Source: an uncultured Planktomarina sp. (GTDB lineage Bacteria > Pseudomonadota > Alphaproteobacteria > Rhodobacterales > Rhodobacteraceae). From it: DNA of 64,000 nucleotides. Below, one piece after another: positions 1 through 64,000 of this stretch. The stretch spans positions 1 through 64,000 of the forward strand of contig CAJJBD010000014.1 in assembly GCA_905182325.1 (NCBI GenBank), in the 5' to 3' direction. Below the pieces are notes generated by a model. It did not search any database. It was given only the letters and a program-made list of their open reading frames with translations, and had not been told where the DNA came from. Position numbers and translations under genes: made by a program. Positions within the stretch are counted from its first letter, which is position 1. Each line of letters opens with the position of its first letter.

Positions 1-134
1 AATGCTGAAGTCCGAGCGTGAAAATCATTACGAAGAACACTTCATCTAAAAGTTACAAAGTTGTTACAAAGTATTTTTAAGTTGTTTAATATCAATATTT
101 TATGGGCCTACTTTTATGGCATAGGAATAGTGCG

Positions 135-638
135 ATGAGTGAGTTAATCTGTGTTGGGTCTATTGCAGGCGCCTTTGGAGTACGAGGTGAGTTGCGCGTA
201 AAAAGCTTTTGCGCCAGACCAACTGATTTAGAGAAATATAGTCCACTATTAACGGAAGACGGCAAACAAAGCTTTGACCTGTCACTTATCGGACAGGTTA
301 AAAATGGGTTTTCAGCACGCATAATTGGAGTTAACTCAAAAGATGAGGCAGACTTATTACGTGGAATATCTCTATTTGCCGAACGTGAAAACCTACCAAC
401 ACTCCCTACGGATGAATTTTACTATTCAGACCTTATAGGTATGCAAGTCTCTGATACAGGTGGTTCCATACTTGGAAAAGTTAGGTCAGTACTAAATCAT
501 GGAGCAGATGATCTACTAGAAATAACATTAGAAGGGGCATCTGACACTGCACTTATCCCGTTCACCAAAGCAATTGTACCTACCGTTGACCTAGCCTCTG
601 GCTGCATCGTGGTCGACCCACCAGAAGGGCTGCTATGA
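135..638 (+). CDS. rimM: Ribosome maturation factor RimM
   Basis: N-terminal [21 protein letters not shown] and PRC-barrel-like [11 protein letters not shown]; 5' of trmD and rplS. The ATG at 135 is preferred over the ORF start at 102. Confidence 0.93.
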
Positions 639-1417
639 ATACAGAAAATCTATCTCATGGACGCAAATCTATACGTGCTAGCATCAAGCCAAGAGCACTT
701 ATTGGAGAGCAGCCAGATTTAGTGGGAATTTGGCGGGTAGACATAATAACTCTTTTTCCTGATGTCTTTCCAGGTATCTTAGGAGCTTCGCTAACAGGCA
801 AAGCCCTTAAAGATGGAAAATGGCAACTGCACACGCATGACCTTCGGTCTTATGGCGTCGGAAAACATCGCAGTGTAGATGATACGCCCGCGGGTGGTGG
901 AGCCGGCATGGTGATGCGTGCAGACGTTCTTGGGCGAGCGCTGTCTGACATCTCACAACGCCGGGAACCCTGTCCAATTATTTATATGTCCCCACGAGGA
1001 AAACCACTGGTGCAAGAGAGAGCTAGACAAATGGTAGATAGCTCTGGAGCCATAATCTTATGTGGCCGTTTCGAAGGTATCGACCAGAGAGTGATTGAAC
1101 ACTTCCAAATTGAAGAGGTGAGCATTGGTGATTACGTACTTTCTGGTGGTGAGCTAGCGGCGCAGGTTATGCTTGATGCTACAGTACGCCTGATTCCAGG
1201 CGTACTGGGAAATCAAGCAAGTACTGAAGAGGAAAGTTTTTCAGATGGCCTCCTTGAATATCCCCAATATACTCGTCCACCAGTTTGGGAGGGACGAGAG
1301 GTTCCCAAAGTTCTAATGTCGGGCAATCATGGGAAAGTGGCTTCATGGAAAAAAACTCAGTCAGAAGCGCTTACAAGGGATCTTCGACCAGACTTATGGA
1401 AAAAATACGAACCGTAA
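635..1417 (+). CDS. trmD: tRNA (guanine-N1)-methyltransferase TrmD
   Basis: [58 protein letters not shown]; 4-bp ATGA overlap with rimM. Confidence 0.96.
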
Positions 1418-1694
1418 AATTGAGCATAAGTCAGTGCTTGCTTAAATGCCAATCGGGAAATATACGGCACAAACCAGTCCAGTGATGGATTCGGACAGCC
1501 GTGCTGTCGTGCCAATATTATCAAACGTTAGTCTTTATCTTCGGGACGAGCAAATATCTTGGCAAAAAGTGAGGCATAAAACAAATGCGACCTAAACTCT
1601 AGCGGGCACCTAGGTGGACCTGGAAGAAGACATAGAGCTATTGGGGAGTACATAACTTCGCAGGAAAACTGCGAGTAATAAAAGGAGCTATCAG

Positions 1695-2066
1695 ATGAAT
1701 CTGATTGCACAATTAGAAGCGGAACAAATTGCCGCTCTCGGAAAAGATATACCCGATTTCAAAGCCGGTGATAATATCCGCGTTGGTTTCAAAGTGACCG
1801 AAGGAACACGAAGCCGCATTCAAAACTATGAGGGCGTCTGTATCGCACGCAACAATGGCTCCGGAATTGCCGGTTCATTTACTGTTCGAAAAATATCATT
1901 TGGTGAAGGTGTGGAACGTGTGTTCCCACTACACTCTACTAGCATTGATAGCATAACCGTTGTGCGCCGAGGGCGAGTGCGCCGTGCAAAACTGTACTAT
2001 CTCCGAGAGCGCCGTGGAAAATCTGCGCGCATAACAGAACAAACCAACTATAAACCTAAGTCTTAG
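1695..2066 (+). CDS. rplS: 50S ribosomal protein L19
   Basis: [36 protein letters not shown]...[25 protein letters not shown] aaaggag upstream of the ATG. Confidence 0.97.
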
Positions 2067-2076
2067 GAGCGGTAAT

Positions 2077-2298
2077 ATGAAAAAAGATACCCATCCAGAT
2101 TATCATTTCATTAACGTAAAAATGACTAATGGTGATATCGTCCAAATGCGGTCAACATATGGCGCAGAAGGCGATCAATTGGCGTTGGACGTCGATCCAT
2201 CCGTACATCCAGCCTGGACCGGTGGAGGCTCACGCTTAATGGATACCGGTGGTCGCGTTTCAAAGTTCAAAAAGAAATATGAAGGCCTTGGATTCTAA
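2077..2298 (+). CDS. rpmE: 50S ribosomal protein L31
   Basis: [20 protein letters not shown]...[13 protein letters not shown]; follows rplS. Confidence 0.95.
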
Positions 2299-2320
2299 TT
2301 TATTTAATTATCTGAACTTT

Positions 2321-2354
2321 AAAAAGATCGGCCTTCAAGGTCGGTCTTTTTTTT
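2321..2354 (+). terminator. Rho-independent terminator after rpmE
   Basis: aaaaagatcggcc-ttcaa-ggtcggtcttttttttt: about 13-bp A/GC stem with two G-T pairs, followed by a T-run. Confidence 0.85.
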
Positions 2355-2478
2355 ATTCAAGAAATTAGTAACTTGCGATATTACAAATTTGAAATTTGAA
2401 ATTAATTAACTAATACTAGTGGCTGTTAGCCTCAAATTATTTTGCTAAAATCCTGATAAAAAATTTAAGAGGCAAACT

Positions 2479-3288
2479 TTGGCGCATATTATTGTAGTTG
2501 GTAACGAAAAGGGCGGATCTGGAAAATCAACCACAACGATGCATTTAGCCACAGCGCTTGCGCGAATGGGACATCGCATTGGAGGTCTCGACTTGGATCT
2601 TCGACAAAAAACATTTGCGCAATACATATTAAATCGAAAACGGTTTTCTGATGAAAGTGGTGTCGCACTTCTGTCGCCATATTACTTACCACTACCATTA
2701 GTAAAACAATCTGACATAGGCTCAGATGAAAATCTTATGAGCCATAGGCTTTCTGCTGCTATAGATTCATTAAAAACTACTTCAGATTTTATTATAATTG
2801 ATTGTCCAGGCAGTCATACACACCTGTCTCAGCTTGCTCATTCCTTAGCGGATACATTGATTACCCCACTTAACGATAGCTTTGTAGATTTTGATCTTTT
2901 AGCAAAAGTGGAAAGTGACGGAAAAACAATTAAGGGTCCATCTGTCTATTCTGAAATGGTTTGGACAGCACGGCAGTTTCGAGCAGAAGCTGGGGAAAAA
3001 CCAACAGATTGGGTTGTTGTGAGAAACCGGTTAGGAACACAAAATATGATTAATAAAAAGAAAATGGGTAATGCCCTTATACGTCTAGCGAAACGTATTG
3101 GCTTTCGTGTAGCTCCAGGGTTCAGCGAACGTGTTATTTTTCGAGAACTATTTCCACGCGGATTAACTCTTTTAGACCTTAAGGACGCGGGCATAAACCA
3201 ATTAAGCATATCAAATATTGCAGCTCGGCAAGAACTACGGGATTTGATTAGGGCGTTAGCACTACCGAATGTAGCTGTTGAATTCTGA
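2479..3288 (+). CDS. mipZ: MipZ-like ParA-family ATPase (division-plane positioning)
   Basis: Deviant Walker A GNEKGGSGKSTTTMHLA, DLDLRQKTFAQYILNR, DFIIIDCPGSHTHLSQLAHSLADTLITPLNDSFVDFD; TTG start. Confidence 0.9.
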   Translation: MAHIIVVGNEKGGSGKSTTTMHLATALARMGHRIGGLDLDLRQKTFAQYILNRKRFSDESGVALLSPYYLPLPLVKQSDIGSDENLMSHRLSAAIDSLKTTSDFIIIDCPGSHTHLSQLAHSLADTLITPLNDSFVDFDLLAKVESDGKTIKGPSVYSEMVWTARQFRAEAGEKPTDWVVVRNRLGTQNMINKKKMGNALIRLAKRIGFRVAPGFSERVIFRELFPRGLTLLDLKDAGINQLSISNIAARQELRDLIRALALPNVAVEF

Positions 3289-3369
3289 TCTAATTAAACC
3301 AACAAGGTAACCTCAAGTCTATCTAACTGAGCAGTAAGTGCTCCCAGCAAACTTCGAAAGTAATACAAG

Positions 3370-4566
3370 ATGACTAATTTTTCAAAAACCCGAAAAATGT
3401 TCGATATTCCTGAAGGTATGATCTATCTCAATGGAAACTCACTTGGGCCAATGCCAAAAGAAGCACCGTCAGCAATTAATGCCTTTTTGATTGATGAATG
3501 GCGAACTGAACTTGTCAAAGGGTGGAATACAAAAAACTGGTTTATTAAGAGCAACCTACTCGGTGATCGAATAGGTAGCTTGATGGGCGCCATCAACGGG
3601 ACAACTGTTGTGGGAGACACCCTATCAATCAAAGTATTTCAAGCCGTTGCCGCAGGTCTAGCAATGGCACCTAAAAGGCGTGTAATTCTTTCAGATAATG
3701 GAAATTTTCCAACTGATCTTTATATGGTTGAAGGTCTGATCAACCTTCGCAATGCCGGATATACGTTGAGGACGCCCAACCCAGAAGATGTTTACAGTCA
3801 AATTACCGATGAAGTAGCAGTCCTAATGATTACCGAAGTTGATTACCGAAATAGCCGTAAGCATGATATGAAAGCCCTTATTGCCAAAGCCCACAGCGTA
3901 GGCGCAACCGTTGTCTGGGATATGGCACATTCAATAGGTGCCCTTCCGATAGATGTGACAGACACCAACACAGATTTTGCAGTTGGATGTACCTATAAAT
4001 ATCTTAATGGAGGGCCTGGTGCGCCTGCATTTATTTATGTCGCACCACGTTTGCTCGATACTGTAGAACCTGCATTGTCCGGGTGGTTTGCCCATGAGGC
4101 GCCTTTTGCATTTGACCTTGGCTTTAGGCCTATGCCAGGTAAAATTGACAGAATGCGCATTGGCACGCAATCAATCGCTGCCTTCACACTTTTGGAGACA
4201 GCGCTCGATATCTGGGATGATGTGAACTTGTATGATGTGAGATCAAAGTCCATAGAGCTATCTGAATTTTTTATCAGTCAAGTTGAAGCAAAATGTCAGG
4301 GGTTAACATTAATAAGCCCTCGGGATCCAAATCAACGTGGTAGCCATGTAGCTTTCCAATTTGAAAATGGGTACGAGTGCATGCAGGCTTTGATAGCCCA
4401 AGGCGTCATTGGTGACTTTAGGGCTCCAGATGTTATGCGTTTTGGAATAACACCACTTTTCATCAACCTAGATGACATTGAGAAAGCGGTAACTGTTCTT
4501 TCAAACATCTTAAATGACAAAATTTGGAACAAACCAGAGTTTCATAATCGTTCACTAGTTACTTAA
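3370..4566 (+). CDS. kynU: Kynureninase
   Basis: PLP-fold: YLNGNSLGPMPK, DNGNFPTDLYMVEG, WDMAHSIGALPIDV, FAVGCTYKYLNGGPGAPAFIYVAP. Confidence 0.9.
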   Translation: MTNFSKTRKMFDIPEGMIYLNGNSLGPMPKEAPSAINAFLIDEWRTELVKGWNTKNWFIKSNLLGDRIGSLMGAINGTTVVGDTLSIKVFQAVAAGLAMAPKRRVILSDNGNFPTDLYMVEGLINLRNAGYTLRTPNPEDVYSQITDEVAVLMITEVDYRNSRKHDMKALIAKAHSVGATVVWDMAHSIGALPIDVTDTNTDFAVGCTYKYLNGGPGAPAFIYVAPRLLDTVEPALSGWFAHEAPFAFDLGFRPMPGKIDRMRIGTQSIAAFTLLETALDIWDDVNLYDVRSKSIELSEFFISQVEAKCQGLTLISPRDPNQRGSHVAFQFENGYECMQALIAQGVIGDFRAPDVMRFGITPLFINLDDIEKAVTVLSNILNDKIWNKPEFHNRSLVT

Positions 4567-4729
4567 AATTAATTTCTTCACTAGGTTTCATGGAAGTTTA
4601 ATTATGGTTGGTAATGCGCTTTACTATACCTTTTTTTCCTTAGGGTCTTTAAGGTAATCAATTCCTCATATGGACCTGCCCTCTCAGTTTAGTTAATGGA
4701 TAGATAATTTTAAAAAGGATTATTGCACA

Positions 4730-6961
4730 ATGCCTGCTGAAACTCATCCAGACATTATTTTCACCAAAGTTGACGAGGCACCGCAACTTGCTTCAGTGTC
4801 ACTTCTTCCAATTGTGCAAGCCTTCACTGCTGTGGCTAACGTGAAAGTTGGGGTGCGAGATATCTCTCTTGCAGGTCGCATTATCTCAGCCTTTCCAGAG
4901 AACTTGACAGTTTCCCAACGCCAAAATGACGACTTGGCATTTTTGGGTGAAATAGTTAAAACTTCTGACGCTAATGTAATCAAATTACCCAACATCTCTG
5001 CATCTGTTCCGCAGTTAATTTCTGCCCTTAAAGAACTCCAGTCACAAGGCTATAATATACCACCTTATCCAGAAACTCCACATACAGAATCAGAGAAGAA
5101 TATACGGTCCCGCTTTGATGCATTGAAGGGTTCTGCAGTTAACCCTGTTTTAAGAGAAGGTAATTCAGATCGCCGGGCAGCAAAGGCTGTAAAGAATTAC
5201 TCAATGGCTAACCCTCACACAATGGGGCATTGGGCTGCGGATAGCAAAACCTATGTTTCTACAATGTCCAAAAATGATTTTTTTAATAATGAAAAATCCG
5301 CAACACTTCGAGAAGATCAAGCCGGACTCGCAAAAATTGAATTGGTTGGTAGCGATGGTTCTGTCACCATCTTAAAATCTGATATTGAGTATCATGCTGG
5401 TTCTGTTGTGGACGCAACCTTTATGTCAGCAAAAGCTTTAAGTAGGTTTTTAAGTCAGCAGCTTAAAGATACAAAAGAAAAGGGTGTTTTATTTTCGATC
5501 CACCTTAAAGCAACAATGATGAAGGTTTCTGATCCCATCATATTTGGCCATGCCGTAAAAGCATATCTTGCACCTGTGTTTGAAAAATATTCTCAAGAAC
5601 TTTCTGAAATGGGAGCTAATGCGAATTCCGGTATGGGGGCGGTGATAGATACGATTAAAGGCTCTCCAAATTCTGACGAAATAATAGCCTCAATAAATAA
5701 GACTGTTAGTACCAATCCTCCACTTTACATGGTGAATTCAGATAAGGGCATCACTAACCTGCACGTACCATCTGATGTAATTATCGATGCGTCACTACCT
5801 GCGCTAATCAGAGCAGGCGGTAAGGGTTGGGGTCCAGATGGAAATGAATCAGACACAAATTGTGTAATACCCGACAGTTCATACGCACCAGTGTATGACG
5901 AATCTATTAAGTATTTTAAAGAAAATGGGGCATTAAACCCGGCAAAATCAGGTACTGTCCAAAACGTTGGTCTAATGGCACAGAAGGCAGAGGAATATGG
6001 ATCACACCCTACTACGTTCGAAATTCCTGCTAATGGTAGAGTACGCATAGTCTTAGAAAATAAGGATATATTGCACGAACATGTTGTCGAAAAAGGTGAT
6101 ATTTGGCGTTCAGCTTCAACGCGGCAGGCACCAATTAAAGACTGGGTACAACTTGCGCTAGATAGGCAATCTATTGAGGGCTGTCAGGCAATTTTTTGGC
6201 TTGATGAAAAGCGTCCCCATGATGCAGAATTAATAAAATATATTAAACCAATTTTGAAAGAAGCAAACGCAACAAATCAGTTTAAAATCCTTAATCCTAG
6301 ACAAGCCACACGCCTCAGCTTGGAGACTATTAGTAAAGGTGAAATGTCAATTGCTGTTACTGGTAATGTTTTGCGAGATTACCTGACTGATCTGTTTCCC
6401 ATTCTTGAGCTAGGTACGTCAGCAAAAATGCTTTCAATAGTAAAGTTAATGAATGGTGGCGGTTTGTTTGAAACTGGGGCTGGTGGATCAGCCCCTAAGC
6501 ACGTTCAGCAATTAATGGAAGAAAACCACTTGCGGTGGGACTCACTGGGTGAGTTTTGCGCCCTAGGCGAAAGTCTGAAGTATTTAGCAACCGTTAAGAA
6601 TAATAAAAAAGCAAGGATTTTGGGTGAAGCTGTTGATCAGGCTACACAAGGTATACTTGATCAAAACAAATCACCTGGCCGCAAGGTGAGCCAGCTGGAT
6701 AATCGTGACAGTCACTTCTACTTTGCACTTTACTGGGCCCAAGCTTTAGCAATGCAATCAGACGATCCAGACCTAGCGAAGTATTTTGAGCCTATTGCAC
6801 AGGCCCTAGCTGAAAATGAAACTGCAATTTTAGACGACCTCTCATCAGCAAAGGGCAAACCAGCCGATATCGGGGGCTATTTTCATGGTAATCATCAGAA
6901 AACTGAAGACATTATGCGGCCATCTGAGATTTTTAATAGAATAATTAAATTAGAAAAATAG
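4730..6961 (+). CDS. icd: Monomeric-type NADP-dependent isocitrate dehydrogenase
   Basis: 743 aa; SRFDALKGSAVNPVLREGNSDRRAAKAVKNYSMANPHTMG and FETGAGGSAPKHVQQLMEENHLRWDSLGEF are typical of the monomeric IDH family. Confidence 0.95.
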   Translation: MPAETHPDIIFTKVDEAPQLASVSLLPIVQAFTAVANVKVGVRDISLAGRIISAFPENLTVSQRQNDDLAFLGEIVKTSDANVIKLPNISASVPQLISALKELQSQGYNIPPYPETPHTESEKNIRSRFDALKGSAVNPVLREGNSDRRAAKAVKNYSMANPHTMGHWAADSKTYVSTMSKNDFFNNEKSATLREDQAGLAKIELVGSDGSVTILKSDIEYHAGSVVDATFMSAKALSRFLSQQLKDTKEKGVLFSIHLKATMMKVSDPIIFGHAVKAYLAPVFEKYSQELSEMGANANSGMGAVIDTIKGSPNSDEIIASINKTVSTNPPLYMVNSDKGITNLHVPSDVIIDASLPALIRAGGKGWGPDGNESDTNCVIPDSSYAPVYDESIKYFKENGALNPAKSGTVQNVGLMAQKAEEYGSHPTTFEIPANGRVRIVLENKDILHEHVVEKGDIWRSASTRQAPIKDWVQLALDRQSIEGCQAIFWLDEKRPHDAELIKYIKPILKEANATNQFKILNPRQATRLSLETISKGEMSIAVTGNVLRDYLTDLFPILELGTSAKMLSIVKLMNGGGLFETGAGGSAPKHVQQLMEENHLRWDSLGEFCALGESLKYLATVKNNKKARILGEAVDQATQGILDQNKSPGRKVSQLDNRDSHFYFALYWAQALAMQSDDPDLAKYFEPIAQALAENETAILDDLSSAKGKPADIGGYFHGNHQKTEDIMRPSEIFNRIIKLEK

Positions 6962-7184
6962 GCTACATAACAACAGGCGTCTCAAAATAAAATTTATCTA
7001 AAGTTCAGTTTTTGCAGTCTTTTAGTATAAGGTAAAAAATTGTTCGGTGGCATTGCGGTGTATTTAAAATCGTTTGTTAAATGAGAAAACCACCACAATA
7101 TTGTGGCTACAAAAAACAATGATTTTACCATTGCTCTTCTCATTTCAATCCTTGAATGTAATCGCACAAATTTTGGAGATTTTA

Positions 7185-8024
7185 ATGACCTATAGCCCAC
7201 CTAAGGTATGGACATGGGACACCGATAATGGTGGCCAGTTTGCTAGTATTAATAGACCTATCTCAGGTGCTACCCATGAAAAAGAACTGCCAGTTGGCGA
7301 GCATCCACTACAGCTTTACTCAAAAGGGACACCTAATGGCGTAAAAGTTACAGTTATGCTTGAAGAACTCTTAGCTAAAGGCAAATCTGGCGCAGAATAT
7401 GATGCGTGGTTGATTGAAATAGGAGATGGGACCCAATTTAGTAGTGGTTTTGTAGACATAAATCCTAATTCCAAGATTCCCGCACTTATGGATAAATCAG
7501 CAGGCGTGCGGGTATTTGAGAGTGGTGCAATCTTACTATACCTAGCTGAAAAGTTTAATTTGTTTTTATCAGAAGATATTGCTGAGCGAACTGAAACCCT
7601 TAATTGGTTATTTTGGCTGCAAGGTTCTGCTCCTTACTTAGGTGGGGGTTTTGGTCATTTCTACGCATATGCACCAGAAAAATTTGAGTATCCAATCAAT
7701 CGCTTTACGATGGAAGTTAAGCGCCAGTTGGATCTTTTGGATAAACAACTTGAAAATAAAAGATTTCTAGCTGGGAGTCAGTATTCGATTGCAGATATGG
7801 CAGCCGCCCCTTGGTACGGAGCTTTAGTCAAGGGCTTACAGTATGATGCAGGTGAATTTTTAGATGTAGGGATTTATAAAAATGTAAAGCGGTGGGCCGA
7901 TGAAATTTACGCGCGTCCAGCATTTAAAAGAGGTCAGATGGTAAACCGAACCAAAGGGGCACCATCAGAAAGACTTTCTGAACGGCATAATTCTGATGAT
8001 TTTGACAACATTTCTCAGGCCTAA
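7185..8024 (+). CDS. yghU: Glutathione S-transferase, YghU/GSH-disulfide oxidoreductase type
   Basis: MTYSPPKVWTWDTDNGGQFASINRPISGATHEKELPVGEHPLQLYSKGTPNGVKVTVMLEELL; conserved GST-N and GST-C regions. ATG at 7185 preferred over 7074. Confidence 0.88.
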   Translation: MTYSPPKVWTWDTDNGGQFASINRPISGATHEKELPVGEHPLQLYSKGTPNGVKVTVMLEELLAKGKSGAEYDAWLIEIGDGTQFSSGFVDINPNSKIPALMDKSAGVRVFESGAILLYLAEKFNLFLSEDIAERTETLNWLFWLQGSAPYLGGGFGHFYAYAPEKFEYPINRFTMEVKRQLDLLDKQLENKRFLAGSQYSIADMAAAPWYGALVKGLQYDAGEFLDVGIYKNVKRWADEIYARPAFKRGQMVNRTKGAPSERLSERHNSDDFDNISQA

Positions 8025-8159
8025 TATTGGCTTGGTTTATTAAATTAAATTTAAAAACGTTAGTTTTGTCTTTTGCCACCTTGCCCAAAACAGCAAAGGC
8101 CTTGTTTTTAATTAGGTACAATGGCAATATTTTAGAGATCAACATGGAATATTATTCTA

Positions 8160-9038
8160 ATGCAATCACCTAATATGACACAAAAGCCAGATGTGAAGGC
8201 ATTCTTTGATACTCAGTCAAATACGATAAGTTATGTGGTAAAAGATCCCCAAAGTACTTCATGTGCAGTAATAGATGCAGTCATGCAATTTGATTACGCA
8301 GCTGGGCGGTTAAGCTACGAAAGTGCAGACGAGATGATCGACTACATCATCCACAATCAACTAACACTTGAATGGATTATTGAAACCCACGTCCATGCAG
8401 ATCACCTATCCGGCGCTCCTTATATTCAGCAGAAACTGGGTGGAAAAATTGGGATTGGGAAGCATATCCAAACAGTCCAAGAGACCTTTGGAAAAATTTT
8501 TAATGCCGAGACTGAATTTGAGCGTGATGGCTCACAATTTGATAAACTTTTTGAAGATAAGGATACTTATCAAATTGGCGAAATGGCTTGCTTTGCAATA
8601 CACACTCCAGGGCATACTCCGGCTTGTATGGTTCATATAATGGGTGATGCCGCTTTTTCAGGCGATACCTTATTCATGCCAGATGGAGGCTCAGCCCGTG
8701 CAGATTTCCCTGGTGGAGATGCTGGACAACTATTTGATTCAATAAGTCAAGTTTTGAGCTTACCAGATGAGGTTCGCTTATTTGTTTGTCATGATTACGG
8801 TCCTGGCGGCCGAGCGATTAGCTGGGAAACAACCATTAGAGAACAGAAAAATTCTAATATTCACGTTGGCAAAGGAGCAGATCGTGACGCATTTGTAGCA
8901 ATGCGCGAAGAGCGTGACGCAAAGCTGGCGATGCCAAAACTGATTATTCCCTCATTACAAGTAAATATGCGGGCTGGGGAAATACCGCGAGATGACACAG
9001 GTAATATGGCTTTAAAAATTCCTTTGAATAAGCTCTAA
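8160..9038 (+). CDS. MBL-fold metallo-hydrolase, persulfide-dioxygenase/Blh-like
   Basis: THVHADHLSGAPYIQ, HTPGHTPACMVHIMGDAAFSGDTLFMPDGGSARADFPGGDA, VCHDYGPGGR. Confidence 0.85.
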   Translation: MQSPNMTQKPDVKAFFDTQSNTISYVVKDPQSTSCAVIDAVMQFDYAAGRLSYESADEMIDYIIHNQLTLEWIIETHVHADHLSGAPYIQQKLGGKIGIGKHIQTVQETFGKIFNAETEFERDGSQFDKLFEDKDTYQIGEMACFAIHTPGHTPACMVHIMGDAAFSGDTLFMPDGGSARADFPGGDAGQLFDSISQVLSLPDEVRLFVCHDYGPGGRAISWETTIREQKNSNIHVGKGADRDAFVAMREERDAKLAMPKLIIPSLQVNMRAGEIPRDDTGNMALKIPLNKL

Positions 9039-9239
9039 ACAGAGTGATAAAAAGTACTGGTGACATTTTAATCAAAACATACCGTTATAGGATGTAACTA
9101 AATCTGTTTTTCACTAGATTTCAATTTTTTAAAAAAATATGGTGAGTTGCAATGCAGATCACGTCAAAGTATTTTATATGGCATATAATGTGTTAGCAGT
9201 TTTTAAAACAACTGAGTGCTGCACCTAGGGAGTTGTATC

Positions 9240-10262
9240 ATGAACCTTATTACAAAACTGCGCGTCTTGGTTTCAGTTGCGGCAATCACTTTTGGATCAG
9301 TGACTTCCGCATCTGCTGAAATTACCAGCCTTCGTATCCAAACACACTTCACGGCTGAAAGCACATCTGGGCAGATGGTGGCAAACTTTATTGAAAACGT
9401 CAGTACGATGTCAAATGGCGAAATTAAAATTAAAATTTTCTATGGCTCTACGATTACGAATACTGCAGAGACGTTTGATGCAGCGATTGCAGGTATTCTT
9501 GATTGCGATATGACAGATGCTTCATACCAAGTCGGCAGAGATCCAGCATTCCAGTTTGCTAGTGATCTAGTGGGCCTTTACACAAATCCACAAGAGCAAA
9601 TGGCGTGGCTACTTCATAGCGACGGATACAGCGCCCTAAATGTTTTATACAATTCATACGATATGGAGTTCATCGGTTGGTGGATACCAGGTCCAGCATC
9701 GTTTTCTTCTTCAGAATCTGTTGGAGGAATTGCTGACGTGAAGGATTGGAAATTTCGCTCCTCTTCAAGTTCAAACAATACAGTTTTTACAAACTTGGGA
9801 GCATCACCAGTTGTGATAGACCAAAATGCTATTCCTGGGGCTATTGGAACTGGTATTCTGGACGGTGCGTATGCAGCAAATTTAACTGAAACCTCAGAAT
9901 TAGGTCTGTATGACATTGGCAATCGCACCAACTTTCCAGGTTTTCATTCTATGCCAACGAGCCATTTAGCCTGTCGTAAGGGCGTTTGGAATTCAATGCC
10001 AGCTGACCATCAAGCTATTCTTAAAAATGGAATGCAAACTCTGGCCTCTAACAACAACACGATAACTAAAATCAAGAAAGCCCTCACAACAAAGTTACTA
10101 CTCGAAAAAGAAGTTAAATTGTATAAATGGTCAGAAACTGAACTATACAGGTATCGTTCAATGGTGAAATCTAGTTTAGTCGAATTTGCAACAACTCCAG
10201 CTGCGAAAACACTTCTAGAGAGCCACATCAAGTTTTTGGCAGCAATGGGTTTGTTAGAATAG
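9240..10262 (+). CDS. TRAP transporter solute-binding protein (DctP family)
   Basis: Signal peptide, FTAESTSGQMVANFIENVSTMSNGEIKIKIFYGS, GFHSMPTSHLACRKGVWNSMPADHQAIL. No DctQ/DctM genes adjacent. Confidence 0.82.
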   Translation: MNLITKLRVLVSVAAITFGSVTSASAEITSLRIQTHFTAESTSGQMVANFIENVSTMSNGEIKIKIFYGSTITNTAETFDAAIAGILDCDMTDASYQVGRDPAFQFASDLVGLYTNPQEQMAWLLHSDGYSALNVLYNSYDMEFIGWWIPGPASFSSSESVGGIADVKDWKFRSSSSSNNTVFTNLGASPVVIDQNAIPGAIGTGILDGAYAANLTETSELGLYDIGNRTNFPGFHSMPTSHLACRKGVWNSMPADHQAILKNGMQTLASNNNTITKIKKALTTKLLLEKEVKLYKWSETELYRYRSMVKSSLVEFATTPAAKTLLESHIKFLAAMGLLE

Positions 10263-10297
10263 CAACATAGTTTTAGACTTTATGGTAGCGGCCAACA

Positions 10298-11536
10298 TTA
10301 AAGTTCAAGCCGCACCACACCACTTGCAACCCAATCATCAAGAATTTTTAGTGCCATGTCAGCAAAAGCCTGGTCATTAATATGGCAATCAACTTCAGTA
10401 AGCTGCAGCGGCAGTTTGATTACCTGGCGTACCTCATCTACCATTGCAGATAGACCATCAGGATCATATGCTGGTTCTCCGTATTTGTCCCATGCCTCAA
10501 CTCCCTGAGTAGGCAATAAAAAATGTACTGGGCCTTTAGATGCCTGCAAACGTTTGGCAATGTCTTGGATCAGTGTTCGGCGTTCTTCTGGGCGAAGAAC
10601 CGATGATTTTATTAGACGGTTATGCTCATGAAAGGGCCGGTCAGCATATGCAGACGGCGTTTCTTGCCAGCCAACAAAATCAATCAGGTCAGAGCAACCA
10701 GGAGCTACAATTTGCGGAATCCCCTTGGATCCAGCGCCTGTTAACCTGTACGGCCCAGCATTAATAACAGAACCGACCATGGAATTAGCAAGTTCCTGCA
10801 TTGCAAAATCCATAACTGCAACAAAATAACCCTGTTGAGCTAAAGATTCAAAGGCCATTCCACCCATCCCAGTAGCGTGGAAAATAGCGACCTCAAATCC
10901 ACGTGATTCAAGTGGATCGCGCAATAATTTCATATAACTCAAACAAGAAGTACCCAAACTCATCATGCCTATCACAGGCCGATCCGCTTTTGGCGGTTCT
11001 ACACTTTTTGCAGAACCTAAAACTGCTCCAGCAGCTTGGCTAAGAGACGATTTGCAAACTGAGTTTAAACCGTAAAGACCACCAGCCCAAAGTATCATTT
11101 GAATATCAGGTGACAATCGGTCTGCTGGAATAATGGGTGAAAAAGAAACCGTGGAAACAACATATTTAGGAACGCCCATGGGTAACGCCTGAGCACAGTC
11201 TAGCGCTAAATCAGTTCCCATTGTTCCACCTAAGGCTAGCATTGCATCAATCTTACCACTGGCGTGTAGTTGGGACGTTAAAATTACCGCCCCTCTAGCC
11301 ATAATTTGCATTGCTGAATTTTCATCACCACTTTTAATTGCTAATTGAATGGTGGAGCTGCCAGCCTCAGCAACCTGATGTTTGGATATATCAGTCGGAG
11401 TGGACGGATCACCTAAAACACTAACGTCCATACTCAACACAGCCCCACCCTGGGCAGCTATGCAGTTACAAATATAATTCAACTCCTCATCTTTAGTATC
11501 ATAAGTTCCAATAACTAAGATTGTTTTTTTTGACAT
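10298..11536 (-). CDS. UPF0261 / Tm-1-like ATP-binding-domain protein
   Basis: MSKKTILVIGTYDTKDEELNYICNCIAAQGGAVLSMDVSVLG; ALGGTMGTDLALDCAQALPMGVPKYVVSTVSFSP; GMMSLGTSCLSYMKLLRDPLESRGFEVAIFHATGMGGMAFE. Start at 11536 preferred over 11668. Confidence 0.88.
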   Translation of the reverse strand: MSKKTILVIGTYDTKDEELNYICNCIAAQGGAVLSMDVSVLGDPSTPTDISKHQVAEAGSSTIQLAIKSGDENSAMQIMARGAVILTSQLHASGKIDAMLALGGTMGTDLALDCAQALPMGVPKYVVSTVSFSPIIPADRLSPDIQMILWAGGLYGLNSVCKSSLSQAAGAVLGSAKSVEPPKADRPVIGMMSLGTSCLSYMKLLRDPLESRGFEVAIFHATGMGGMAFESLAQQGYFVAVMDFAMQELANSMVGSVINAGPYRLTGAGSKGIPQIVAPGCSDLIDFVGWQETPSAYADRPFHEHNRLIKSSVLRPEERRTLIQDIAKRLQASKGPVHFLLPTQGVEAWDKYGEPAYDPDGLSAMVDEVRQVIKLPLQLTEVDCHINDQAFADMALKILDDWVASGVVRLEL

Positions 11537-11549
11537 TATATCAACATCC

Positions 11550-13052
11550 TCATAATTGGACCCACGCCGTTTTAAGGTTTCTGTATTTGTCCATTGCATG
11601 GGGTGACTTGTCGTGTCCATTACCTGACTGACCCACGCCACCCAATGGCACAGTAACGTCAGCACCACCGTAGGTATTTACATGGACTACGCCAGCACGC
11701 AGGCTTTCAATCATGCGATGAGCTCTACTAATGTTTTGGGTAAAGACACCAGCCGACAGGCCATAATTTGTACCATTCGCTAGTCGAACTGCTTCATCTT
11801 CCTTGTCAAAGGGTTGTATAGCCAGAACGGGTCCGAAAATTTCGTTTTGAACCAAGGAGCTATCTTGTGAGGCATTGTCAAAAATGGTTGGACCAATGTA
11901 AAATCCGCCTGTATCGACTGCTCGTTGTACGCCACCTAATTTTAAATCTGCTCCATCGGCTGCAGCACGATCACAATCCCGTAGGATATTATTCATCTGA
12001 GTCTTTGAAGCGATAGCACCCGCATTTGTTGATAAATCTAACGGATTCCCCAATGTCATTTCATCAGCTATTTTTACTATTTTTTCAACAACATCCTGAT
12101 GTATCGAGCGCTCCACTAACAAACGAGATGAAGCTACACAAACTTGTCCACTATTGCGGAAAATAGCTCCAGCAGCCACCTTAGCTACTTGATCAAGATT
12201 TCCCGCATCCCCAAAAACTACAGATGCCGACTTCCCACCAAGTTCCAGATAAACGCGCTTTAGGTTGGATTGGGCAGCATACATCAATAGTTGGCGACCA
12301 ACCGGACCCGATCCTGTAAACGCCAGTACATCAACATCCATATGTCGGCCCAACGCCGCTCCAACATCTAAACCAGTTCCAGTAACGACATTCAAAACAC
12401 CATCAGGTAAGCCAGCTTCGTGACAGATATCGACTAATCGCAAAATGCTTAAGGAAGCAACTTCTGCCGGTTTTAAAACAATGGTATTTCCAGCTGCCAA
12501 AGCCGCTGCAATTTTCCAAGCACCTATCATTAGAGGAAAATTCCATGGGATAATTACACCAACTACGCCGACTGGCGTATGGTGAACCAGACCTAAAGTA
12601 CCTGGAGCTGTTGGGGCAATCTCGCCATACTGTTTATCGCACAACTCTCCATAGTAACGAAAAGTGCCCGCAGCACTCAATGGCTCACCTTTTATGGCCA
12701 TTGAAATTTCAGTTCCATTATCACGCACCCCTAAGACGGCAAGCGAGTGTGCCTCGTTTGCAATCTGATCAGCAATACGTTGCAAAATCTTTCCCCTCAC
12801 AGCTGGGGCAAGCCCAGACCAGCGGCCGTCTTCAAAAGCTGTACGAGCAGCAAGGACTGCCTTATCTACATCCAATCCTTGTCCAGCAGCGATCTTAGTC
12901 AGTAAGGTGCCATCAATTGGGGATATTACATCCATTTGGGCCCCATCGCTGGCATCAACTTTTTTGCCATCAATCAAGTGCTGACCCACTGGCACTGAGG
13001 CTTGCCGTAAAATATCAATTTCAGATTGGTTTATCATATTTGTAACTCGCAC
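11550..13052 (-). CDS. NAD(P)-dependent aldehyde dehydrogenase
   Basis: GVVGVIIPWNFPLMIGAWKIAAALAAGNTIVLKPAE, YLELGGKSASVVFGDA, FRNSGQVCVASSRLLV, QNEIFGPVLAI. Real start may be the ATG at 13037. Confidence 0.93.
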   Translation of the reverse strand: MRVTNMINQSEIDILRQASVPVGQHLIDGKKVDASDGAQMDVISPIDGTLLTKIAAGQGLDVDKAVLAARTAFEDGRWSGLAPAVRGKILQRIADQIANEAHSLAVLGVRDNGTEISMAIKGEPLSAAGTFRYYGELCDKQYGEIAPTAPGTLGLVHHTPVGVVGVIIPWNFPLMIGAWKIAAALAAGNTIVLKPAEVASLSILRLVDICHEAGLPDGVLNVVTGTGLDVGAALGRHMDVDVLAFTGSGPVGRQLLMYAAQSNLKRVYLELGGKSASVVFGDAGNLDQVAKVAAGAIFRNSGQVCVASSRLLVERSIHQDVVEKIVKIADEMTLGNPLDLSTNAGAIASKTQMNNILRDCDRAAADGADLKLGGVQRAVDTGGFYIGPTIFDNASQDSSLVQNEIFGPVLAIQPFDKEDEAVRLANGTNYGLSAGVFTQNISRAHRMIESLRAGVVHVNTYGGADVTVPLGGVGQSGNGHDKSPHAMDKYRNLKTAWVQL

Positions 13053-13084
13053 CTTTAAAATTTTTTGTACTACAACAATAATTT

Positions 13085-13106
13085 TAACTTTGTGGTCACA
13101 AAGTTA
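13085..13106. promoter_or_regulatory. 22-bp palindromic operator-like site upstream of the aldehyde dehydrogenase
   Basis: TAACTTTGTG-GT-CACAAAGTTA, perfect 10-bp arms; a related half-conserved copy TTTGTGATCAC at 13120-13130. Confidence 0.65.
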
Positions 13107-13493
13107 TTTGTTATTATTTTTTGTGATCACGTTTTTAAGTGTGAAACTGAAAGACCAAAAATAATCTAACTTCCTATTTAATATATATTCACAAACTCTT
13201 AGTGATAATCTCCCTGGCTATTGGCTCACCCTTTAGCACAGCTCTTTGTTGCCAGCACTGCACATTAAGATTGCCTAGATCAGTTTAGCCTGTCAATAAA
13301 TCGACAATTACCAAAAATAACATTAATAAGAAAGTTAACGTAAAACAGCTAAAGCTACAATGAAAACGATTAATTGAAACTTGAAGTATTTATATATAGT
13401 TGAATCAAAAATTTGAATTTGGGTGCAGGGTACTAGGCACAAACTTAACTTGATTAACTTAAATTACGGTAAAGAACTATTGGAGTTAGACCA

Positions 13494-14846
13494 ATGAAAG
13501 ACCAAAACTTTTTGACAGAAAATAATGCCCGTCATATGTGGCACCCTATGGCTCATCCCGCCGAAATGCAGGCTAATCCACCACGCGTCATTGTTGGAGC
13601 TAAAGGCGTGCGCATAACAGACGTAGATGGCCACGAAACGGTAGACGCAGTAGGCGGTCTTTGGAATGTTAACCTTGGTTATTCCTGCAAACCAGTAAAG
13701 CAGGCGATTTCTGAACAGCTTGAGGCTCTGCCATATTACTCTACTTTCCGAGGCACCTCCAATGATAAAGTCATTGAACTCAGCTACATGTTGCGTGATT
13801 TTTTTGAACCAGATGGTCTAAGCCGTGCATTCTTTACATCTGGTGGATCAGACAGTGTTGAAATCTGTCTTCGTTTGGCTCGGCAGTATCACAAAATTAA
13901 GGGCTCACAGGGGCGCGTGAAATATCTTTCTTTAATGAAAGGATACCACGGCACCCACACAGGTGGAGCTTCAGTAAATGGAAATGCAAATTTCAGGACA
14001 CAATATGAACCTCTACTCCCTGGCTGTTTTCATGTGCCAGCTCCCTATACCTACCGCAATCCATTTGATGAAACTGATCCAGAGCGCTTATCAGCCCTAT
14101 GCCTCAAGGCCTTGGAAGAACAAATTAGTTTTCAGGGAGCAGAAACTATCGCTGCGTTTATTATGGAGCCAGTTCTTGGTGCAGGTGGTGTAATTCCACC
14201 TCATCCTAGCTTTATGCCAAGGGTACGCGAGATATGTTCAAAATATGGTATTTTACTAATTGCTGACGAAGTAATCACTGCCTTTGGCAGAACTGGTGCC
14301 TGGACTGGAAGTCGCCTTTGGGGTGTCAAACCTGACCTCATGGCTACGGCGAAAGCAATTACAAATGGCTATTTTCCATTTGGGGCTGCGATGATATCCG
14401 ATGAAGTCGCAGAGGTCTTTGAAGGCGACACAACCGGCCGCGCCATGATTGGGTCTGGGTATACATATTCTGGGCATCCCGTTGGGGCAGCAGCAGCAGT
14501 TGCATGCCTGACAGAGACGCTTCGCTTGAACGTTCCAGAAAATGCAGCTGCACGCGGAACACAACTATTTGAGGGTCTGAAAAAACTAAAGCAGAAATAT
14601 GAGGTAATTGGAGATGTGCGTGGGGGTCATGGACTAATGTGCGCGCTTGAGCTGGTATCTGATCAAACTTCTAAGAAACCCGTCGAAAAAGAAACAGCTG
14701 CACGCATCTATGAAACTACCTACAATAATGGGACCATGGTGCGTATTTCTGGACCAAACATCATTCTATCCCCACCACTTATTTCTAAGGCTACTGACGT
14801 AGATCAGATTTTAACCTCCCTCGATAAGGGGCTCGCTTCAGCATAA
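13494..14846 (+). CDS. Class III (omega) aminotransferase, taurine/hypotaurine/diamine-pyruvate type
   Basis: HMWHPMAHP, FFTSGGSDSVEICLRLARQYH, GYHGTHTGGASVNGN, LLIADEVITAFGRTGAW, ATAKAITNGYFPFGA. Confidence 0.9.
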   Translation: MKDQNFLTENNARHMWHPMAHPAEMQANPPRVIVGAKGVRITDVDGHETVDAVGGLWNVNLGYSCKPVKQAISEQLEALPYYSTFRGTSNDKVIELSYMLRDFFEPDGLSRAFFTSGGSDSVEICLRLARQYHKIKGSQGRVKYLSLMKGYHGTHTGGASVNGNANFRTQYEPLLPGCFHVPAPYTYRNPFDETDPERLSALCLKALEEQISFQGAETIAAFIMEPVLGAGGVIPPHPSFMPRVREICSKYGILLIADEVITAFGRTGAWTGSRLWGVKPDLMATAKAITNGYFPFGAAMISDEVAEVFEGDTTGRAMIGSGYTYSGHPVGAAAAVACLTETLRLNVPENAAARGTQLFEGLKKLKQKYEVIGDVRGGHGLMCALELVSDQTSKKPVEKETAARIYETTYNNGTMVRISGPNIILSPPLISKATDVDQILTSLDKGLASA

Positions 14847-15035
14847 TTTTTATGTGATTATTATTTTGGCGCAACTTTAGATGCAAACCTTCCTATCACA
14901 TAAGCTTACCTGCATTATGCAATATAAAAGTTTTTAAGTAATAATATTGAGCCAACTTACTAAATATATTTTAAAATATTAATTTAAATCGATCAAATGC
15001 ACTCGATTAATAACGGTGCCCACACTTTAAGAAAA

Positions 15036-16688
15036 TTAGTCTTTTATATAATCCTGTCGGATTGGACCAATATATTTTTCTATAAGTTCATCTGGCACTT
15101 CACTGCCATCAACTAAAAATGGAAGAATGCCACGCTTTAACGAACGCCCCCGCATAGCGAGTATGTCATTATCAGACTTAGTCACCCTCTGTGACAGACG
15201 AAGGCCCCAATGATGCAAATTTTTATAAAGCTTATCTATTACATTTTGATGATCTGAACCTTTTGCTAGATCATAAAATTCTTCAGGGTCCTCATGCAAA
15301 TCGAATAGCATAGGTCGCATGCCCCCCTCAGCATGCATCATTTTATATCTTCCATCAAAGACCATGAATAAACGCGCATCACGGAGTTCTAATCCCAATT
15401 TTGCTGCTTGCGGTGTGGCTGAATAATCAAATTCTGAAATAACATAACTACGCCAGGATGGCTTTTGGCCCCACAGCCATGGCAACAAAGACTTACCTTC
15501 CAAAATATGTTCTGGAACGGTCCCGCCCGCAGCATCTACGAAGGTAGCGGCCAAATCGATGCTTTCCACTAGGGCATCACAAGTTGTACCCCGCGTACTG
15601 GATGCCTCAAGACGTGGATCATAAATTATAAGTGGAACTTTAACTGAAGCTTCATGAAATAAATCTTTTTCCCCCAGCCAGTGATCACCAAGATAATCAC
15701 CATGATCAGAGGTAAGAACTATCATAGTGTCCGCCATCCGGCCAGTTTTGTCAAGATGACCAAGCAAGCAGCCAAGCTGATCATCACATTGCTTTATTAA
15801 TCCCATGTACGCTGGAATTACTTTGTCACGAACTTCATCCCGCTGAAATGCTGAGGCAATCTTATTACCCATGTAAGCCCCGTAAACAGGGTGCGGGTCT
15901 TGGCGCTCAACTTCATGCCGGAGTGCTGCGGGAACATGGTTTGCACCAAACATATTGTGATACGGTGCAGGAACGATATATGGCCAATGCGGTTTAATGT
16001 AGCTCACGTGAGCCATCCAAGGTCCTTCAGCCTGATCTATAAACTCAATAGTTTTTTGAGTTAACCATGGAGTTTCGCTGTCCTCTTCCTTTATATTTGC
16101 AGCCTTGTCAGCATTACGAAACATCCAGCCACTAGCAATTTGATCATCACTAACACCAGCATTTGCGTAATCAGCCCAAGGATTATCTCCATCATAGCCT
16201 TTTTCTTTTAAGTACTCATTATAAGGGCTGCGTTTTTCATCATAAAAACCATCTGGACCATACCCCCACAAACCATCATCACGGATCCAATTATCAAAAC
16301 CACATTCAGCTTGACGCGCACCAATGATACTATCAGGGGCCAATCCCAGCCTCTCCATTCCCTCAGCATCAGCCTTCATATGCGTTTTCCCAATAATCCA
16401 GGAATTCATTCCAAGTTTACGGAGGTGATCACCCATTGTTTGCTCACCTACACGTAAAGGAAATCCATTCCATTGCGCCCCATGGCTGCTGGCATAGCGT
16501 CCAGTATAATAACACATACGGCTAGCTCCACATATAGGTGATTGAACATAAGCTTGCGTAAATCGAACACCCTTTTCTGCAACGCGATCAAAATTGGGGG
16601 TATCTAAATGCGGGTGTCCTGCGCAGCTCAGATAATCAAAGCGAAGTTGATCATACATTATAAATAGGATGTTCATGGAGGACCTCAA
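15036..16688 (-). CDS. Sulfatase / alkaline-phosphatase-superfamily hydrolase
   Basis: MNILFIMYDQLRFDYLSCAGHPHLDTPNFDRVAEKGVRFTQAYVQSPICGASRMCYYTGRYASSHG; VLTSDHGDYLGDHWLGEKDLFHEASVKVPLI. Formylglycine motif is of the CxAxR form. Likely start at 16676. Confidence 0.9.
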   Translation of the reverse strand: MRSSMNILFIMYDQLRFDYLSCAGHPHLDTPNFDRVAEKGVRFTQAYVQSPICGASRMCYYTGRYASSHGAQWNGFPLRVGEQTMGDHLRKLGMNSWIIGKTHMKADAEGMERLGLAPDSIIGARQAECGFDNWIRDDGLWGYGPDGFYDEKRSPYNEYLKEKGYDGDNPWADYANAGVSDDQIASGWMFRNADKAANIKEEDSETPWLTQKTIEFIDQAEGPWMAHVSYIKPHWPYIVPAPYHNMFGANHVPAALRHEVERQDPHPVYGAYMGNKIASAFQRDEVRDKVIPAYMGLIKQCDDQLGCLLGHLDKTGRMADTMIVLTSDHGDYLGDHWLGEKDLFHEASVKVPLIIYDPRLEASSTRGTTCDALVESIDLAATFVDAAGGTVPEHILEGKSLLPWLWGQKPSWRSYVISEFDYSATPQAAKLGLELRDARLFMVFDGRYKMMHAEGGMRPMLFDLHEDPEEFYDLAKGSDHQNVIDKLYKNLHHWGLRLSQRVTKSDNDILAMRGRSLKRGILPFLVDGSEVPDELIEKYIGPIRQDYIKD

Positions 16689-16767
16689 TTTCTACTTATT
16701 TATATTTTTGTGTGCACCGTAGTTCCAAATGCAAGAAGACGTATCATACTAAATTTGTTCGATACTA

Positions 16768-17679
16768 TTACTGAGTTTCATTTCGTACTTCTAAAATCCG
16801 CATCAAACCTGCATCCCGGGCCTCTCTAAGGTCTTGCTGACTTCTTCCATCAGATTGTATTTTGGTCCCTGAAATTAAAGCTTCACAGACCTCTGGGGTC
16901 AAGGCTGGGGTTCCTAGGTCAGCCCAACGCTCTTCTTGGCTAGCGCCTAGATGGCTTAAATAACCTTCCATACCTCCCTCACCTCCACCTAAATGATAAG
17001 TCATATGCGCACCCATCAAAGCCCAACGAAGCCCTGGTCCATTAACCAAAGCCAGGTCTACTGCTTCAACATCCGCTATGTCCTCTGCGACAATGTTAAC
17101 AGCTTCGCGCTTTAACCGCACTGGCACGCGGCCTATTTTGCGATATAATATCTCTGCAAAATCAAGTATTTCACTGGCCGGACAATAGATCTCAACCAAT
17201 GGTATAAGGTGAAGTGGGTTAAAGGGATGGGCGGTTAATAACCGTTCTGGCCTTTGCATACCTTCGCTAAGTACAGACCATCGCAAACCTGATGCACTTG
17301 ACGCTATGAGCGCATTCGGGTCCGCATAACGCTCGAAGCTACGGAAAACGTCCTTTTTAGTACTAATAATTTCAGGTACATTTTCCTGTGCAAAGAAAAC
17401 ATTTTCAAGAGCTTTGGAAATTTCAGAATAAATACTCAGCACTCCTGGCATTACAGCCTCTTGGTTCATAGAATCTAATTGAGACATTGGAACTTTTATA
17501 CGATCTACGAGCGCTTTTCGCGCTGATGCATCAGGATCCCATGCTTGCACATTTATTCCATGATTTAAGAATAATGCCACCCAACTTGATCCAATCAATC
17601 CACAACCCAGGACTGCAACAGGAGCCTTGAATTGTTCTTTGATATCCACTTTAGACGCCATCTGGTGCAATATTTTCAT
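16768..17679 (-). CDS. 3-hydroxyacyl-CoA dehydrogenase-family NAD-binding protein (carnitine/gulonate dehydrogenase-like)
   Basis: VAVLGCGLIGSSWVALFLNHGINVQAWDPD; ASSASGLRWSVLSEGMQRPERLLTAHPFNPLHLIPLVEI; GPGLRWALMGAHMTYHLGGGEGGMEGYL. Confidence 0.85.
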   Translation of the reverse strand: MKILHQMASKVDIKEQFKAPVAVLGCGLIGSSWVALFLNHGINVQAWDPDASARKALVDRIKVPMSQLDSMNQEAVMPGVLSIYSEISKALENVFFAQENVPEIISTKKDVFRSFERYADPNALIASSASGLRWSVLSEGMQRPERLLTAHPFNPLHLIPLVEIYCPASEILDFAEILYRKIGRVPVRLKREAVNIVAEDIADVEAVDLALVNGPGLRWALMGAHMTYHLGGGEGGMEGYLSHLGASQEERWADLGTPALTPEVCEALISGTKIQSDGRSQQDLREARDAGLMRILEVRNETQ

Positions 17680-17685
17680 AAGGCA

Positions 17686-18453
17686 TTATCTAGGAGCCAT
17701 ACGGATAGCTCCATCCAACCGAATGACCTCACCGTTCAACATTTGGTTGTCAATAATGTGGGCTACTAAGTCTGCATATTCTTTAGCTGCACCTAATCTA
17801 CGTGGAAAGGGCACCTGATCACCAAGGGCTTTTTGAACTTCCTGTGGCATTCCATGCACCATTGGTGTCGCAAAAATACCAGGTGCAATTGCACAAACAC
17901 GAACACCTTTATCAGCCAAATCCCGCGCCATCGGTAGGGTCATCCCAACAATACCACCCTTCGAGGCAGCATATGCAACTTGTCCAATTTGGCCATCATA
18001 TGCTGCTATCGAAGCTGTATTAACTATAACACCGCGCGCGCCATCTAAACCCATCGGTTCATTATCTGCCATCAAGGCTGCAGCTTGTGATGAACAATTA
18101 AAGCTACCAATCAGGTTAATCTGAATTGTCTTTGCAAAAGTTTCAAAATCATGGGGCAAGCCTCGTGAAACAGTTTTGCTTGCCGGGGCAATACCCGCAC
18201 AATTAACCATTATTCTCAGATCTTTAAATTTTGAAATTATCGAGCCAAAACCTTCAGAGACACTGATAGGGTCAGCAACATCTACCTTACAGAAAAGACC
18301 TCCAATTTGCGTTGCCAAGTCTTCTCCTGCAGTTTCGTTTATATCGAAAATTCCAACTCTAAATCCCATAGTGGAAAGCTTTTGCGCCGTTGCAGCACCA
18401 AGACCAGAAGCTCCACCTGACACCACAGCCACAGCAGATTTTTCAAATATCAT
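17686..18453 (-). CDS. SDR family oxidoreductase (3-hydroxyacyl-CoA dehydrogenase type-2-like)
   Basis: [74 protein letters not shown]. Confidence 0.9.
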
Positions 18454-18690
18454 AAGTAGTTTCCTTTAATAAAGCTTCCGTAATCGGCTATACGCACATG
18501 CTAATCTACCGAGGCTAGACGTCAAACAGCTAATTGCTTCACACCCAAGATTACTAATCAAAATAAAGGGCTACAGGACATACTAAAGTTTTTACTAGTT
18601 ACTGGTTTTAGTCTACTTCTGATTATGAGATAAACGAGCTCAATATAAAAAATACCTTGGTCTACATTACTAGTAGGTTTTTTGTGAGAA

Positions 18691-19458
18691 TTGACACTGT
18701 TGGGGGTAATGGAGTGGAGCTTGATAGTGAAAGCCAATAATTTACTAATAATTGTTCCTGCACGCGGTGGAAGTAAGCGAATACTACAGAAAAATATTAA
18801 AAATATATGTGGTCAACCAATGATCTATTGGCCACTTATGGAGCTATCAAAGGAATTTCCATCAAGCCAAATCCTGGTCTCAACTGATAATTCTGAAGTT
18901 ATCTCTACTGTTGAAAAAAAAGGTATAAAAGTCCCGTTTGTCCGCCCTCAGTCACTTTCAGATGACTTCACCGGAACTATGGCTGTCGCCACTCATGCAT
19001 TAGCTTGGTTTGAGAAAAATGTATCTGCCGTAGATTACGTATTGATAGTATATCCAACTGCCGTTCTACTTAATATTAATGATATATCGACCGCATTTTC
19101 TTTTTTAAAAAATGACGACAATTGTGACTGTGTGATGTCCGCTACCAACTTTGTATTTCCAATACAGCGAGCTATGTTCCAGAACAGTGAAGGTTATGCA
19201 CAAATGTTTAAGCCTGAAAATCTCATGTCAAGGTCACAAGATTTAGTAGAGGCAATGCACGATGCTGGACAATTCTATTTATATCGATCACGCGCTGTAA
19301 GAGCAGGAAAAGACCTCAACAAATCCAACGTAAAGCTTCAACTGTTAGATCGTAATAAAGTAGTTGATATTGATACGTTAGAAGATTTTGATGTTGCTGA
19401 AACGCGAATGAAAATGTTGGGTCTAGACAAAACAAATTTTGATTGGAAAGTTTTTTAG
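18691..19458 (+). CDS. pseF: Acylneuraminate cytidylyltransferase family, probable pseudaminic acid cytidylyltransferase
   Basis: IIVPARGGSKRILQKNIKNICGQPMIYWPL; STDNSEV; SRSQDLVEAMHDAGQFYLYR. A GTG near 18727 is a possible real start. Confidence 0.8.
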   Translation: MTLLGVMEWSLIVKANNLLIIVPARGGSKRILQKNIKNICGQPMIYWPLMELSKEFPSSQILVSTDNSEVISTVEKKGIKVPFVRPQSLSDDFTGTMAVATHALAWFEKNVSAVDYVLIVYPTAVLLNINDISTAFSFLKNDDNCDCVMSATNFVFPIQRAMFQNSEGYAQMFKPENLMSRSQDLVEAMHDAGQFYLYRSRAVRAGKDLNKSNVKLQLLDRNKVVDIDTLEDFDVAETRMKMLGLDKTNFDWKVF

Positions 19459-19571
19459 GTTCACAAATTTATATTTGTTTGTGTGACGTCAGGTTTTACA
19501 AGCAGCTTACAAACGTTTGCCTTAGTCAACCCTTACAAATTAGTTGACTAATTATTTTTAATTCCAGATAG

Positions 19572-20816
19572 GTGAGTATCTCAAAAATGAGTATTTTTGG
19601 CGATTTAATTTCAACGCTTTTTGAGAAACGCTATCGCAACCTTTTCCTCACAAACTCTGAGGATAAAAATATTATAGAGTTGGCAAAAGAATTATTAGGG
19701 AGTTATGGTGAGGTGTCTGGCGGAGCGCTGGCACACATGGTTTTTGACAAATATGCTCAAATTAGCCTTAAAGAAAAACATGAATTTTTCCAATTTATGG
19801 CTAACGAGTTAGAAATCAATCCTGACGAAATACGGACATCGCTAGACGCCTACCAGCACGATCCCTCAGAAACTACTTATAAAAAGTTTTCAACTGCTAG
19901 TGAGCCAAAGCGACAGGAACTCATAAGAAGATTGAACCATCCAGATGGAGCAACTGGGCGCCTTGTTGGAATGCGAAAAGATTTACTTTCCTTTGTAAAA
20001 GAGAGTCCCGAACTTGCACCCGTAGCTATAGATTTAAAACATTTATTTACCTCATGGTTTAATCGAGGTTTTTTAGTTTTACGTCCAATTAGTTGGTCAA
20101 GCCCAGCAGAAATTTTAGAGAAAATTATTGAATATGAGGCAGTTCACGCGATAAATAGCTGGGAAGATCTTAGAGCAAGATTGCAACCTGAAGATCGCAG
20201 ATGTTTTGCATTTTTTCATCCAGCCATGCCAGATGAGCCCTTAATTTTTGTTGAAGTTGCATTAACAAAAGGCATTCCAAATTCAATCCAAGGCTTACTC
20301 GAAGCCAACCGAGAGCCAATCTCTCCTGAAGATTCTGATACAGCTGTATTTTACTCGATTTCAAACTGCCAAGAGGGACTAGCAGGGATTTCATTTGGAA
20401 ATTCATTAATAAAGCAAGTTGTGGCAGATTTATCTCTTGCGGTTCCCTCTTTGACAACATTTGTGACCTTGTCTCCAATCCCAAAGCTGAAACGTTGGCT
20501 TGCAAAAGGTATAGTCCCAATGAATGTAAAACATACGGACCAAGCACTGGCAGCCTATTATTTGCTGAATGCAAAAGGCACTGATGGCAGGCCTTATGAT
20601 CCAGTAGCCCGATTCCATCTTGGAAATGGTGCAATGTTACACGCAGTCCATTCTGATGCGGACAACTCAAGCAATGGATTGAAACAATCTAGTGGTGTTA
20701 TGGTGAATTACCGCTACGATCTGAATAAAATTCCACAAAACCACGAGAGCTTTTTGTCAGAAAACAAAATAGCAGTATCTCCAGAGGTCCGCGCCCTAAG
20801 TGCTTCAATAAAATAA
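19572..20816 (+). CDS. Malonyl-CoA decarboxylase
   Basis: HPDGATGRLVGMRKDLL, LKHLFTSWFNRGFLVLRPISWSSPAEILEKIIEYEAVHAI, RRCFAFFHPAMPDEPLIFVEVAL, FHLGNGA. Confidence 0.92.
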   Translation: MSISKMSIFGDLISTLFEKRYRNLFLTNSEDKNIIELAKELLGSYGEVSGGALAHMVFDKYAQISLKEKHEFFQFMANELEINPDEIRTSLDAYQHDPSETTYKKFSTASEPKRQELIRRLNHPDGATGRLVGMRKDLLSFVKESPELAPVAIDLKHLFTSWFNRGFLVLRPISWSSPAEILEKIIEYEAVHAINSWEDLRARLQPEDRRCFAFFHPAMPDEPLIFVEVALTKGIPNSIQGLLEANREPISPEDSDTAVFYSISNCQEGLAGISFGNSLIKQVVADLSLAVPSLTTFVTLSPIPKLKRWLAKGIVPMNVKHTDQALAAYYLLNAKGTDGRPYDPVARFHLGNGAMLHAVHSDADNSSNGLKQSSGVMVNYRYDLNKIPQNHESFLSENKIAVSPEVRALSASIK

Positions 20817-20908
20817 TTACACTTAGAACGAATTTCCTAAAAAGTCTTACCGTCCAGCTCCTGGGATATTGTCTTTAAACCCAGTCTAAAAAAATAGCTA
20901 CTTAACTC

Positions 20909-22042
20909 TCAAATTCGGTGAGAGGCTATTTCGGCACCCTCAGAGAGGCTTTTTAATTTTGCGTATGCGATGTCTGGGTCAACGGCACCGTAACCCGCAA
21001 AAGTTCCAAAACCGCAATCAGAACCTGCAACCACACGGTCTAGGCCAACTATTTCAACAAATCGGTCAATACGCTGGGCGACGAGTTCTGGGTGTTCTAC
21101 AAAATTAGTAGTCGTATCTACCACGCCAGGTACGAGAACCTTATTTTCTGGAATTTCTAATTTTCTATCACGAAATACTGTCCACTCATGTGCGTGCCGA
21201 GGGTTCGAGGTTTCAAATAATAGATATTTAGCCTTGGCTGACATTAAAGTTGAAAAAACCTTATCCATACCTATATCACAGCAATGAGGCCCCTCATAAT
21301 TACCCCAACAAATATGAATCCTAACTTTTTCTTCAGGTATATTTTGTAAAGCATGATTCAGCGCCTCTACATTGGAGGCGGCTACTTTCACAAACTCATC
21401 ATCACTCAGGTCGTCGAAAAGCATATGTCGTGACAAGGCAAGATCAGGGCAGTCCAATTGCAAGTCAAGGCCAGCAGCAACAATCGTTTCATATTCCTCG
21501 CGCATCACATCCGCCAAAGCCGCCAAATACGTCTCTCTGTTTTTATAATGTGAGTTTTGCAAAAATAAGGAAATTACACCTGGGGAGGCTGCATTCATAA
21601 AACCCCGCTCAATACTGTTTTTTTTCATTGCAACCTTAAGGTTTGATATATCTTTTTCCAACTCTCCCTGACCCTTTGAGGAAATGTTACTTGTGCACAT
21701 CGGGCGGGCGTATTGGGGTGTACCTCCATCATCAGCTAGTCGTTCCAAAAAACCGGGAAACATTTTAAGATCTGCTGGTGCATTCCGAGGACTATCACCG
21801 GAAAATCCATTATAGCGGTCCTTAACATAAGTGGCGTAAGATATTTTTGAAGTCTCGCCATCACTCACTATATCCACACCAGATTTTACCTGTTTTGCAA
21901 CCGTTTCGTTAACTGCATCCGACATAACTACATCAAATGCAGTTTGATCGTATTCAGCCTCATTCTCACGGGCAAAAATAAAATCAACAACTTCTTGACT
22001 ACGTGGTAAGCTACCAACATGAGAGGTGAGAACTTTTTTCAT
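20909..22042 (-). CDS. Stand-alone cobalamin-independent methionine synthase C-terminal-like protein (MetE-C / COG0620)
   Basis: SHVGSLPRSQEVVDF; HICWGNYEGPHC (HxC of the Zn site), FETSNPRHAHEW, VAGSDCGFGTFAGY (Cys ligand); no MetE N-terminal domain. Confidence 0.85.
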   Translation of the reverse strand: MKKVLTSHVGSLPRSQEVVDFIFARENEAEYDQTAFDVVMSDAVNETVAKQVKSGVDIVSDGETSKISYATYVKDRYNGFSGDSPRNAPADLKMFPGFLERLADDGGTPQYARPMCTSNISSKGQGELEKDISNLKVAMKKNSIERGFMNAASPGVISLFLQNSHYKNRETYLAALADVMREEYETIVAAGLDLQLDCPDLALSRHMLFDDLSDDEFVKVAASNVEALNHALQNIPEEKVRIHICWGNYEGPHCCDIGMDKVFSTLMSAKAKYLLFETSNPRHAHEWTVFRDRKLEIPENKVLVPGVVDTTTNFVEHPELVAQRIDRFVEIVGLDRVVAGSDCGFGTFAGYGAVDPDIAYAKLKSLSEGAEIASHRI

Positions 22043-22067
22043 TAAATTTCCTTTTTAGATTTTAATT

Positions 22068-23030
22068 TCAAATCCATGTTGGGCCAGCTAGGTCATCGTT
22101 TGAACACACTCGATACAAGCTTGCTTCACCACTCATTGACGGCTCAATGTTATGCGAAAGACCTGCTGGCAGCAGGCAGGTATCACCAGGATTCAGGGTC
22201 ACTTTTTCGTCACCCCAAGACAGCCTCCAATGCCCCCGCATGGGCATAAAAACTACAGAGTCATCAAATTTTTCTTGAGCACTAGAACCAGAGTTACGTG
22301 TTATAAAATCAACAGAGAAGCCTGGCTTATCTTTTAATACTCCACCTTCCCCAATAACTTGAACTGTTTGACTTGCAGCTAACGACATAAGATCACGGTA
22401 TCTTGCAACATAAAGCGGTACAAATTCTTTGGCAGTGGGCTCAGGTATGCGGGTTAGAACATCGCTAGAAAGAATTGGCATCGGCTTAAGGCCATCAGGT
22501 AATACCTCACCATTCTTACTATCATAAAGACGACCATTTTCACCCAAAATTAAACCATGTTCAGCGGCATCCTCAATTACCTGAGGAGCCCAGGTCACGC
22601 CACCACCGGCGTCGTCTCCACCCAAAATGGCCATTATCATCCCGTAGTCAGACCCAATATTTTCAAACCCCCGAAAAATGCCAGTTGGAATATTAATTAT
22701 ATCACCTTCTTCTAGGGCTACCTCACCCGCTGTACCCCAACGTCCCCAAAAAAAACGCCACCGCCCTTTAAGAACAAAAAATACTTCAGCCGTTGTGTGC
22801 ACATGCAAAGAGTTTCGGCATTTTGGTGGCTGACCCGCAGCCCCAATATTAAATCCTGGAGTGTCCCTAAGATGTACATGTTGGTCAGCACTCTCACTCA
22901 CACCACCACCAATGATCGTAAAATTTTCTTTTTGATTACTGCCAGGAGTGTGGGCGTCAATGAACGCTGTTTGACATGGGATCAAATCTCCATAGCGAAC
23001 AATACATTTTTCCATTTCACTTGGTGTCAT
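22068..23030 (-). CDS. Bicupin-type cupin-domain protein
   Basis: LHVHTTAEVFFVLKGRWRFFWGRWGTAGEVALEEGDIINIPTGIFRGFENIG, and a second copy MRGHWRLSWGDEKVTLNPGDTCLLPAGLSHNI. Confidence 0.82.
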   Translation of the reverse strand: MTPSEMEKCIVRYGDLIPCQTAFIDAHTPGSNQKENFTIIGGGVSESADQHVHLRDTPGFNIGAAGQPPKCRNSLHVHTTAEVFFVLKGRWRFFWGRWGTAGEVALEEGDIINIPTGIFRGFENIGSDYGMIMAILGGDDAGGGVTWAPQVIEDAAEHGLILGENGRLYDSKNGEVLPDGLKPMPILSSDVLTRIPEPTAKEFVPLYVARYRDLMSLAASQTVQVIGEGGVLKDKPGFSVDFITRNSGSSAQEKFDDSVVFMPMRGHWRLSWGDEKVTLNPGDTCLLPAGLSHNIEPSMSGEASLYRVCSNDDLAGPTWI

Positions 23031-23040
23031 ATTATAGTGC

Positions 23041-24018
23041 CTATCCCTTTTTCAGTGCAATTTGCTTCCAAATTGCTGTTTCATCAAACAAAGTATATTC
23101 GCGCCGCAGTCCCCAAGGACCAAATTCAGCATGGCTTATCCCCATAACGTGAACTTCTGCACCAGTTGGTTGGCCAAACGCACCCCAACCATCGTGTTTC
23201 CCAGTGAGGCTCCAACGCAATGCGACGCGTGGTGGCATAAGTGGGTCTTCGCGTCCAATCTGATGATGAATTTCAAAATTTGCCGAGGGAAAGGAGGATC
23301 TTAGTCCAATCCAAAATTCGTCAACACCATCCGTCGATATTAACTCCTTCCCACCTGGGTAATAGCCAGTGACTGCTCTATCATATTCCGTAGAGATGAC
23401 ACTGAGATCAGCTGCCATAATTCGGTTTAATATTTCAGAGTATTTCACACCCCAGGCGTTGTTGTTGCCACGTCCGATATATGGCCCTAATTTGTCATCC
23501 GTAGGATGGAACGGCTTAACGCATCGACTGGATCCGCCCTCAGTTTCAATTTGTTCAATTGCATACTCATAAGGGTCCCATCCCATTTGACGCACAATCG
23601 CACCTTGGTCCCGGATCAACCATTCGTCATTAATTTGATTATTTATTGCGTGGCAATCCGCAACAATTCTATATTTTAAGAATTTTCCCGTCGCCTTTCC
23701 ATATACCCCATCCCCAAGATGAGTTGCAGTAGACAAAATTCGGTGGGATGAAAGCATTCCCTCCTCAGGCGTGCCTGACCATATAACATCTTCTCCCAAA
23801 AGCCGTCGGTCTGGAAATTCAGCAAGGGTTGCCATAGTTGCACCGATAACGTTCGCATTTCCAATCACAAGAGAGCCTGGCGAACGTACGATAATATCCT
23901 GAGAATAGTAGGAATGCAGCGTCCCTAACCCGCGACCCTCCCAGATCTCCTTTGTGATTCCCAAAATATAATCAGGAAAATCAACAAACCGGTCTGAAAA
24001 ACCCTTCATGTGCTCCAC
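23041..24018 (-). CDS. Two-domain SnoaL/NTF2-like protein, type A
   Basis: SnoaL-like pattern (IWEGRGLGTLHSYYSQDIIVRSPG, NDEWLIRDQGAIVRQMG, VMGISHAEFGPWGLRREYTLFDETAIWKQI); paralogous to the 34253-35209 product. Confidence 0.75.
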   Translation of the reverse strand: MEHMKGFSDRFVDFPDYILGITKEIWEGRGLGTLHSYYSQDIIVRSPGSLVIGNANVIGATMATLAEFPDRRLLGEDVIWSGTPEEGMLSSHRILSTATHLGDGVYGKATGKFLKYRIVADCHAINNQINDEWLIRDQGAIVRQMGWDPYEYAIEQIETEGGSSRCVKPFHPTDDKLGPYIGRGNNNAWGVKYSEILNRIMAADLSVISTEYDRAVTGYYPGGKELISTDGVDEFWIGLRSSFPSANFEIHHQIGREDPLMPPRVALRWSLTGKHDGWGAFGQPTGAEVHVMGISHAEFGPWGLRREYTLFDETAIWKQIALKKG

Positions 24019-25025
24019 CCCTCTGGAATTTTAGCTGACCCACGAACAATCAATGGACTATTTATTTTTAGGTGCATTGGGGCAACACCTGGATCACGGA
24101 TTTTATCAATCATAAGTCGCACGGTTTTCTCCACCATCAAATTTGCTCTTTGCCGCAAAGTCGTTAAATTATATCCCGCCCAAGATGACGGCGGAACATC
24201 ATCGTAACCCACAACACTTACGTCAGCCGGAATGCTTAAACCAAGCTCTGATCTCAAGACATCCATTACGGCAAAAGCCATATGGTCAGTCGCTACAAAT
24301 ACTGCGTCAGGCCTACTCGAAGCTGCAAACATTTCACGGGTAACATCCTTGGCAATGTCTGTTGAGAAATCACCTAAAGCGCGTGCAAACAGTATCTGAC
24401 CTGATTTTTTTAGGCCAGAACAAAAGCCAGCCTCTCGGTCACGCTGAGTGGAGGCACCCGCCCAACCCCCAATGTATGCGATTCGTTTATGGCCCGCTTT
24501 ACATAAAAACTGTGCCGCAGTATGGCCACCTTCTATATTATCTGAGGTAACAGAACTGTGTGATTTTTGGTCTTGTGTACGATTAAATAGAACAACAGGA
24601 ACTCCCATTGCCTCGCATCTCGCTGTCACATCGTTAGAGATCCCAACGCTAGCAATAATAATGCCATCAACTTGATAGTCGAGTAGTTCTTCAATGACCT
24701 GCTCAGTAGATTGATTGTCATTAGAGGCCATAAAAACAAGGACGTGGTATCCTTCCTTTTGAAGGGTATTTGAAAGTTTTTCTAAGGCGACCGGATAGAA
24801 ATAGTTATCAAGGTAGGCGACAATAAGGCCGATAATGCGGCTCTTCCCTGTAATTAGGGACCGCGCCAAAATATTTGGACGGTAGCCTAACTCTTGGGCC
24901 GCTTCGCGTACTTTTAAAACAGTTTTATTGCTTGCAGAGGCTCCTGGCGTAAAGACACGACTTACCGCAGACTGGCTTACCCCAGCACGTTTTGCTACTT
25001 CAAGGGATGTTACTTTATCCATCAA
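24006..25025 (-). CDS. LacI family transcriptional regulator
   Basis: N-terminal HTH TSLEVAKRAGVSQSAVSRVFTPGASASNKTVLKVREAAQELGYRPNILARSLITGKSRIIGLIV; periplasmic-binding-like effector domain. Confidence 0.95.
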   Translation of the reverse strand: MMDKVTSLEVAKRAGVSQSAVSRVFTPGASASNKTVLKVREAAQELGYRPNILARSLITGKSRIIGLIVAYLDNYFYPVALEKLSNTLQKEGYHVLVFMASNDNQSTEQVIEELLDYQVDGIIIASVGISNDVTARCEAMGVPVVLFNRTQDQKSHSSVTSDNIEGGHTAAQFLCKAGHKRIAYIGGWAGASTQRDREAGFCSGLKKSGQILFARALGDFSTDIAKDVTREMFAASSRPDAVFVATDHMAFAVMDVLRSELGLSIPADVSVVGYDDVPPSSWAGYNLTTLRQRANLMVEKTVRLMIDKIRDPGVAPMHLKINSPLIVRGSAKIPEGWST

Positions 25026-25786
25026 TCTGCAGTCCAGCCACCATCAATCAACATGTGTGTCCCCGTCATAAGCCCACTTGCATCTGACGCCAAATACACA
25101 ACCGCACCCATCATATCAGTTACTTCACCAACACGTCCTAGTTTAATTTTTTCTTCAAGCCATTTCACACGATCCGGATTCGCAAACGTAGGTTCAGTTA
25201 GGGGAGTGCGTACAAAAGTTGGACAGATTGTATTGACCCTAATTTTGTGAGGGCCCAGTTCAATCGCCATGGCCTTAGTAAAACCCTCAACAGCATGTTT
25301 TGTAGCACAATAAACAGCCCTCTCAATCCCACCTACATGCGCCATTTGACTAGATACATTAATCAAACTTCCGGGCTTTCCGGCCATCACAAGTCCCTTG
25401 GCGACAGCTGTGGTTAGAAAATAGGCACCTTTTATATTTAGGTCCGCAACGACATCATAATCTTCCTCTGTAGTATCTATTGCTAAGGAGTGTGCCGCGG
25501 TACCAGCCGAATTTACTAAAATATCAAAAGGCGACAGGGCTGCCACTGAGTTTTGGGTTGCTGCGATGTTAGACACATCCATCTCTATTGCGTTAGCCAT
25601 GAAGCCAGCTTCCATTAATTGGCGTGCTGTGTCCTCCAATCTGTCAATAGAGCGCGCGGCAAGTGTCACATCCGCACCAGCCTCAGAGAGCGCCACAGCG
25701 CAGCCCAATCCAATACCAGAAGATGCACCAGTAACCAATGCACGCTTGCCATCTAGTCGGAAAGATGGGGTCTGCGGTAGAGTCAA
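25022..25786 (-). CDS. SDR family oxidoreductase
   Basis: RALVTGASSGIGLGCAVALSEAGADVTLAARS, VNSAGTAAHS, YCATKHAVEGFTKAMAIELGPHKIRVNTICPTFVRTPL. Confidence 0.92.
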   Translation of the reverse strand: MTLPQTPSFRLDGKRALVTGASSGIGLGCAVALSEAGADVTLAARSIDRLEDTARQLMEAGFMANAIEMDVSNIAATQNSVAALSPFDILVNSAGTAAHSLAIDTTEEDYDVVADLNIKGAYFLTTAVAKGLVMAGKPGSLINVSSQMAHVGGIERAVYCATKHAVEGFTKAMAIELGPHKIRVNTICPTFVRTPLTEPTFANPDRVKWLEEKIKLGRVGEVTDMMGAVVYLASDASGLMTGTHMLIDGGWTAD

Positions 25787-26826
25787 TCCACCACCTCATT
25801 TGCGATCAAAATAGGGCCAGTGGGCCGCGCTTTGTTGAACTCACACATCCGCTTGAGAACATCCACTCCCAGTTGTTGGTATAGGTCTAGCAAATCAACT
25901 AAAACCCAATTTTCACGAATTTGATCGCCCTCTATCCGCCAGAAGTCGAGACTGCGCATCGTTACGGTCTGACCGCTTGGCGCAATACCCATCCAGCCAC
26001 CATCACTCAATGTTTGTTTCATATTAGGCCAGCCAGTCACGGCTACATAAGGCCCATCTGCAAAAAAGTGATAAGTCAGTTCATCACGATAAGCACCCCT
26101 ATCCGGCATTCCAGCTAGAAATGGAATTTGGTGCCAGTTTCGAAAGCCAGAAATACCACGACCTGTGCCAATTCCAGCAGGCCCATACCAATTCATCTTT
26201 GGGTGCCAATAGCGCGGCATTTCCATTGCGTCTGGTGGCTCTTTTGGATGGCGGGTCATTGCAGTCAACATGTCAATTATTAGCTGTTTAGATTTTATAG
26301 AAGTATCTTGGTAACTCCCAGTTCGTAAACCATCACATGTTGCAGGCCCAGGGATCAGTCCCTCACGACCAAGACTTGGCGCCATTGGCCAAGCACCCGC
26401 CTGCATCATAAGTTCGGGGATGTCCCAGATAGCCTGAACTTCAACAATCTTTTCTTTTTCAACTCGGTAATACTCATGAAACCTCATATGTGCTAAATGG
26501 CCCGTGGGCTGAATATCTAAAAATGGATTGATGAATGTTCCAATATACGTACCTGCAATTCCAATCCAGTCCAGACCATGGTCATCAGATCCAGCCATCA
26601 CAATCCATTGCCGCCTTTCGACGTCTGGCAGTGCATCTCTTAATGGAGCCAAAACATTATCGTAATAATCAGCTCCAGCGATATCTCCAAATGGGTGACA
26701 CATGTGCACCACTGCGTCTTTGGCCATGACTTTATTGAGAGCTACGCGAACAGACTCCTCTGACCAATCGTACATCGCAGCATGCATCTGTGATGTTAGG
26801 TTTCGAAGGGACGAAATATTGATCAT
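25783..26826 (-). CDS. Two-domain SnoaL/NTF2-like protein, type B
   Basis: [43 protein letters not shown] and [44 protein letters not shown]; paralogous to the 33171-34172 product. Confidence 0.78.
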
Positions 26827-28151
26827 TCGGTAGCCGCTTTATAAGGTGCTGATCCTCCATAGGGAATGTTCACCCCACCGTAGCGCCGCACACGTAGATT
26901 GCATTGCTCTGCATGTCCGACAAAACCTTCAAGCAGGCATAGCCTAGATCCATAAGCCCCTATTTCTGCAGCCGCTTCATCGGTTGTGATCTTTTGATAG
27001 CTATGAGTTTTAAGAAACTTGCCGACCCAAAGACCGCCAGTATAACGTCCAGCTTTTTTAGTTGGCAGCGTGTGGTTAGTTCCAATAACTTTATCACCAT
27101 TAGCAACATTTGTCCTCGCACCGAGAAACAATGCGCCATAACAGGTCATATTTTCCAAGAACCAATCATCTCGATCAGTCATTACCTGTACATGCTCTGA
27201 CGCTATCTCATCAGCAATTTCTAACATTTCATCATACGTATCACAAAGGATCACCTCACCATAATCTAGCCACGACTTTCCTGCTGTGTCAGCCGTTGGG
27301 AGAATTTGTAAAAGGCGGTCAATTTCTACCAAAGTAGCATTCGCCAATTTTTCAGAATTGGTGACCAGAACAGCTGGAGAATTATAACCATGCTCAGCCT
27401 GTCCCAAAAGATCAGTTGCACATAGCTCCGCGTCAACTGTGTCGTCTGCAATTACCATTGTTTCAGTTGGCCCCGCAAACAGATCAATACCAACACGACC
27501 AAACAGTTGGCGTTTAGCCTCTGCTACATAGGCATTTCCAGGACCAACCAGCATGTGGACAGGCTCAATTGTTTCGGTTCCAATAGCCATAGCCCCTACA
27601 GCTTGAATGCCACCCAAGACATAGATTTCATGAGCACCACCAAGGTGCATTGCCGCAATCACTGCTGGGTTAGGTTGACCATTAAATGGCGGGGTACAGG
27701 CAATAATACGGGGTACGCCAGCCACTGACGCCGTTGCCACTGACATATGTGCTGAGGCAACCATTGGGAACTTTCCACCTGGTACATAGCAACCTACAGA
27801 TTGAACTGGAATATTTTTATGTCCCAAAATAACGCCAGGCAATGTTTCAATCTCGATATCCAACATGCTATCACGTTGTGCTTGGGCAAAGTTTCGAACC
27901 TGCTCCTGTGCAAACTTAATATCAGCCAATTCCCTCTCCGAAAGTGCAGCCAAAAGGCCTTCTATCTCTTGGTCAGTAAGCCTAAAATTTCTTGGAGTGT
28001 AATTGTCAAATTTAGCTGAAAAATCTCGGATAGCAGCATCACCACGCTCCTCAATATCTACAAGTGTCCTTTCGACAGAAGCCTTCGTGTTTGCGTCATC
28101 CAATGCACGTTCGGCATCAGGCTTCCCAGTTTTCAAATAAGTTATAGTCAT
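26823..28151 (-). CDS. Histidinol-dehydrogenase-family protein, HpsN-like (catabolic paralog)
   Basis: [70 protein letters not shown]; no his genes nearby. Confidence 0.88.
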
Positions 28152-28165
28152 TAATTTTCCTTGAT

Positions 28166-28684
28166 TCAGGTACTATTTTTTTCCTTCCGGTCATAGGCCT
28201 CCCAGCCATGACCAGAAAAAACATCGACGCCCAATTGTGCGAGAACGTTTGGGAAATCGACCATAACCCAATTGTCTACGATCTTTCCATTTTCAACTTT
28301 CCAGAAATCCATGTAGCGAATTTGAATTTTTTTTCCTGTAGGTTCGACACCCATAAAAGTTCCACTATGAACCGCATCTTGCCGCCCAAAGGCTGCAGCC
28401 CATTCACCCATATAGAGCCGCGCCTCGTCCACACACACCTTATCAGAAAACGCAGCCTGAAATGGTTTCTGCCAATTATCTTGAAACTCCCTCACACCTT
28501 CTTTTTCTCCGCAACCAGTATTCCCCATCCAGCGAAACCCCTCAGAAAAAAATTCACCAATATCAACAATGCGGTGATCGTTCAGCCCATCAACCATTCC
28601 TTCGATAACGGTCCGGGTTTCCTCTGTCTTTGACATATCTGTATTTTTACTCAACACAGCTTGTTCTGGTCTTGCTCCACTCAT
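28166..28684 (-). CDS. Single-domain SnoaL/NTF2-like protein, related to type B
   Basis: [47 protein letters not shown]. Confidence 0.78.
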
Positions 28685-29562
28685 CCTTTTACTGCTCCCG
28701 TTGTAAGGCCACTCACTATTTGTCGTTGAAAAACCATAACCAATAAGAATAGTGGGGCTGTTGCAGAGACAACTGCAGCTACAGCAAACATAACATTTCC
28801 CTCAGTCTGAGTTGTCCCTAAAAAGCTTGCAATTTTTGGAACCATGGTCTGATTTGCTTGGCTTAATAATGTGGCTGTAACAGTGAAGTCGTTGTAGGCA
28901 AGCAAAAAAGAAAATAGACCAGTAGTAACGACACCTGGCCACATTACAGGCACGATCACACGCCTAAATGCCTGAAAACGGGTACACCCATCTACCATCG
29001 CACTTTCATCAAGATCCTTAGGTATATTGAGAAAAAAACTATGTAACATCCACAATGTAAAGGGCTGATTAATTGCAACCATCACAATAATGGCAGTAGG
29101 TAAATGTCCCCAAAGGTTCCATTCGAAGAAAGGCAATAAATAACCCGATACCAGTGTAATATGCGGCATGGCACGGAATACTAATGCCAACATCAATAGA
29201 TAAAAAGCATATTTCTTACCCGAGCGGGCGAGTGCGTAACCACCTAAAGTACCCAAGGTAAGTGATATAACGACAACCGAAATCACCACTATCATTGTAT
29301 TTAGTGCAGCGACCCAAAATGATTTGGTTATCCAGGCACCAAAATAGCCGTCACCAGTGAAGGCGCCACCTGTTTCAACCTGAGTGCGAACACCACTAAT
29401 AGCATAAGCCCAATCTGCCTTGGAAAAAAAGTCGCCCTGGACTTTAAAAGAGCCCCACATAGTCCAAAGAAATGGAAAACCTGCAATAAAAACCCAACAC
29501 AGTACAAAGAACCAAATTACAGTATTTAATGGCCACGGACGACGGTGAATAATTTCAGACAT
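28681..29562 (-). CDS. Carbohydrate ABC transporter permease (CUT1, MalG type)
   Basis: EAA-loop-like DLDESAMVDGCTRFQAFRRVIVPVMWPGVVTTGLFSFLLAYNDF; multiple TM segments. Confidence 0.92.
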   Translation of the reverse strand: MSEIIHRRPWPLNTVIWFFVLCWVFIAGFPFLWTMWGSFKVQGDFFSKADWAYAISGVRTQVETGGAFTGDGYFGAWITKSFWVAALNTMIVVISVVVISLTLGTLGGYALARSGKKYAFYLLMLALVFRAMPHITLVSGYLLPFFEWNLWGHLPTAIIVMVAINQPFTLWMLHSFFLNIPKDLDESAMVDGCTRFQAFRRVIVPVMWPGVVTTGLFSFLLAYNDFTVTATLLSQANQTMVPKIASFLGTTQTEGNVMFAVAAVVSATAPLFLLVMVFQRQIVSGLTTGAVKG

Positions 29563-30593
29563 TAAACAACCTTTCCTTTAAAGTCTCGCCAGGTCCTTAA
29601 CAAAACTGGGATTAGCAACACAGCAACACCCAGAATAGTTAAAACTGAAGTAGCGCCCGCAGAACCAAAGAATGTACCCTCACCCCCAGCGAGATCATTA
29701 TAAATAATCCACGAAAGTGAGGTTGCACTAGCCTGCGCTGAAAAACTAACAATGGGCTCAAATACTCGAAAGTTATCCATCAATTGGATTAGACAAATGA
29801 AAACGATTAGTGGGACTAAATGAGGTAAAACAACATAACGTGTGCGTTCCAAACGAGATGCGCCATCAATCATGGCCGCCTCAATCGTATCAGTGGGTAC
29901 CGTTTGAAGACCTGCGTAAAATACAATAAATGCGAATGGGGCCGAATGCCAGATTCCATAAATTATTAACATTATCCACGTTAACGTAGGTGAAGCCTTC
30001 AAAGACAGGTTTGGATCCTCAAAAAGCCACTGCAACATGGAACCTAAAATTCCTTCAGCGTCAATCATCCAAAAAAGTATAAGAGAGCCAATCAATGGTG
30101 TTACGATCATTGGAAGAAGTGACACAAAAATGGTAGGGCCTTTGAATTGCTTGGGTAAACTATTGACGCCCAGCGCAATGCAGAAGCCAAGCAACAAAAC
30201 CAGCGGTGTCACTACAAATGTATAAGTGAGAGTAAATGCGAGGGCACGGTAAAAAGGCAAATTGTACGTTTTACTTAAAAATTTTCCCCAATTGGGACTA
30301 TCGCTCCAAGCTAGAGCCAACTCGCTCGTGGCAAGATGATTTCTATTTTTATAAGTACCAAACCCGTTGAATTTCCCCAAAGGCTGTTCTTCTTTTATCT
30401 GGACGCTAGCCTCAACATCAATTTGAACTTCAAGTTTGCAACCGAATGGGCCACAGTTTTTAACCTCTTTTAGAACCGCCACATGTTCGATGTGCAGAGA
30501 TTGAATAAATACTGATCCAATAGGTAGTGCAATAAAAAGTATCATCGTCACCAGTGACGGTAGAATAAACCAAAAAAATGTACGGTTTTTCAT
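29562..30593 (-). CDS. Carbohydrate ABC transporter permease (CUT1, MalF type)
   Basis: TDTIEAAMIDGASRLERTRYVVLPHLVPLIVFICLIQLMDNFRVFEPI; N-terminal TM. Confidence 0.92.
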   Translation of the reverse strand: MKNRTFFWFILPSLVTMILFIALPIGSVFIQSLHIEHVAVLKEVKNCGPFGCKLEVQIDVEASVQIKEEQPLGKFNGFGTYKNRNHLATSELALAWSDSPNWGKFLSKTYNLPFYRALAFTLTYTFVVTPLVLLLGFCIALGVNSLPKQFKGPTIFVSLLPMIVTPLIGSLILFWMIDAEGILGSMLQWLFEDPNLSLKASPTLTWIMLIIYGIWHSAPFAFIVFYAGLQTVPTDTIEAAMIDGASRLERTRYVVLPHLVPLIVFICLIQLMDNFRVFEPIVSFSAQASATSLSWIIYNDLAGGEGTFFGSAGATSVLTILGVAVLLIPVLLRTWRDFKGKVV

Positions 30594-30653
30594 TTTTAGC
30601 GCCTAATGAGTTTTTAGAGTAGGGGAGGGGCGCACCCCTCCCCCTAGAGATCC

Positions 30654-31889
30654 TTACTTGAGGAAACCTTTTTCTGTTGCTGCCGCAGTATATGCTGCCT
30701 CAACATCTGCTAAAGCCTGCTCGGCACTTTCATTTCCTTGTAGGAAGTCTGAAATTTCAGCGCCAAGTGCGCCGTGCAATGTGCCCATAAACGGAAGCAT
30801 CGGATATGGTGCAGCACCGTCTGCTGCAGTTGCCGTAACTCCCGCAGATGCAGCGCTTGGTGTATATCCATCTCCAAGCCAAACTGTGTCATCATTATTT
30901 GCCTTAATAACATCAGAGGATATTCCATTCATCATAGCAACAAATGTGGCCTCTGCATCTGCATCAGATATATTCGTAGAAATAGAGATGCCATCCCACC
31001 AGAGTGTTGATGCTGGACGTGCATTATTACCCCATGTTGGCGCACCTGTTAGTACGGTTGTGGATGTCACAGCTTCAGTTGAACCTTCATCATCCAAAAC
31101 GGCTCCACCACGACTTCCCCACAATGTTGCCAACGCTATATTTCCAGCCTCCCACTCAGCCTGAGTGGCATTAGAGTCATATGTCAAATAATCTGGATTT
31201 GAATAGGCAACCAAAGACTTGAGCATATTCAATGTTGCAATTCCATGATCATTATTAACTGCTACTTCAGCTGTACCTGGCTTAAAGAATTCTGCACCAG
31301 TACCCATATACATGTTGACAAACTCTTCTGCGAGGTTCCAACCAGCCTTAGTATTTAAAGCTACCGGGTAATCCATTAAACCAGCAGATTTGATTGCTTC
31401 AGCCGCTGCTAAAACGTCTTCATATGTTTTGGGAATGCTGCTTACGCCAGCTTTCTTCAACATGTCAGAACGTGAAAACAAATGCTGTGCATTAGCCATA
31501 AAGGCGATAGCCATAATTTTGCCATTTACTGTAACCAGTTGGCTTGGCTTTAGACCGGCACCATGCTTAGCAACCAACATATCCAAAGGACGCACTAATC
31601 CATCATTCATTAGTGTAACCAAAGTAGAGTTACTCGCAATAACCGAGGTATATTGAGCAGGATTTGCAGTAAGTGCTGCCACCATAATGTCTTTGTGATC
31701 TTTAGTGAGGTTTGCCTCAACAGTTACACCACCACCAGCACAGGCACTTGCGCCAGCTGTTACAGATTGGATTGCAGGAAAGTCATTTGAAAGAATTTTG
31801 ACGTTACCAGAAGAAATTCCGCATCCCGCCATTGCTGTACTTCCGAGAACCATAAAGGCTCCAGCTATCGTTATTTTATTTAGAAACAT
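30654..31889 (-). CDS. Carbohydrate ABC transporter extracellular solute-binding protein
   Basis: Signal peptide MFLNKITIAGAFMVLGSTAMAGC; KKAGVSSIPKTYEDVLAAAEAIKSAGLMDYPVAL; adjacent to CUT1 permeases. Start at 31889 preferred over 31952. Confidence 0.88.
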   Translation of the reverse strand: MFLNKITIAGAFMVLGSTAMAGCGISSGNVKILSNDFPAIQSVTAGASACAGGGVTVEANLTKDHKDIMVAALTANPAQYTSVIASNSTLVTLMNDGLVRPLDMLVAKHGAGLKPSQLVTVNGKIMAIAFMANAQHLFSRSDMLKKAGVSSIPKTYEDVLAAAEAIKSAGLMDYPVALNTKAGWNLAEEFVNMYMGTGAEFFKPGTAEVAVNNDHGIATLNMLKSLVAYSNPDYLTYDSNATQAEWEAGNIALATLWGSRGGAVLDDEGSTEAVTSTTVLTGAPTWGNNARPASTLWWDGISISTNISDADAEATFVAMMNGISSDVIKANNDDTVWLGDGYTPSAASAGVTATAADGAAPYPMLPFMGTLHGALGAEISDFLQGNESAEQALADVEAAYTAAATEKGFLK

Positions 31890-31970
31890 GTGTTTCTCCC
31901 AGTTGTAGTAAGATACGACAGACTTTGCCGTATCTTGGTTAATCCCCACCATGGGGAATCTTAAAGGGGA

Positions 31971-33020
31971 TCAGTCCCCAATCCGCGCACCAGTTTGAAC
32001 ATCAAACAAATGGCAAATTTCTTTAGGTACAGAAATGCGAACCATGTCACCAATTTCTGCCCGGTAATCTTTATGTGCTTTTACTGACACTAATTCGCCG
32101 TTCACCCGAACTGTAATCATTGTGGCGTCACCCAAAAGCTCCATCGTGTAAACGGCTGCATTAATATCTCCACCTTTTTTTACAATGCTTGCATCCTCAG
32201 CACGAAAACCAATTTGGGCAGTCTGATTTGGGAAATTTAATCCAGCAACCTTGAGGTCACCACCAATGAATTGACCGTCAGTCAAACTCCCTTGAACCAA
32301 ATTCATGGCTGGCGCACCAATAAAACTAGCAACAAAGGCATTTGCTGGCCGGTCATAAATTTCAGTTGGACTGCCAACCTGTTGGATAACTCCACCCTTC
32401 ATTACCACCACACGATCTGCGAGCGTCATTGCCTCAATCTGGTCATGGGTGACGTAGATCGTTGTCACTTTTAGTTCGTGGCTTAAGTTTTTAATCTGTG
32501 CTCGGGTCGATACGCGCAGTTTCGCATCTAGATTGGAGAGTGGCTCATCCATAAGAAATACGTTGGGTTCACGGACAATTGCGCGGGCGAGCGCCACGCG
32601 TTGTCTTTGACCACCAGACAGTTCGGCAGGCTTTCTGTGTAGGAATTCGTCCAGCTCTACCATAGCAGACGCGCGCATGACCCGTTCATTATGTTCTGAT
32701 TCTGGAATTTTGCGTACTTTGAGTGGAAATCGGATATTCTCATAAACATTCATATTTGGATAAAGTGCGTAAGATTGGAATACCATCGCCACGTTGCGAT
32801 CTTTGGGGTCTAGATCATTCACCCGAACACCGTCGATTAGAATATCGCCGTCAGTAACCTCTTCAAGGCCAGCAATCATGCGCATTGTGGTCGTTTTTCC
32901 ACATCCAGAAGGCCCTAACAGCACCAAAAACTCTTCGTCTTTAACTGTAAGGTTGAAATGTTCTACGCCAACAAACGAGCCCCACCGTTTTGACAAATTT
33001 TGAAGCTTAATTTCAGCCAT
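31971..33020 (-). CDS. UgpC/MalK-type ABC transporter ATP-binding protein
   Basis: LLGPSGCGKTTTMRMIAGLE, AMVFQSYALYPNMNVYENIRFPL, LSGGQRQRVALARAIVREPNVFLMDEPLSNLDAKLR. Confidence 0.96.
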   Translation of the reverse strand: MAEIKLQNLSKRWGSFVGVEHFNLTVKDEEFLVLLGPSGCGKTTTMRMIAGLEEVTDGDILIDGVRVNDLDPKDRNVAMVFQSYALYPNMNVYENIRFPLKVRKIPESEHNERVMRASAMVELDEFLHRKPAELSGGQRQRVALARAIVREPNVFLMDEPLSNLDAKLRVSTRAQIKNLSHELKVTTIYVTHDQIEAMTLADRVVVMKGGVIQQVGSPTEIYDRPANAFVASFIGAPAMNLVQGSLTDGQFIGGDLKVAGLNFPNQTAQIGFRAEDASIVKKGGDINAAVYTMELLGDATMITVRVNGELVSVKAHKDYRAEIGDMVRISVPKEICHLFDVQTGARIGD

Positions 33021-33048
33021 CCAAGGTCCTTAGAAGAAAAGAATCGAA

Positions 33049-33066
33049 TTTGCATACGCTTGCAAA
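33049..33066. promoter_or_regulatory. LacI/GalR-type operator candidate in the divergent promoter region
   Basis: TTTGCATACGCTTGCAAA: TTTGCA/TGCAAA arms around a central CG, the classic LacI-family operator architecture; between divergent genes at 33020 and 33171. Confidence 0.7.
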
Positions 33067-33170
33067 AACACTACATTTAGGCAAGTAGTTTCCTTCAGTC
33101 AAAACAAAATGAATTACTATTTATAAATTAATCAGGTTGATCACCTTCAATTAAGAACGAGAAAACATAA

Positions 33171-34172
33171 ATGTTAGACTTTCAAAGTGAAAAACGCATC
33201 GTAAAAGATTATTACCAGGCTTTAGATGCGGCAGACGATGTTGGTATAACAGACGTTTTACTAAAGTTCACAGCAAAGGATTACATTTGGCGAGCTTTTC
33301 ATCCATTTAACATCCAAACGGAAGCTAAGTCCGTCAGTAGTATTTTCTGGAAACCCTTTCGAAATTCCGTTCGCCATTTACAGCGGCGCATGGATGTTTT
33401 CTTTGCGGGCAAAAACTTTATAGATGACAGGGAATCTGTTTGGGTATGCTCCATGGGCCACCTAATGGGGCTGTTTGATAATCCTTGGCTCGGAATTCAA
33501 CCAACAGGTAAACTCGTAATGCTGCGCTATGCAGAGTTTCACAAAATTGAAAATGGCAAGATTGCAGAGACTGCATTCTACTTTGATATTCCTCACCTAA
33601 TGATCCAAGCTGGTTATGATCCATTTAAAAGCCCAACGGCAATGCATCTGGTGCAGCCTGGTCCGACGACCCATGACGCTTTGCTATTCAAAGACGCTCC
33701 AGCCTCTGAGGGGCAAAAGACAATGGATGTGATGCACGCAATGATCAGTGACTTAGGTACCTGGCAGTCAGGGTTGCCGTTGGAAGAAGAGTTGGCCCGC
33801 ACCTGGCACAATGATATGTCTTGGTGGGGGCCTGCTGGAATAGGTGCTACTTACACTATTGAGCGCTACGCAAAACAGCATTCAGGTCCATTTAGGGCAG
33901 CCTTTACCGAGCGCTCTGGGACGGGTCATATTGCACGTATAGCTGAAGGGCATTATTCTGGGTTTTTTGGTTGGCCTAACTTTGTGGCAAAGCCATCAGC
34001 TGGATTTATGGGCCTCCCTCCAAGTAACAAACTCTGTGAATTTAGGGTTATTGATATCTACCGACGTGAGGGTGAAAAGCTGAAGGAAAACTGGGTCTTT
34101 ATTGACATGCTGCACTTTTTCAAACAGCAGCGTGTGGATATACTTGCCAACCTTCAGGAAGGTTTCAAATAA
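33171..34172 (+). CDS. Two-domain SnoaL/NTF2-like protein, type B
   Basis: NPWLGIQPTGKLVMLRYAEFHKIENGKIAETAFYFDIPHLMIQAG; MSWWGPAGIGATYTIERYAKQH; FRVIDIYRREGEKLKENWVFIDMLHFFKQQRVDIL. Confidence 0.78.
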   Translation: MLDFQSEKRIVKDYYQALDAADDVGITDVLLKFTAKDYIWRAFHPFNIQTEAKSVSSIFWKPFRNSVRHLQRRMDVFFAGKNFIDDRESVWVCSMGHLMGLFDNPWLGIQPTGKLVMLRYAEFHKIENGKIAETAFYFDIPHLMIQAGYDPFKSPTAMHLVQPGPTTHDALLFKDAPASEGQKTMDVMHAMISDLGTWQSGLPLEEELARTWHNDMSWWGPAGIGATYTIERYAKQHSGPFRAAFTERSGTGHIARIAEGHYSGFFGWPNFVAKPSAGFMGLPPSNKLCEFRVIDIYRREGEKLKENWVFIDMLHFFKQQRVDILANLQEGFK

Positions 34173-34252
34173 AATGATATTTATGCGCCACCATTTATGG
34201 AGTTTGGCTAAAATCAGTTTTTGCTGTCGAAGTACTTCCGGAGTAAACAATA

Positions 34253-35209
34253 ATGAGGGGGTTTGACGATAAATATATTGATCTCCCAGATTATATTTTA
34301 AAGTGCACTGCCCAAATTTGGGAGGGGCGTAATATTTCTGCGCTAGACTGGCATTACGCAGATAATCTTTTAGTGAGAACTCCCGCTGGGATAAGCCACG
34401 GAAATGCAGCAGGCAAAGCTAACACGATGGCAACTTTGTCAGAGTTTCCTGATCGCCAGTTGCTTGGAGAAGATGTGATTTGGTGTGGCGATGAAGATGC
34501 TGGATTTCTTTCCTCTCACCGCATCTTGTCAACCGCCACGCACCGCGGCGGTGTGTTTGGCCCTGCCACCGGGCGACAGCTAACATTCAGAACAATTGCA
34601 GACACATTTTGCCGTGAAAACTGCGTATGGGACGAGTGGTTGATTAGGGATAATGCAGCAATCGCCCTCCAGATTGGACAATCTCCAGAGAATTGTGCCC
34701 GAAATTCAATTGCTGCGGGCGATCGAAAAGCGCCACTCACCCCAACCTCAGACATCATTGGTCCCTATAAGAGTGATGGTAACCACGATAATTGGGGCGT
34801 CAAGCATGCGGCAGTTATGCAGAACATTATGAACACAAATTTTGAGACCATAACAAAGGAATATGATCGGGCTTGTCACCTTTCTCTTCCTGCAGGCCAA
34901 GAAGTCCATGGGTGGTCTGGCGCAGAGAATTTTTGGTTAGGGCTGCGAAGCGCATTACCCTCTGCAGAATTCAAAATTGATCACCAAATGGGCCAAGATG
35001 ATCCACTTCTTAGCCCCCGAAGCGCCATACGTTGGTCACTAAATGGGTCCCATGACGGCTGGGGACGTTATGGAGCACCTACAGGAGCCAACATACATAT
35101 CATGGGCGTAAGTCATGTCGAATTTGGCCCTAGAGGTCTGCGACGAGAAATTACACTTTTTGATGATATAGCAGTCTGGAAGCAGATACTGCTACAAACA
35201 GAGCCCTAA
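34253..35209 (+). CDS. Two-domain SnoaL/NTF2-like protein, type A
   Basis: FPDRQLLGEDVIWCGDEDAGFLSSHRILSTATHRGG; WDEWLIRDNAAIALQIG; HIMGVSHVEFGPRGLRREITLFDDIAVWKQIL; matches 23041-24018 along its length. Confidence 0.75.
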   Translation: MRGFDDKYIDLPDYILKCTAQIWEGRNISALDWHYADNLLVRTPAGISHGNAAGKANTMATLSEFPDRQLLGEDVIWCGDEDAGFLSSHRILSTATHRGGVFGPATGRQLTFRTIADTFCRENCVWDEWLIRDNAAIALQIGQSPENCARNSIAAGDRKAPLTPTSDIIGPYKSDGNHDNWGVKHAAVMQNIMNTNFETITKEYDRACHLSLPAGQEVHGWSGAENFWLGLRSALPSAEFKIDHQMGQDDPLLSPRSAIRWSLNGSHDGWGRYGAPTGANIHIMGVSHVEFGPRGLRREITLFDDIAVWKQILLQTEP

Positions 35210-35259
35210 AATGGTAAAAACTAAATTAAAAATTACTAGCACTGGGCAGGACTTTATTT

Positions 35260-35955
35260 ATGGATGAGCCACTTGTTCTTCTGCCAGGAATGATGTGCGA
35301 TGCCCGCCTTTTTCATCCACAAATAGAATTATTTTCTTCAAATCGATCACTGATGGTAATGGAATTAAAAGGAAAAAAAACAATGGCAGGCTTGGCGAAG
35401 AGCGTGCTTGAACGTGCCCCGGAACGTTTTGCTCTTGCTGGGCTATCCATGGGTGGGATTGTTGCGATGGAAATCATTCGTCAAGAGCCTGACCGGGTCA
35501 CTAGACTTGCCTTAATGGACACGAACCCACTAGCAGATCCCCCTGAAAAGGCAGCCCAGCGGAAATCCCAGATCAACCGAGTAATGGCTGGTGCATTAAG
35601 GTCAGTTATGCGTGACGAAATTAAGCCCAATTACCTGTGCCATGCCTCCAAAAGCCATGATATTTTAAAAATATGTATGGATATGGCTCAGGATTTGGGA
35701 CCAAAAGTTTTCCAAGATCAATCCTCTGCCCTGCAAAATCGTCCAGACCAATGCAATACGCTACAATTAGTAAACGTTCCATCATTAGTACTTTGTGGCG
35801 AAAACGATCAACTCTGCCCAGTTTCTCGGCATATTTTAATGCATGACTTGATCAATGGATCTCGTCTAGAAATAATTCCCAGGGCTGGTCACCTGCCTAC
35901 CTTAGAACAACCTGAACTAACAAATAGAAAGCTAAAAGAATGGCTGAAGCAATAA
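35260..35955 (+). CDS. Alpha/beta hydrolase
   Basis: VLLPGMMCDARLFHPQ, FALAGLSMGGIVAMEIIRQEPDRVTRLALMDTNP (GxSxG), GENDQLCPV, PRAGHLPTLEQP. Confidence 0.9.
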   Translation: MDEPLVLLPGMMCDARLFHPQIELFSSNRSLMVMELKGKKTMAGLAKSVLERAPERFALAGLSMGGIVAMEIIRQEPDRVTRLALMDTNPLADPPEKAAQRKSQINRVMAGALRSVMRDEIKPNYLCHASKSHDILKICMDMAQDLGPKVFQDQSSALQNRPDQCNTLQLVNVPSLVLCGENDQLCPVSRHILMHDLINGSRLEIIPRAGHLPTLEQPELTNRKLKEWLKQ

Positions 35956-36650
35956 TTTCCGAAGAGTTACTGGCGTTACTGCGGCAAGTTGATACGCCAA
36001 CAGTCTGCAATGCTATCGAAGTGGCACAAGGCAAGCGTGGCTTTAATTCCTTTACACGCGGCACTATGCAGCACTCAAGACCAGGGGATCCAGCTATTGT
36101 TGGGTTTGCTCGAACTGCCAAAATTTCAGGATTAGCAGCACCTAAAGAACCATCAGATGTAATTCGTGCCCGGCGCATGGACTACTTCCGTAGTATGGCT
36201 GGTGGGAATGGTCCAACAGTTGCTGTTGTCGAGGATGTGGACTTTCCCAACTGTATAGCAGGCTGGTGGGGCGAAGTTCATGTTGCTGTACATAAAGGAC
36301 TCGGCATGCGCGGCGCCGTTACTAACGGTGTGGTGCGAGATCTTGACGTAATGGATGAGGGCTTTCCTGTTCTCGCAGGCTCTGTTGGGCCAAGCCATGG
36401 TTTCGTCCATGTGCTCAAAATTGGCGATCCAGTGGAAGTCATGAACATGAGGGTATGCCAGGGGGATCTGATCCATGCTGATCGTCACGGCGCCCTAGTT
36501 ATTCCAACTGGCGTAGTTTCTCTACTTAAAAATGCAATTGAAAAAGTTATTGATAGCGAAGCTATTGTCTTAGTTCCAGCACGCGAACCAGGCTTCAACA
36601 TTGAAAAGCTTGAAGAGGTCTGGGCACAATTTGAAGCAGCCAGAACCTGA
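35940..36650 (+). CDS. RraA-like / HMG-aldolase family protein
   Basis: VDTPTVCNAIE, VAVVEDVDFPNCIAGWWGEVHVAVHKGLGMRGAVTNGVVRDLDVMDEGFPVLAG, VCQGDLIHADRHGALVIP. Confidence 0.92.
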   Translation: MAEAIISEELLALLRQVDTPTVCNAIEVAQGKRGFNSFTRGTMQHSRPGDPAIVGFARTAKISGLAAPKEPSDVIRARRMDYFRSMAGGNGPTVAVVEDVDFPNCIAGWWGEVHVAVHKGLGMRGAVTNGVVRDLDVMDEGFPVLAGSVGPSHGFVHVLKIGDPVEVMNMRVCQGDLIHADRHGALVIPTGVVSLLKNAIEKVIDSEAIVLVPAREPGFNIEKLEEVWAQFEAART

Positions 36651-36773
36651 GTTCAATCAAACATTTTTTTGTCGGGTAGGCTCACTAAGTAAAATACATA
36701 CTAAGAAATATTTGCATGCTATCTCTAAAAAAGCATAATAAAGCATAAACTAGTTAGCCTGAGGTTTTAGTAA

Positions 36774-37838
36774 TTGTTACCTTCAAAATTATCCACCACT
36801 ATAAATATAGAAAATCATTTAATTGGGTTAGACCAGCGGCCTTTGTTAATAGCAGAGGTCAGTGCAAACCATGATAAAGACTTAGATCATGCTTTAGCTC
36901 TTGTAGATGTAGCAGCAGATGCGGGCTGGGACTGCCTCAAGCTCCAAACCTATAATGCTGATACTTTGACCATGCGCTCTGATCATCCATCCATGAAAAC
37001 AGATCCCGTCTGGGGCACGGACAATCTCTACTCCCTTTATGAAAATGCTTGTATGCCAATGGAGTTTCACGCGCCTTTGTTTGCAAAAGCCCGTGATCGT
37101 GGATTAATGCCATTTACCTCAATTTATGACCCAAGAGATTTAGATTTTATTGAAGGCTTAAATTGTCCAATCTACAAGATCGCTAGTTTCGAGATGACAT
37201 TTGATGATCTATTAAAATGTGTTGCACAAACTGGTAAGCCAATCATCCTATCAACAGGTATGGCTACATTAGACGAAATAGACCATGCGATTGAAGTGCT
37301 AGATAAAAACGGAGCTGGACCAATAATATTGTTACATTGCTGCTCATCGTATCCCGCACCATTGGAAAACATTAACTTGGATGCAATGCTTGCAATGGGC
37401 GCACATTTTAACAATTTAGTAGGTTTTTCTGACCATACAATTGGTACCGTCGCTCCTCTGACTGCGATTGCAATGGGGGCTGTTGCTATCGAAAAGCACT
37501 ATACCAATGATCCCACTCGAGTAGGCCCAGATCATCGCTTTTCAGCCACACCTGAAATGATGAAACAGATTGCAGACGGTGTAGATGACATTATGGAAAT
37601 GAGGGGCCACTCTGAAAAAAAATCAGTTCCAGCGGAAATAATTAACAAAGCCATTGGAAGACGGTCTGCGTTTGCATCAAAGAACCTATCAAAGGGTACT
37701 ATTCTTACTCGGGATAATATGAGGTTCATTCGTCCAAACGCAGGCATCCCCGCAAATGATGTGTTTGGAGTTTTAGGTAAAACCCTGTGTCGCCCCATAT
37801 TAAAAGGTCATCCAATAACTTATTCTGACATTTCTTGA
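36774..37838 (+). CDS. pseI: Pseudaminic acid synthase (NeuB family)
   Basis: PLLIAEVSANHDKDLDHALALVDVAADAGWDCLKLQTYNADTLTM; SLYENACMPMEFHAPLFAKARDRGL; GFSDHTIG; VAIEKHYT; C-terminal SAF-like domain. Confidence 0.9.
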   Translation: MLPSKLSTTINIENHLIGLDQRPLLIAEVSANHDKDLDHALALVDVAADAGWDCLKLQTYNADTLTMRSDHPSMKTDPVWGTDNLYSLYENACMPMEFHAPLFAKARDRGLMPFTSIYDPRDLDFIEGLNCPIYKIASFEMTFDDLLKCVAQTGKPIILSTGMATLDEIDHAIEVLDKNGAGPIILLHCCSSYPAPLENINLDAMLAMGAHFNNLVGFSDHTIGTVAPLTAIAMGAVAIEKHYTNDPTRVGPDHRFSATPEMMKQIADGVDDIMEMRGHSEKKSVPAEIINKAIGRRSAFASKNLSKGTILTRDNMRFIRPNAGIPANDVFGVLGKTLCRPILKGHPITYSDIS

Positions 37839-37854
37839 ATTCTAAAAATTCGTA

Positions 37855-38322
37855 TTGCCAAAGAGAGATCCAAAATATGCGAAAAATATTGATATGATTA
37901 ATGTCGAATTTTCAAAGGTAATACCTACTGAGGATCAAGTGGATATTTTATACGACCTGCTAATGCGACGGGAACACAGAATTAGCAATAAGATTGACCC
38001 AGCTTTTGAGGATCACGTCAAATTTGTTAATTCTAATCCCTATCGGGCATGGTACATAGTAGTAAAACAAAGCAAGCCCGTTGGCACATTATACATCTCA
38101 AAAGAAAACACTGTCGGAATAAACTTAGACGGAATTAATTATGAAAAGGCTGTTTTGGAGATAATTAATTATGTGAAAAAAAATTACTTGCCATTGCCTG
38201 AATTAAAATCTGTCAGGGCCCCAACTTTTTCAATTAACGTCCCTCCCAAGAACCTATCACTGATCAAAATACTTGAAGGGCTAGACAAAGAAATTCTTCA
38301 AATTTCTTACGCTCTGGAGTAA
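37855..38322 (+). CDS. Small GNAT-like / unknown protein in the pse locus
   Basis: Weak GNAT-like fold cues (WYIVVKQSKPVGTLYIS); ATG at 37894 likely the real start. Confidence 0.5.
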   Translation: MPKRDPKYAKNIDMINVEFSKVIPTEDQVDILYDLLMRREHRISNKIDPAFEDHVKFVNSNPYRAWYIVVKQSKPVGTLYISKENTVGINLDGINYEKAVLEIINYVKKNYLPLPELKSVRAPTFSINVPPKNLSLIKILEGLDKEILQISYALE

Positions 38323-38367
38323 ATACGGCATCAATGCGTTACAGAGCTTCTGAAAGGGTTTAAGAAA

Positions 38368-38823
38368 ATGCTTAGCGTTAGGGTAGCTGATTTATCAGAT
38401 AGCAAAGAAATTTTTGAGTGGCGCAATGACGAAACTACTAGGCAAATGTCACATATAGATAATATTGTTGATTGGGACGAGCACAGAAACTGGTTCAATT
38501 CTACTCTGAAAAGCCAAAGCCAATTCTTATTGATTTGCCATATTGAAGAAGCGAGCCAAAAAATTGCGGCAGTTCGGTTTGATTTAAACAAAAACATTGC
38601 AATTATTTCAATAAACCTTTCCCCTTCGATACGAAACAAAGGGTGGGCGATGCCTTGTTTGAAAGAAGCTATCAATTATTTTACAGCTAATTTCAGTTCC
38701 ATTTCAATTATTGAAGCAGAAATAAAGTCTATGAATCTAGCAAGCATTAAGACATTTGAATCTGTGGGTTTCACTTTTGATAGAGAAAATAACGAAATCC
38801 GATATTACAGTTTTATTATATAG
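38368..38823 (+). CDS. GNAT N-acetyltransferase, PseH-like
   Basis: VRVADLSDSKEIFEWRNDETTRQMSHIDNIVDWDEHRNWFNSTL; NLASIKTFESVGFTF. Confidence 0.72.
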   Translation: MLSVRVADLSDSKEIFEWRNDETTRQMSHIDNIVDWDEHRNWFNSTLKSQSQFLLICHIEEASQKIAAVRFDLNKNIAIISINLSPSIRNKGWAMPCLKEAINYFTANFSSISIIEAEIKSMNLASIKTFESVGFTFDRENNEIRYYSFII

Positions 38824-38903
38824 TTAATTAATAATTTAAATACTGATCAGTAACGCATTAAACTTAGTCCGATTCTACTATTAATTGGGTAAAAGGTGAC
38901 TGA

Positions 38904-40211
38904 ATGAGGCATAATTGCAAATACCATAGGTTACCACTGACTACGGTTATCATCTATTGGCTTTATCAGCTTACTTTTCCAATTTTTATTATATCTGCAT
39001 TATCTCTGGCAGCATGGCGCAGCTTAAAAGAACCTTCACATTTAACACGGCTGGCGGATCGTTTCGGCTTTGGGCCAGTTGGACCAAAAGGCGCCATATG
39101 GGTCTACGCTGCGTCCTTGGGCGAAATGAATGCCGCACGCCCATTGGTACAAGTTTTTCTTGATAATGGGCACGACATATTACTAACTCACTTATCACCT
39201 GCAGGACTTAAGGCTGGTCAGAAATTTTTTGGGGAGCACCCTAAGGTAACACATCGATATATCCCTTTAGATTTTTTTTTAATGGTCAAATTGTTTTTAC
39301 GCCGTGCTAAGCCTGCTTGCGGCATCGTTCTCGAAATAGAGATCTGGCCCGCTATGTTGATTCAGGCTAACAGACTAGGCGTTCCAATGTATCTGGTTAA
39401 TGGTAATTTATTAGCTAAATCCATGACACGGTTAAATACCTGGAAACGTAGCGGTTTGCATATGTACCGGTTGTTTGACCATATATTTACTAGAGCTGAC
39501 GATTATGTAGACCGTTATAAAGCCACGGGTGTCCTCCACAAAGACCTAACCGTCACTGGTGAGCTAAGGTTAGACATCCCACGTAATCCTATATCTATTG
39601 CGAAAGGCCAGGCTTGGAGAGAAGCTTGGGCTGGTAAAGAATTTACCTTTATGATTGCCTCCTCCGTCAAGGTAGAAGAAAATATCTTGATACAATGCTG
39701 CATCGAGCTTTCAAAACAGGTCCCTACAATTAAAATTATATGGGTTCCCCGCAGCCCACAGAGATTTGCCGCAATCAGCCAAAAAGCACAGAAGGCCGGC
39801 CTCCTTTCAATGAGGCGTAGTGATTGTAATAATAGTATCCCCAATCCAATTCAGGTTTTTGTTGGGGATAGTATGGGAGAAATGGATATCTATTTAGGTA
39901 TGGCAGATGTTGTTTTCGTGGGTGCAAGCTTCAGTAACGGAGGAGGCCACAACATCGTAGAACCATTATCCACAGGTTGCCCTGTTGTAATGGGCCCGTC
40001 GACCTATGGTGTTGACTTCATCGCAAAAGATGCGACCTCAGCAGGTATTTTCCATTCATTTTCTACGCCAGAAGAAATGACAAATTTCATAATAGACAAT
40101 GCTAGATCCCCGCAAAAGTTGGAACAAATGCGATCTAATAGCTCCACTTTTTGTAAAATGAATATAGGAGTATCAGAGCGCTGTTACAATATGATAAAAT
40201 TCCACATTTAA
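38904..40211 (+). CDS. 3-deoxy-D-manno-octulosonic acid (Kdo) transferase family protein (WaaA/KdtA)
   Basis: ADRFGFGPVGPKGAIWVYAASLGEMNAARPLVQ, LEIEIWPAMLIQANRLGVPMYLVNGNL, GDSMGEMDIYLGMADVVFVGASFSNGGGHNIVEPLSTGCPVVMGP. Confidence 0.88.
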   Translation: MRHNCKYHRLPLTTVIIYWLYQLTFPIFIISALSLAAWRSLKEPSHLTRLADRFGFGPVGPKGAIWVYAASLGEMNAARPLVQVFLDNGHDILLTHLSPAGLKAGQKFFGEHPKVTHRYIPLDFFLMVKLFLRRAKPACGIVLEIEIWPAMLIQANRLGVPMYLVNGNLLAKSMTRLNTWKRSGLHMYRLFDHIFTRADDYVDRYKATGVLHKDLTVTGELRLDIPRNPISIAKGQAWREAWAGKEFTFMIASSVKVEENILIQCCIELSKQVPTIKIIWVPRSPQRFAAISQKAQKAGLLSMRRSDCNNSIPNPIQVFVGDSMGEMDIYLGMADVVFVGASFSNGGGHNIVEPLSTGCPVVMGPSTYGVDFIAKDATSAGIFHSFSTPEEMTNFIIDNARSPQKLEQMRSNSSTFCKMNIGVSERCYNMIKFHI

Positions 40212-40348
40212 AGAAATAATATCGCATTTAAAAAAAATTATTTCAGTAGAAAAACCTAACCGATCTCGACAATGTGTGATGAATATTAGAAAAGGTAAAA
40301 AAGGGCCACTGCTGTTATACAAGGCTTACTTGTTCGAATGGAAAATGC

Positions 40349-41527
40349 ATGAAAGACAACCTCCGGAAAGGCCAAGAGCACCTACCTTACGCCGTGCCCT
40401 ATGGGAAACAAAATATATCACAAGCTGATATTGATGCGGTAGTTTCTGTTCTAAATTCAGATTATTTAACCCAAGGGCCTAATGTCCCAATTTTTGAAAA
40501 ATCTATTGCGGATAAAACAAACGCTACTCACGCAGTCGCTGCTCATTCAGCCACAGCAGCCCTGCATATAGCGTGCATAGCTTTAGGGGTTGGACCAGGG
40601 GATATGGTTTGGACAGTTCCAACAACATTTGTAGCCTCAGCCAACTGTGCTATCTATTGCGGTGCTGATATTGATTTTGTGGATATTGATCCAGTTCGAT
40701 ATACAATGTGTCCAAAAGCACTTCGAAAAAAGTTAGAGCAAACAGGTAAGCCCCCAAAAGTTATCATTCCCGTACACTTGTGCGGTCAATCCGCTGATAT
40801 GAAAGCAATTCAGAAAATAGCAAAAGAGTATGGGATCCGAATAATTGAGGATGCCAGCCATGGGATCGGTGCTTCCTACGATAATGCGCCAGTGGGTAAT
40901 TGCCGTTACAGCGACATAGCCGTGTTTTCGTTTCATCCAGTAAAAATTGTCACCACTGCTGAGGGCGGTGTTGCAACAACTAATTCAGCAAAGCTGGCAC
41001 AATCCATGGCACTTGCGCGCAGCCACGGAGTGACGCGGGATCCAGAGTTAATGGAAAGTAATTCTGTTGGGCCCTGGCATTATGAACAAATCACGCTCGG
41101 GTTCAACTACCGTATGACAGACCTACAGGCGGCATTAGGTACCTCCCAGATGACACGCTTAAATAAGATAGTAGAACGCAGAGCAAAACTTGCAGCAAGA
41201 TATGATGAGATGTTACAAGAAATGCCACTTAAAACTCCAATTCAGTCACTTAATACAGCATCCAGTTGGCATCTCTATGTAATTCGGGTTGATGTAGATC
41301 GACACAAGACAATTTTCGAATTTTTGCAATCACAAAATATTGGAGTTAATCTTCATTATATGCCCGTACACCTTCAGCCGTTCTATCAGCGTAGAGGGTT
41401 CAAACCAGGCCAATTTCCTAACGCTGAAGCCTATGCCAAAGAGGCTATATCAATACCTCTCTACTACGGCCTAACCAATGAAAATCAAGATTTCGTAGTA
41501 AAAAATTTGAGGACTGCACTTTTGTAA
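40349..41527 (+). CDS. pseC: UDP-4-amino-4,6-dideoxy-N-acetyl-beta-L-altrosamine transaminase
   Basis: PYGKQNISQADIDAVVSVLNSDYLTQGPNVPIFEKSIA; VPTTFVASANCAIYCGADIDFVDID; FSFHPVKIVTTAEGGVATTN; LGFNYRMTDLQAALG. Confidence 0.9.
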   Translation: MKDNLRKGQEHLPYAVPYGKQNISQADIDAVVSVLNSDYLTQGPNVPIFEKSIADKTNATHAVAAHSATAALHIACIALGVGPGDMVWTVPTTFVASANCAIYCGADIDFVDIDPVRYTMCPKALRKKLEQTGKPPKVIIPVHLCGQSADMKAIQKIAKEYGIRIIEDASHGIGASYDNAPVGNCRYSDIAVFSFHPVKIVTTAEGGVATTNSAKLAQSMALARSHGVTRDPELMESNSVGPWHYEQITLGFNYRMTDLQAALGTSQMTRLNKIVERRAKLAARYDEMLQEMPLKTPIQSLNTASSWHLYVIRVDVDRHKTIFEFLQSQNIGVNLHYMPVHLQPFYQRRGFKPGQFPNAEAYAKEAISIPLYYGLTNENQDFVVKNLRTALL

Positions 41528-41669
41528 ATCTAAGTTTTTCTAATTGCTTATTCTATTTTTAAAATTGAACTAAAACCTCAACTCCAAATAGTGGGCCAAA
41601 AAACTTTGTGAATTAAAAAATGAGAGTTACGGTTTTAAGACTCTCCTACCCAAATATAGAGGATTTCAA

Positions 41670-42680
41670 ATGATAAGAATTGGTCTTTTAGGTGCCGGGA
41701 GAATAGGGCAAGTACACGCCCGTGCCGTCGCATCCGTGCCAATGGCAAAATTGATAGCAGTAGCAGATACGTTCACTAAAAATGCCCAATTAGTTCAGGA
41801 TCAATACGGCTGCGACATTCGGACCATTGATCAAATTTTGTTGTCTGACGATATTGATGGAGTAATTATCTGTACACCAACTGATACCCATGCTGACCTA
41901 ATCGAAAGTTTCGCTCAGGCGGGCAAGGCAATTTTCTGTGAAAAGCCCGTAGATTTAGATATTTTCAGAGTTAAGGCGTGCCTCACTATCGTTCAGGAAG
42001 AAAATGCAACATTAATGGTTGGGTTTAACCGCCGGTACGACCCTGACTTCCAAGCCTTAAGAGCCTCAATTGATGCTGGCCAAATTGGTGAAGTTGAAAT
42101 GGTAACAATAATCAGTCGAGATCCAGCGGCGCCTCCAGATGAATACATAAAGCGCTCTGGTGGCATATTTCGGGATATGATGATCCATGACTTTGATGTG
42201 GCACGCTGGATGTTGGGTGAAGAGGTTAATAGCGTGCAAGCGACAGCCTCAGTATTAACTGACCCTAAGTTTGGCAAATATGATGACTTTGATAGTGCAA
42301 ATGCAGTTTTGACCACAGCTAGTGGCAAACATTGTACGATTACAAATTCTCGCCGTGCATCATTTGGTTATGATCAGAGAATTGAAGTTCATGGTTCAGA
42401 AGGTTGTGTATCAGCAGAAAATCACCATCAGTCACGTATCACTGTGGCAACCACACATGGTTATACACGGCCACCCCTTCTTGATTTTTTCATGAACCGT
42501 TATATTGCAGCGTATGCAGCAGAAATTGAGCACTTTGTCGATTGTATCTCCAGTGGCACGCAACCTAGAACAGGCGGGCATGACGGATTGATGTCCCTAG
42601 CTTTAGCAGAAGCAGCTTTGGAATCAGTGCGGACCGGCAGTGCAGTAGATCCCAAAGACATGCTTCCAAATACAAAATAA
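41670..42680 (+). CDS. Gfo/Idh/MocA oxidoreductase, inositol 2-dehydrogenase-like
   Basis: IGLLGAGRIGQVHARAVA, FCEKPVDLD, MVGFNRRYDPDFQALR, DMMIHDFDVARWMLGEE, IEHFVDCISSGTQPRTGGHDGL. Confidence 0.88.
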   Translation: MIRIGLLGAGRIGQVHARAVASVPMAKLIAVADTFTKNAQLVQDQYGCDIRTIDQILLSDDIDGVIICTPTDTHADLIESFAQAGKAIFCEKPVDLDIFRVKACLTIVQEENATLMVGFNRRYDPDFQALRASIDAGQIGEVEMVTIISRDPAAPPDEYIKRSGGIFRDMMIHDFDVARWMLGEEVNSVQATASVLTDPKFGKYDDFDSANAVLTTASGKHCTITNSRRASFGYDQRIEVHGSEGCVSAENHHQSRITVATTHGYTRPPLLDFFMNRYIAAYAAEIEHFVDCISSGTQPRTGGHDGLMSLALAEAALESVRTGSAVDPKDMLPNTK

Positions 42681-42696
42681 CTTTAAAGGAAATAAT

Positions 42697-43302
42697 ATGG
42701 AATTGCTCATGGCTGCAGCCTCACCATTTGCGCGCAAAGTAAGGGTTTTACTGCGTGAGACAGATCAATTAAAGGCTGTTAAAGAGGTACATATTGCTAC
42801 CTCCCCTTACAAATCTGATCCAAAAGTGCAGGCTGCCAACCCAACTGGACGAATTCCAGTACTTATCAAACCAGACGGCACAAACCTTTATGATAGTCGG
42901 GTAATCACTCGATATTTAGATAGTCGTGTGAATGCAGGCCTCTATCCGGAGAAAGGCCTTTGGGATGTCCTCACAATAGAGGCAACCGCAGATTCAATCA
43001 TGGATAGCGCTGTAAGCATTTCGTATGAAATCAGGGCCCGGCCTGAGCACTTAATTAGTTCTGATTGGGTAGACGCGCAGTGGGTTAAAGTTGCGAATGG
43101 TTGTAAAGCGTTACAAAGTCGTTGGCTGGTTAACCTCAATAGCCGATTAAATATGGGACAAATCAGTGTGGCATGCGCGCTGGCCTACCTTGATCTGCGC
43201 CACGGCGCTCGCAATTGGCGTAAGGGTAATGATGCTTTAGCTGAATGGTTTAACAGCTTTGAGGGTCGCACCAGTATGATTGATACTCATGTAGATGGTT
43301 AG
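42697..43302 (+). CDS. Glutathione S-transferase family protein
   Basis: SPFARKVRVLLRE, VQAANPTGRIPVLIKPDGTNLYDSRVITRYLDSR. Confidence 0.85.
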   Translation: MELLMAAASPFARKVRVLLRETDQLKAVKEVHIATSPYKSDPKVQAANPTGRIPVLIKPDGTNLYDSRVITRYLDSRVNAGLYPEKGLWDVLTIEATADSIMDSAVSISYEIRARPEHLISSDWVDAQWVKVANGCKALQSRWLVNLNSRLNMGQISVACALAYLDLRHGARNWRKGNDALAEWFNSFEGRTSMIDTHVDG

Positions 43303-43675
43303 TCTTTATAATCTGGGGTAAGCATTAGGCCCAAATATACTTTCCAAAACCTAGCAAGAAACTCTTGATCAAATGGCCCCAAAGTGCTGCTATTTTGTTA
43401 TTTGTTAACTTTAAATTAGTAGAACTTTGGTATTCAATTGATAGGCGATAATGAATAGGCTATTTGTCTGTACATAGGTTTGCTTTAGTTAAATTTAATA
43501 AATGTTATGAACCTACTGAAGTAGCATATCAATGTTACTTAAATGCAGCAAACTCACGTCTTACAGACTGCGCCGGAATGTCCGCTGGACGCCACGCAAT
43601 CCCTAGGCTAGGAACCGATTAGAAATACCCGTTTCTGTTGGGTTTGAGACTTTGAAATTAGCTTGGAGGAACCTC

Positions 43676-44248
43676 GTGGCGCATAAAGATGAACACGATG
43701 GCACCCGTAGAGATTTTATTTACTATGCAACTGCGGGTGCGGGGGCAGTCGCGGCTGGCTCAGCAGTATGGCCGCTAGTCAACCAAATGAACCCCTCAGC
43801 AGATGTTCGGGCCCTAGCATCAATTCGTGTAGATGTAGCTGATGTTGAGCCCGGCACTCAAATCACAGTTCTTTGGCAAGGAAAGCCAGTTTTTATTCGT
43901 CGCCGTACCGAAAGCGAGATAAAAATAGCTCGTGCTGTTAAAATAGATGAATTAATCGATGGAAATGATCGTAACAATAACAAACCAGATATGCCCGCTA
44001 CAGACGAAAATCGGTCGCTTGACGAAGACGGTGAGTGGTTGGTGATGCTTGGCGTATGCACCCATTTAGGCTGTGTACCGCTAGGCGATGGAGCTGGTGA
44101 TTTTGGGGGCTGGTTCTGTCCTTGCCATGGATCACATTATGATACTGCAGGCCGAATAAGAAAAGGTCCTGCACCACAAAATCTATTGGTGCCATTCGCC
44201 CAATTCGACGGAGAGACTGAGCTAGTTATTGGTAAGGAGACTGGATAA
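43676..44248 (+). CDS. petA: Ubiquinol-cytochrome c reductase Rieske iron-sulfur subunit
   Basis: [39 protein letters not shown]...[13 protein letters not shown] at 43676 has SD ggagga (43665-43670); ORF track starts at 43652. Confidence 0.95.
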
Positions 44249-45585
44249 TGGGTGGAATTCCGCACGATCATTATGAGCCAAAATCAAAAATAGAAAAGGC
44301 CATTGATTCACGCCTACCTATAGTAGGCTTGTTATACGATACAATTATGGTTCCAACTCCAAAAAATCTAAACTGGATGTGGATTTGGGGTATAGTGCTG
44401 ACGTTCTGTCTAACTCTTCAAATAATTACTGGTATAGTTTTAGTGATGCATTATACGCCACACGTAGATATGGCTTTTGCTTCAATTGAGCACATAATGC
44501 GTGATGTAAATGGTGGCCACATGATCCGTTACTTTCACATGAATGGTGCATCTCTATTTTTTATTGCTGTTTATGCCCACATGTTTCGTGGGCTTTACTA
44601 CGGCAGTTATAAAGCTCCGCGAGAAATTACTTGGATCATTGGGATGTTGATTTATCTTCTAATGATGGCGACCGGATTCCTAGGCTACGTGTTACCGTGG
44701 GGCCAAATGTCTTTTCATGGTACAGCAGTAATAACTGGTCTGTTTGGCGCGATCCCATTTGTAGGTGAAACGCTTCAGTCATGGATTTTGGGCGCAGCTG
44801 CCGTTGGCCAACCGGCCTTGAATCGTTTTTTTAGCCTTCACTATCTTTTCCCATTTCTGATCGCAGGCTTAGTTATCGTGCACATTTGGGCGTTTCATAC
44901 TACGGGAAATAATAACCCCACTGGCGTGGAAGTGCGTCGAGGATCAAAAGCCGAGGCAGCAAAAGATACCCTGCCCTTCTGGCCATATTTTGTAGTTAAA
45001 GACCTCTTTGCTCTAGCTCTAATATTAACTGTTTTTATGGCTATCGTAGGCTTTATGCCAAATTACCTAGGCCACCCAGATAACTATATCGAAGCAAACC
45101 CGTTAGCGACACCAGCGCATATCGTTCCAGAATGGTATTATCTACCCTTTTACGCAATCTTACGCGCATTTACCTCAGAAGTCTGGGTTGTGCAGTTTGC
45201 GAGCTTTATTACCGGTGGTATTGTTGATGCAAAGTTCTTTGGAGTTTTAGCAATGTTTGGGGCGATCGCTGTTATGGCTCTGGCACCATGGCTTGATACG
45301 TCATCAGTACGGTCTGGTCGGTATCGGCCGATGTTCAAGTGGTGGTTTGGCATCTTAGTAGCAGATTTCATATTTCTGATGTGGTTGGGTGCTCGGCCAG
45401 CACAAGAGCCTTATGCTTCATTCTCTTTAATTGGTGCAACCTATTGGTTTGCATACTTTCTGGTTATTTTGCCCTTGCTGGGTGTAATTGAAAAACCATT
45501 AACACCACCTGCAACGATCGAAGATGACTTCAACGCTCACCACGTTAAACCAGAGGCGGCAGATCTTGCTGCCCCAGCAGAGTGA
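44248..45585 (+). CDS. petB: Cytochrome b
   Basis: [70 protein letters not shown]. Confidence 0.97.
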
Positions 45586-45599
45586 AAAGGAGTTAAATT

Positions 45600-46400
45600 T
45601 TGCTCAAGAATTTTGCTTTAGGCATCATCCTGACTTTGGTAGCTGGTTCTGGTGGAGTTTACGCTGCCGGCAGTCAAGGTCATGTCCATGATCACAACTT
45701 TTCATTTGAGGGTCCTTTTGGCTCCTATGATCAAGAACAATTGCGGCGTGGGCTTAAAGTGTATACGGAAGTATGCTCATCCTGCCACGGTATGAAATTC
45801 GTCCCTATTCGAACGCTTGGTGATGAAGGTGGGCCCCATCTTAGCAAAGCTGAGGTAAGAGGATATGCAGCACAATTTGTTGAGGTGTGGGATCAATCAT
45901 TAAACTATGGTGAAGGCGATTATCGCGATGCACTTCCAGCAGATCACTTTCCAAAAGGTGGTAATTCAAACGCCCCAGATCTATCACTTATGGCTAAAGC
46001 CCGGGCTGGATTTCATGGACCAATGAGTACAGGAATAAATCAGCTGCTTAAGGGAATGGGTGGTCCAGAATATATCCTATCATTACTTACTGGCTACACT
46101 GGTAAAGAGAAAACTGCCTCAGGCTCAACTTTATATGAAAATACAGCCTACCCTGGCGGCTGGATTTCAATGGCACCACCGCTAGAAGATGAAATTGTGG
46201 AATTTGCAGATGGCTATAAAAATGATCTAGAACATCTTTCAGAAGATATATCAGCGTTCCTAATGTGGACCGCAGAACCAAAACTAAACGACCGAAAACG
46301 TGCTGGCACAGTTGGTGTTTTAATTTTAGGGTTGCTGACTATATTGTTATTTCTGGCAAACAAAGCTCTCTGGAGGCCAATCAAGAACAGGGAAATATAA
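45600..46400 (+). CDS. petC: Cytochrome c1
   Basis: RRGLKVYTEVCSSCHGMKFVPIRTL (CxxCH), GGWISMAPPL, C-terminal TM. Confidence 0.95.
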   Translation: MLKNFALGIILTLVAGSGGVYAAGSQGHVHDHNFSFEGPFGSYDQEQLRRGLKVYTEVCSSCHGMKFVPIRTLGDEGGPHLSKAEVRGYAAQFVEVWDQSLNYGEGDYRDALPADHFPKGGNSNAPDLSLMAKARAGFHGPMSTGINQLLKGMGGPEYILSLLTGYTGKEKTASGSTLYENTAYPGGWISMAPPLEDEIVEFADGYKNDLEHLSEDISAFLMWTAEPKLNDRKRAGTVGVLILGLLTILLFLANKALWRPIKNREI

Positions 46401-46451
46401 TTAATTACAATCCCTTTCTGGAACCCTGGTCAAAGCCAAGACATGCGCGAC

Positions 46452-47201
46452 CTATCGACGTGTACCTATATACTTCTGTAATGCCAGGGGTGGGTTGGAA
46501 AACAAACTTTTGATTTCTTGGGGCTTATGGGCGTGACCGTCAGCTACTAAGATAGCTTCATCGGCAAACTTGATTGCATCATTAGTATCATGGGTAACCA
46601 TAAGAGCAGTAGCACCAGTCAATTTTAGTATTTTATCTAAAACTTCTAGCATTTCATCCTTTAGTGCTGGGCCTAGGGCCGAAAAAGGTTCATCCAGCAA
46701 AATCAGTGGACGCTTGCGCAATAGAATTCGAGCCAAGCCAACCCGGCCTCGCTGTCCACCTGAAAGATCTCTTGGGTATGCCTCAGCTTTTTCACTTAAA
46801 CCCACTTGATCAAGCGCTTTATCAACAAGTAAAACCTGCTCTTTGGAGAGCCACATGTTCGGATTTAAGCCCAGAGCTACGTTGTCGGCAGCACTTAAAT
46901 GTGGGAATAAATTATGTTCTTGAAAAAGAATGCTCAATGGTCGCTGTCCAGGATGGTTGGACATGGGTTTACCGTCCCAGAGCACCTCACCTGCAGTTGG
47001 CTGCAAAAATCCAGAAATTCCAAGAAGTAGTGTCGATTTTCCTTCACCAGACGGTCCAATAATTGCAACTCTTCCTCCTTTAGAAACACTGAAATCAGCA
47101 GTTAAAGAAAATTTTTCCTGTGTAAAACATACGTTTTTAAGATATAGAATGTCTTCGTCCTCCTTGGTCAAAAATCCAAAATAGAAAGAGGCTCTGCGCA
47201 A
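46452..47201 (-). CDS. thiQ: Thiamine ABC transporter ATP-binding protein
   Basis: IGPSGEGKSTLLLGISGFLQPTAGEVLWDG, LSGGQRGRVGLARILLRKRPLILLDEPFSALGPALK; in thiBPQ order. Confidence 0.9.
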   Translation of the reverse strand: MRRASFYFGFLTKEDEDILYLKNVCFTQEKFSLTADFSVSKGGRVAIIGPSGEGKSTLLLGISGFLQPTAGEVLWDGKPMSNHPGQRPLSILFQEHNLFPHLSAADNVALGLNPNMWLSKEQVLLVDKALDQVGLSEKAEAYPRDLSGGQRGRVGLARILLRKRPLILLDEPFSALGPALKDEMLEVLDKILKLTGATALMVTHDTNDAIKFADEAILVADGHAHKPQEIKSLFSNPPLALQKYIGTRR

Positions 47202-48702
47202 CTAGGACTACTGCCACAGCTGCAGCCTGATCCATTCGATATGCTCCCATTAATCGATAAAGCATAAGAGGCAAAGTTTGTAATTCAGGATCTGAAAATA
47301 ACGCAATAACTCCAAAGTCTCCCATTGAGAGCGCAGCCACTAAACCCACCGAAAAACCAATTGGTCGGCGCAATCGTGGAAAAACAATGCGCATCAACCA
47401 AACACCCCGCCCCATGTTTAGGCTCAAGCGCAAATGAAGATAATCATTATAGATTTCACGCACCGCCGGCATCAGAACGCGCAACACAAAAGGCATAGCC
47501 ATCATTGCATTCACAAAGGCTGTTACTGGTATAGCTAGGCTTGCCGGGTGGACGAATGGAAAAATCATTAAAAATAGCCCCGTACCCACAACTAGCGGGC
47601 TGGTAGAAAGACCTAAAATACTAATACCTTCAGCTATTTTTTGAGTGTTAAGCCTGCTGTAGGCAAGAGATAAAGATAGTACTAGAGCAAGACAAATACA
47701 AACCGCTGTCGAAATCAATGCTATCAAAAGAGAAGTTATGCTTGCCGTTAGAACCTGTCCCGGCAGGGTCAAAATATTTCCTAAACCACGAAAAAGAATT
47801 GCAGCAAGCGGTAATATCAAAAAAACTGCAGCACCAGAAATCCAAATTAGGTCTAGTTTACGATGTTTCCAAGCGTCAAATTGCAGTACCAAACGGTCAA
47901 GCCCAATACCCCCCAATTTAGGCAATGGCACAACACACGCTAAAAAGGCCACAGTTACGCAAATACCAAACTGGACAGTAGCTAAGCTAGCGGCCTTTCC
48001 CAAATCAAAATCAAACCGAAACGCTTGATATATTGCAAGTTCAATAGTTGTACCTTTGGGTCCTCCACCTACCGCTAAAGCTACAGTAAAGCTGGTCAGA
48101 CATAACAGAAAAATCAAAACGAACGCACCTGGAATGGCGCCCCTAAGCATTGGCCATTCAATCAGGAGGAATTTAGCCCATGAATTAGAGCCAAGGCTAT
48201 CGGCTACGCGGAACCTCTCTCCAGGTACCGCGCTCCAACCTTGTAGGAGCAAACGTGTCGCTAAAGGTAAATTAAAAAATACATGCGCTAAGATAACACC
48301 AAACGCGCCATATATAGAAATCCTACCCAATCCAAAAAATAAAAGTAACTCACTGATCCAACCAGAGCGACCAAAAACAGCTAATAAACCTAAAACACCA
48401 ACCAGTACTGGAAGAATAAAAGGGGCCCCCAAAAGGGTAATTAGAGCTCTGCGTCCAAAAAAGCTTTGGCGCCAGAGCGCTCGAGAAACTGGGATGGCTA
48501 AACAAACACTCAAAATTGCAGAAACAAGTGCTTGCCAAATTGTAAACCGAATAGCAGAGAAATCAGCCAGCACCAATGTGCCAAACCCATCACCTTTAGA
48601 GGCAACAGCGGCGGCCGTTCCAAAAGAAAATATTAGTAGGGCAAAAATTACTGCCCCACTAAGTATCAATCGTAAAGTTATTGCGATAACGCTGTCTGCC
48701 AC
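47137..48702 (-). CDS. thiP: Thiamine ABC transporter permease
   Basis: Two-module permease; EAA-like regions; GAFVLIFLLCLTSFTVALAVGGGPKGTTIELAIYQAFRFDFDLGKAA. Confidence 0.92.
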   Translation of the reverse strand: MADSVIAITLRLILSGAVIFALLIFSFGTAAAVASKGDGFGTLVLADFSAIRFTIWQALVSAILSVCLAIPVSRALWRQSFFGRRALITLLGAPFILPVLVGVLGLLAVFGRSGWISELLLFFGLGRISIYGAFGVILAHVFFNLPLATRLLLQGWSAVPGERFRVADSLGSNSWAKFLLIEWPMLRGAIPGAFVLIFLLCLTSFTVALAVGGGPKGTTIELAIYQAFRFDFDLGKAASLATVQFGICVTVAFLACVVPLPKLGGIGLDRLVLQFDAWKHRKLDLIWISGAAVFLILPLAAILFRGLGNILTLPGQVLTASITSLLIALISTAVCICLALVLSLSLAYSRLNTQKIAEGISILGLSTSPLVVGTGLFLMIFPFVHPASLAIPVTAFVNAMMAMPFVLRVLMPAVREIYNDYLHLRLSLNMGRGVWLMRIVFPRLRRPIGFSVGLVAALSMGDFGVIALFSDPELQTLPLMLYRLMGAYRMDQAAAVAVVLVAQSLFLFWIFDQGGRRHSIS

Positions 48703-49667
48703 TCCAATAGTGCATCCTTACGTAAAGCGGCAGCGTCAGAGGGACTAAATATCAGAGATTTTTTTGTAGAAAGTGCTTTTGGAAAACCCTCAGGCAATCC
48801 AGTCATCGGGGTCACTGCTGGGAACATCCAATTTGTGGTTGGAATTATTTCCTGAAACACATTAGATACCATAAATTTTAAAAATTGGTCGGCCAGCATT
48901 GGCTGATCTGTTGAACTTAGTTTTCCAGCAACTTCAACTTGCATGTAGTGACCTTCATCAAAAACTGCGAATGTTTTTGAATCATCCTGCTCAGCAATAA
49001 TATGGTATGCAGGGGATGTTGTATAAGATAAAACCATATCTGCTTCACCCTCTAAAAACATGCCATAAGCTTCAGACCAACCTGCCGTTACAGTTACGAT
49101 ATTATCATCTAAATCATTCCATATTTCTTGAGCATCCGCTCCATAAGCAGCTTTCACCCACATCAATAAGCCCAAGCCAGGCGTTGACGAACGAGGGTCT
49201 TGAATCACTATTTTCAAATCACTAGCGGCAAGTTCCCTAAAGTTTGTTACTGTCTCTGCACCAACATTTTGTACAAAAGCAAAGTATCCCCAGTCAAAAG
49301 GAGTAAAAAATTTGTCGTCCCATCCACCAGGAACGGCATAATCTGCCACAATTGAGACTGGTTCAAAGAGCCCAGTATCCATAGCGGCGGCCATTAAGTT
49401 TGTATCGATTCCAAGTACGATATCAGCCTCAGACCTAGAACCCTCAAGTTTTACCCGCGACAGTAGCGCGGCTCCATCACCCGCGCCAACCATCTGAAGG
49501 TCACACGCACATTGGGCTTCAAAAGCAGCTTCAACAGCTGGACCTGGGCCCCAATCAGAGACGAAGCTGTCATAGGTGTATACTGTCAGTACAGGGGTAT
49601 CAGCCACTGCCGCGCTTGCCAAAAAAAGTCCTGCAATTAGGGAAAGGTTTCTCATATAAATCTCCAT
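48678..49667 (-). CDS. thiB: Thiamine ABC transporter substrate-binding protein
   Basis: Signal peptide; VLTVYTYDSFVSDWGPGPAVEAAFEAQCACDLQMVGAGDGAALLSRVKLEG; TNWMFPAVT. Confidence 0.93.
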   Translation of the reverse strand: MEIYMRNLSLIAGLFLASAAVADTPVLTVYTYDSFVSDWGPGPAVEAAFEAQCACDLQMVGAGDGAALLSRVKLEGSRSEADIVLGIDTNLMAAAMDTGLFEPVSIVADYAVPGGWDDKFFTPFDWGYFAFVQNVGAETVTNFRELAASDLKIVIQDPRSSTPGLGLLMWVKAAYGADAQEIWNDLDDNIVTVTAGWSEAYGMFLEGEADMVLSYTTSPAYHIIAEQDDSKTFAVFDEGHYMQVEVAGKLSSTDQPMLADQFLKFMVSNVFQEIIPTTNWMFPAVTPMTGLPEGFPKALSTKKSLIFSPSDAAALRKDALLEWQTALSQ

Positions 49668-49699
49668 GTTGCCGCACGGGGTCAGAGATTGGAGAACCC

Positions 49700-49785
49700 A
49701 AACCTTCCCTCCGCCGGTTCTAGCCGGTTCAGGTTCTACGGGTACGCTAATGCATCTCAGCCAGTCTTGGCTCCCCGAGGTTTCT
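49700..49785 (-). promoter_or_regulatory. TPP riboswitch (THI element) upstream of thiBPQ
   Basis: Reverse strand CTCGGGGAGCCAAGACTGGCTGAGATGCATTAGCGTACCCGTAGAACCTGAACCGGCTAGAACCGGCGGAGGGAAGG contains CTGAGA, ACCCGT and GAACCTGA thi-box elements. Confidence 0.93.
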
Positions 49786-50007
49786 TCCGATTATGCCCTT
49801 CTAAGGAGAAATGCAATCCCCACAGTTTTTATTTTAAGTGAGGGAAGTTACCAGTCCTAAGAAAAATTTATGAACGTTTTTGACACAGATTATATTAAAA
49901 ATATTTGTTGTTTTTTTTCTAAATTCAAAAGTATTTTTGAAGACAAAAGTCTAGCTCTTGCTCCAATGCTCCAGCAACGATATTCCTAACTACAAAGGAG
50001 CCATTAG

Positions 50008-51108
50008 ATGAGCTTAAATACGTTTGGACGTTTGTTTCGTGTTACCACGTGGGGTGAGAGCCACGGAACTGCTTTAGGTGCCACTATTGATGGATGTCCT
50101 CCAGGCATTGAAATAACGGCAGCAAAACTCCAACATTGGTTGGATAAACGCAAACCAGGGCAGAATAAATATACCACTCAGCGGCGGGAATTAGATGAAG
50201 TGGAAATTTTATCTGGTATTTTTGAAGGTAAAACCACAGGCACACCAGTTCAGCTGATGATAAAAAATACCGATCAGCGTTCAAAAGATTATGGTGATAT
50301 TGTTGATAAATTTCGTCCTGGTCATGCAGACATTACATATTGGCAGAAGTATGGGATCCGTGATTATCGTGGGGGGGGCCGAAGCTCAGCTCGAGAAACC
50401 GCTGCAAGAGTTGCTGCTGGTGGTTTGGCACGTGAAGTTATACGGGTTTTGGCCCCATCTGTCCAAATAACAGGGTTTATGTGTCAAATGGGTCCTAATA
50501 AAATTAATCGCCAAGATATGAATTTTGATGAGATCAATAAGAACCCATTTTGGACACCAGATGCTCGTGCAGCAGAAGATTGGTCAGAGTATTTAGACAA
50601 TTTGAGAAAGTCAGGTAGCTCAGTTGGGGCGGTAATTGAGATAATTGCTCAGGGCGTTCCAGCGGGAATCGGAGCGCCAATTTATGGAAAGCTTGATACT
50701 GATTTAGCAGCAGCAATGATGAGTATTAACGCAGTTAAGGGCGTTGAAATTGGGGACGGGATGGCAGTCGCCGAGCTCACAGGTGAGGGGAATGCCGATG
50801 AAATCTCAATGAGTGCCAATGGACCTGAATATAGCTCTAATCACGCAGGTGGCATCTTGGGTGGTATCAGTACAGGTCAAGATTTAGTTGTAAGGTTTGC
50901 AGTCAAGCCAACCTCATCTATTCTTACTACCCGCAAGACGATTACCAAGACGGGTAAAAATTCTAAAATTATTACTAAAGGACGGCATGATCCTTGTGTT
51001 GGAATTAGAGCGGTCCCAGTTGGTGAGGCTATGATGGCGTGTGTAATACTTGACCACTTGCTGTTGCATCGCGGTCAAGTGGGTAAAAATCAGGGCAAAA
51101 TTGGTTAA
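50008..51108 (+). CDS. aroC: Chorismate synthase
   Basis: [80 protein letters not shown]. Confidence 0.97.
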
Positions 51109-51119
51109 TAGGCCGGAAC

Positions 51120-51551
51120 CTATGGGCGTGGAATTACCAAAAACTTGATATCAAGATGCCCTGCAATTTTAAACTTTAGTGTAACCTCTATTTCATCGCC
51201 AACACGCCAATGCTCGGCAAGACCCATGAACATTACATGATGGCTTCCTGGCTCAAATTCAAGCTGACCTCTAGCCGGAACTTTGACTGCCATCCGATGT
51301 TGCATGGTAGTTAGGCCATCTTTAATCACAGACTCATGAACCATGACACGTGGGAAATTCCCTGTGACACCAATTAAAACGTCCTCAGGGCCTTCATTAA
51401 TTAAGCTCAAATACCCAGCCCCACTTTTCCCATTAGTTGGATAAGCAAAGGCATTCTCTACCATCAAATTATCAAGTCTATAACTCTCCGCCGAAACAGG
51501 GCCACACATAATTAGGAATGTCATTAAGAAGTATTTAATCATAACAGCCAT
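51120..51551 (-). CDS. PCu(A)C-type copper chaperone
   Basis: Signal peptide; VMVHESVIKDGLTTMQHRMAVKVPARGQLEFEPGSHHVMFMGL. Confidence 0.9.
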   Translation of the reverse strand: MAVMIKYFLMTFLIMCGPVSAESYRLDNLMVENAFAYPTNGKSGAGYLSLINEGPEDVLIGVTGNFPRVMVHESVIKDGLTTMQHRMAVKVPARGQLEFEPGSHHVMFMGLAEHWRVGDEIEVTLKFKIAGHLDIKFLVIPRP

Positions 51552-51622
51552 TTCATTTTAAATCACTAAACCCATATAAACATTATTAACAGAAATCCAA
51601 GGGTTTAGAATGCTGCAACTGC

Positions 51623-53884
51623 ATGCTATCGGATTTTATGGCTAAAGTTCCAACTCAGGCGGATATTCTAAAATGGATCCGCACTCACCCAGAAAAGTCC
51701 TCTAAACGGGACATCGCTAAGGCCTTTAGTATAAAAGGAGATGCGCGTATTGATCTAAAAAAAATACTGCGTGAATTAGCAGATGCAGGCCATATTTCAA
51801 GACGGCGGCAGAAATTTAGTGACCCGGATACGCTACCTCCAGTTTCAGCCTTACAAATGTTGGGACCAGATGACCAAGGCGATATGTTTGCTATTCCGCT
51901 AGAATGGGGAGGTACTGGAACTTTGCCAAAAGTCTTAATGCAGTTTCGCTCTAGTGAACCCGCATTGGGTCAGGGTGACCAAATTTTGGCCCGTTTGACC
52001 CCTGTAGAGAATGAAAAGGGTTATAAATACACTGCTCAATTAATCCGCGCAATTGGTGTCGACCCCAAAAGAGTACTTGGCATTTTTCGTACTGATGCTG
52101 CAGGTGGACGGATTGTGGCCATCGATAAAGGTGCAGGCAAAGAGTGGATTGTTGCTCCTGACTCAATCAACAAAGCGAAAGATGGCGAGTTAGTGGAAGC
52201 CGAGCAGTCAGGCCCAAAAGGTCGACTAGGTCTTCCCCGCGCCCGAGTTATCGCGCGCTTGGGAGACCCATCAGCACCAAGAGCTGTTTCCCTCATTGCT
52301 ATTCACCAACACGGTATTCCAGATTCTTTTCCAGAAAAGGTGATGGAGCAGGCAGATGCAGCTAAAGAAATAAGTGACAAAACTAGAACTGACTTAACTA
52401 ACCTTCCACTAATTACAATTGATCCCGCTGATGCACGAGATCACGATGATGCATGCTGCGCATTAAGGGACGATGATCCCACAAACCCTAATGGATTTTT
52501 ACTATGGGTGGCGATTGCTGATGTTGCCTATTATGTCGTTCCTGGGTCAGCCTTAGATTCTGAAGCGCGACATCGAGGTAATTCAACCTATTTCCCTGAT
52601 CGCGTTGTGCCAATGTTGCCTGATCGTTTATCAGGCGATTTATGTTCCCTGCATGAAGGGGTCACTCGACCCTGTATTGCAGTTGAGATGAAACTGTCCA
52701 GCAACGGCGAAAAAATTTCGCATCGGTTTGTTCGCGGAATGATGCGTTCACCTGCATCTTTATCTTATGAGGAGGCGCAAGCTGCCATAGAAGGTAATCC
52801 ATCAGAGCGGGCTGCCCCCCTGGTAGAAAGTGTTCTGAAGCCCCTATTTGCGGCCTATGATTCTTTAAAAATCGCACGTAATATCCGCCAGCCACTTGAG
52901 TTGGATTTGCCCGAGCGTAAAATAAAATTATCAGATGCTGGAAAAGTTGTATCCATCAATTTCAGTGAACGACTAGATGCCCATCGGTTGATCGAAGAAT
53001 GTATGGTTTTAGCTAATGTCGCGGCAGCAGAAACCTTAATTGAAAAGCAGCAACCACTTTTGTTTCGGGTTCATGAGGAACCCAGCCCAGAAAAACTTGA
53101 GTCACTGCGCGAAACTGCTAAATCAGTTGGATTGGTTATGGCCAAAGGTCAAGTGTTGAAGACCAGGCACCTTAATCAGTTGTTAAAATCAGCAGACGGA
53201 AAAGATGAAGCAGAATTAATTAATATTTCAACATTACGCTCTATGACACAAGCTTACTATAGCCCACAAAATATGTCACACTTTGGTTTGGCTCTTCAGA
53301 ACTATGCACATTTCACATCCCCAATAAGGCGTTATGCAGATCTTTTAGTTCATAGAGGTTTGGTTTCAGCACACGGGTGGGGTAAAGATGGGCTTTCACC
53401 ACAAGACCATGAAACACTAGATGAAACCGCTAAACAGATTAGCGACACTGAACGACGCTCAATGGTGGCGGAGCGAGACACAACAGATCGTTACCTAGCC
53501 AGCTTCATGGCAGAGCGGGTCGGAAACGAATTTTCTGGCCGTATTTCAGGCATAGCTCGCTTTGGTATTTTTGTTAAACTTGATGAAACGGGGGCCGACG
53601 GCTTAGTTCCTATACGCTCATTAGGTCGTGAATATTTTGAGCATGATCCTGAAACCCAAACCCTGCAGGGCACCGAAACTGGTACTTTAATTAGTTTAGG
53701 ACTACGTGCTCTTGTACGCCTCTCTGAGGCTACACCAAACACAGGTGGTATTCTCTTGGAGTTAATAGAATTAGAAGATTCAAAGTTGCAAACAAATCAA
53801 GGAAAACGCAGAAATAGGTATGCAGGTTATAAAAAAGGTTCCCAAAAGGGGAAATCTAGAAAGGTTATTCGAAAGCGGAAATGA
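51623..53884 (+). CDS. rnr: Ribonuclease R
   Basis: PLITIDPADARDHDDACCA, GNSTYFPDRVVPMLPDRLSGDLCSLHEG, HFTSPIRRYADLLVHRGL, S1 domain and basic tail. Confidence 0.95.
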   Translation: MLSDFMAKVPTQADILKWIRTHPEKSSKRDIAKAFSIKGDARIDLKKILRELADAGHISRRRQKFSDPDTLPPVSALQMLGPDDQGDMFAIPLEWGGTGTLPKVLMQFRSSEPALGQGDQILARLTPVENEKGYKYTAQLIRAIGVDPKRVLGIFRTDAAGGRIVAIDKGAGKEWIVAPDSINKAKDGELVEAEQSGPKGRLGLPRARVIARLGDPSAPRAVSLIAIHQHGIPDSFPEKVMEQADAAKEISDKTRTDLTNLPLITIDPADARDHDDACCALRDDDPTNPNGFLLWVAIADVAYYVVPGSALDSEARHRGNSTYFPDRVVPMLPDRLSGDLCSLHEGVTRPCIAVEMKLSSNGEKISHRFVRGMMRSPASLSYEEAQAAIEGNPSERAAPLVESVLKPLFAAYDSLKIARNIRQPLELDLPERKIKLSDAGKVVSINFSERLDAHRLIEECMVLANVAAAETLIEKQQPLLFRVHEEPSPEKLESLRETAKSVGLVMAKGQVLKTRHLNQLLKSADGKDEAELINISTLRSMTQAYYSPQNMSHFGLALQNYAHFTSPIRRYADLLVHRGLVSAHGWGKDGLSPQDHETLDETAKQISDTERRSMVAERDTTDRYLASFMAERVGNEFSGRISGIARFGIFVKLDETGADGLVPIRSLGREYFEHDPETQTLQGTETGTLISLGLRALVRLSEATPNTGGILLELIELEDSKLQTNQGKRRNRYAGYKKGSQKGKSRKVIRKRK

Positions 53885-54993
53885 CGTTTGAACACTGGAA
53901 ATCTGATTTTTTAAGACGTGCGGTCATTGGCGGAATTTCGTCTGAATTTGTGGAACAGATTTCTCCATTTTTGAAATTTAATTTAAACTCATCACAAGCC
54001 GATATGGCACAGCCTGAGACCCACAAAACTCTCCAACAATATGTAGAAGTGGCAGTCAGTGAATTGCGAATTGCACAGGGCCAAGCTGCCTTATTAAAGC
54101 AAAAAAAAGTTTTTGATAAAATTGAGTCCAAGTATAAAGTAGATCGTCACATTTTGGTGGCTATTTGGGGGCTAGAGACAAATTACGGCAGCATCTGTGG
54201 AGACGTGCCAGTACTCTCAGCACTGTCTACATTAGCAGCTCAGGGTCGGCGGCAACCAATGTTTGAGGAACAGCTTTTAGCTACCTTTGAGATTATTAGT
54301 CGAGGTTTCAAATTACCTAATCAAATTCTTGGAAGTTGGGCTGGTGCTATGGGTCATACTCAGTTTATGCCAAAGTCTTATATAGATTTTGCAGTATCAG
54401 CTAGCAGTGGCGAACCAGACATCTGGACAGACGATCCAACAGACGCCTTAGCATCAGCAGCTCATTTCTTAATTTGCCATGGCTGGAAACCAACCACCCC
54501 ATGGGGGCAGGTAGCATATTTATCCAAAGATGCTGATTTACTTTTTTTGCGCAAACATCAACCACAGCAGATAAGCAATTGGGAGAGCCCTGGCATCCTG
54601 TCCACAGAGTTTAAACAGGCTAATTATATTGCTCAGTTGATCTTACCCGGTGGAGCTTCATCATTAGGGTTTCTTGTCTCAGAAAATTTTAAAGCTTTGC
54701 TGAGTTACAATAATGCACCAGCGTATGCCATTGCTGTGGGGCACTTGGCAGATAGACTACAAGGAGCTCCTCCTTTAAGGTTTCCACCTGACGGTGACAC
54801 TCATGGATTGAGCCCTTCTGAAATAAAATTTTTACAATCTCAACTAACAAAGTTAGGCTTTGATACAATTGGTGCAGATGGGTTTATTGGACCAAATACG
54901 GAAATAGCCATTGAAGCCTTTCAAGTGACTTATGACTTACCAGTGGATGGGTTTGCCGGCATTTCATTATTAAAAAAATTACAATCACACTAG
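53881..54993 (+). CDS. Lytic murein transglycosylase with C-terminal peptidoglycan-binding domain
   Basis: AIWGLETNYGSICGDVPVLSALSTLA, GSWAGAMGHTQFMPKSYIDFAV; LTKLGFDTIGADGFIGPNTEIAIEAFQ. Confidence 0.93.
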   Translation: MTFEHWKSDFLRRAVIGGISSEFVEQISPFLKFNLNSSQADMAQPETHKTLQQYVEVAVSELRIAQGQAALLKQKKVFDKIESKYKVDRHILVAIWGLETNYGSICGDVPVLSALSTLAAQGRRQPMFEEQLLATFEIISRGFKLPNQILGSWAGAMGHTQFMPKSYIDFAVSASSGEPDIWTDDPTDALASAAHFLICHGWKPTTPWGQVAYLSKDADLLFLRKHQPQQISNWESPGILSTEFKQANYIAQLILPGGASSLGFLVSENFKALLSYNNAPAYAIAVGHLADRLQGAPPLRFPPDGDTHGLSPSEIKFLQSQLTKLGFDTIGADGFIGPNTEIAIEAFQVTYDLPVDGFAGISLLKKLQSH

Positions 54994-55080
54994 GCGCCAG
55001 AGCCACTTTATAGACTTTAAACCAGCTGGTTTAAATTTATTCGACTGACACTAAAATCCTATATTTAGCCCATCAGGCTG

Positions 55081-58077
55081 TCATAATGAACTTAATAGTC
55101 TATTCTTTTCCACCCTAATAATTGGAAATGACGCTTTGCCCATCCCCGGAGTCAACCGGTGCCGAATAAGCGCCACTGGGTGCGCCCTCAAAGTGAGTTG
55201 CATAGATACATAATCTTCCACCACTTCTTCACCCTCAGTCATCTGAGGTAAGTGAGCCTTTTTTTCCAAAACAACTTCCCCTTCCAGATCTTGTGAAAAG
55301 AGCGGCAGGGGTTGATCAGCAGCAATTGCCTTGGCGGCCCAGAGGCCTTGGCGCCGAGTTAAGCTCAGGCTATGAAATGCATCGGCTTCAGCCAAAACCT
55401 GTATTATTTTTGAACTCAAGCCCGCCTTCTTCCAAACAGACTCCACACTAGTATAGCCGTTTCCCCGGGCCGATGTGAGCCATGAGATTTCATCTTCTGA
55501 CATACCTTTAATTTGACGGAAGCCTAGACGTATGGCTAATCCGCCAGTTCCGTCTGGTTCCATCACATTATCCCAAAAGCTTGCATTTACGCAGATAGGA
55601 TATACCTCTACACCGTGTTCCCGCGCATCACGTACAATCTGAGCTGGAGCGTAAAAACCCATTGGTTGAGAGTTAAGTAAAGCACAACTAAATATCCCCG
55701 CATGATAGTTCTTTAGCCAGCTAGAGGCATAGACTAACAAGGCAAAACTCGCGGCATGGCTTTCAGGAAATCCATAAGACGCAAAACCCTCTATCTGTGA
55801 AAAGCATCGCGCAGAAAAATCCTCGTCATAACCATTGCGGCGCATACCACACATAAACGATGACTTAAATTCACTGACGGTCCCATGTTTTTTAAAAGTA
55901 GCCAAAGAACGGCGTAGGCGATCTGCCTGATCTGGGGTGAACCCAGCCCCAACGATAGCAATTTGCATGGCCTGCTCTTGAAACAGGGGTACTCCCAGGG
56001 TTTTTCCAAGTACTGCACCTAGCTCATCAGAAGGAAAGCTGACTGCCTCCTCACCATTGCGGCGGCGAATATAGGGGTGCACCATGTCACCCTGAATAGG
56101 GCCAGGGCGAATAATGGCTACCTCAATCACCAGATCATAAAAGGTGCGGGGGCGCATGCGAGGCAAAAAATTCATCTGTGCCCTGCTTTCTACCTGAAAA
56201 ACTCCTAAACTGTCAGCGCGACAAAGCATATCATAAACGGCTGGGTCTTCAGGTGGCAGCGTAGCAAGAGTATAGTCTACACTGTGATGCATTTTAATCA
56301 AATCAAAGGCCTTACGAATACAGGTCAGCATTCCAAGGGCCAAAACATCAACTTTTAAAATACCTAAGCTATCAATATCATCCTTATCCCAACAGATCAC
56401 TGTGCGGCCTTCCATAGTCGCATTTTCAATAGGTACCAATTCATCTAATCGACCATCAGTTATAATAAACCCACCCACATGCTGTGAGAGATGTCGTGGG
56501 AAGCCAATTACCTCGTAGATTAGTGACATTGTTTTCTGTAAGTGAGGATCCTTAAAATCCAAGCCAACCTCAGACATTCGGCTAGCCTGCAGCCCTTTGC
56601 TTGGAAAGGAGCCCCATAGCTGAGATGACAGGGCACTTATTGTATCTTCGGACAATCCCATAGCACGGCCAACTTCACGGATGGCTCTCTTACCACGATA
56701 ATGCACCACTGTGGCGCATAGTCCCGCTCGATGGCGCCCATAACGCTCATAGATATGCTGGATCACCTCTTCGCGACGCTCATGTTCAAAATCCACATCA
56801 ATATCAGGGGGTTCATTGCGGGCCTCAGAAACAAATCTCTCAAAAACCATCGTACCCACCTCTGGGCTTACAGAGGTTATGCCTAGGCAATAGCACACAA
56901 CCGAATTTGCGGCTGATCCCCGACCTTGGCATAAAATTCCACGAGAGCGTGCAAAGGCTACAATGTCATGAACAGTTAAAAAATAAGGCTCATATTCTAA
57001 TTTTCTTATTAGTAAAAGCTCATGCTCTATAAGTTGCTTGGCCCTTTCTGGTGCCCCAACTGGATAGCGCCAGGCCAACCCATTGCTAACCAAACGCCGT
57101 AACCGATCTGTAGGGGTTTCATCTTCATTTAATTCTGATGGGTATTCATAGCGAAGTGTGTCCAGGGAAAATTGTAGGCGCTCCAAAACAAGTTCTGTCT
57201 GAGCCAGGGCACAAGGGTAAGCCTTAAATAAAGTGACAGCCTCAGTCGCGGAGCGCAGTCGTTGCTCAGAGTTTACCTGTGCTGCTCGTCCTAATGCATC
57301 TATCCGTACCCCCAAGCGAATTGCTGTTAACACATCTGTGAGTCGACGGCGTGACCCATGATGCATAACAGGTGCTGCAGAAGCCACTAACGGCAGTGAT
57401 AATTCTATAGAAACTTCCATCAACTCCCCAAAATGTATTGTATCTTGGCCGTCGTATTTAGGTGCTAAAAGAAGCATTACATCTTGGGGGAAGCAGTGAG
57501 ATAATTTGCAAACTTGTGATAACCATAGCGCTTTAACATTACTATTTTTCAAAGTGTTTGGGGGATGCACCAAAACAATTTGATTGCCCCCAAACTCAAC
57601 TAAATCTTCAAATTCAATATGACACATACCTTTTTTTGCCCGCAACCGCCCACATGAAATTAAGCGACACAATTGCCTCCATCCCTCTCGCCCTTTTGGT
57701 AATAGTGTAGCCGTAAACCCGTCACACAGAACAATCTTAGCAGCGGGAATCAGACGCGGCATATTATAAATCTCAGCGGAGGTACTGCGCTTGAACTGGA
57801 GTGGAGCTGGTGGGCCAACTAAGCCTGTGACGCTATCAAATAATTGCCGCTCTTCTACCAGACGTTTAATTTCACGTGCTCGTGCATGTGCTCTTACAAT
57901 CCCTGCAACAGAGTTTTCATCGGCAATCGCAACTGCTGATAGGCCAAGGAACGCTGCACGGTCCATATACTCCTCAGGATGAGAGCCACCTTTTAGAAAA
58001 GTAAAGTTTGAACAAGCTTGTAGTTCCGCCCAAGAAGAATTTAATTTTAATGGATAAATAACATCAGGTTTAGACAT
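55081..58077 (-). CDS. dnaE2: Error-prone DNA polymerase (DnaE2/ImuC), apparently C-terminally short
   Basis: ELQACSNFTFLKGGSHPEEYMDRA, GRGSAANSVVCYCLGIT, EPPDIDVDFEHERREEVIQ, HLSQHVGGFIITDGRLDELVPIENA. Ends soon after LRAHPVALIRHRL. Confidence 0.92.
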   Translation of the reverse strand: MSKPDVIYPLKLNSSWAELQACSNFTFLKGGSHPEEYMDRAAFLGLSAVAIADENSVAGIVRAHARAREIKRLVEERQLFDSVTGLVGPPAPLQFKRSTSAEIYNMPRLIPAAKIVLCDGFTATLLPKGREGWRQLCRLISCGRLRAKKGMCHIEFEDLVEFGGNQIVLVHPPNTLKNSNVKALWLSQVCKLSHCFPQDVMLLLAPKYDGQDTIHFGELMEVSIELSLPLVASAAPVMHHGSRRRLTDVLTAIRLGVRIDALGRAAQVNSEQRLRSATEAVTLFKAYPCALAQTELVLERLQFSLDTLRYEYPSELNEDETPTDRLRRLVSNGLAWRYPVGAPERAKQLIEHELLLIRKLEYEPYFLTVHDIVAFARSRGILCQGRGSAANSVVCYCLGITSVSPEVGTMVFERFVSEARNEPPDIDVDFEHERREEVIQHIYERYGRHRAGLCATVVHYRGKRAIREVGRAMGLSEDTISALSSQLWGSFPSKGLQASRMSEVGLDFKDPHLQKTMSLIYEVIGFPRHLSQHVGGFIITDGRLDELVPIENATMEGRTVICWDKDDIDSLGILKVDVLALGMLTCIRKAFDLIKMHHSVDYTLATLPPEDPAVYDMLCRADSLGVFQVESRAQMNFLPRMRPRTFYDLVIEVAIIRPGPIQGDMVHPYIRRRNGEEAVSFPSDELGAVLGKTLGVPLFQEQAMQIAIVGAGFTPDQADRLRRSLATFKKHGTVSEFKSSFMCGMRRNGYDEDFSARCFSQIEGFASYGFPESHAASFALLVYASSWLKNYHAGIFSCALLNSQPMGFYAPAQIVRDAREHGVEVYPICVNASFWDNVMEPDGTGGLAIRLGFRQIKGMSEDEISWLTSARGNGYTSVESVWKKAGLSSKIIQVLAEADAFHSLSLTRRQGLWAAKAIAADQPLPLFSQDLEGEVVLEKKAHLPQMTEGEEVVEDYVSMQLTLRAHPVALIRHRLTPGMGKASFPIIRVEKNRLLSSL

Positions 58078-58196
58078 AAAAATTTTCTGTATTAGTGATT
58101 CTAAAGTACAGGTTGTTCATGTTTTGTTCTAAATTACAATTCTAGTATCGTTAGGTTTGACTTTTCCTCTGCTGCAGTGCGGCGTAAAGTGAAAAA

Positions 58197-59384
58197 ATGG
58201 AGGAAGCTATGACAGATATCGTAATTCTTGGTGGTGCGCGCACAGCTATTGGTACATTTGGCGGCAGCTTGGCCGGAATATCACCTATTGATCTCGGCGC
58301 CTTAGTAGCTAAAGCGGCCTTAGATCGAGCGCAGGTTGACGGCAAACAAATTGGCCATGTAGCGTTTGGGCATGTGATTAACACTGAGCCCCGCGACATG
58401 TACCTATCGAGGGTTGCCGCCCTGCAGTCAGGTATTTCGGAGAGCACCCCAGCAATGAATGTAAATCGCCTTTGCGGCTCTGGATTACAGGCAATAGTGT
58501 CAGTAGCACAGTCACTAATGCTTGGTGATGCGGAGTTTGGCCTGGCCGGAGGTTCTGAAAATATGAGCCGCTCACCCTATATCATGCAGGCTCAACGATG
58601 GGGTCAAAAGATGGGTGACGTTAAAACACTTGATATGATGCTAGGTGCGCTACATTGCCCCGTCGGGACCGGACATATGGGGGTCACTGCCGAGAATGTG
58701 GCACAAGAACATGCAGTAACGCGAGCTGATCAAGATGCCTTCGCACTTGAAAGCCAAAGCCGTGCCGCAATAGCCATTGCAGATGGTCGTTTCTTAGATC
58801 AAATCACACCAGTAGAAATTAAAGTAAAACGCGATATTGTAAATTTTGACGTCGACGAATACCCAAAAGAAACAACACCTGAAATCTTAGCGGGACTTCG
58901 GACTGTATTCCAAAAAGATGGGACCGTTACCGCCGGAAATGCGTCAGGCATAAATGACGGGGCAGCTGCGATTGTTTTGGCAAGCTCTACCTCCGCAGAG
59001 CGTGCTGGCCTCAAGCCAAAGTTTCGCATTCTAGGCTATGGCCATGCTGGAGTACGTCCCTCAGTGATGGGAATTGGACCCGTACCAGCTGTTAAAAACT
59101 TGCTATCCAAAACTGGTTTATCAGTTAGTGATTTCGATGTGATCGAGAGTAATGAAGCTTTTGCTGCACAGGCAATCGCGGTAAACCAAGAACTTGGGTT
59201 CGACCCCAAGCGGGTCAATCCAAATGGTGGCGCAATTGCTTTGGGCCACCCAGTTGGGGCTACTGGTACAATCATCATGGTTAAACTCATGGCCGAGCTA
59301 GAGCGCTGTGCTGGCAAGAGAGGCCTCGCCACAATGTGCATTGGGGGTGGACAAGGTATCGCGGTTGCAATCGAGCGGATTTAG
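58197..59384 (+). CDS. Acetyl-CoA C-acetyltransferase (thiolase)
   Basis: MNVNRLCGSGLQAIVSVAQSLMLGD, GGSENMSRSPY, NPNGGAIALGHPVGATG, ATMCIGGGQGIAV. Confidence 0.95.
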   Translation: MEEAMTDIVILGGARTAIGTFGGSLAGISPIDLGALVAKAALDRAQVDGKQIGHVAFGHVINTEPRDMYLSRVAALQSGISESTPAMNVNRLCGSGLQAIVSVAQSLMLGDAEFGLAGGSENMSRSPYIMQAQRWGQKMGDVKTLDMMLGALHCPVGTGHMGVTAENVAQEHAVTRADQDAFALESQSRAAIAIADGRFLDQITPVEIKVKRDIVNFDVDEYPKETTPEILAGLRTVFQKDGTVTAGNASGINDGAAAIVLASSTSAERAGLKPKFRILGYGHAGVRPSVMGIGPVPAVKNLLSKTGLSVSDFDVIESNEAFAAQAIAVNQELGFDPKRVNPNGGAIALGHPVGATGTIIMVKLMAELERCAGKRGLATMCIGGGQGIAVAIERI

Positions 59385-59429
59385 AAAAAAGAATCTGAAT
59401 AATAAAAAGGGTGGCGCCTTAAGCTAACC

Positions 59430-59879
59430 TTATTTTTTTTCAGACAGCCTCAATAAATAAGTATATATGTTGCGCGCATCTTTTTCTTTGCGCACTTTGT
59501 AAGTCATCTTTGCTCGGGCTTTTTTATCACTCAAGAACAACCGTAAAAAACTTTTGGGGTCTTGAACATAGGCTACAAAATTTTTCTCATCCCAAGCTAG
59601 ACCATTATTAGTACCCGCAGCTACAATCGATTTTCCGTATCTGTATCCATCAACCACACCCGCTAATTGCCCAACCACACCGTACAAGTTGGGGCCTGCT
59701 CGCCCATTGCGACCTGCAAGCTTTTTACCAGAACTATTTATGATCATATGGCAAGCAACACATTGTTTTTTAAATGCCAGCTCACCCAAAGCTGAATCAC
59801 CACTTAACTTAACATCATCCGCTAAAACTAACGTAGACAAGAAAAAGGCCACAATCACATTAGAAATAAGTTTCATCAC
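59430..59879 (-). CDS. Class I c-type cytochrome
   Basis: Signal peptide; LAFKKQCVACHMI (CxxCH), GRAGPNLYGVVGQLAG, KMTYKV. Confidence 0.9.
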   Translation of the reverse strand: MMKLISNVIVAFFLSTLVLADDVKLSGDSALGELAFKKQCVACHMIINSSGKKLAGRNGRAGPNLYGVVGQLAGVVDGYRYGKSIVAAGTNNGLAWDEKNFVAYVQDPKSFLRLFLSDKKARAKMTYKVRKEKDARNIYTYLLRLSEKK

Positions 59880-59962
59880 AGCATTCTATTAAAACTTTGT
59901 CATATTAGGTTTTGCCTATCAGGCAATTTCCCACTTAAATAATAAAAGCAATGACTAAAACA

Positions 59963-61174
59963 CTAGGCAACAGCCCGCGAAAGAGCACATTGGCCCCAAA
60001 GATTTGACATTGCAGAAATCAAGTAATCAACATCAGCATTTGTGTGTAATGGAGAGGGTGTAAATCGCAGACGCTCTGTACCTTTAGGAACAGTTGGGTA
60101 GTTTATCGGCTGCACATAAATTCCAAATTGATCCATTAAGTAGTCTGCTAACATCTTGGTTTTGACAGGATCTTTTATCATTACAGGTACAATGTGGCTG
60201 TCATTTTTCATATGTGGAATACCGGCCCGATCTAGCCCCGCTCTAAGCCTCGCTACCTGCGCACGCTGACCTAAGCGTTCTGCTTCACTCACCTTAAGAT
60301 GCGCAATCGAAGTTCGAGCAGCCACAGCTATTGATGGTGGCAACGCGGTAGTAAAAATAAATCCAGAACCGAAAGAACGAATAAAATCACAAATTGCTTC
60401 AGACCCTGTGATATATCCACCAACACAACCAACCGCCTTGCCCAGAGTGCCCTCTATAATATCAACTCGGTGAGCCAAGCCCTCTCTTTCGCTTATACCG
60501 CCGCCCCGCTGACCATACATTCCAACTGCGTGCACCTCATCCAAATATGTTAGGGCACCATGTTTTTCGCATACATCTAAAATTTCAGCTATTGGCGCAA
60601 TATCACCGTCCATGGAGTATACACTCTCAAAAGCCACAATCTTAGGTCGATCACCACAGGCCGCCAACTTACGATCTAAATCTGTGACGTCATTATGTCT
60701 CCAAATTACCTTATCAGCTCTTGATTGCCTAATTCCCTCTATCATCGAGGCGTGATTATTTGCATCGGACAGTATAACGACCTCTGGAATTTTTGAACCA
60801 AGCGTGGATAGCGTAGTCCAGTTGGAAACATAACCCGATGTAAATAGTAATGCCGACTTCTTGCCATGGAGGTCCGCAATCTCACTCTCAAGCAGGAGGT
60901 GGTCATGGTTAGTGCCACTAATATTTCGAGTACCACCTGCACCAGCCCCACATCGACCCACAGCCTCTTGCATCGCAGCAATTACTTTTGGATGCTGGCC
61001 CATACCTAAATAGTCATTGGAACACCAAACTTTAACTTCACGCTTTCCACCCTCAAAGTGGTTAGTGGCGAGGGGAAATTTATCTACCTGTCTTTCTAGA
61101 TCAGCAAAATACCGATAGTTGCCTTCTGACTTCAATTGCTCAATTTGATTTTTAAAAAAACTATCAAATGACAT
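59963..61174 (-). CDS. hemA: 5-aminolevulinate synthase
   Basis: [88 protein letters not shown]. Confidence 0.96.
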
Positions 61175-61412
61175 TAAAATTTTCCCATTTTGTATTGTGT
61201 TTTATATCTTATGCCAGACAAATAAGCCAAATGACACAAAGTTCTACAGTTTTTTTCTTAATTTAAGAAGAAGTTCTGCGACATTTTAGCCGTTTTAAAT
61301 GGATTTTATAAAGGGAACTCCAACAAGAAGAAAATCCAATCATGTGTGAGCCATTACTTTTCCTTCAGTTATTTTGTAGTTATAGCTTTTCCATGAAACT
61401 GCGAATAAACCG

Positions 61413-61937
61413 ATGGAAACATTAATTCCCACCTGGAAAAATGGTGAGTTGCAGCCAGTAGAGAAAATGCAAGCGCATCTTCAAGGATTGCGCCACAAAG
61501 CTGTATCAGTTTTTGTAATGCAGGGTTCTAAGACCCTTTTGCAACGTCGAGCTCTGAGCAAATACCATACTCCAGGCCTGTGGGCCAATGCCTGCTGTAC
61601 ACATCCAGAATGGGGCGAAAAAGGCCTGAGTTGTGCTATTCGAAGATTAAACGAAGAGCTTGGAATAATTGGCCAAACACCAGTCTACAAGGATACCGTA
61701 GAATATTCTGCAGATGTTGGAAACAACATGATCGAGCATGAGGTAGTCGAAATTTTTGTTGTCCGATCCGGCCATGTTTTAGTGCGCCCCAACCCAGATG
61801 AGGTAATGGACTATCGCTGGGAAAGTTTAAAAGATCTATATAAAAAAATTAGCAATGAACCAGCACAATTTACGCCTTGGCTCAAAATTTATTTAGAACA
61901 GCACTCAGCCAAAATATTTCCTGGTCATACCAAATGA
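61413..61937 (+). CDS. idi: Isopentenyl-diphosphate delta-isomerase (type I)
   Basis: KAVSVFVMQGSKTLLQRRALSKYHTPGLWANACCTHPEWGEKGLSCAIRRLNEELGI. Confidence 0.95.
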   Translation: METLIPTWKNGELQPVEKMQAHLQGLRHKAVSVFVMQGSKTLLQRRALSKYHTPGLWANACCTHPEWGEKGLSCAIRRLNEELGIIGQTPVYKDTVEYSADVGNNMIEHEVVEIFVVRSGHVLVRPNPDEVMDYRWESLKDLYKKISNEPAQFTPWLKIYLEQHSAKIFPGHTK

Positions 61938-62698
61938 TTCCGCAAGAAAACTGGCTTTGCCGAGGTAGATTGGCTAGGTTGATAAACATATCCACCCAAA
62001 TCAAATTCCAAGACTTGCGCCACATCTGAAAGTCGGTTTTGTACGACAAACCGCGCCATGGCACCTCGGGCCTTCTTTGCATGAAAGCTGATCATCTTTT
62101 CCTTGCCATCTTTAAATTCTAAAAACTGTGGGGTTACCACCTCCAGAGATAACGTCTTCAAATTAACTGATCCAAAATATTCTTGGCTAGCACAGTTGAC
62201 CAAAACCTTTGATCCGGTGATCGCCGCCTGTGTATTAAGAGAGTTTGAGATTGAATTGCCCCAATATGCATAAAGTGATCCACCTTTTCTTGTTTTAAGC
62301 CGGCTGCCCATTTCCAGACGGTAAGCTTGAATTTCATCAAGCGGTCGCAAAACACCATAAAGTCCTGAAAGTATTCGCAAGTGATTTTGCGCCCAGCGCA
62401 TATCATCATCGCTGAGACTTGATGCTTCTAAGCCTTGGTACGTATCACCAGCAAAGGCCAATGCTGCCGGCCGAAGGGCATCAACCTTTGGGGAAACAGC
62501 ATAATCACGAAAACGATCCCAATTGAGGCGTGCTAAATTTGGACTGATTGACATAAGTTTTTGCAAGTCCTCAACTGACAGTTTACGAGCCACTTCAACA
62601 AGATCCAATGCCTCCTGCTCAAAATCAGGTTGCGTAAGGTCGGCGCGTGCAACGGTCGTCCAGTCTAGCTTTTTAGCTGGTGAAATACATACTAACAT
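61925..62698 (-). CDS. yaaA: YaaA family protein (peroxide stress)
   Basis: MLVCISPAKKLDW; LSGLYGVLRPLDEIQAYRLEMGSRL; ISFHAKKARGAMARFVVQ. Confidence 0.95.
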   Translation of the reverse strand: MLVCISPAKKLDWTTVARADLTQPDFEQEALDLVEVARKLSVEDLQKLMSISPNLARLNWDRFRDYAVSPKVDALRPAALAFAGDTYQGLEASSLSDDDMRWAQNHLRILSGLYGVLRPLDEIQAYRLEMGSRLKTRKGGSLYAYWGNSISNSLNTQAAITGSKVLVNCASQEYFGSVNLKTLSLEVVTPQFLEFKDGKEKMISFHAKKARGAMARFVVQNRLSDVAQVLEFDLGGYVYQPSQSTSAKPVFLRNHLV

Positions 62699-62734
62699 CT
62701 TCGAGTCTCCCTATTAAGTCCAATTTAGCGTACA

Positions 62735-64000
62735 TCACAGCGACTGCAAGATTTCTATAAATGCCTTACCAAAGCGCTCAGTTCGGGCATCGTTCATACC
62801 AGGAATTTGCCCTAATTTATCAAGGTTTTGGGGCCGTACCTTTGCTATATTTCTTAATGTCGTCCGAGAACACGAAAGAAGTTTCTCAGTTCTTGAATCA
62901 CCACGCTCTAATATCCGCTGAGAAATTAACAACTGATCAAAAACTTCAGCCTCTGGCAGTCCCGCTATTTTGCGACGGGTAGGGTGTATCTTATGTTCTT
63001 CACCAGTAACTACAGATAAAAAAGCTTGCCCATAACGTTCTAATTTTTTTGCTCCAACCCCACCCACAGAGGCCATCTCATCTAAACTTTTTGGGCGCTT
63101 TTCAGCCATCTCAATAAGCGTTTTGTCGTTAAAGACAATGTATGCAGGTATTTTTTGTTGCTCTGATAGCGCACGCCTTTTAGCTTTTAACGCGGATAAA
63201 AGTGGGGCGTCTTCGTCTGACACCAAAGACTTAACTGTTGGGCGGCGATTATTAGCAGCTATTATGCTATCCTTGCGAAGCTGTATTTCTGCCGTACCCC
63301 TAAGTAGCGGTCTCGCGTTTTCAGTAAACCGCAGCCCACCATGACGCTCGGGGTCAGGGCGAATCAAATCATAACCCATCATCTGTCGAAATATTGCCTG
63401 CCACTCTGCCTTGCTAGTATCTTTTCCGACACCAAAAGTGGGCAACTCATCATGTGCCCGTTGCCGTACCTTATCTGTCTTATTACCGCGCAAAATGTCT
63501 ATCAGGTGACCCATCCCAAACCACTCACCCGTACGTAAAATAGCTGATAGAGCCATTCTTACCGGTTCTGTTCCATCAAATAACTCAGGCGGATTATCAC
63601 AGAGATCACAATTATTACAGGTCACAACAGTTTCACCAAAATACTTAAGTAGGGTTGCTCGGCGACAAGTTAAGGCCTCGGCTAAACCAAGAAGGGCATT
63701 CAATCGGGCATGATCTGCTATTTTTCTATCAGTGGGGGCTAACCCCTCATCAATCTGTGAGCGACGCAGTCGGATATCATCGGCACCAAAGAGCGTCAAG
63801 GTTTCCGCAGGGGCTCCATCGCGCCCACTTCTTCCAATTTCTTGGTAATATGCCTCAATTGATTTAGGAAGATCCGCGTGGGCAACCCAGCGTATATCAG
63901 GCTTATCAACTCCCATTCCAAAGGCAATTGTGGCAACAACTATTAAACCATCTTCACGCTGAAATCGGGTTTCTACAATACGTCGATCTTCAGCATCCAT
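62735..64000 (-). CDS. recQ: RecQ family ATP-dependent DNA helicase (5' end beyond window)
   Basis: VATIAFGMGVDKPDIRWVAHADLPKSIEAYYQEIGRSGRDG; Zn-binding CNNCDLC; two HRDC regions. Open at window end. Confidence 0.95.
   Translation of the reverse strand: MDAEDRRIVETRFQREDGLIVVATIAFGMGVDKPDIRWVAHADLPKSIEAYYQEIGRSGRDGAPAETLTLFGADDIRLRRSQIDEGLAPTDRKIADHARLNALLGLAEALTCRRATLLKYFGETVVTCNNCDLCDNPPELFDGTEPVRMALSAILRTGEWFGMGHLIDILRGNKTDKVRQRAHDELPTFGVGKDTSKAEWQAIFRQMMGYDLIRPDPERHGGLRFTENARPLLRGTAEIQLRKDSIIAANNRRPTVKSLVSDEDAPLLSALKAKRRALSEQQKIPAYIVFNDKTLIEMAEKRPKSLDEMASVGGVGAKKLERYGQAFLSVVTGEEHKIHPTRRKIAGLPEAEVFDQLLISQRILERGDSRTEKLLSCSRTTLRNIAKVRPQNLDKLGQIPGMNDARTERFGKAFIEILQSL

Follow-up and report, generated by a model that had tools for sequence, protein, structure and literature searches.

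An NTF2/SnoaL-rich, probably LacI-controlled catabolic locus shared by Rhodobacteraceae and other marine bacteria

What compound would call for a sugar-type transporter, a LacI-family regulator and five SnoaL/NTF2-like proteins encoded side by side, and do these genes form one pathway? The locus that raises this question occupies positions 20909–36650 of the window, the whole stretch of 64,000 nucleotides from an uncultured Planktomarina sp. analysed here. A preliminary description had listed twelve minus-strand and four plus-strand genes; all 16 open reading frames, here named A to P, were recovered in place, and Pfam and NCBIfam searches agreed with nearly all the gene classes assigned.

The minus-strand genes overlap or are spaced by at most 60 bp, and four of them encode a CUT1-type transporter: the UgpC-type ATPase L (31971–33020, above the NF008653 cut-off), the MalE-type solute-binding protein K (30654–31952), and permeases 1 and 2, J (29562–30593) and I (28681–29562), both with PF00528. 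K has no Pfam or NCBIfam match and was classed by its PDB matches, among which it resembles MalE-type binders of xylo-oligosaccharides and chitin oligosaccharides (E 2e-7 to 1e-6). The same strand encodes D (24006–25025; PF00356, PF13377), an RbsR-like regulator of the LacI family. The likely LacI operator is the conserved palindrome TTGCAnnCGnnTGCAA, whose window copy, TTGCATACGCTTGCAA, lies at 33050–33065 in the promoter region between the divergent L and M and has no second exact copy in the genome; such a palindrome at the transporter promoter, here and in relatives, is what characterizes LacI-CUT1 sugar regulons. We infer the pairing of D with this operator from its position. A first operator pattern also matched a different, repeat-type site, TTGCAACCGGTTGCAA, and was consequently narrowed. 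Of 59 loci, 39 keep the operator upstream of L; among 151 family genomes its pattern occurs in 61 and the reversed pattern in 5. In six genomes with split clusters it adjoins the detached parts (transporter; HisD-NTF2-SDR; cupin; MetE-hydrolase), an indication of a single regulon. A lone orthologue of the cupin B in one locus (L184), and the MetE-like gene A where it is separated from the cluster in another (L193), likewise carry operators of their own. A scan for promoters and terminators gave a result no better than shuffles. Operators were also seen away from the cluster, 7 of 42 regions being devoid of any cluster gene; by eye, one of these appeared inositol-cluster-like and another seemed to hold a TRAP-TAXI transporter, both being leads only.

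With F as the query, 280 relatives were retrieved, and 80 related loci, mostly from Rhodobacteraceae but also from SUP05, SAR116 and others, were compared. Each core gene was found in 37–76 of them (A in 55, C in 75, D in 73, I and J in 64 each, L in 65, M in 56), while among 61 genomes NTF2-B and NTF2-A are paired in 21 and each stands alone in 1. Conserved co-occurrence of the gene set, whose absence had been named beforehand as grounds for refuting the proposal, was found, and synteny and co-occurrence together bear out the claim that many relatives conserve a LacI-controlled import-and-degrade locus. The gene list differs from the common set in two respects, even though all 16 genes are present: N was recognized in only two of the 80 loci, being present also in two other analysed genomes (G014, G016), and the fuconolactonase-like amidohydrolase frequent in relatives (36 loci) is absent from the window locus. 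Three PF04909 genes elsewhere in the Planktomarina genome were compared with this cluster lactonase, none being similar at E 1e-3.

Rearranged versions of the cluster occur in Vibrio and rhizobia, and a looser one on a haloarchaeal plasmid, its host originating from a solar saltern; plasmid pRL8 of R. johnstonii shares only the HisD-like gene, among different neighbours. In other genomes the same enzymes accompany a YidK-like sodium symporter with a TonB receptor, a TRAP or an MFS transporter, the TRAP variants suggesting that an acid is the substrate in some genomes. As the preliminary description had anticipated, no characterized close equivalent was found in the reachable literature, subscription journals lying mostly outside it: publications on NTF2/SnoaL proteins with HisD, HpsN, cupin, RraA, LacI, sugar transporters, epoxide hydrolases and marine or Roseobacter bacteria yielded no matching cluster. 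A paper that mentions two SnoaL-like proteins of S. meliloti pSymA (PMC12337268) was set aside, no other cluster gene being mentioned in it. The gene set seems, then, to be an undescribed and switchable one, carried by many marine and some soil bacteria and by one salt-loving archaeon.

We consider, with moderate confidence, that the genes of the locus make up a single catabolic regulon under LacI control, for a small sugar- or cyclitol-like compound, hydroxylated and probably methylated, that is degraded non-phosphorylatively. The gene set, the conserved operator, synteny and the preservation of the catalytic residues in A, G, O and P are its basis in sequence, and from them we infer repression and induction, the class of compound imported and the enzyme steps. 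In the absence of inducer, D would sit on TTGCAnnCGnnTGCAA between L and M and keep both operons shut, while in its presence the transporter (K, J, I and L) would import the compound. E (25022–25786, minus strand; PF13561), a KduD- or sugar dehydrogenase-like SDR whose top NCBIfam model is KduD, with a score under the KduD cut-off, would oxidize a secondary alcohol or a hemiacetal, and G would convert a CH2OH group into an acid at the expense of two NAD+. C, F, H, M and N would act as dehydratases, hydratases or C-C lyases, a catabolic use of NTF2 proteins that has a precedent in LdpA (PMC12997858). O (elsewhere the fuconolactonase-like amidohydrolase) would open a lactone or ester, A would pass a methyl group on to a thiol, and P would make the final C-C cut to central metabolites. 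No kinase would be required, though the absence of one is no proof. The LacI-controlled import and catabolism of a sugar-like compound originally proposed is supported by transporter, operator and synteny, but not in its HpsN part.

A (20909–22042, minus strand; PF01717) is a core-MetE-like zinc methyltransferase in which the N-terminal MetE half is absent, its zinc ligands H243, C245, E277 and C343 being invariant in 53 sequences. These intact MetE ligands, and the occurrence in marine bacteria of core-MetE homologues, the role of which a 2025 paper described as questionable (PMC12478193), would fit an ordinary cobalamin-independent methionine synthase merely travelling with the locus. This is nonetheless unlikely, considering that (i) A scores far below the methionine synthase cut-offs, (ii) it is a cluster member in 55 of 80 loci and keeps its own operator when separated, and (iii) P. 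inhibens stays a methionine auxotroph despite a core-MetE homologue (PMC12478193), which may be A or another gene. A is absent from 20 of 81 loci that have LacI, NTF2-A and cupin genes, some contigs being short and A sometimes lying elsewhere. A SAM methyltransferase, considered as a stand-in, appeared in only two loci and without pattern. A may also transfer a methyl group to the substrate instead of from it.

As to the substrate, a bolder proposal can be made only tentatively, and we rate it as rather doubtful: a widespread undescribed pathway in which NTF2/SnoaL enzymes replace the usual sugar-acid dehydratases and lyases, acting with a new HisD-like subfamily and a substrate-demethylating core-MetE on an abundant methylated compound from algae that resembles a sugar or cyclitol and may belong to the mycosporine/gadusol type. 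That the substrate is indeed a mycosporine, a mycosporine-like amino acid or a gadusol-type cyclohexenone, with a methoxylated ring and a tertiary hydroxyl beside CH2OH, is quite unlikely. G would then oxidize the CH2OH group, the NTF2 enzymes dehydrate and isomerize the ring, A strip the methyl from the methoxy group, and ring breakdown be completed by B, O and P; the chemistry of these compounds does suit HisD-like, NTF2, methyltransferase, PcaD-like and RraA-like steps. Genes for glycine cleavage, serine deaminase or sarcosine oxidase adjoin some loci, and a saltern-derived archaeal host also agrees with it. However, such neighbours are circumstantial and vary by lineage, the reachable literature on mycosporine degradation genes offers no support, and neither rhizobial hosts nor a CUT1/LacI system favours these compounds in particular.

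Equally improbable is the degradation of an aromatic or lignin-like compound, in which the NTF2 proteins would be lyases of the LdpA type, while ring cleavage and the lower pathway would fall to the cupin, the PcaD-like hydrolase and the RraA-like aldolase. A precedent exists in LdpA, a catabolic NTF2 enzyme that acts on a lignin dimer by dehydration and then C-C cleavage (PMC12997858). O (35260–35955, plus strand; PF00561), a PcaD/BioH-like alpha/beta hydrolase with invariant S63, D183 and H211, would fit this role, as would P (35940–36650, plus strand; PF03737), an RraA-like aldolase/decarboxylase that resembles carboxy-hydroxy-oxoadipate aldolases and displays the RraA-type Arg-Asp pair (R133-D134, invariant in the 34 sequences that have letters at this site). 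In the two-domain cupin B (22068–23030, minus strand; PF07883), H76, H78 and E82 are invariant, a possible 2-His-1-Glu metal site, while R120 replaces the fourth residue, a His, leaving incomplete the three His and one Glu that define cupin dioxygenases. On the contrary, transporter, binding protein and LacI are all sugar-type, a ring hydroxylase or Rieske enzyme is absent from the conserved set, and the hosts are often open-ocean plankton.

The five SnoaL/NTF2 proteins initially reported, four of them two-domain, all carry PF07366. C (23041–24018, minus strand) and its lineage-specific second copy N (34253–35209, plus strand; 53% identical to C) are of type A, F (25783–26826, minus strand) and the divergent copy M (33171–34172, plus strand) of type B, and H (28166–28684, minus strand) has a single domain. 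AlphaFold models of C and F (pLDDT 95.4 and 90) display two complete NTF2 halves each and have Foldseek matches to SnoaL/NTF2 folds. All six SnoaL_2 (PF12680) matches of the 1.9-Mb genome fall inside the locus, which, like the close spacing of the minus-strand genes and the pairing of NTF2-A with NTF2-B, exceeds what chance would give. In agreement with the preliminary description, no polyketide synthase was found among the genes examined or the conserved neighbours. H is related to IdmH and SnoaL and has an invariant Val140 at the position of the catalytic Asp121 of SnoaL; SnoaL-type cyclase chemistry is therefore not expected in H, the protein aligned residue by residue with SnoaL for this check. 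The loss of Asp121 would also suit a non-enzymatic role in binding or scaffolding, with the proteins carrying the substrate or shielding the cell from reactive intermediates, and NTF2 folds frequently just bind ligands. That the five proteins are not enzymes is nevertheless quite unlikely, since numerous Asp, Glu, His and Arg residues are invariant in each type, exceeding the need of a plain scaffold, and three to five NTF2 proteins are kept per locus.

G (26823–28151, minus strand; PF00815) is a zinc dehydrogenase of the HisD superfamily, scoring above the TIGR00069 cut-off, so that automatic annotation names it hisD. A histidine-synthesis HisD was rejected, G having Lys instead of Tyr after the metal-binding Asp and falling outside the HisD sequences in the tree. 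The HpsN label given to it at first does not hold either. The HpsN hallmark is a GRY[A/S]H motif with a sulfonate-binding His (PMC11382572); G reads GKFPM there, as do 80 of 84 matches, Met replacing that His. Moreover, G groups in a separate clade (support 1.000), and an HpsN-type GRYSH gene, about 45% identical to G, lies elsewhere in the same genome. E319, H320, D353, Q251, H254 and H413 of G are invariant, matching the catalytic Glu318, His319 and Asp352 and the zinc ligands of HpsN. A pathway for DHPS or another sulfonate, with G as its HpsN enzyme, deserves almost no credence: solved HpsN structures are the closest to G in sequence and the HpsN-type Lys is kept next to the metal-binding Asp, but motif, clade and the separate GRYSH gene speak against it, and HpsO/HpsP and sulfolyase are absent from the genes of the locus.

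Were the catabolic regulon confirmed, Rhodobacteraceae, SUP05, SAR116 and other ocean bacteria would share a dedicated pathway for a compound not yet named, and part of the algae-to-bacteria carbon flow would be hidden behind the annotations "histidinol dehydrogenase", "ester cyclase" and "methionine synthase". Ocean bacteria may then have a common food that still awaits identification, marine core-MetE homologues (PMC12478193) would acquire a testable role, and the HisD family would gain a clade with its own motif. Without a check for the GRY[A/S]H motif, metagenome estimates of DHPS use based on HpsN could include the GKFPM family.

Regarding known systems, G shares with HpsN, the DHPS 3-dehydrogenase (PMC11382572), the fold, the zinc-site and catalytic residues and the Lys beside the metal-binding Asp, while motif, clade and gene neighbourhood differ. 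A resembles the marine core-MetE proteins (PMC12478193) as a truncated MetE with four zinc ligands, but would belong to a catabolic regulon controlled by LacI. Each NTF2 half has the fold of SnoaL-type cyclases and relatives (IdmH, AclR, SnoaL2, ChaU; 17–23% identity), whereas here there is no polyketide synthase, H lacks Asp121 and four proteins are fused double domains. The polyether epoxide hydrolases Lsd19 and MonB, the top Foldseek matches of F by E-value with a whole-protein TM-score of only about 0.3, also have two NTF2 domains, either within one functional unit or combined into one, though their role is biosynthetic rather than catabolic. The diarylpropane lyase LdpA (PMC12997858) is likewise an NTF2 enzyme of catabolism, in a different setting and acting on a lignin dimer; the PDB matches listed for the NTF2 proteins of the locus include no diarylpropane lyase and no close sequence match to it. 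LacI-controlled CUT1 sugar operons have in common with the locus the regulator and palindromic operator, a MalE/UgpC-type transporter and an SDR dehydrogenase; instead of a kinase or glycosidase, the conserved set here includes three to five NTF2 proteins, a HisD-like enzyme and a core-MetE. Finally, non-phosphorylative oxidation of L-fucose or L-rhamnose also uses an SDR of the KduD/glucose/rhamnose dehydrogenase group and an aldolase at the end, and its fuconolactonase-like amidohydrolase recurs in many relatives, though not in the window locus. On the contrary, the enolase-type sugar-acid dehydratase of that route is absent from the conserved set, and the NTF2 proteins may stand in its place.

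The sixteen genes and coordinates (20909-36650) of the preliminary description were borne out by ORF listing and Pfam/NCBIfam searches, the window lying on contig C14 of a 1.9 Mb genome that is 78% complete. On the minus strand, from the UgpC-type ATPase (L) to the core-MetE-like gene (A), the ORF listing indicates adjoining genes that overlap by a few bases or leave gaps of at most 60 bp, as in a single long operon. The divergent type B NTF2 gene (M), the second type A NTF2 gene (N), the PcaD/BioH-like hydrolase (O) and the RraA-like gene (P) lie on the opposite strand. N is a second copy of the type A gene C, 53% identical to it and recognized as such in two fetched loci (L007, L008) and two compared genomes (G014, G016). 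All six SnoaL_2 matches of the whole genome fall within the five NTF2 genes of the locus. PseF-like and PseI-like pseudaminic acid genes flank it (18691-19458 and 36774-37838), and a malonyl-CoA decarboxylase gene immediately outside (19572-20816) is absent from the conserved set.

Conservation was evaluated with the type B protein F as query against genome contigs, which yielded 280 relatives; 80 loci were retained. According to tblastn these contain the HisD-like gene G (76), C (75), the LacI gene D (73), the single-domain NTF2 gene H (70), the cupin gene B (67), the ATPase gene L (65), the permease genes I and J (64), binding protein K and SDR E (62 each), M (56), the MetE-like (55), RraA-like (48) and PcaD-like (37) genes, all counts being lower bounds because many contigs are short. 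In the commonest arrangement among relatives, M runs divergently to L-K-J-I-H-G-F-E-D-C-B-A-(O)-P; the window departs from this by placing O and P behind M. F and C are both present in 21 of 61 genomes, each occurring alone in one (Fisher p 4e-14), and F and A in 20 of 61 (p 7e-13), values inflated because 20 of the 61 genomes belong to one genus; outside that genus C is found in all four F carriers (p 1e-5). Two loci, L010 and L020, are labelled Flavobacteriales/Flavobacteriia, yet their versions are alphaproteobacterial and L020 equals L019 throughout, so that these labels are probably binning errors.

The palindrome TTGCAnnCGnnTGCAA precedes L on its 5' side in 39 of 59 relatives (hand count), and the window copy (33050-33065) is the sole exact one in the genome. 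Sites of this type occur in 61 of 151 family genomes, versus five with the reversed pattern. Among 42 regions fetched around such sites, many of them picked for not obviously adjoining the main cluster, 35 carry cluster-type genes, L186 holding paralogues only. In genome G562 this putative LacI operator stands beside three separate pieces (HisD-NTF2B-SDR; a single NTF2 with NTF2-B; the CUT1 transporter), in G503 beside hydrolase plus cupin and the transporter, and in G548 beside the transporter and MetE plus hydrolase; G532 and G581 are further split-set genomes with operators at the pieces, and in G020 a lone cupin gene lies 23 bp behind the site. Operators at split pieces make the transporter, NTF2, HisD-like, SDR, cupin and MetE-like genes look like one regulon. 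A copy 26 bp from an apparent TRAP-TAXI transporter gene in G526 (L185:4165-7270) makes that gene a possible additional member. A second, different palindrome, TTGCAACCGGTTGCAA, is found at G005:C6:68983 and 76620 and in many genomes of the same genus, in pairs ~7.6 kb apart; a different LacI-type regulator probably uses it as its operator.

The set is complete or almost so in Ruegeria, Octadecabacter, Paracoccus and Marinovum plasmids. In Martelella, Roseibium and Sinorhizobium an ester cyclase of ~392 aa and an amidase accompany the HisD-like, SDR, LacI, cupin, hydrolase and RraA genes. A haloarchaeal plasmid of Halobellus limi (L106, 956-14983) bears consecutively an ABC transporter, an aldehyde dehydrogenase, five ester cyclases, four of them of two-domain size, and a MetE-like gene, and in Vibrio pelagius four ester cyclases are combined with a transporter of the CUT1 type. 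Elsewhere related enzymes are paired with TRAP, with a sodium symporter and TonB receptor, or with MFS and a porin. These differing import routes suggest that the NTF2 proteins are part of the enzyme core and not of the transporter. The locus adjoins genes annotated as SBP56 and DMSP-breakdown in Marinovum algicola (L113:21530-28172) and SBP56 in Phaeobacter piscinae (L110:13789-15852), which could be chance. In some lineages (L068, L075, L077, L081; L071, L073, L084; L107, L111, L147) it adjoins glycine cleavage, carnitine dehydrogenase/BKACE-like, sarcosine oxidase or serine deaminase genes, identified partly by eye.

The closest solved structures to G, which the preliminary description labelled HpsN-like, are HpsN proteins. 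HpsN is told apart from HisD by the motif GRY[A/S]H, in which His126 makes contact with the sulfonate (PMC11382572). G instead carries GKFPM. Of 84 long tblastn matches 80 show GKFPM too, and the remainder comprises one GKYPM, two GRYPL paralogues and a GRYSH gene of its own genome. In a FastTree phylogeny cluster G proteins form their own clade, supported at 1.000, which excludes HpsN, HisD and the GRYPL clade; distant members carry GKYPM or GKYPL. Since the catalytic residues Gln, His, Glu, His, Asp, Lys and His are all preserved, G is still likely an alcohol-to-acid dehydrogenase, and its motif and separate clade argue that it is not HpsN. The GRYSH gene on contig C3 (L103, 45257-46531), a second HisD-superfamily member, is by its motif probably the genome's real HpsN; a third PF00815 match, true HisD, was not found in this 78% complete genome. 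The further GRYPL clade comprises L100:1894-3180, L101:1107-2390 and L272, those of L100 and L101 lying near an amidase, a ~392-aa ester cyclase and a CUT1 transporter.

Regarding the other enzymes, O retains its Ser-Asp-His triad, P its Arg-Asp pair, and the cupin B two His and one Glu, Arg replacing the fourth ligand. The MetE-like A keeps all four Zn ligands and scores far under methionine synthase cut-offs. Core-MetE homologues of marine bacteria are of doubtful function; P. inhibens has one, and its mtgCDE mutant is nonetheless a methionine auxotroph (PMC12478193, 2025). A fuconolactonase-like amidohydrolase accompanies 36 fetched loci; it is not among the genes of the window locus, and the search of the three PF04909 genes in that genome revealed no close relative.

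The sequences themselves show the gene set, the operator and the conservation of residues. In broad terms, we lean slightly towards the view that the locus allows a small sugar- or cyclitol-like compound, hydroxylated and probably methylated, to be degraded inducibly and without phosphorylation; the substrate, step order and NTF2 reactions are what we infer. A substrate of mycosporine/gadusol type is attractive, its support being circumstantial, and we regard it as improbable.

For the NTF2 proteins, AlphaFold models were good (pLDDT 90.0 for F, 95.4 for C), and the halves of both match the SnoaL-type enzymes IdmH, AclR, SnoaL2 and ChaU. The C model additionally matches limonene epoxide hydrolase. 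Ranked by E-value, the top matches of the F model are Lsd19 and MonB, both tandem-NTF2 epoxide hydrolases; the TM-score over the whole protein is low. Numerous Asp, Glu, His and Arg residues are invariant in types A and B. H aligns to SnoaL, with an invariant Val in place of Asp121, the catalytic residue of SnoaL. Within catabolism, a known NTF2 enzyme is LdpA, which acts via dehydration and C-C cleavage (PMC12997858).
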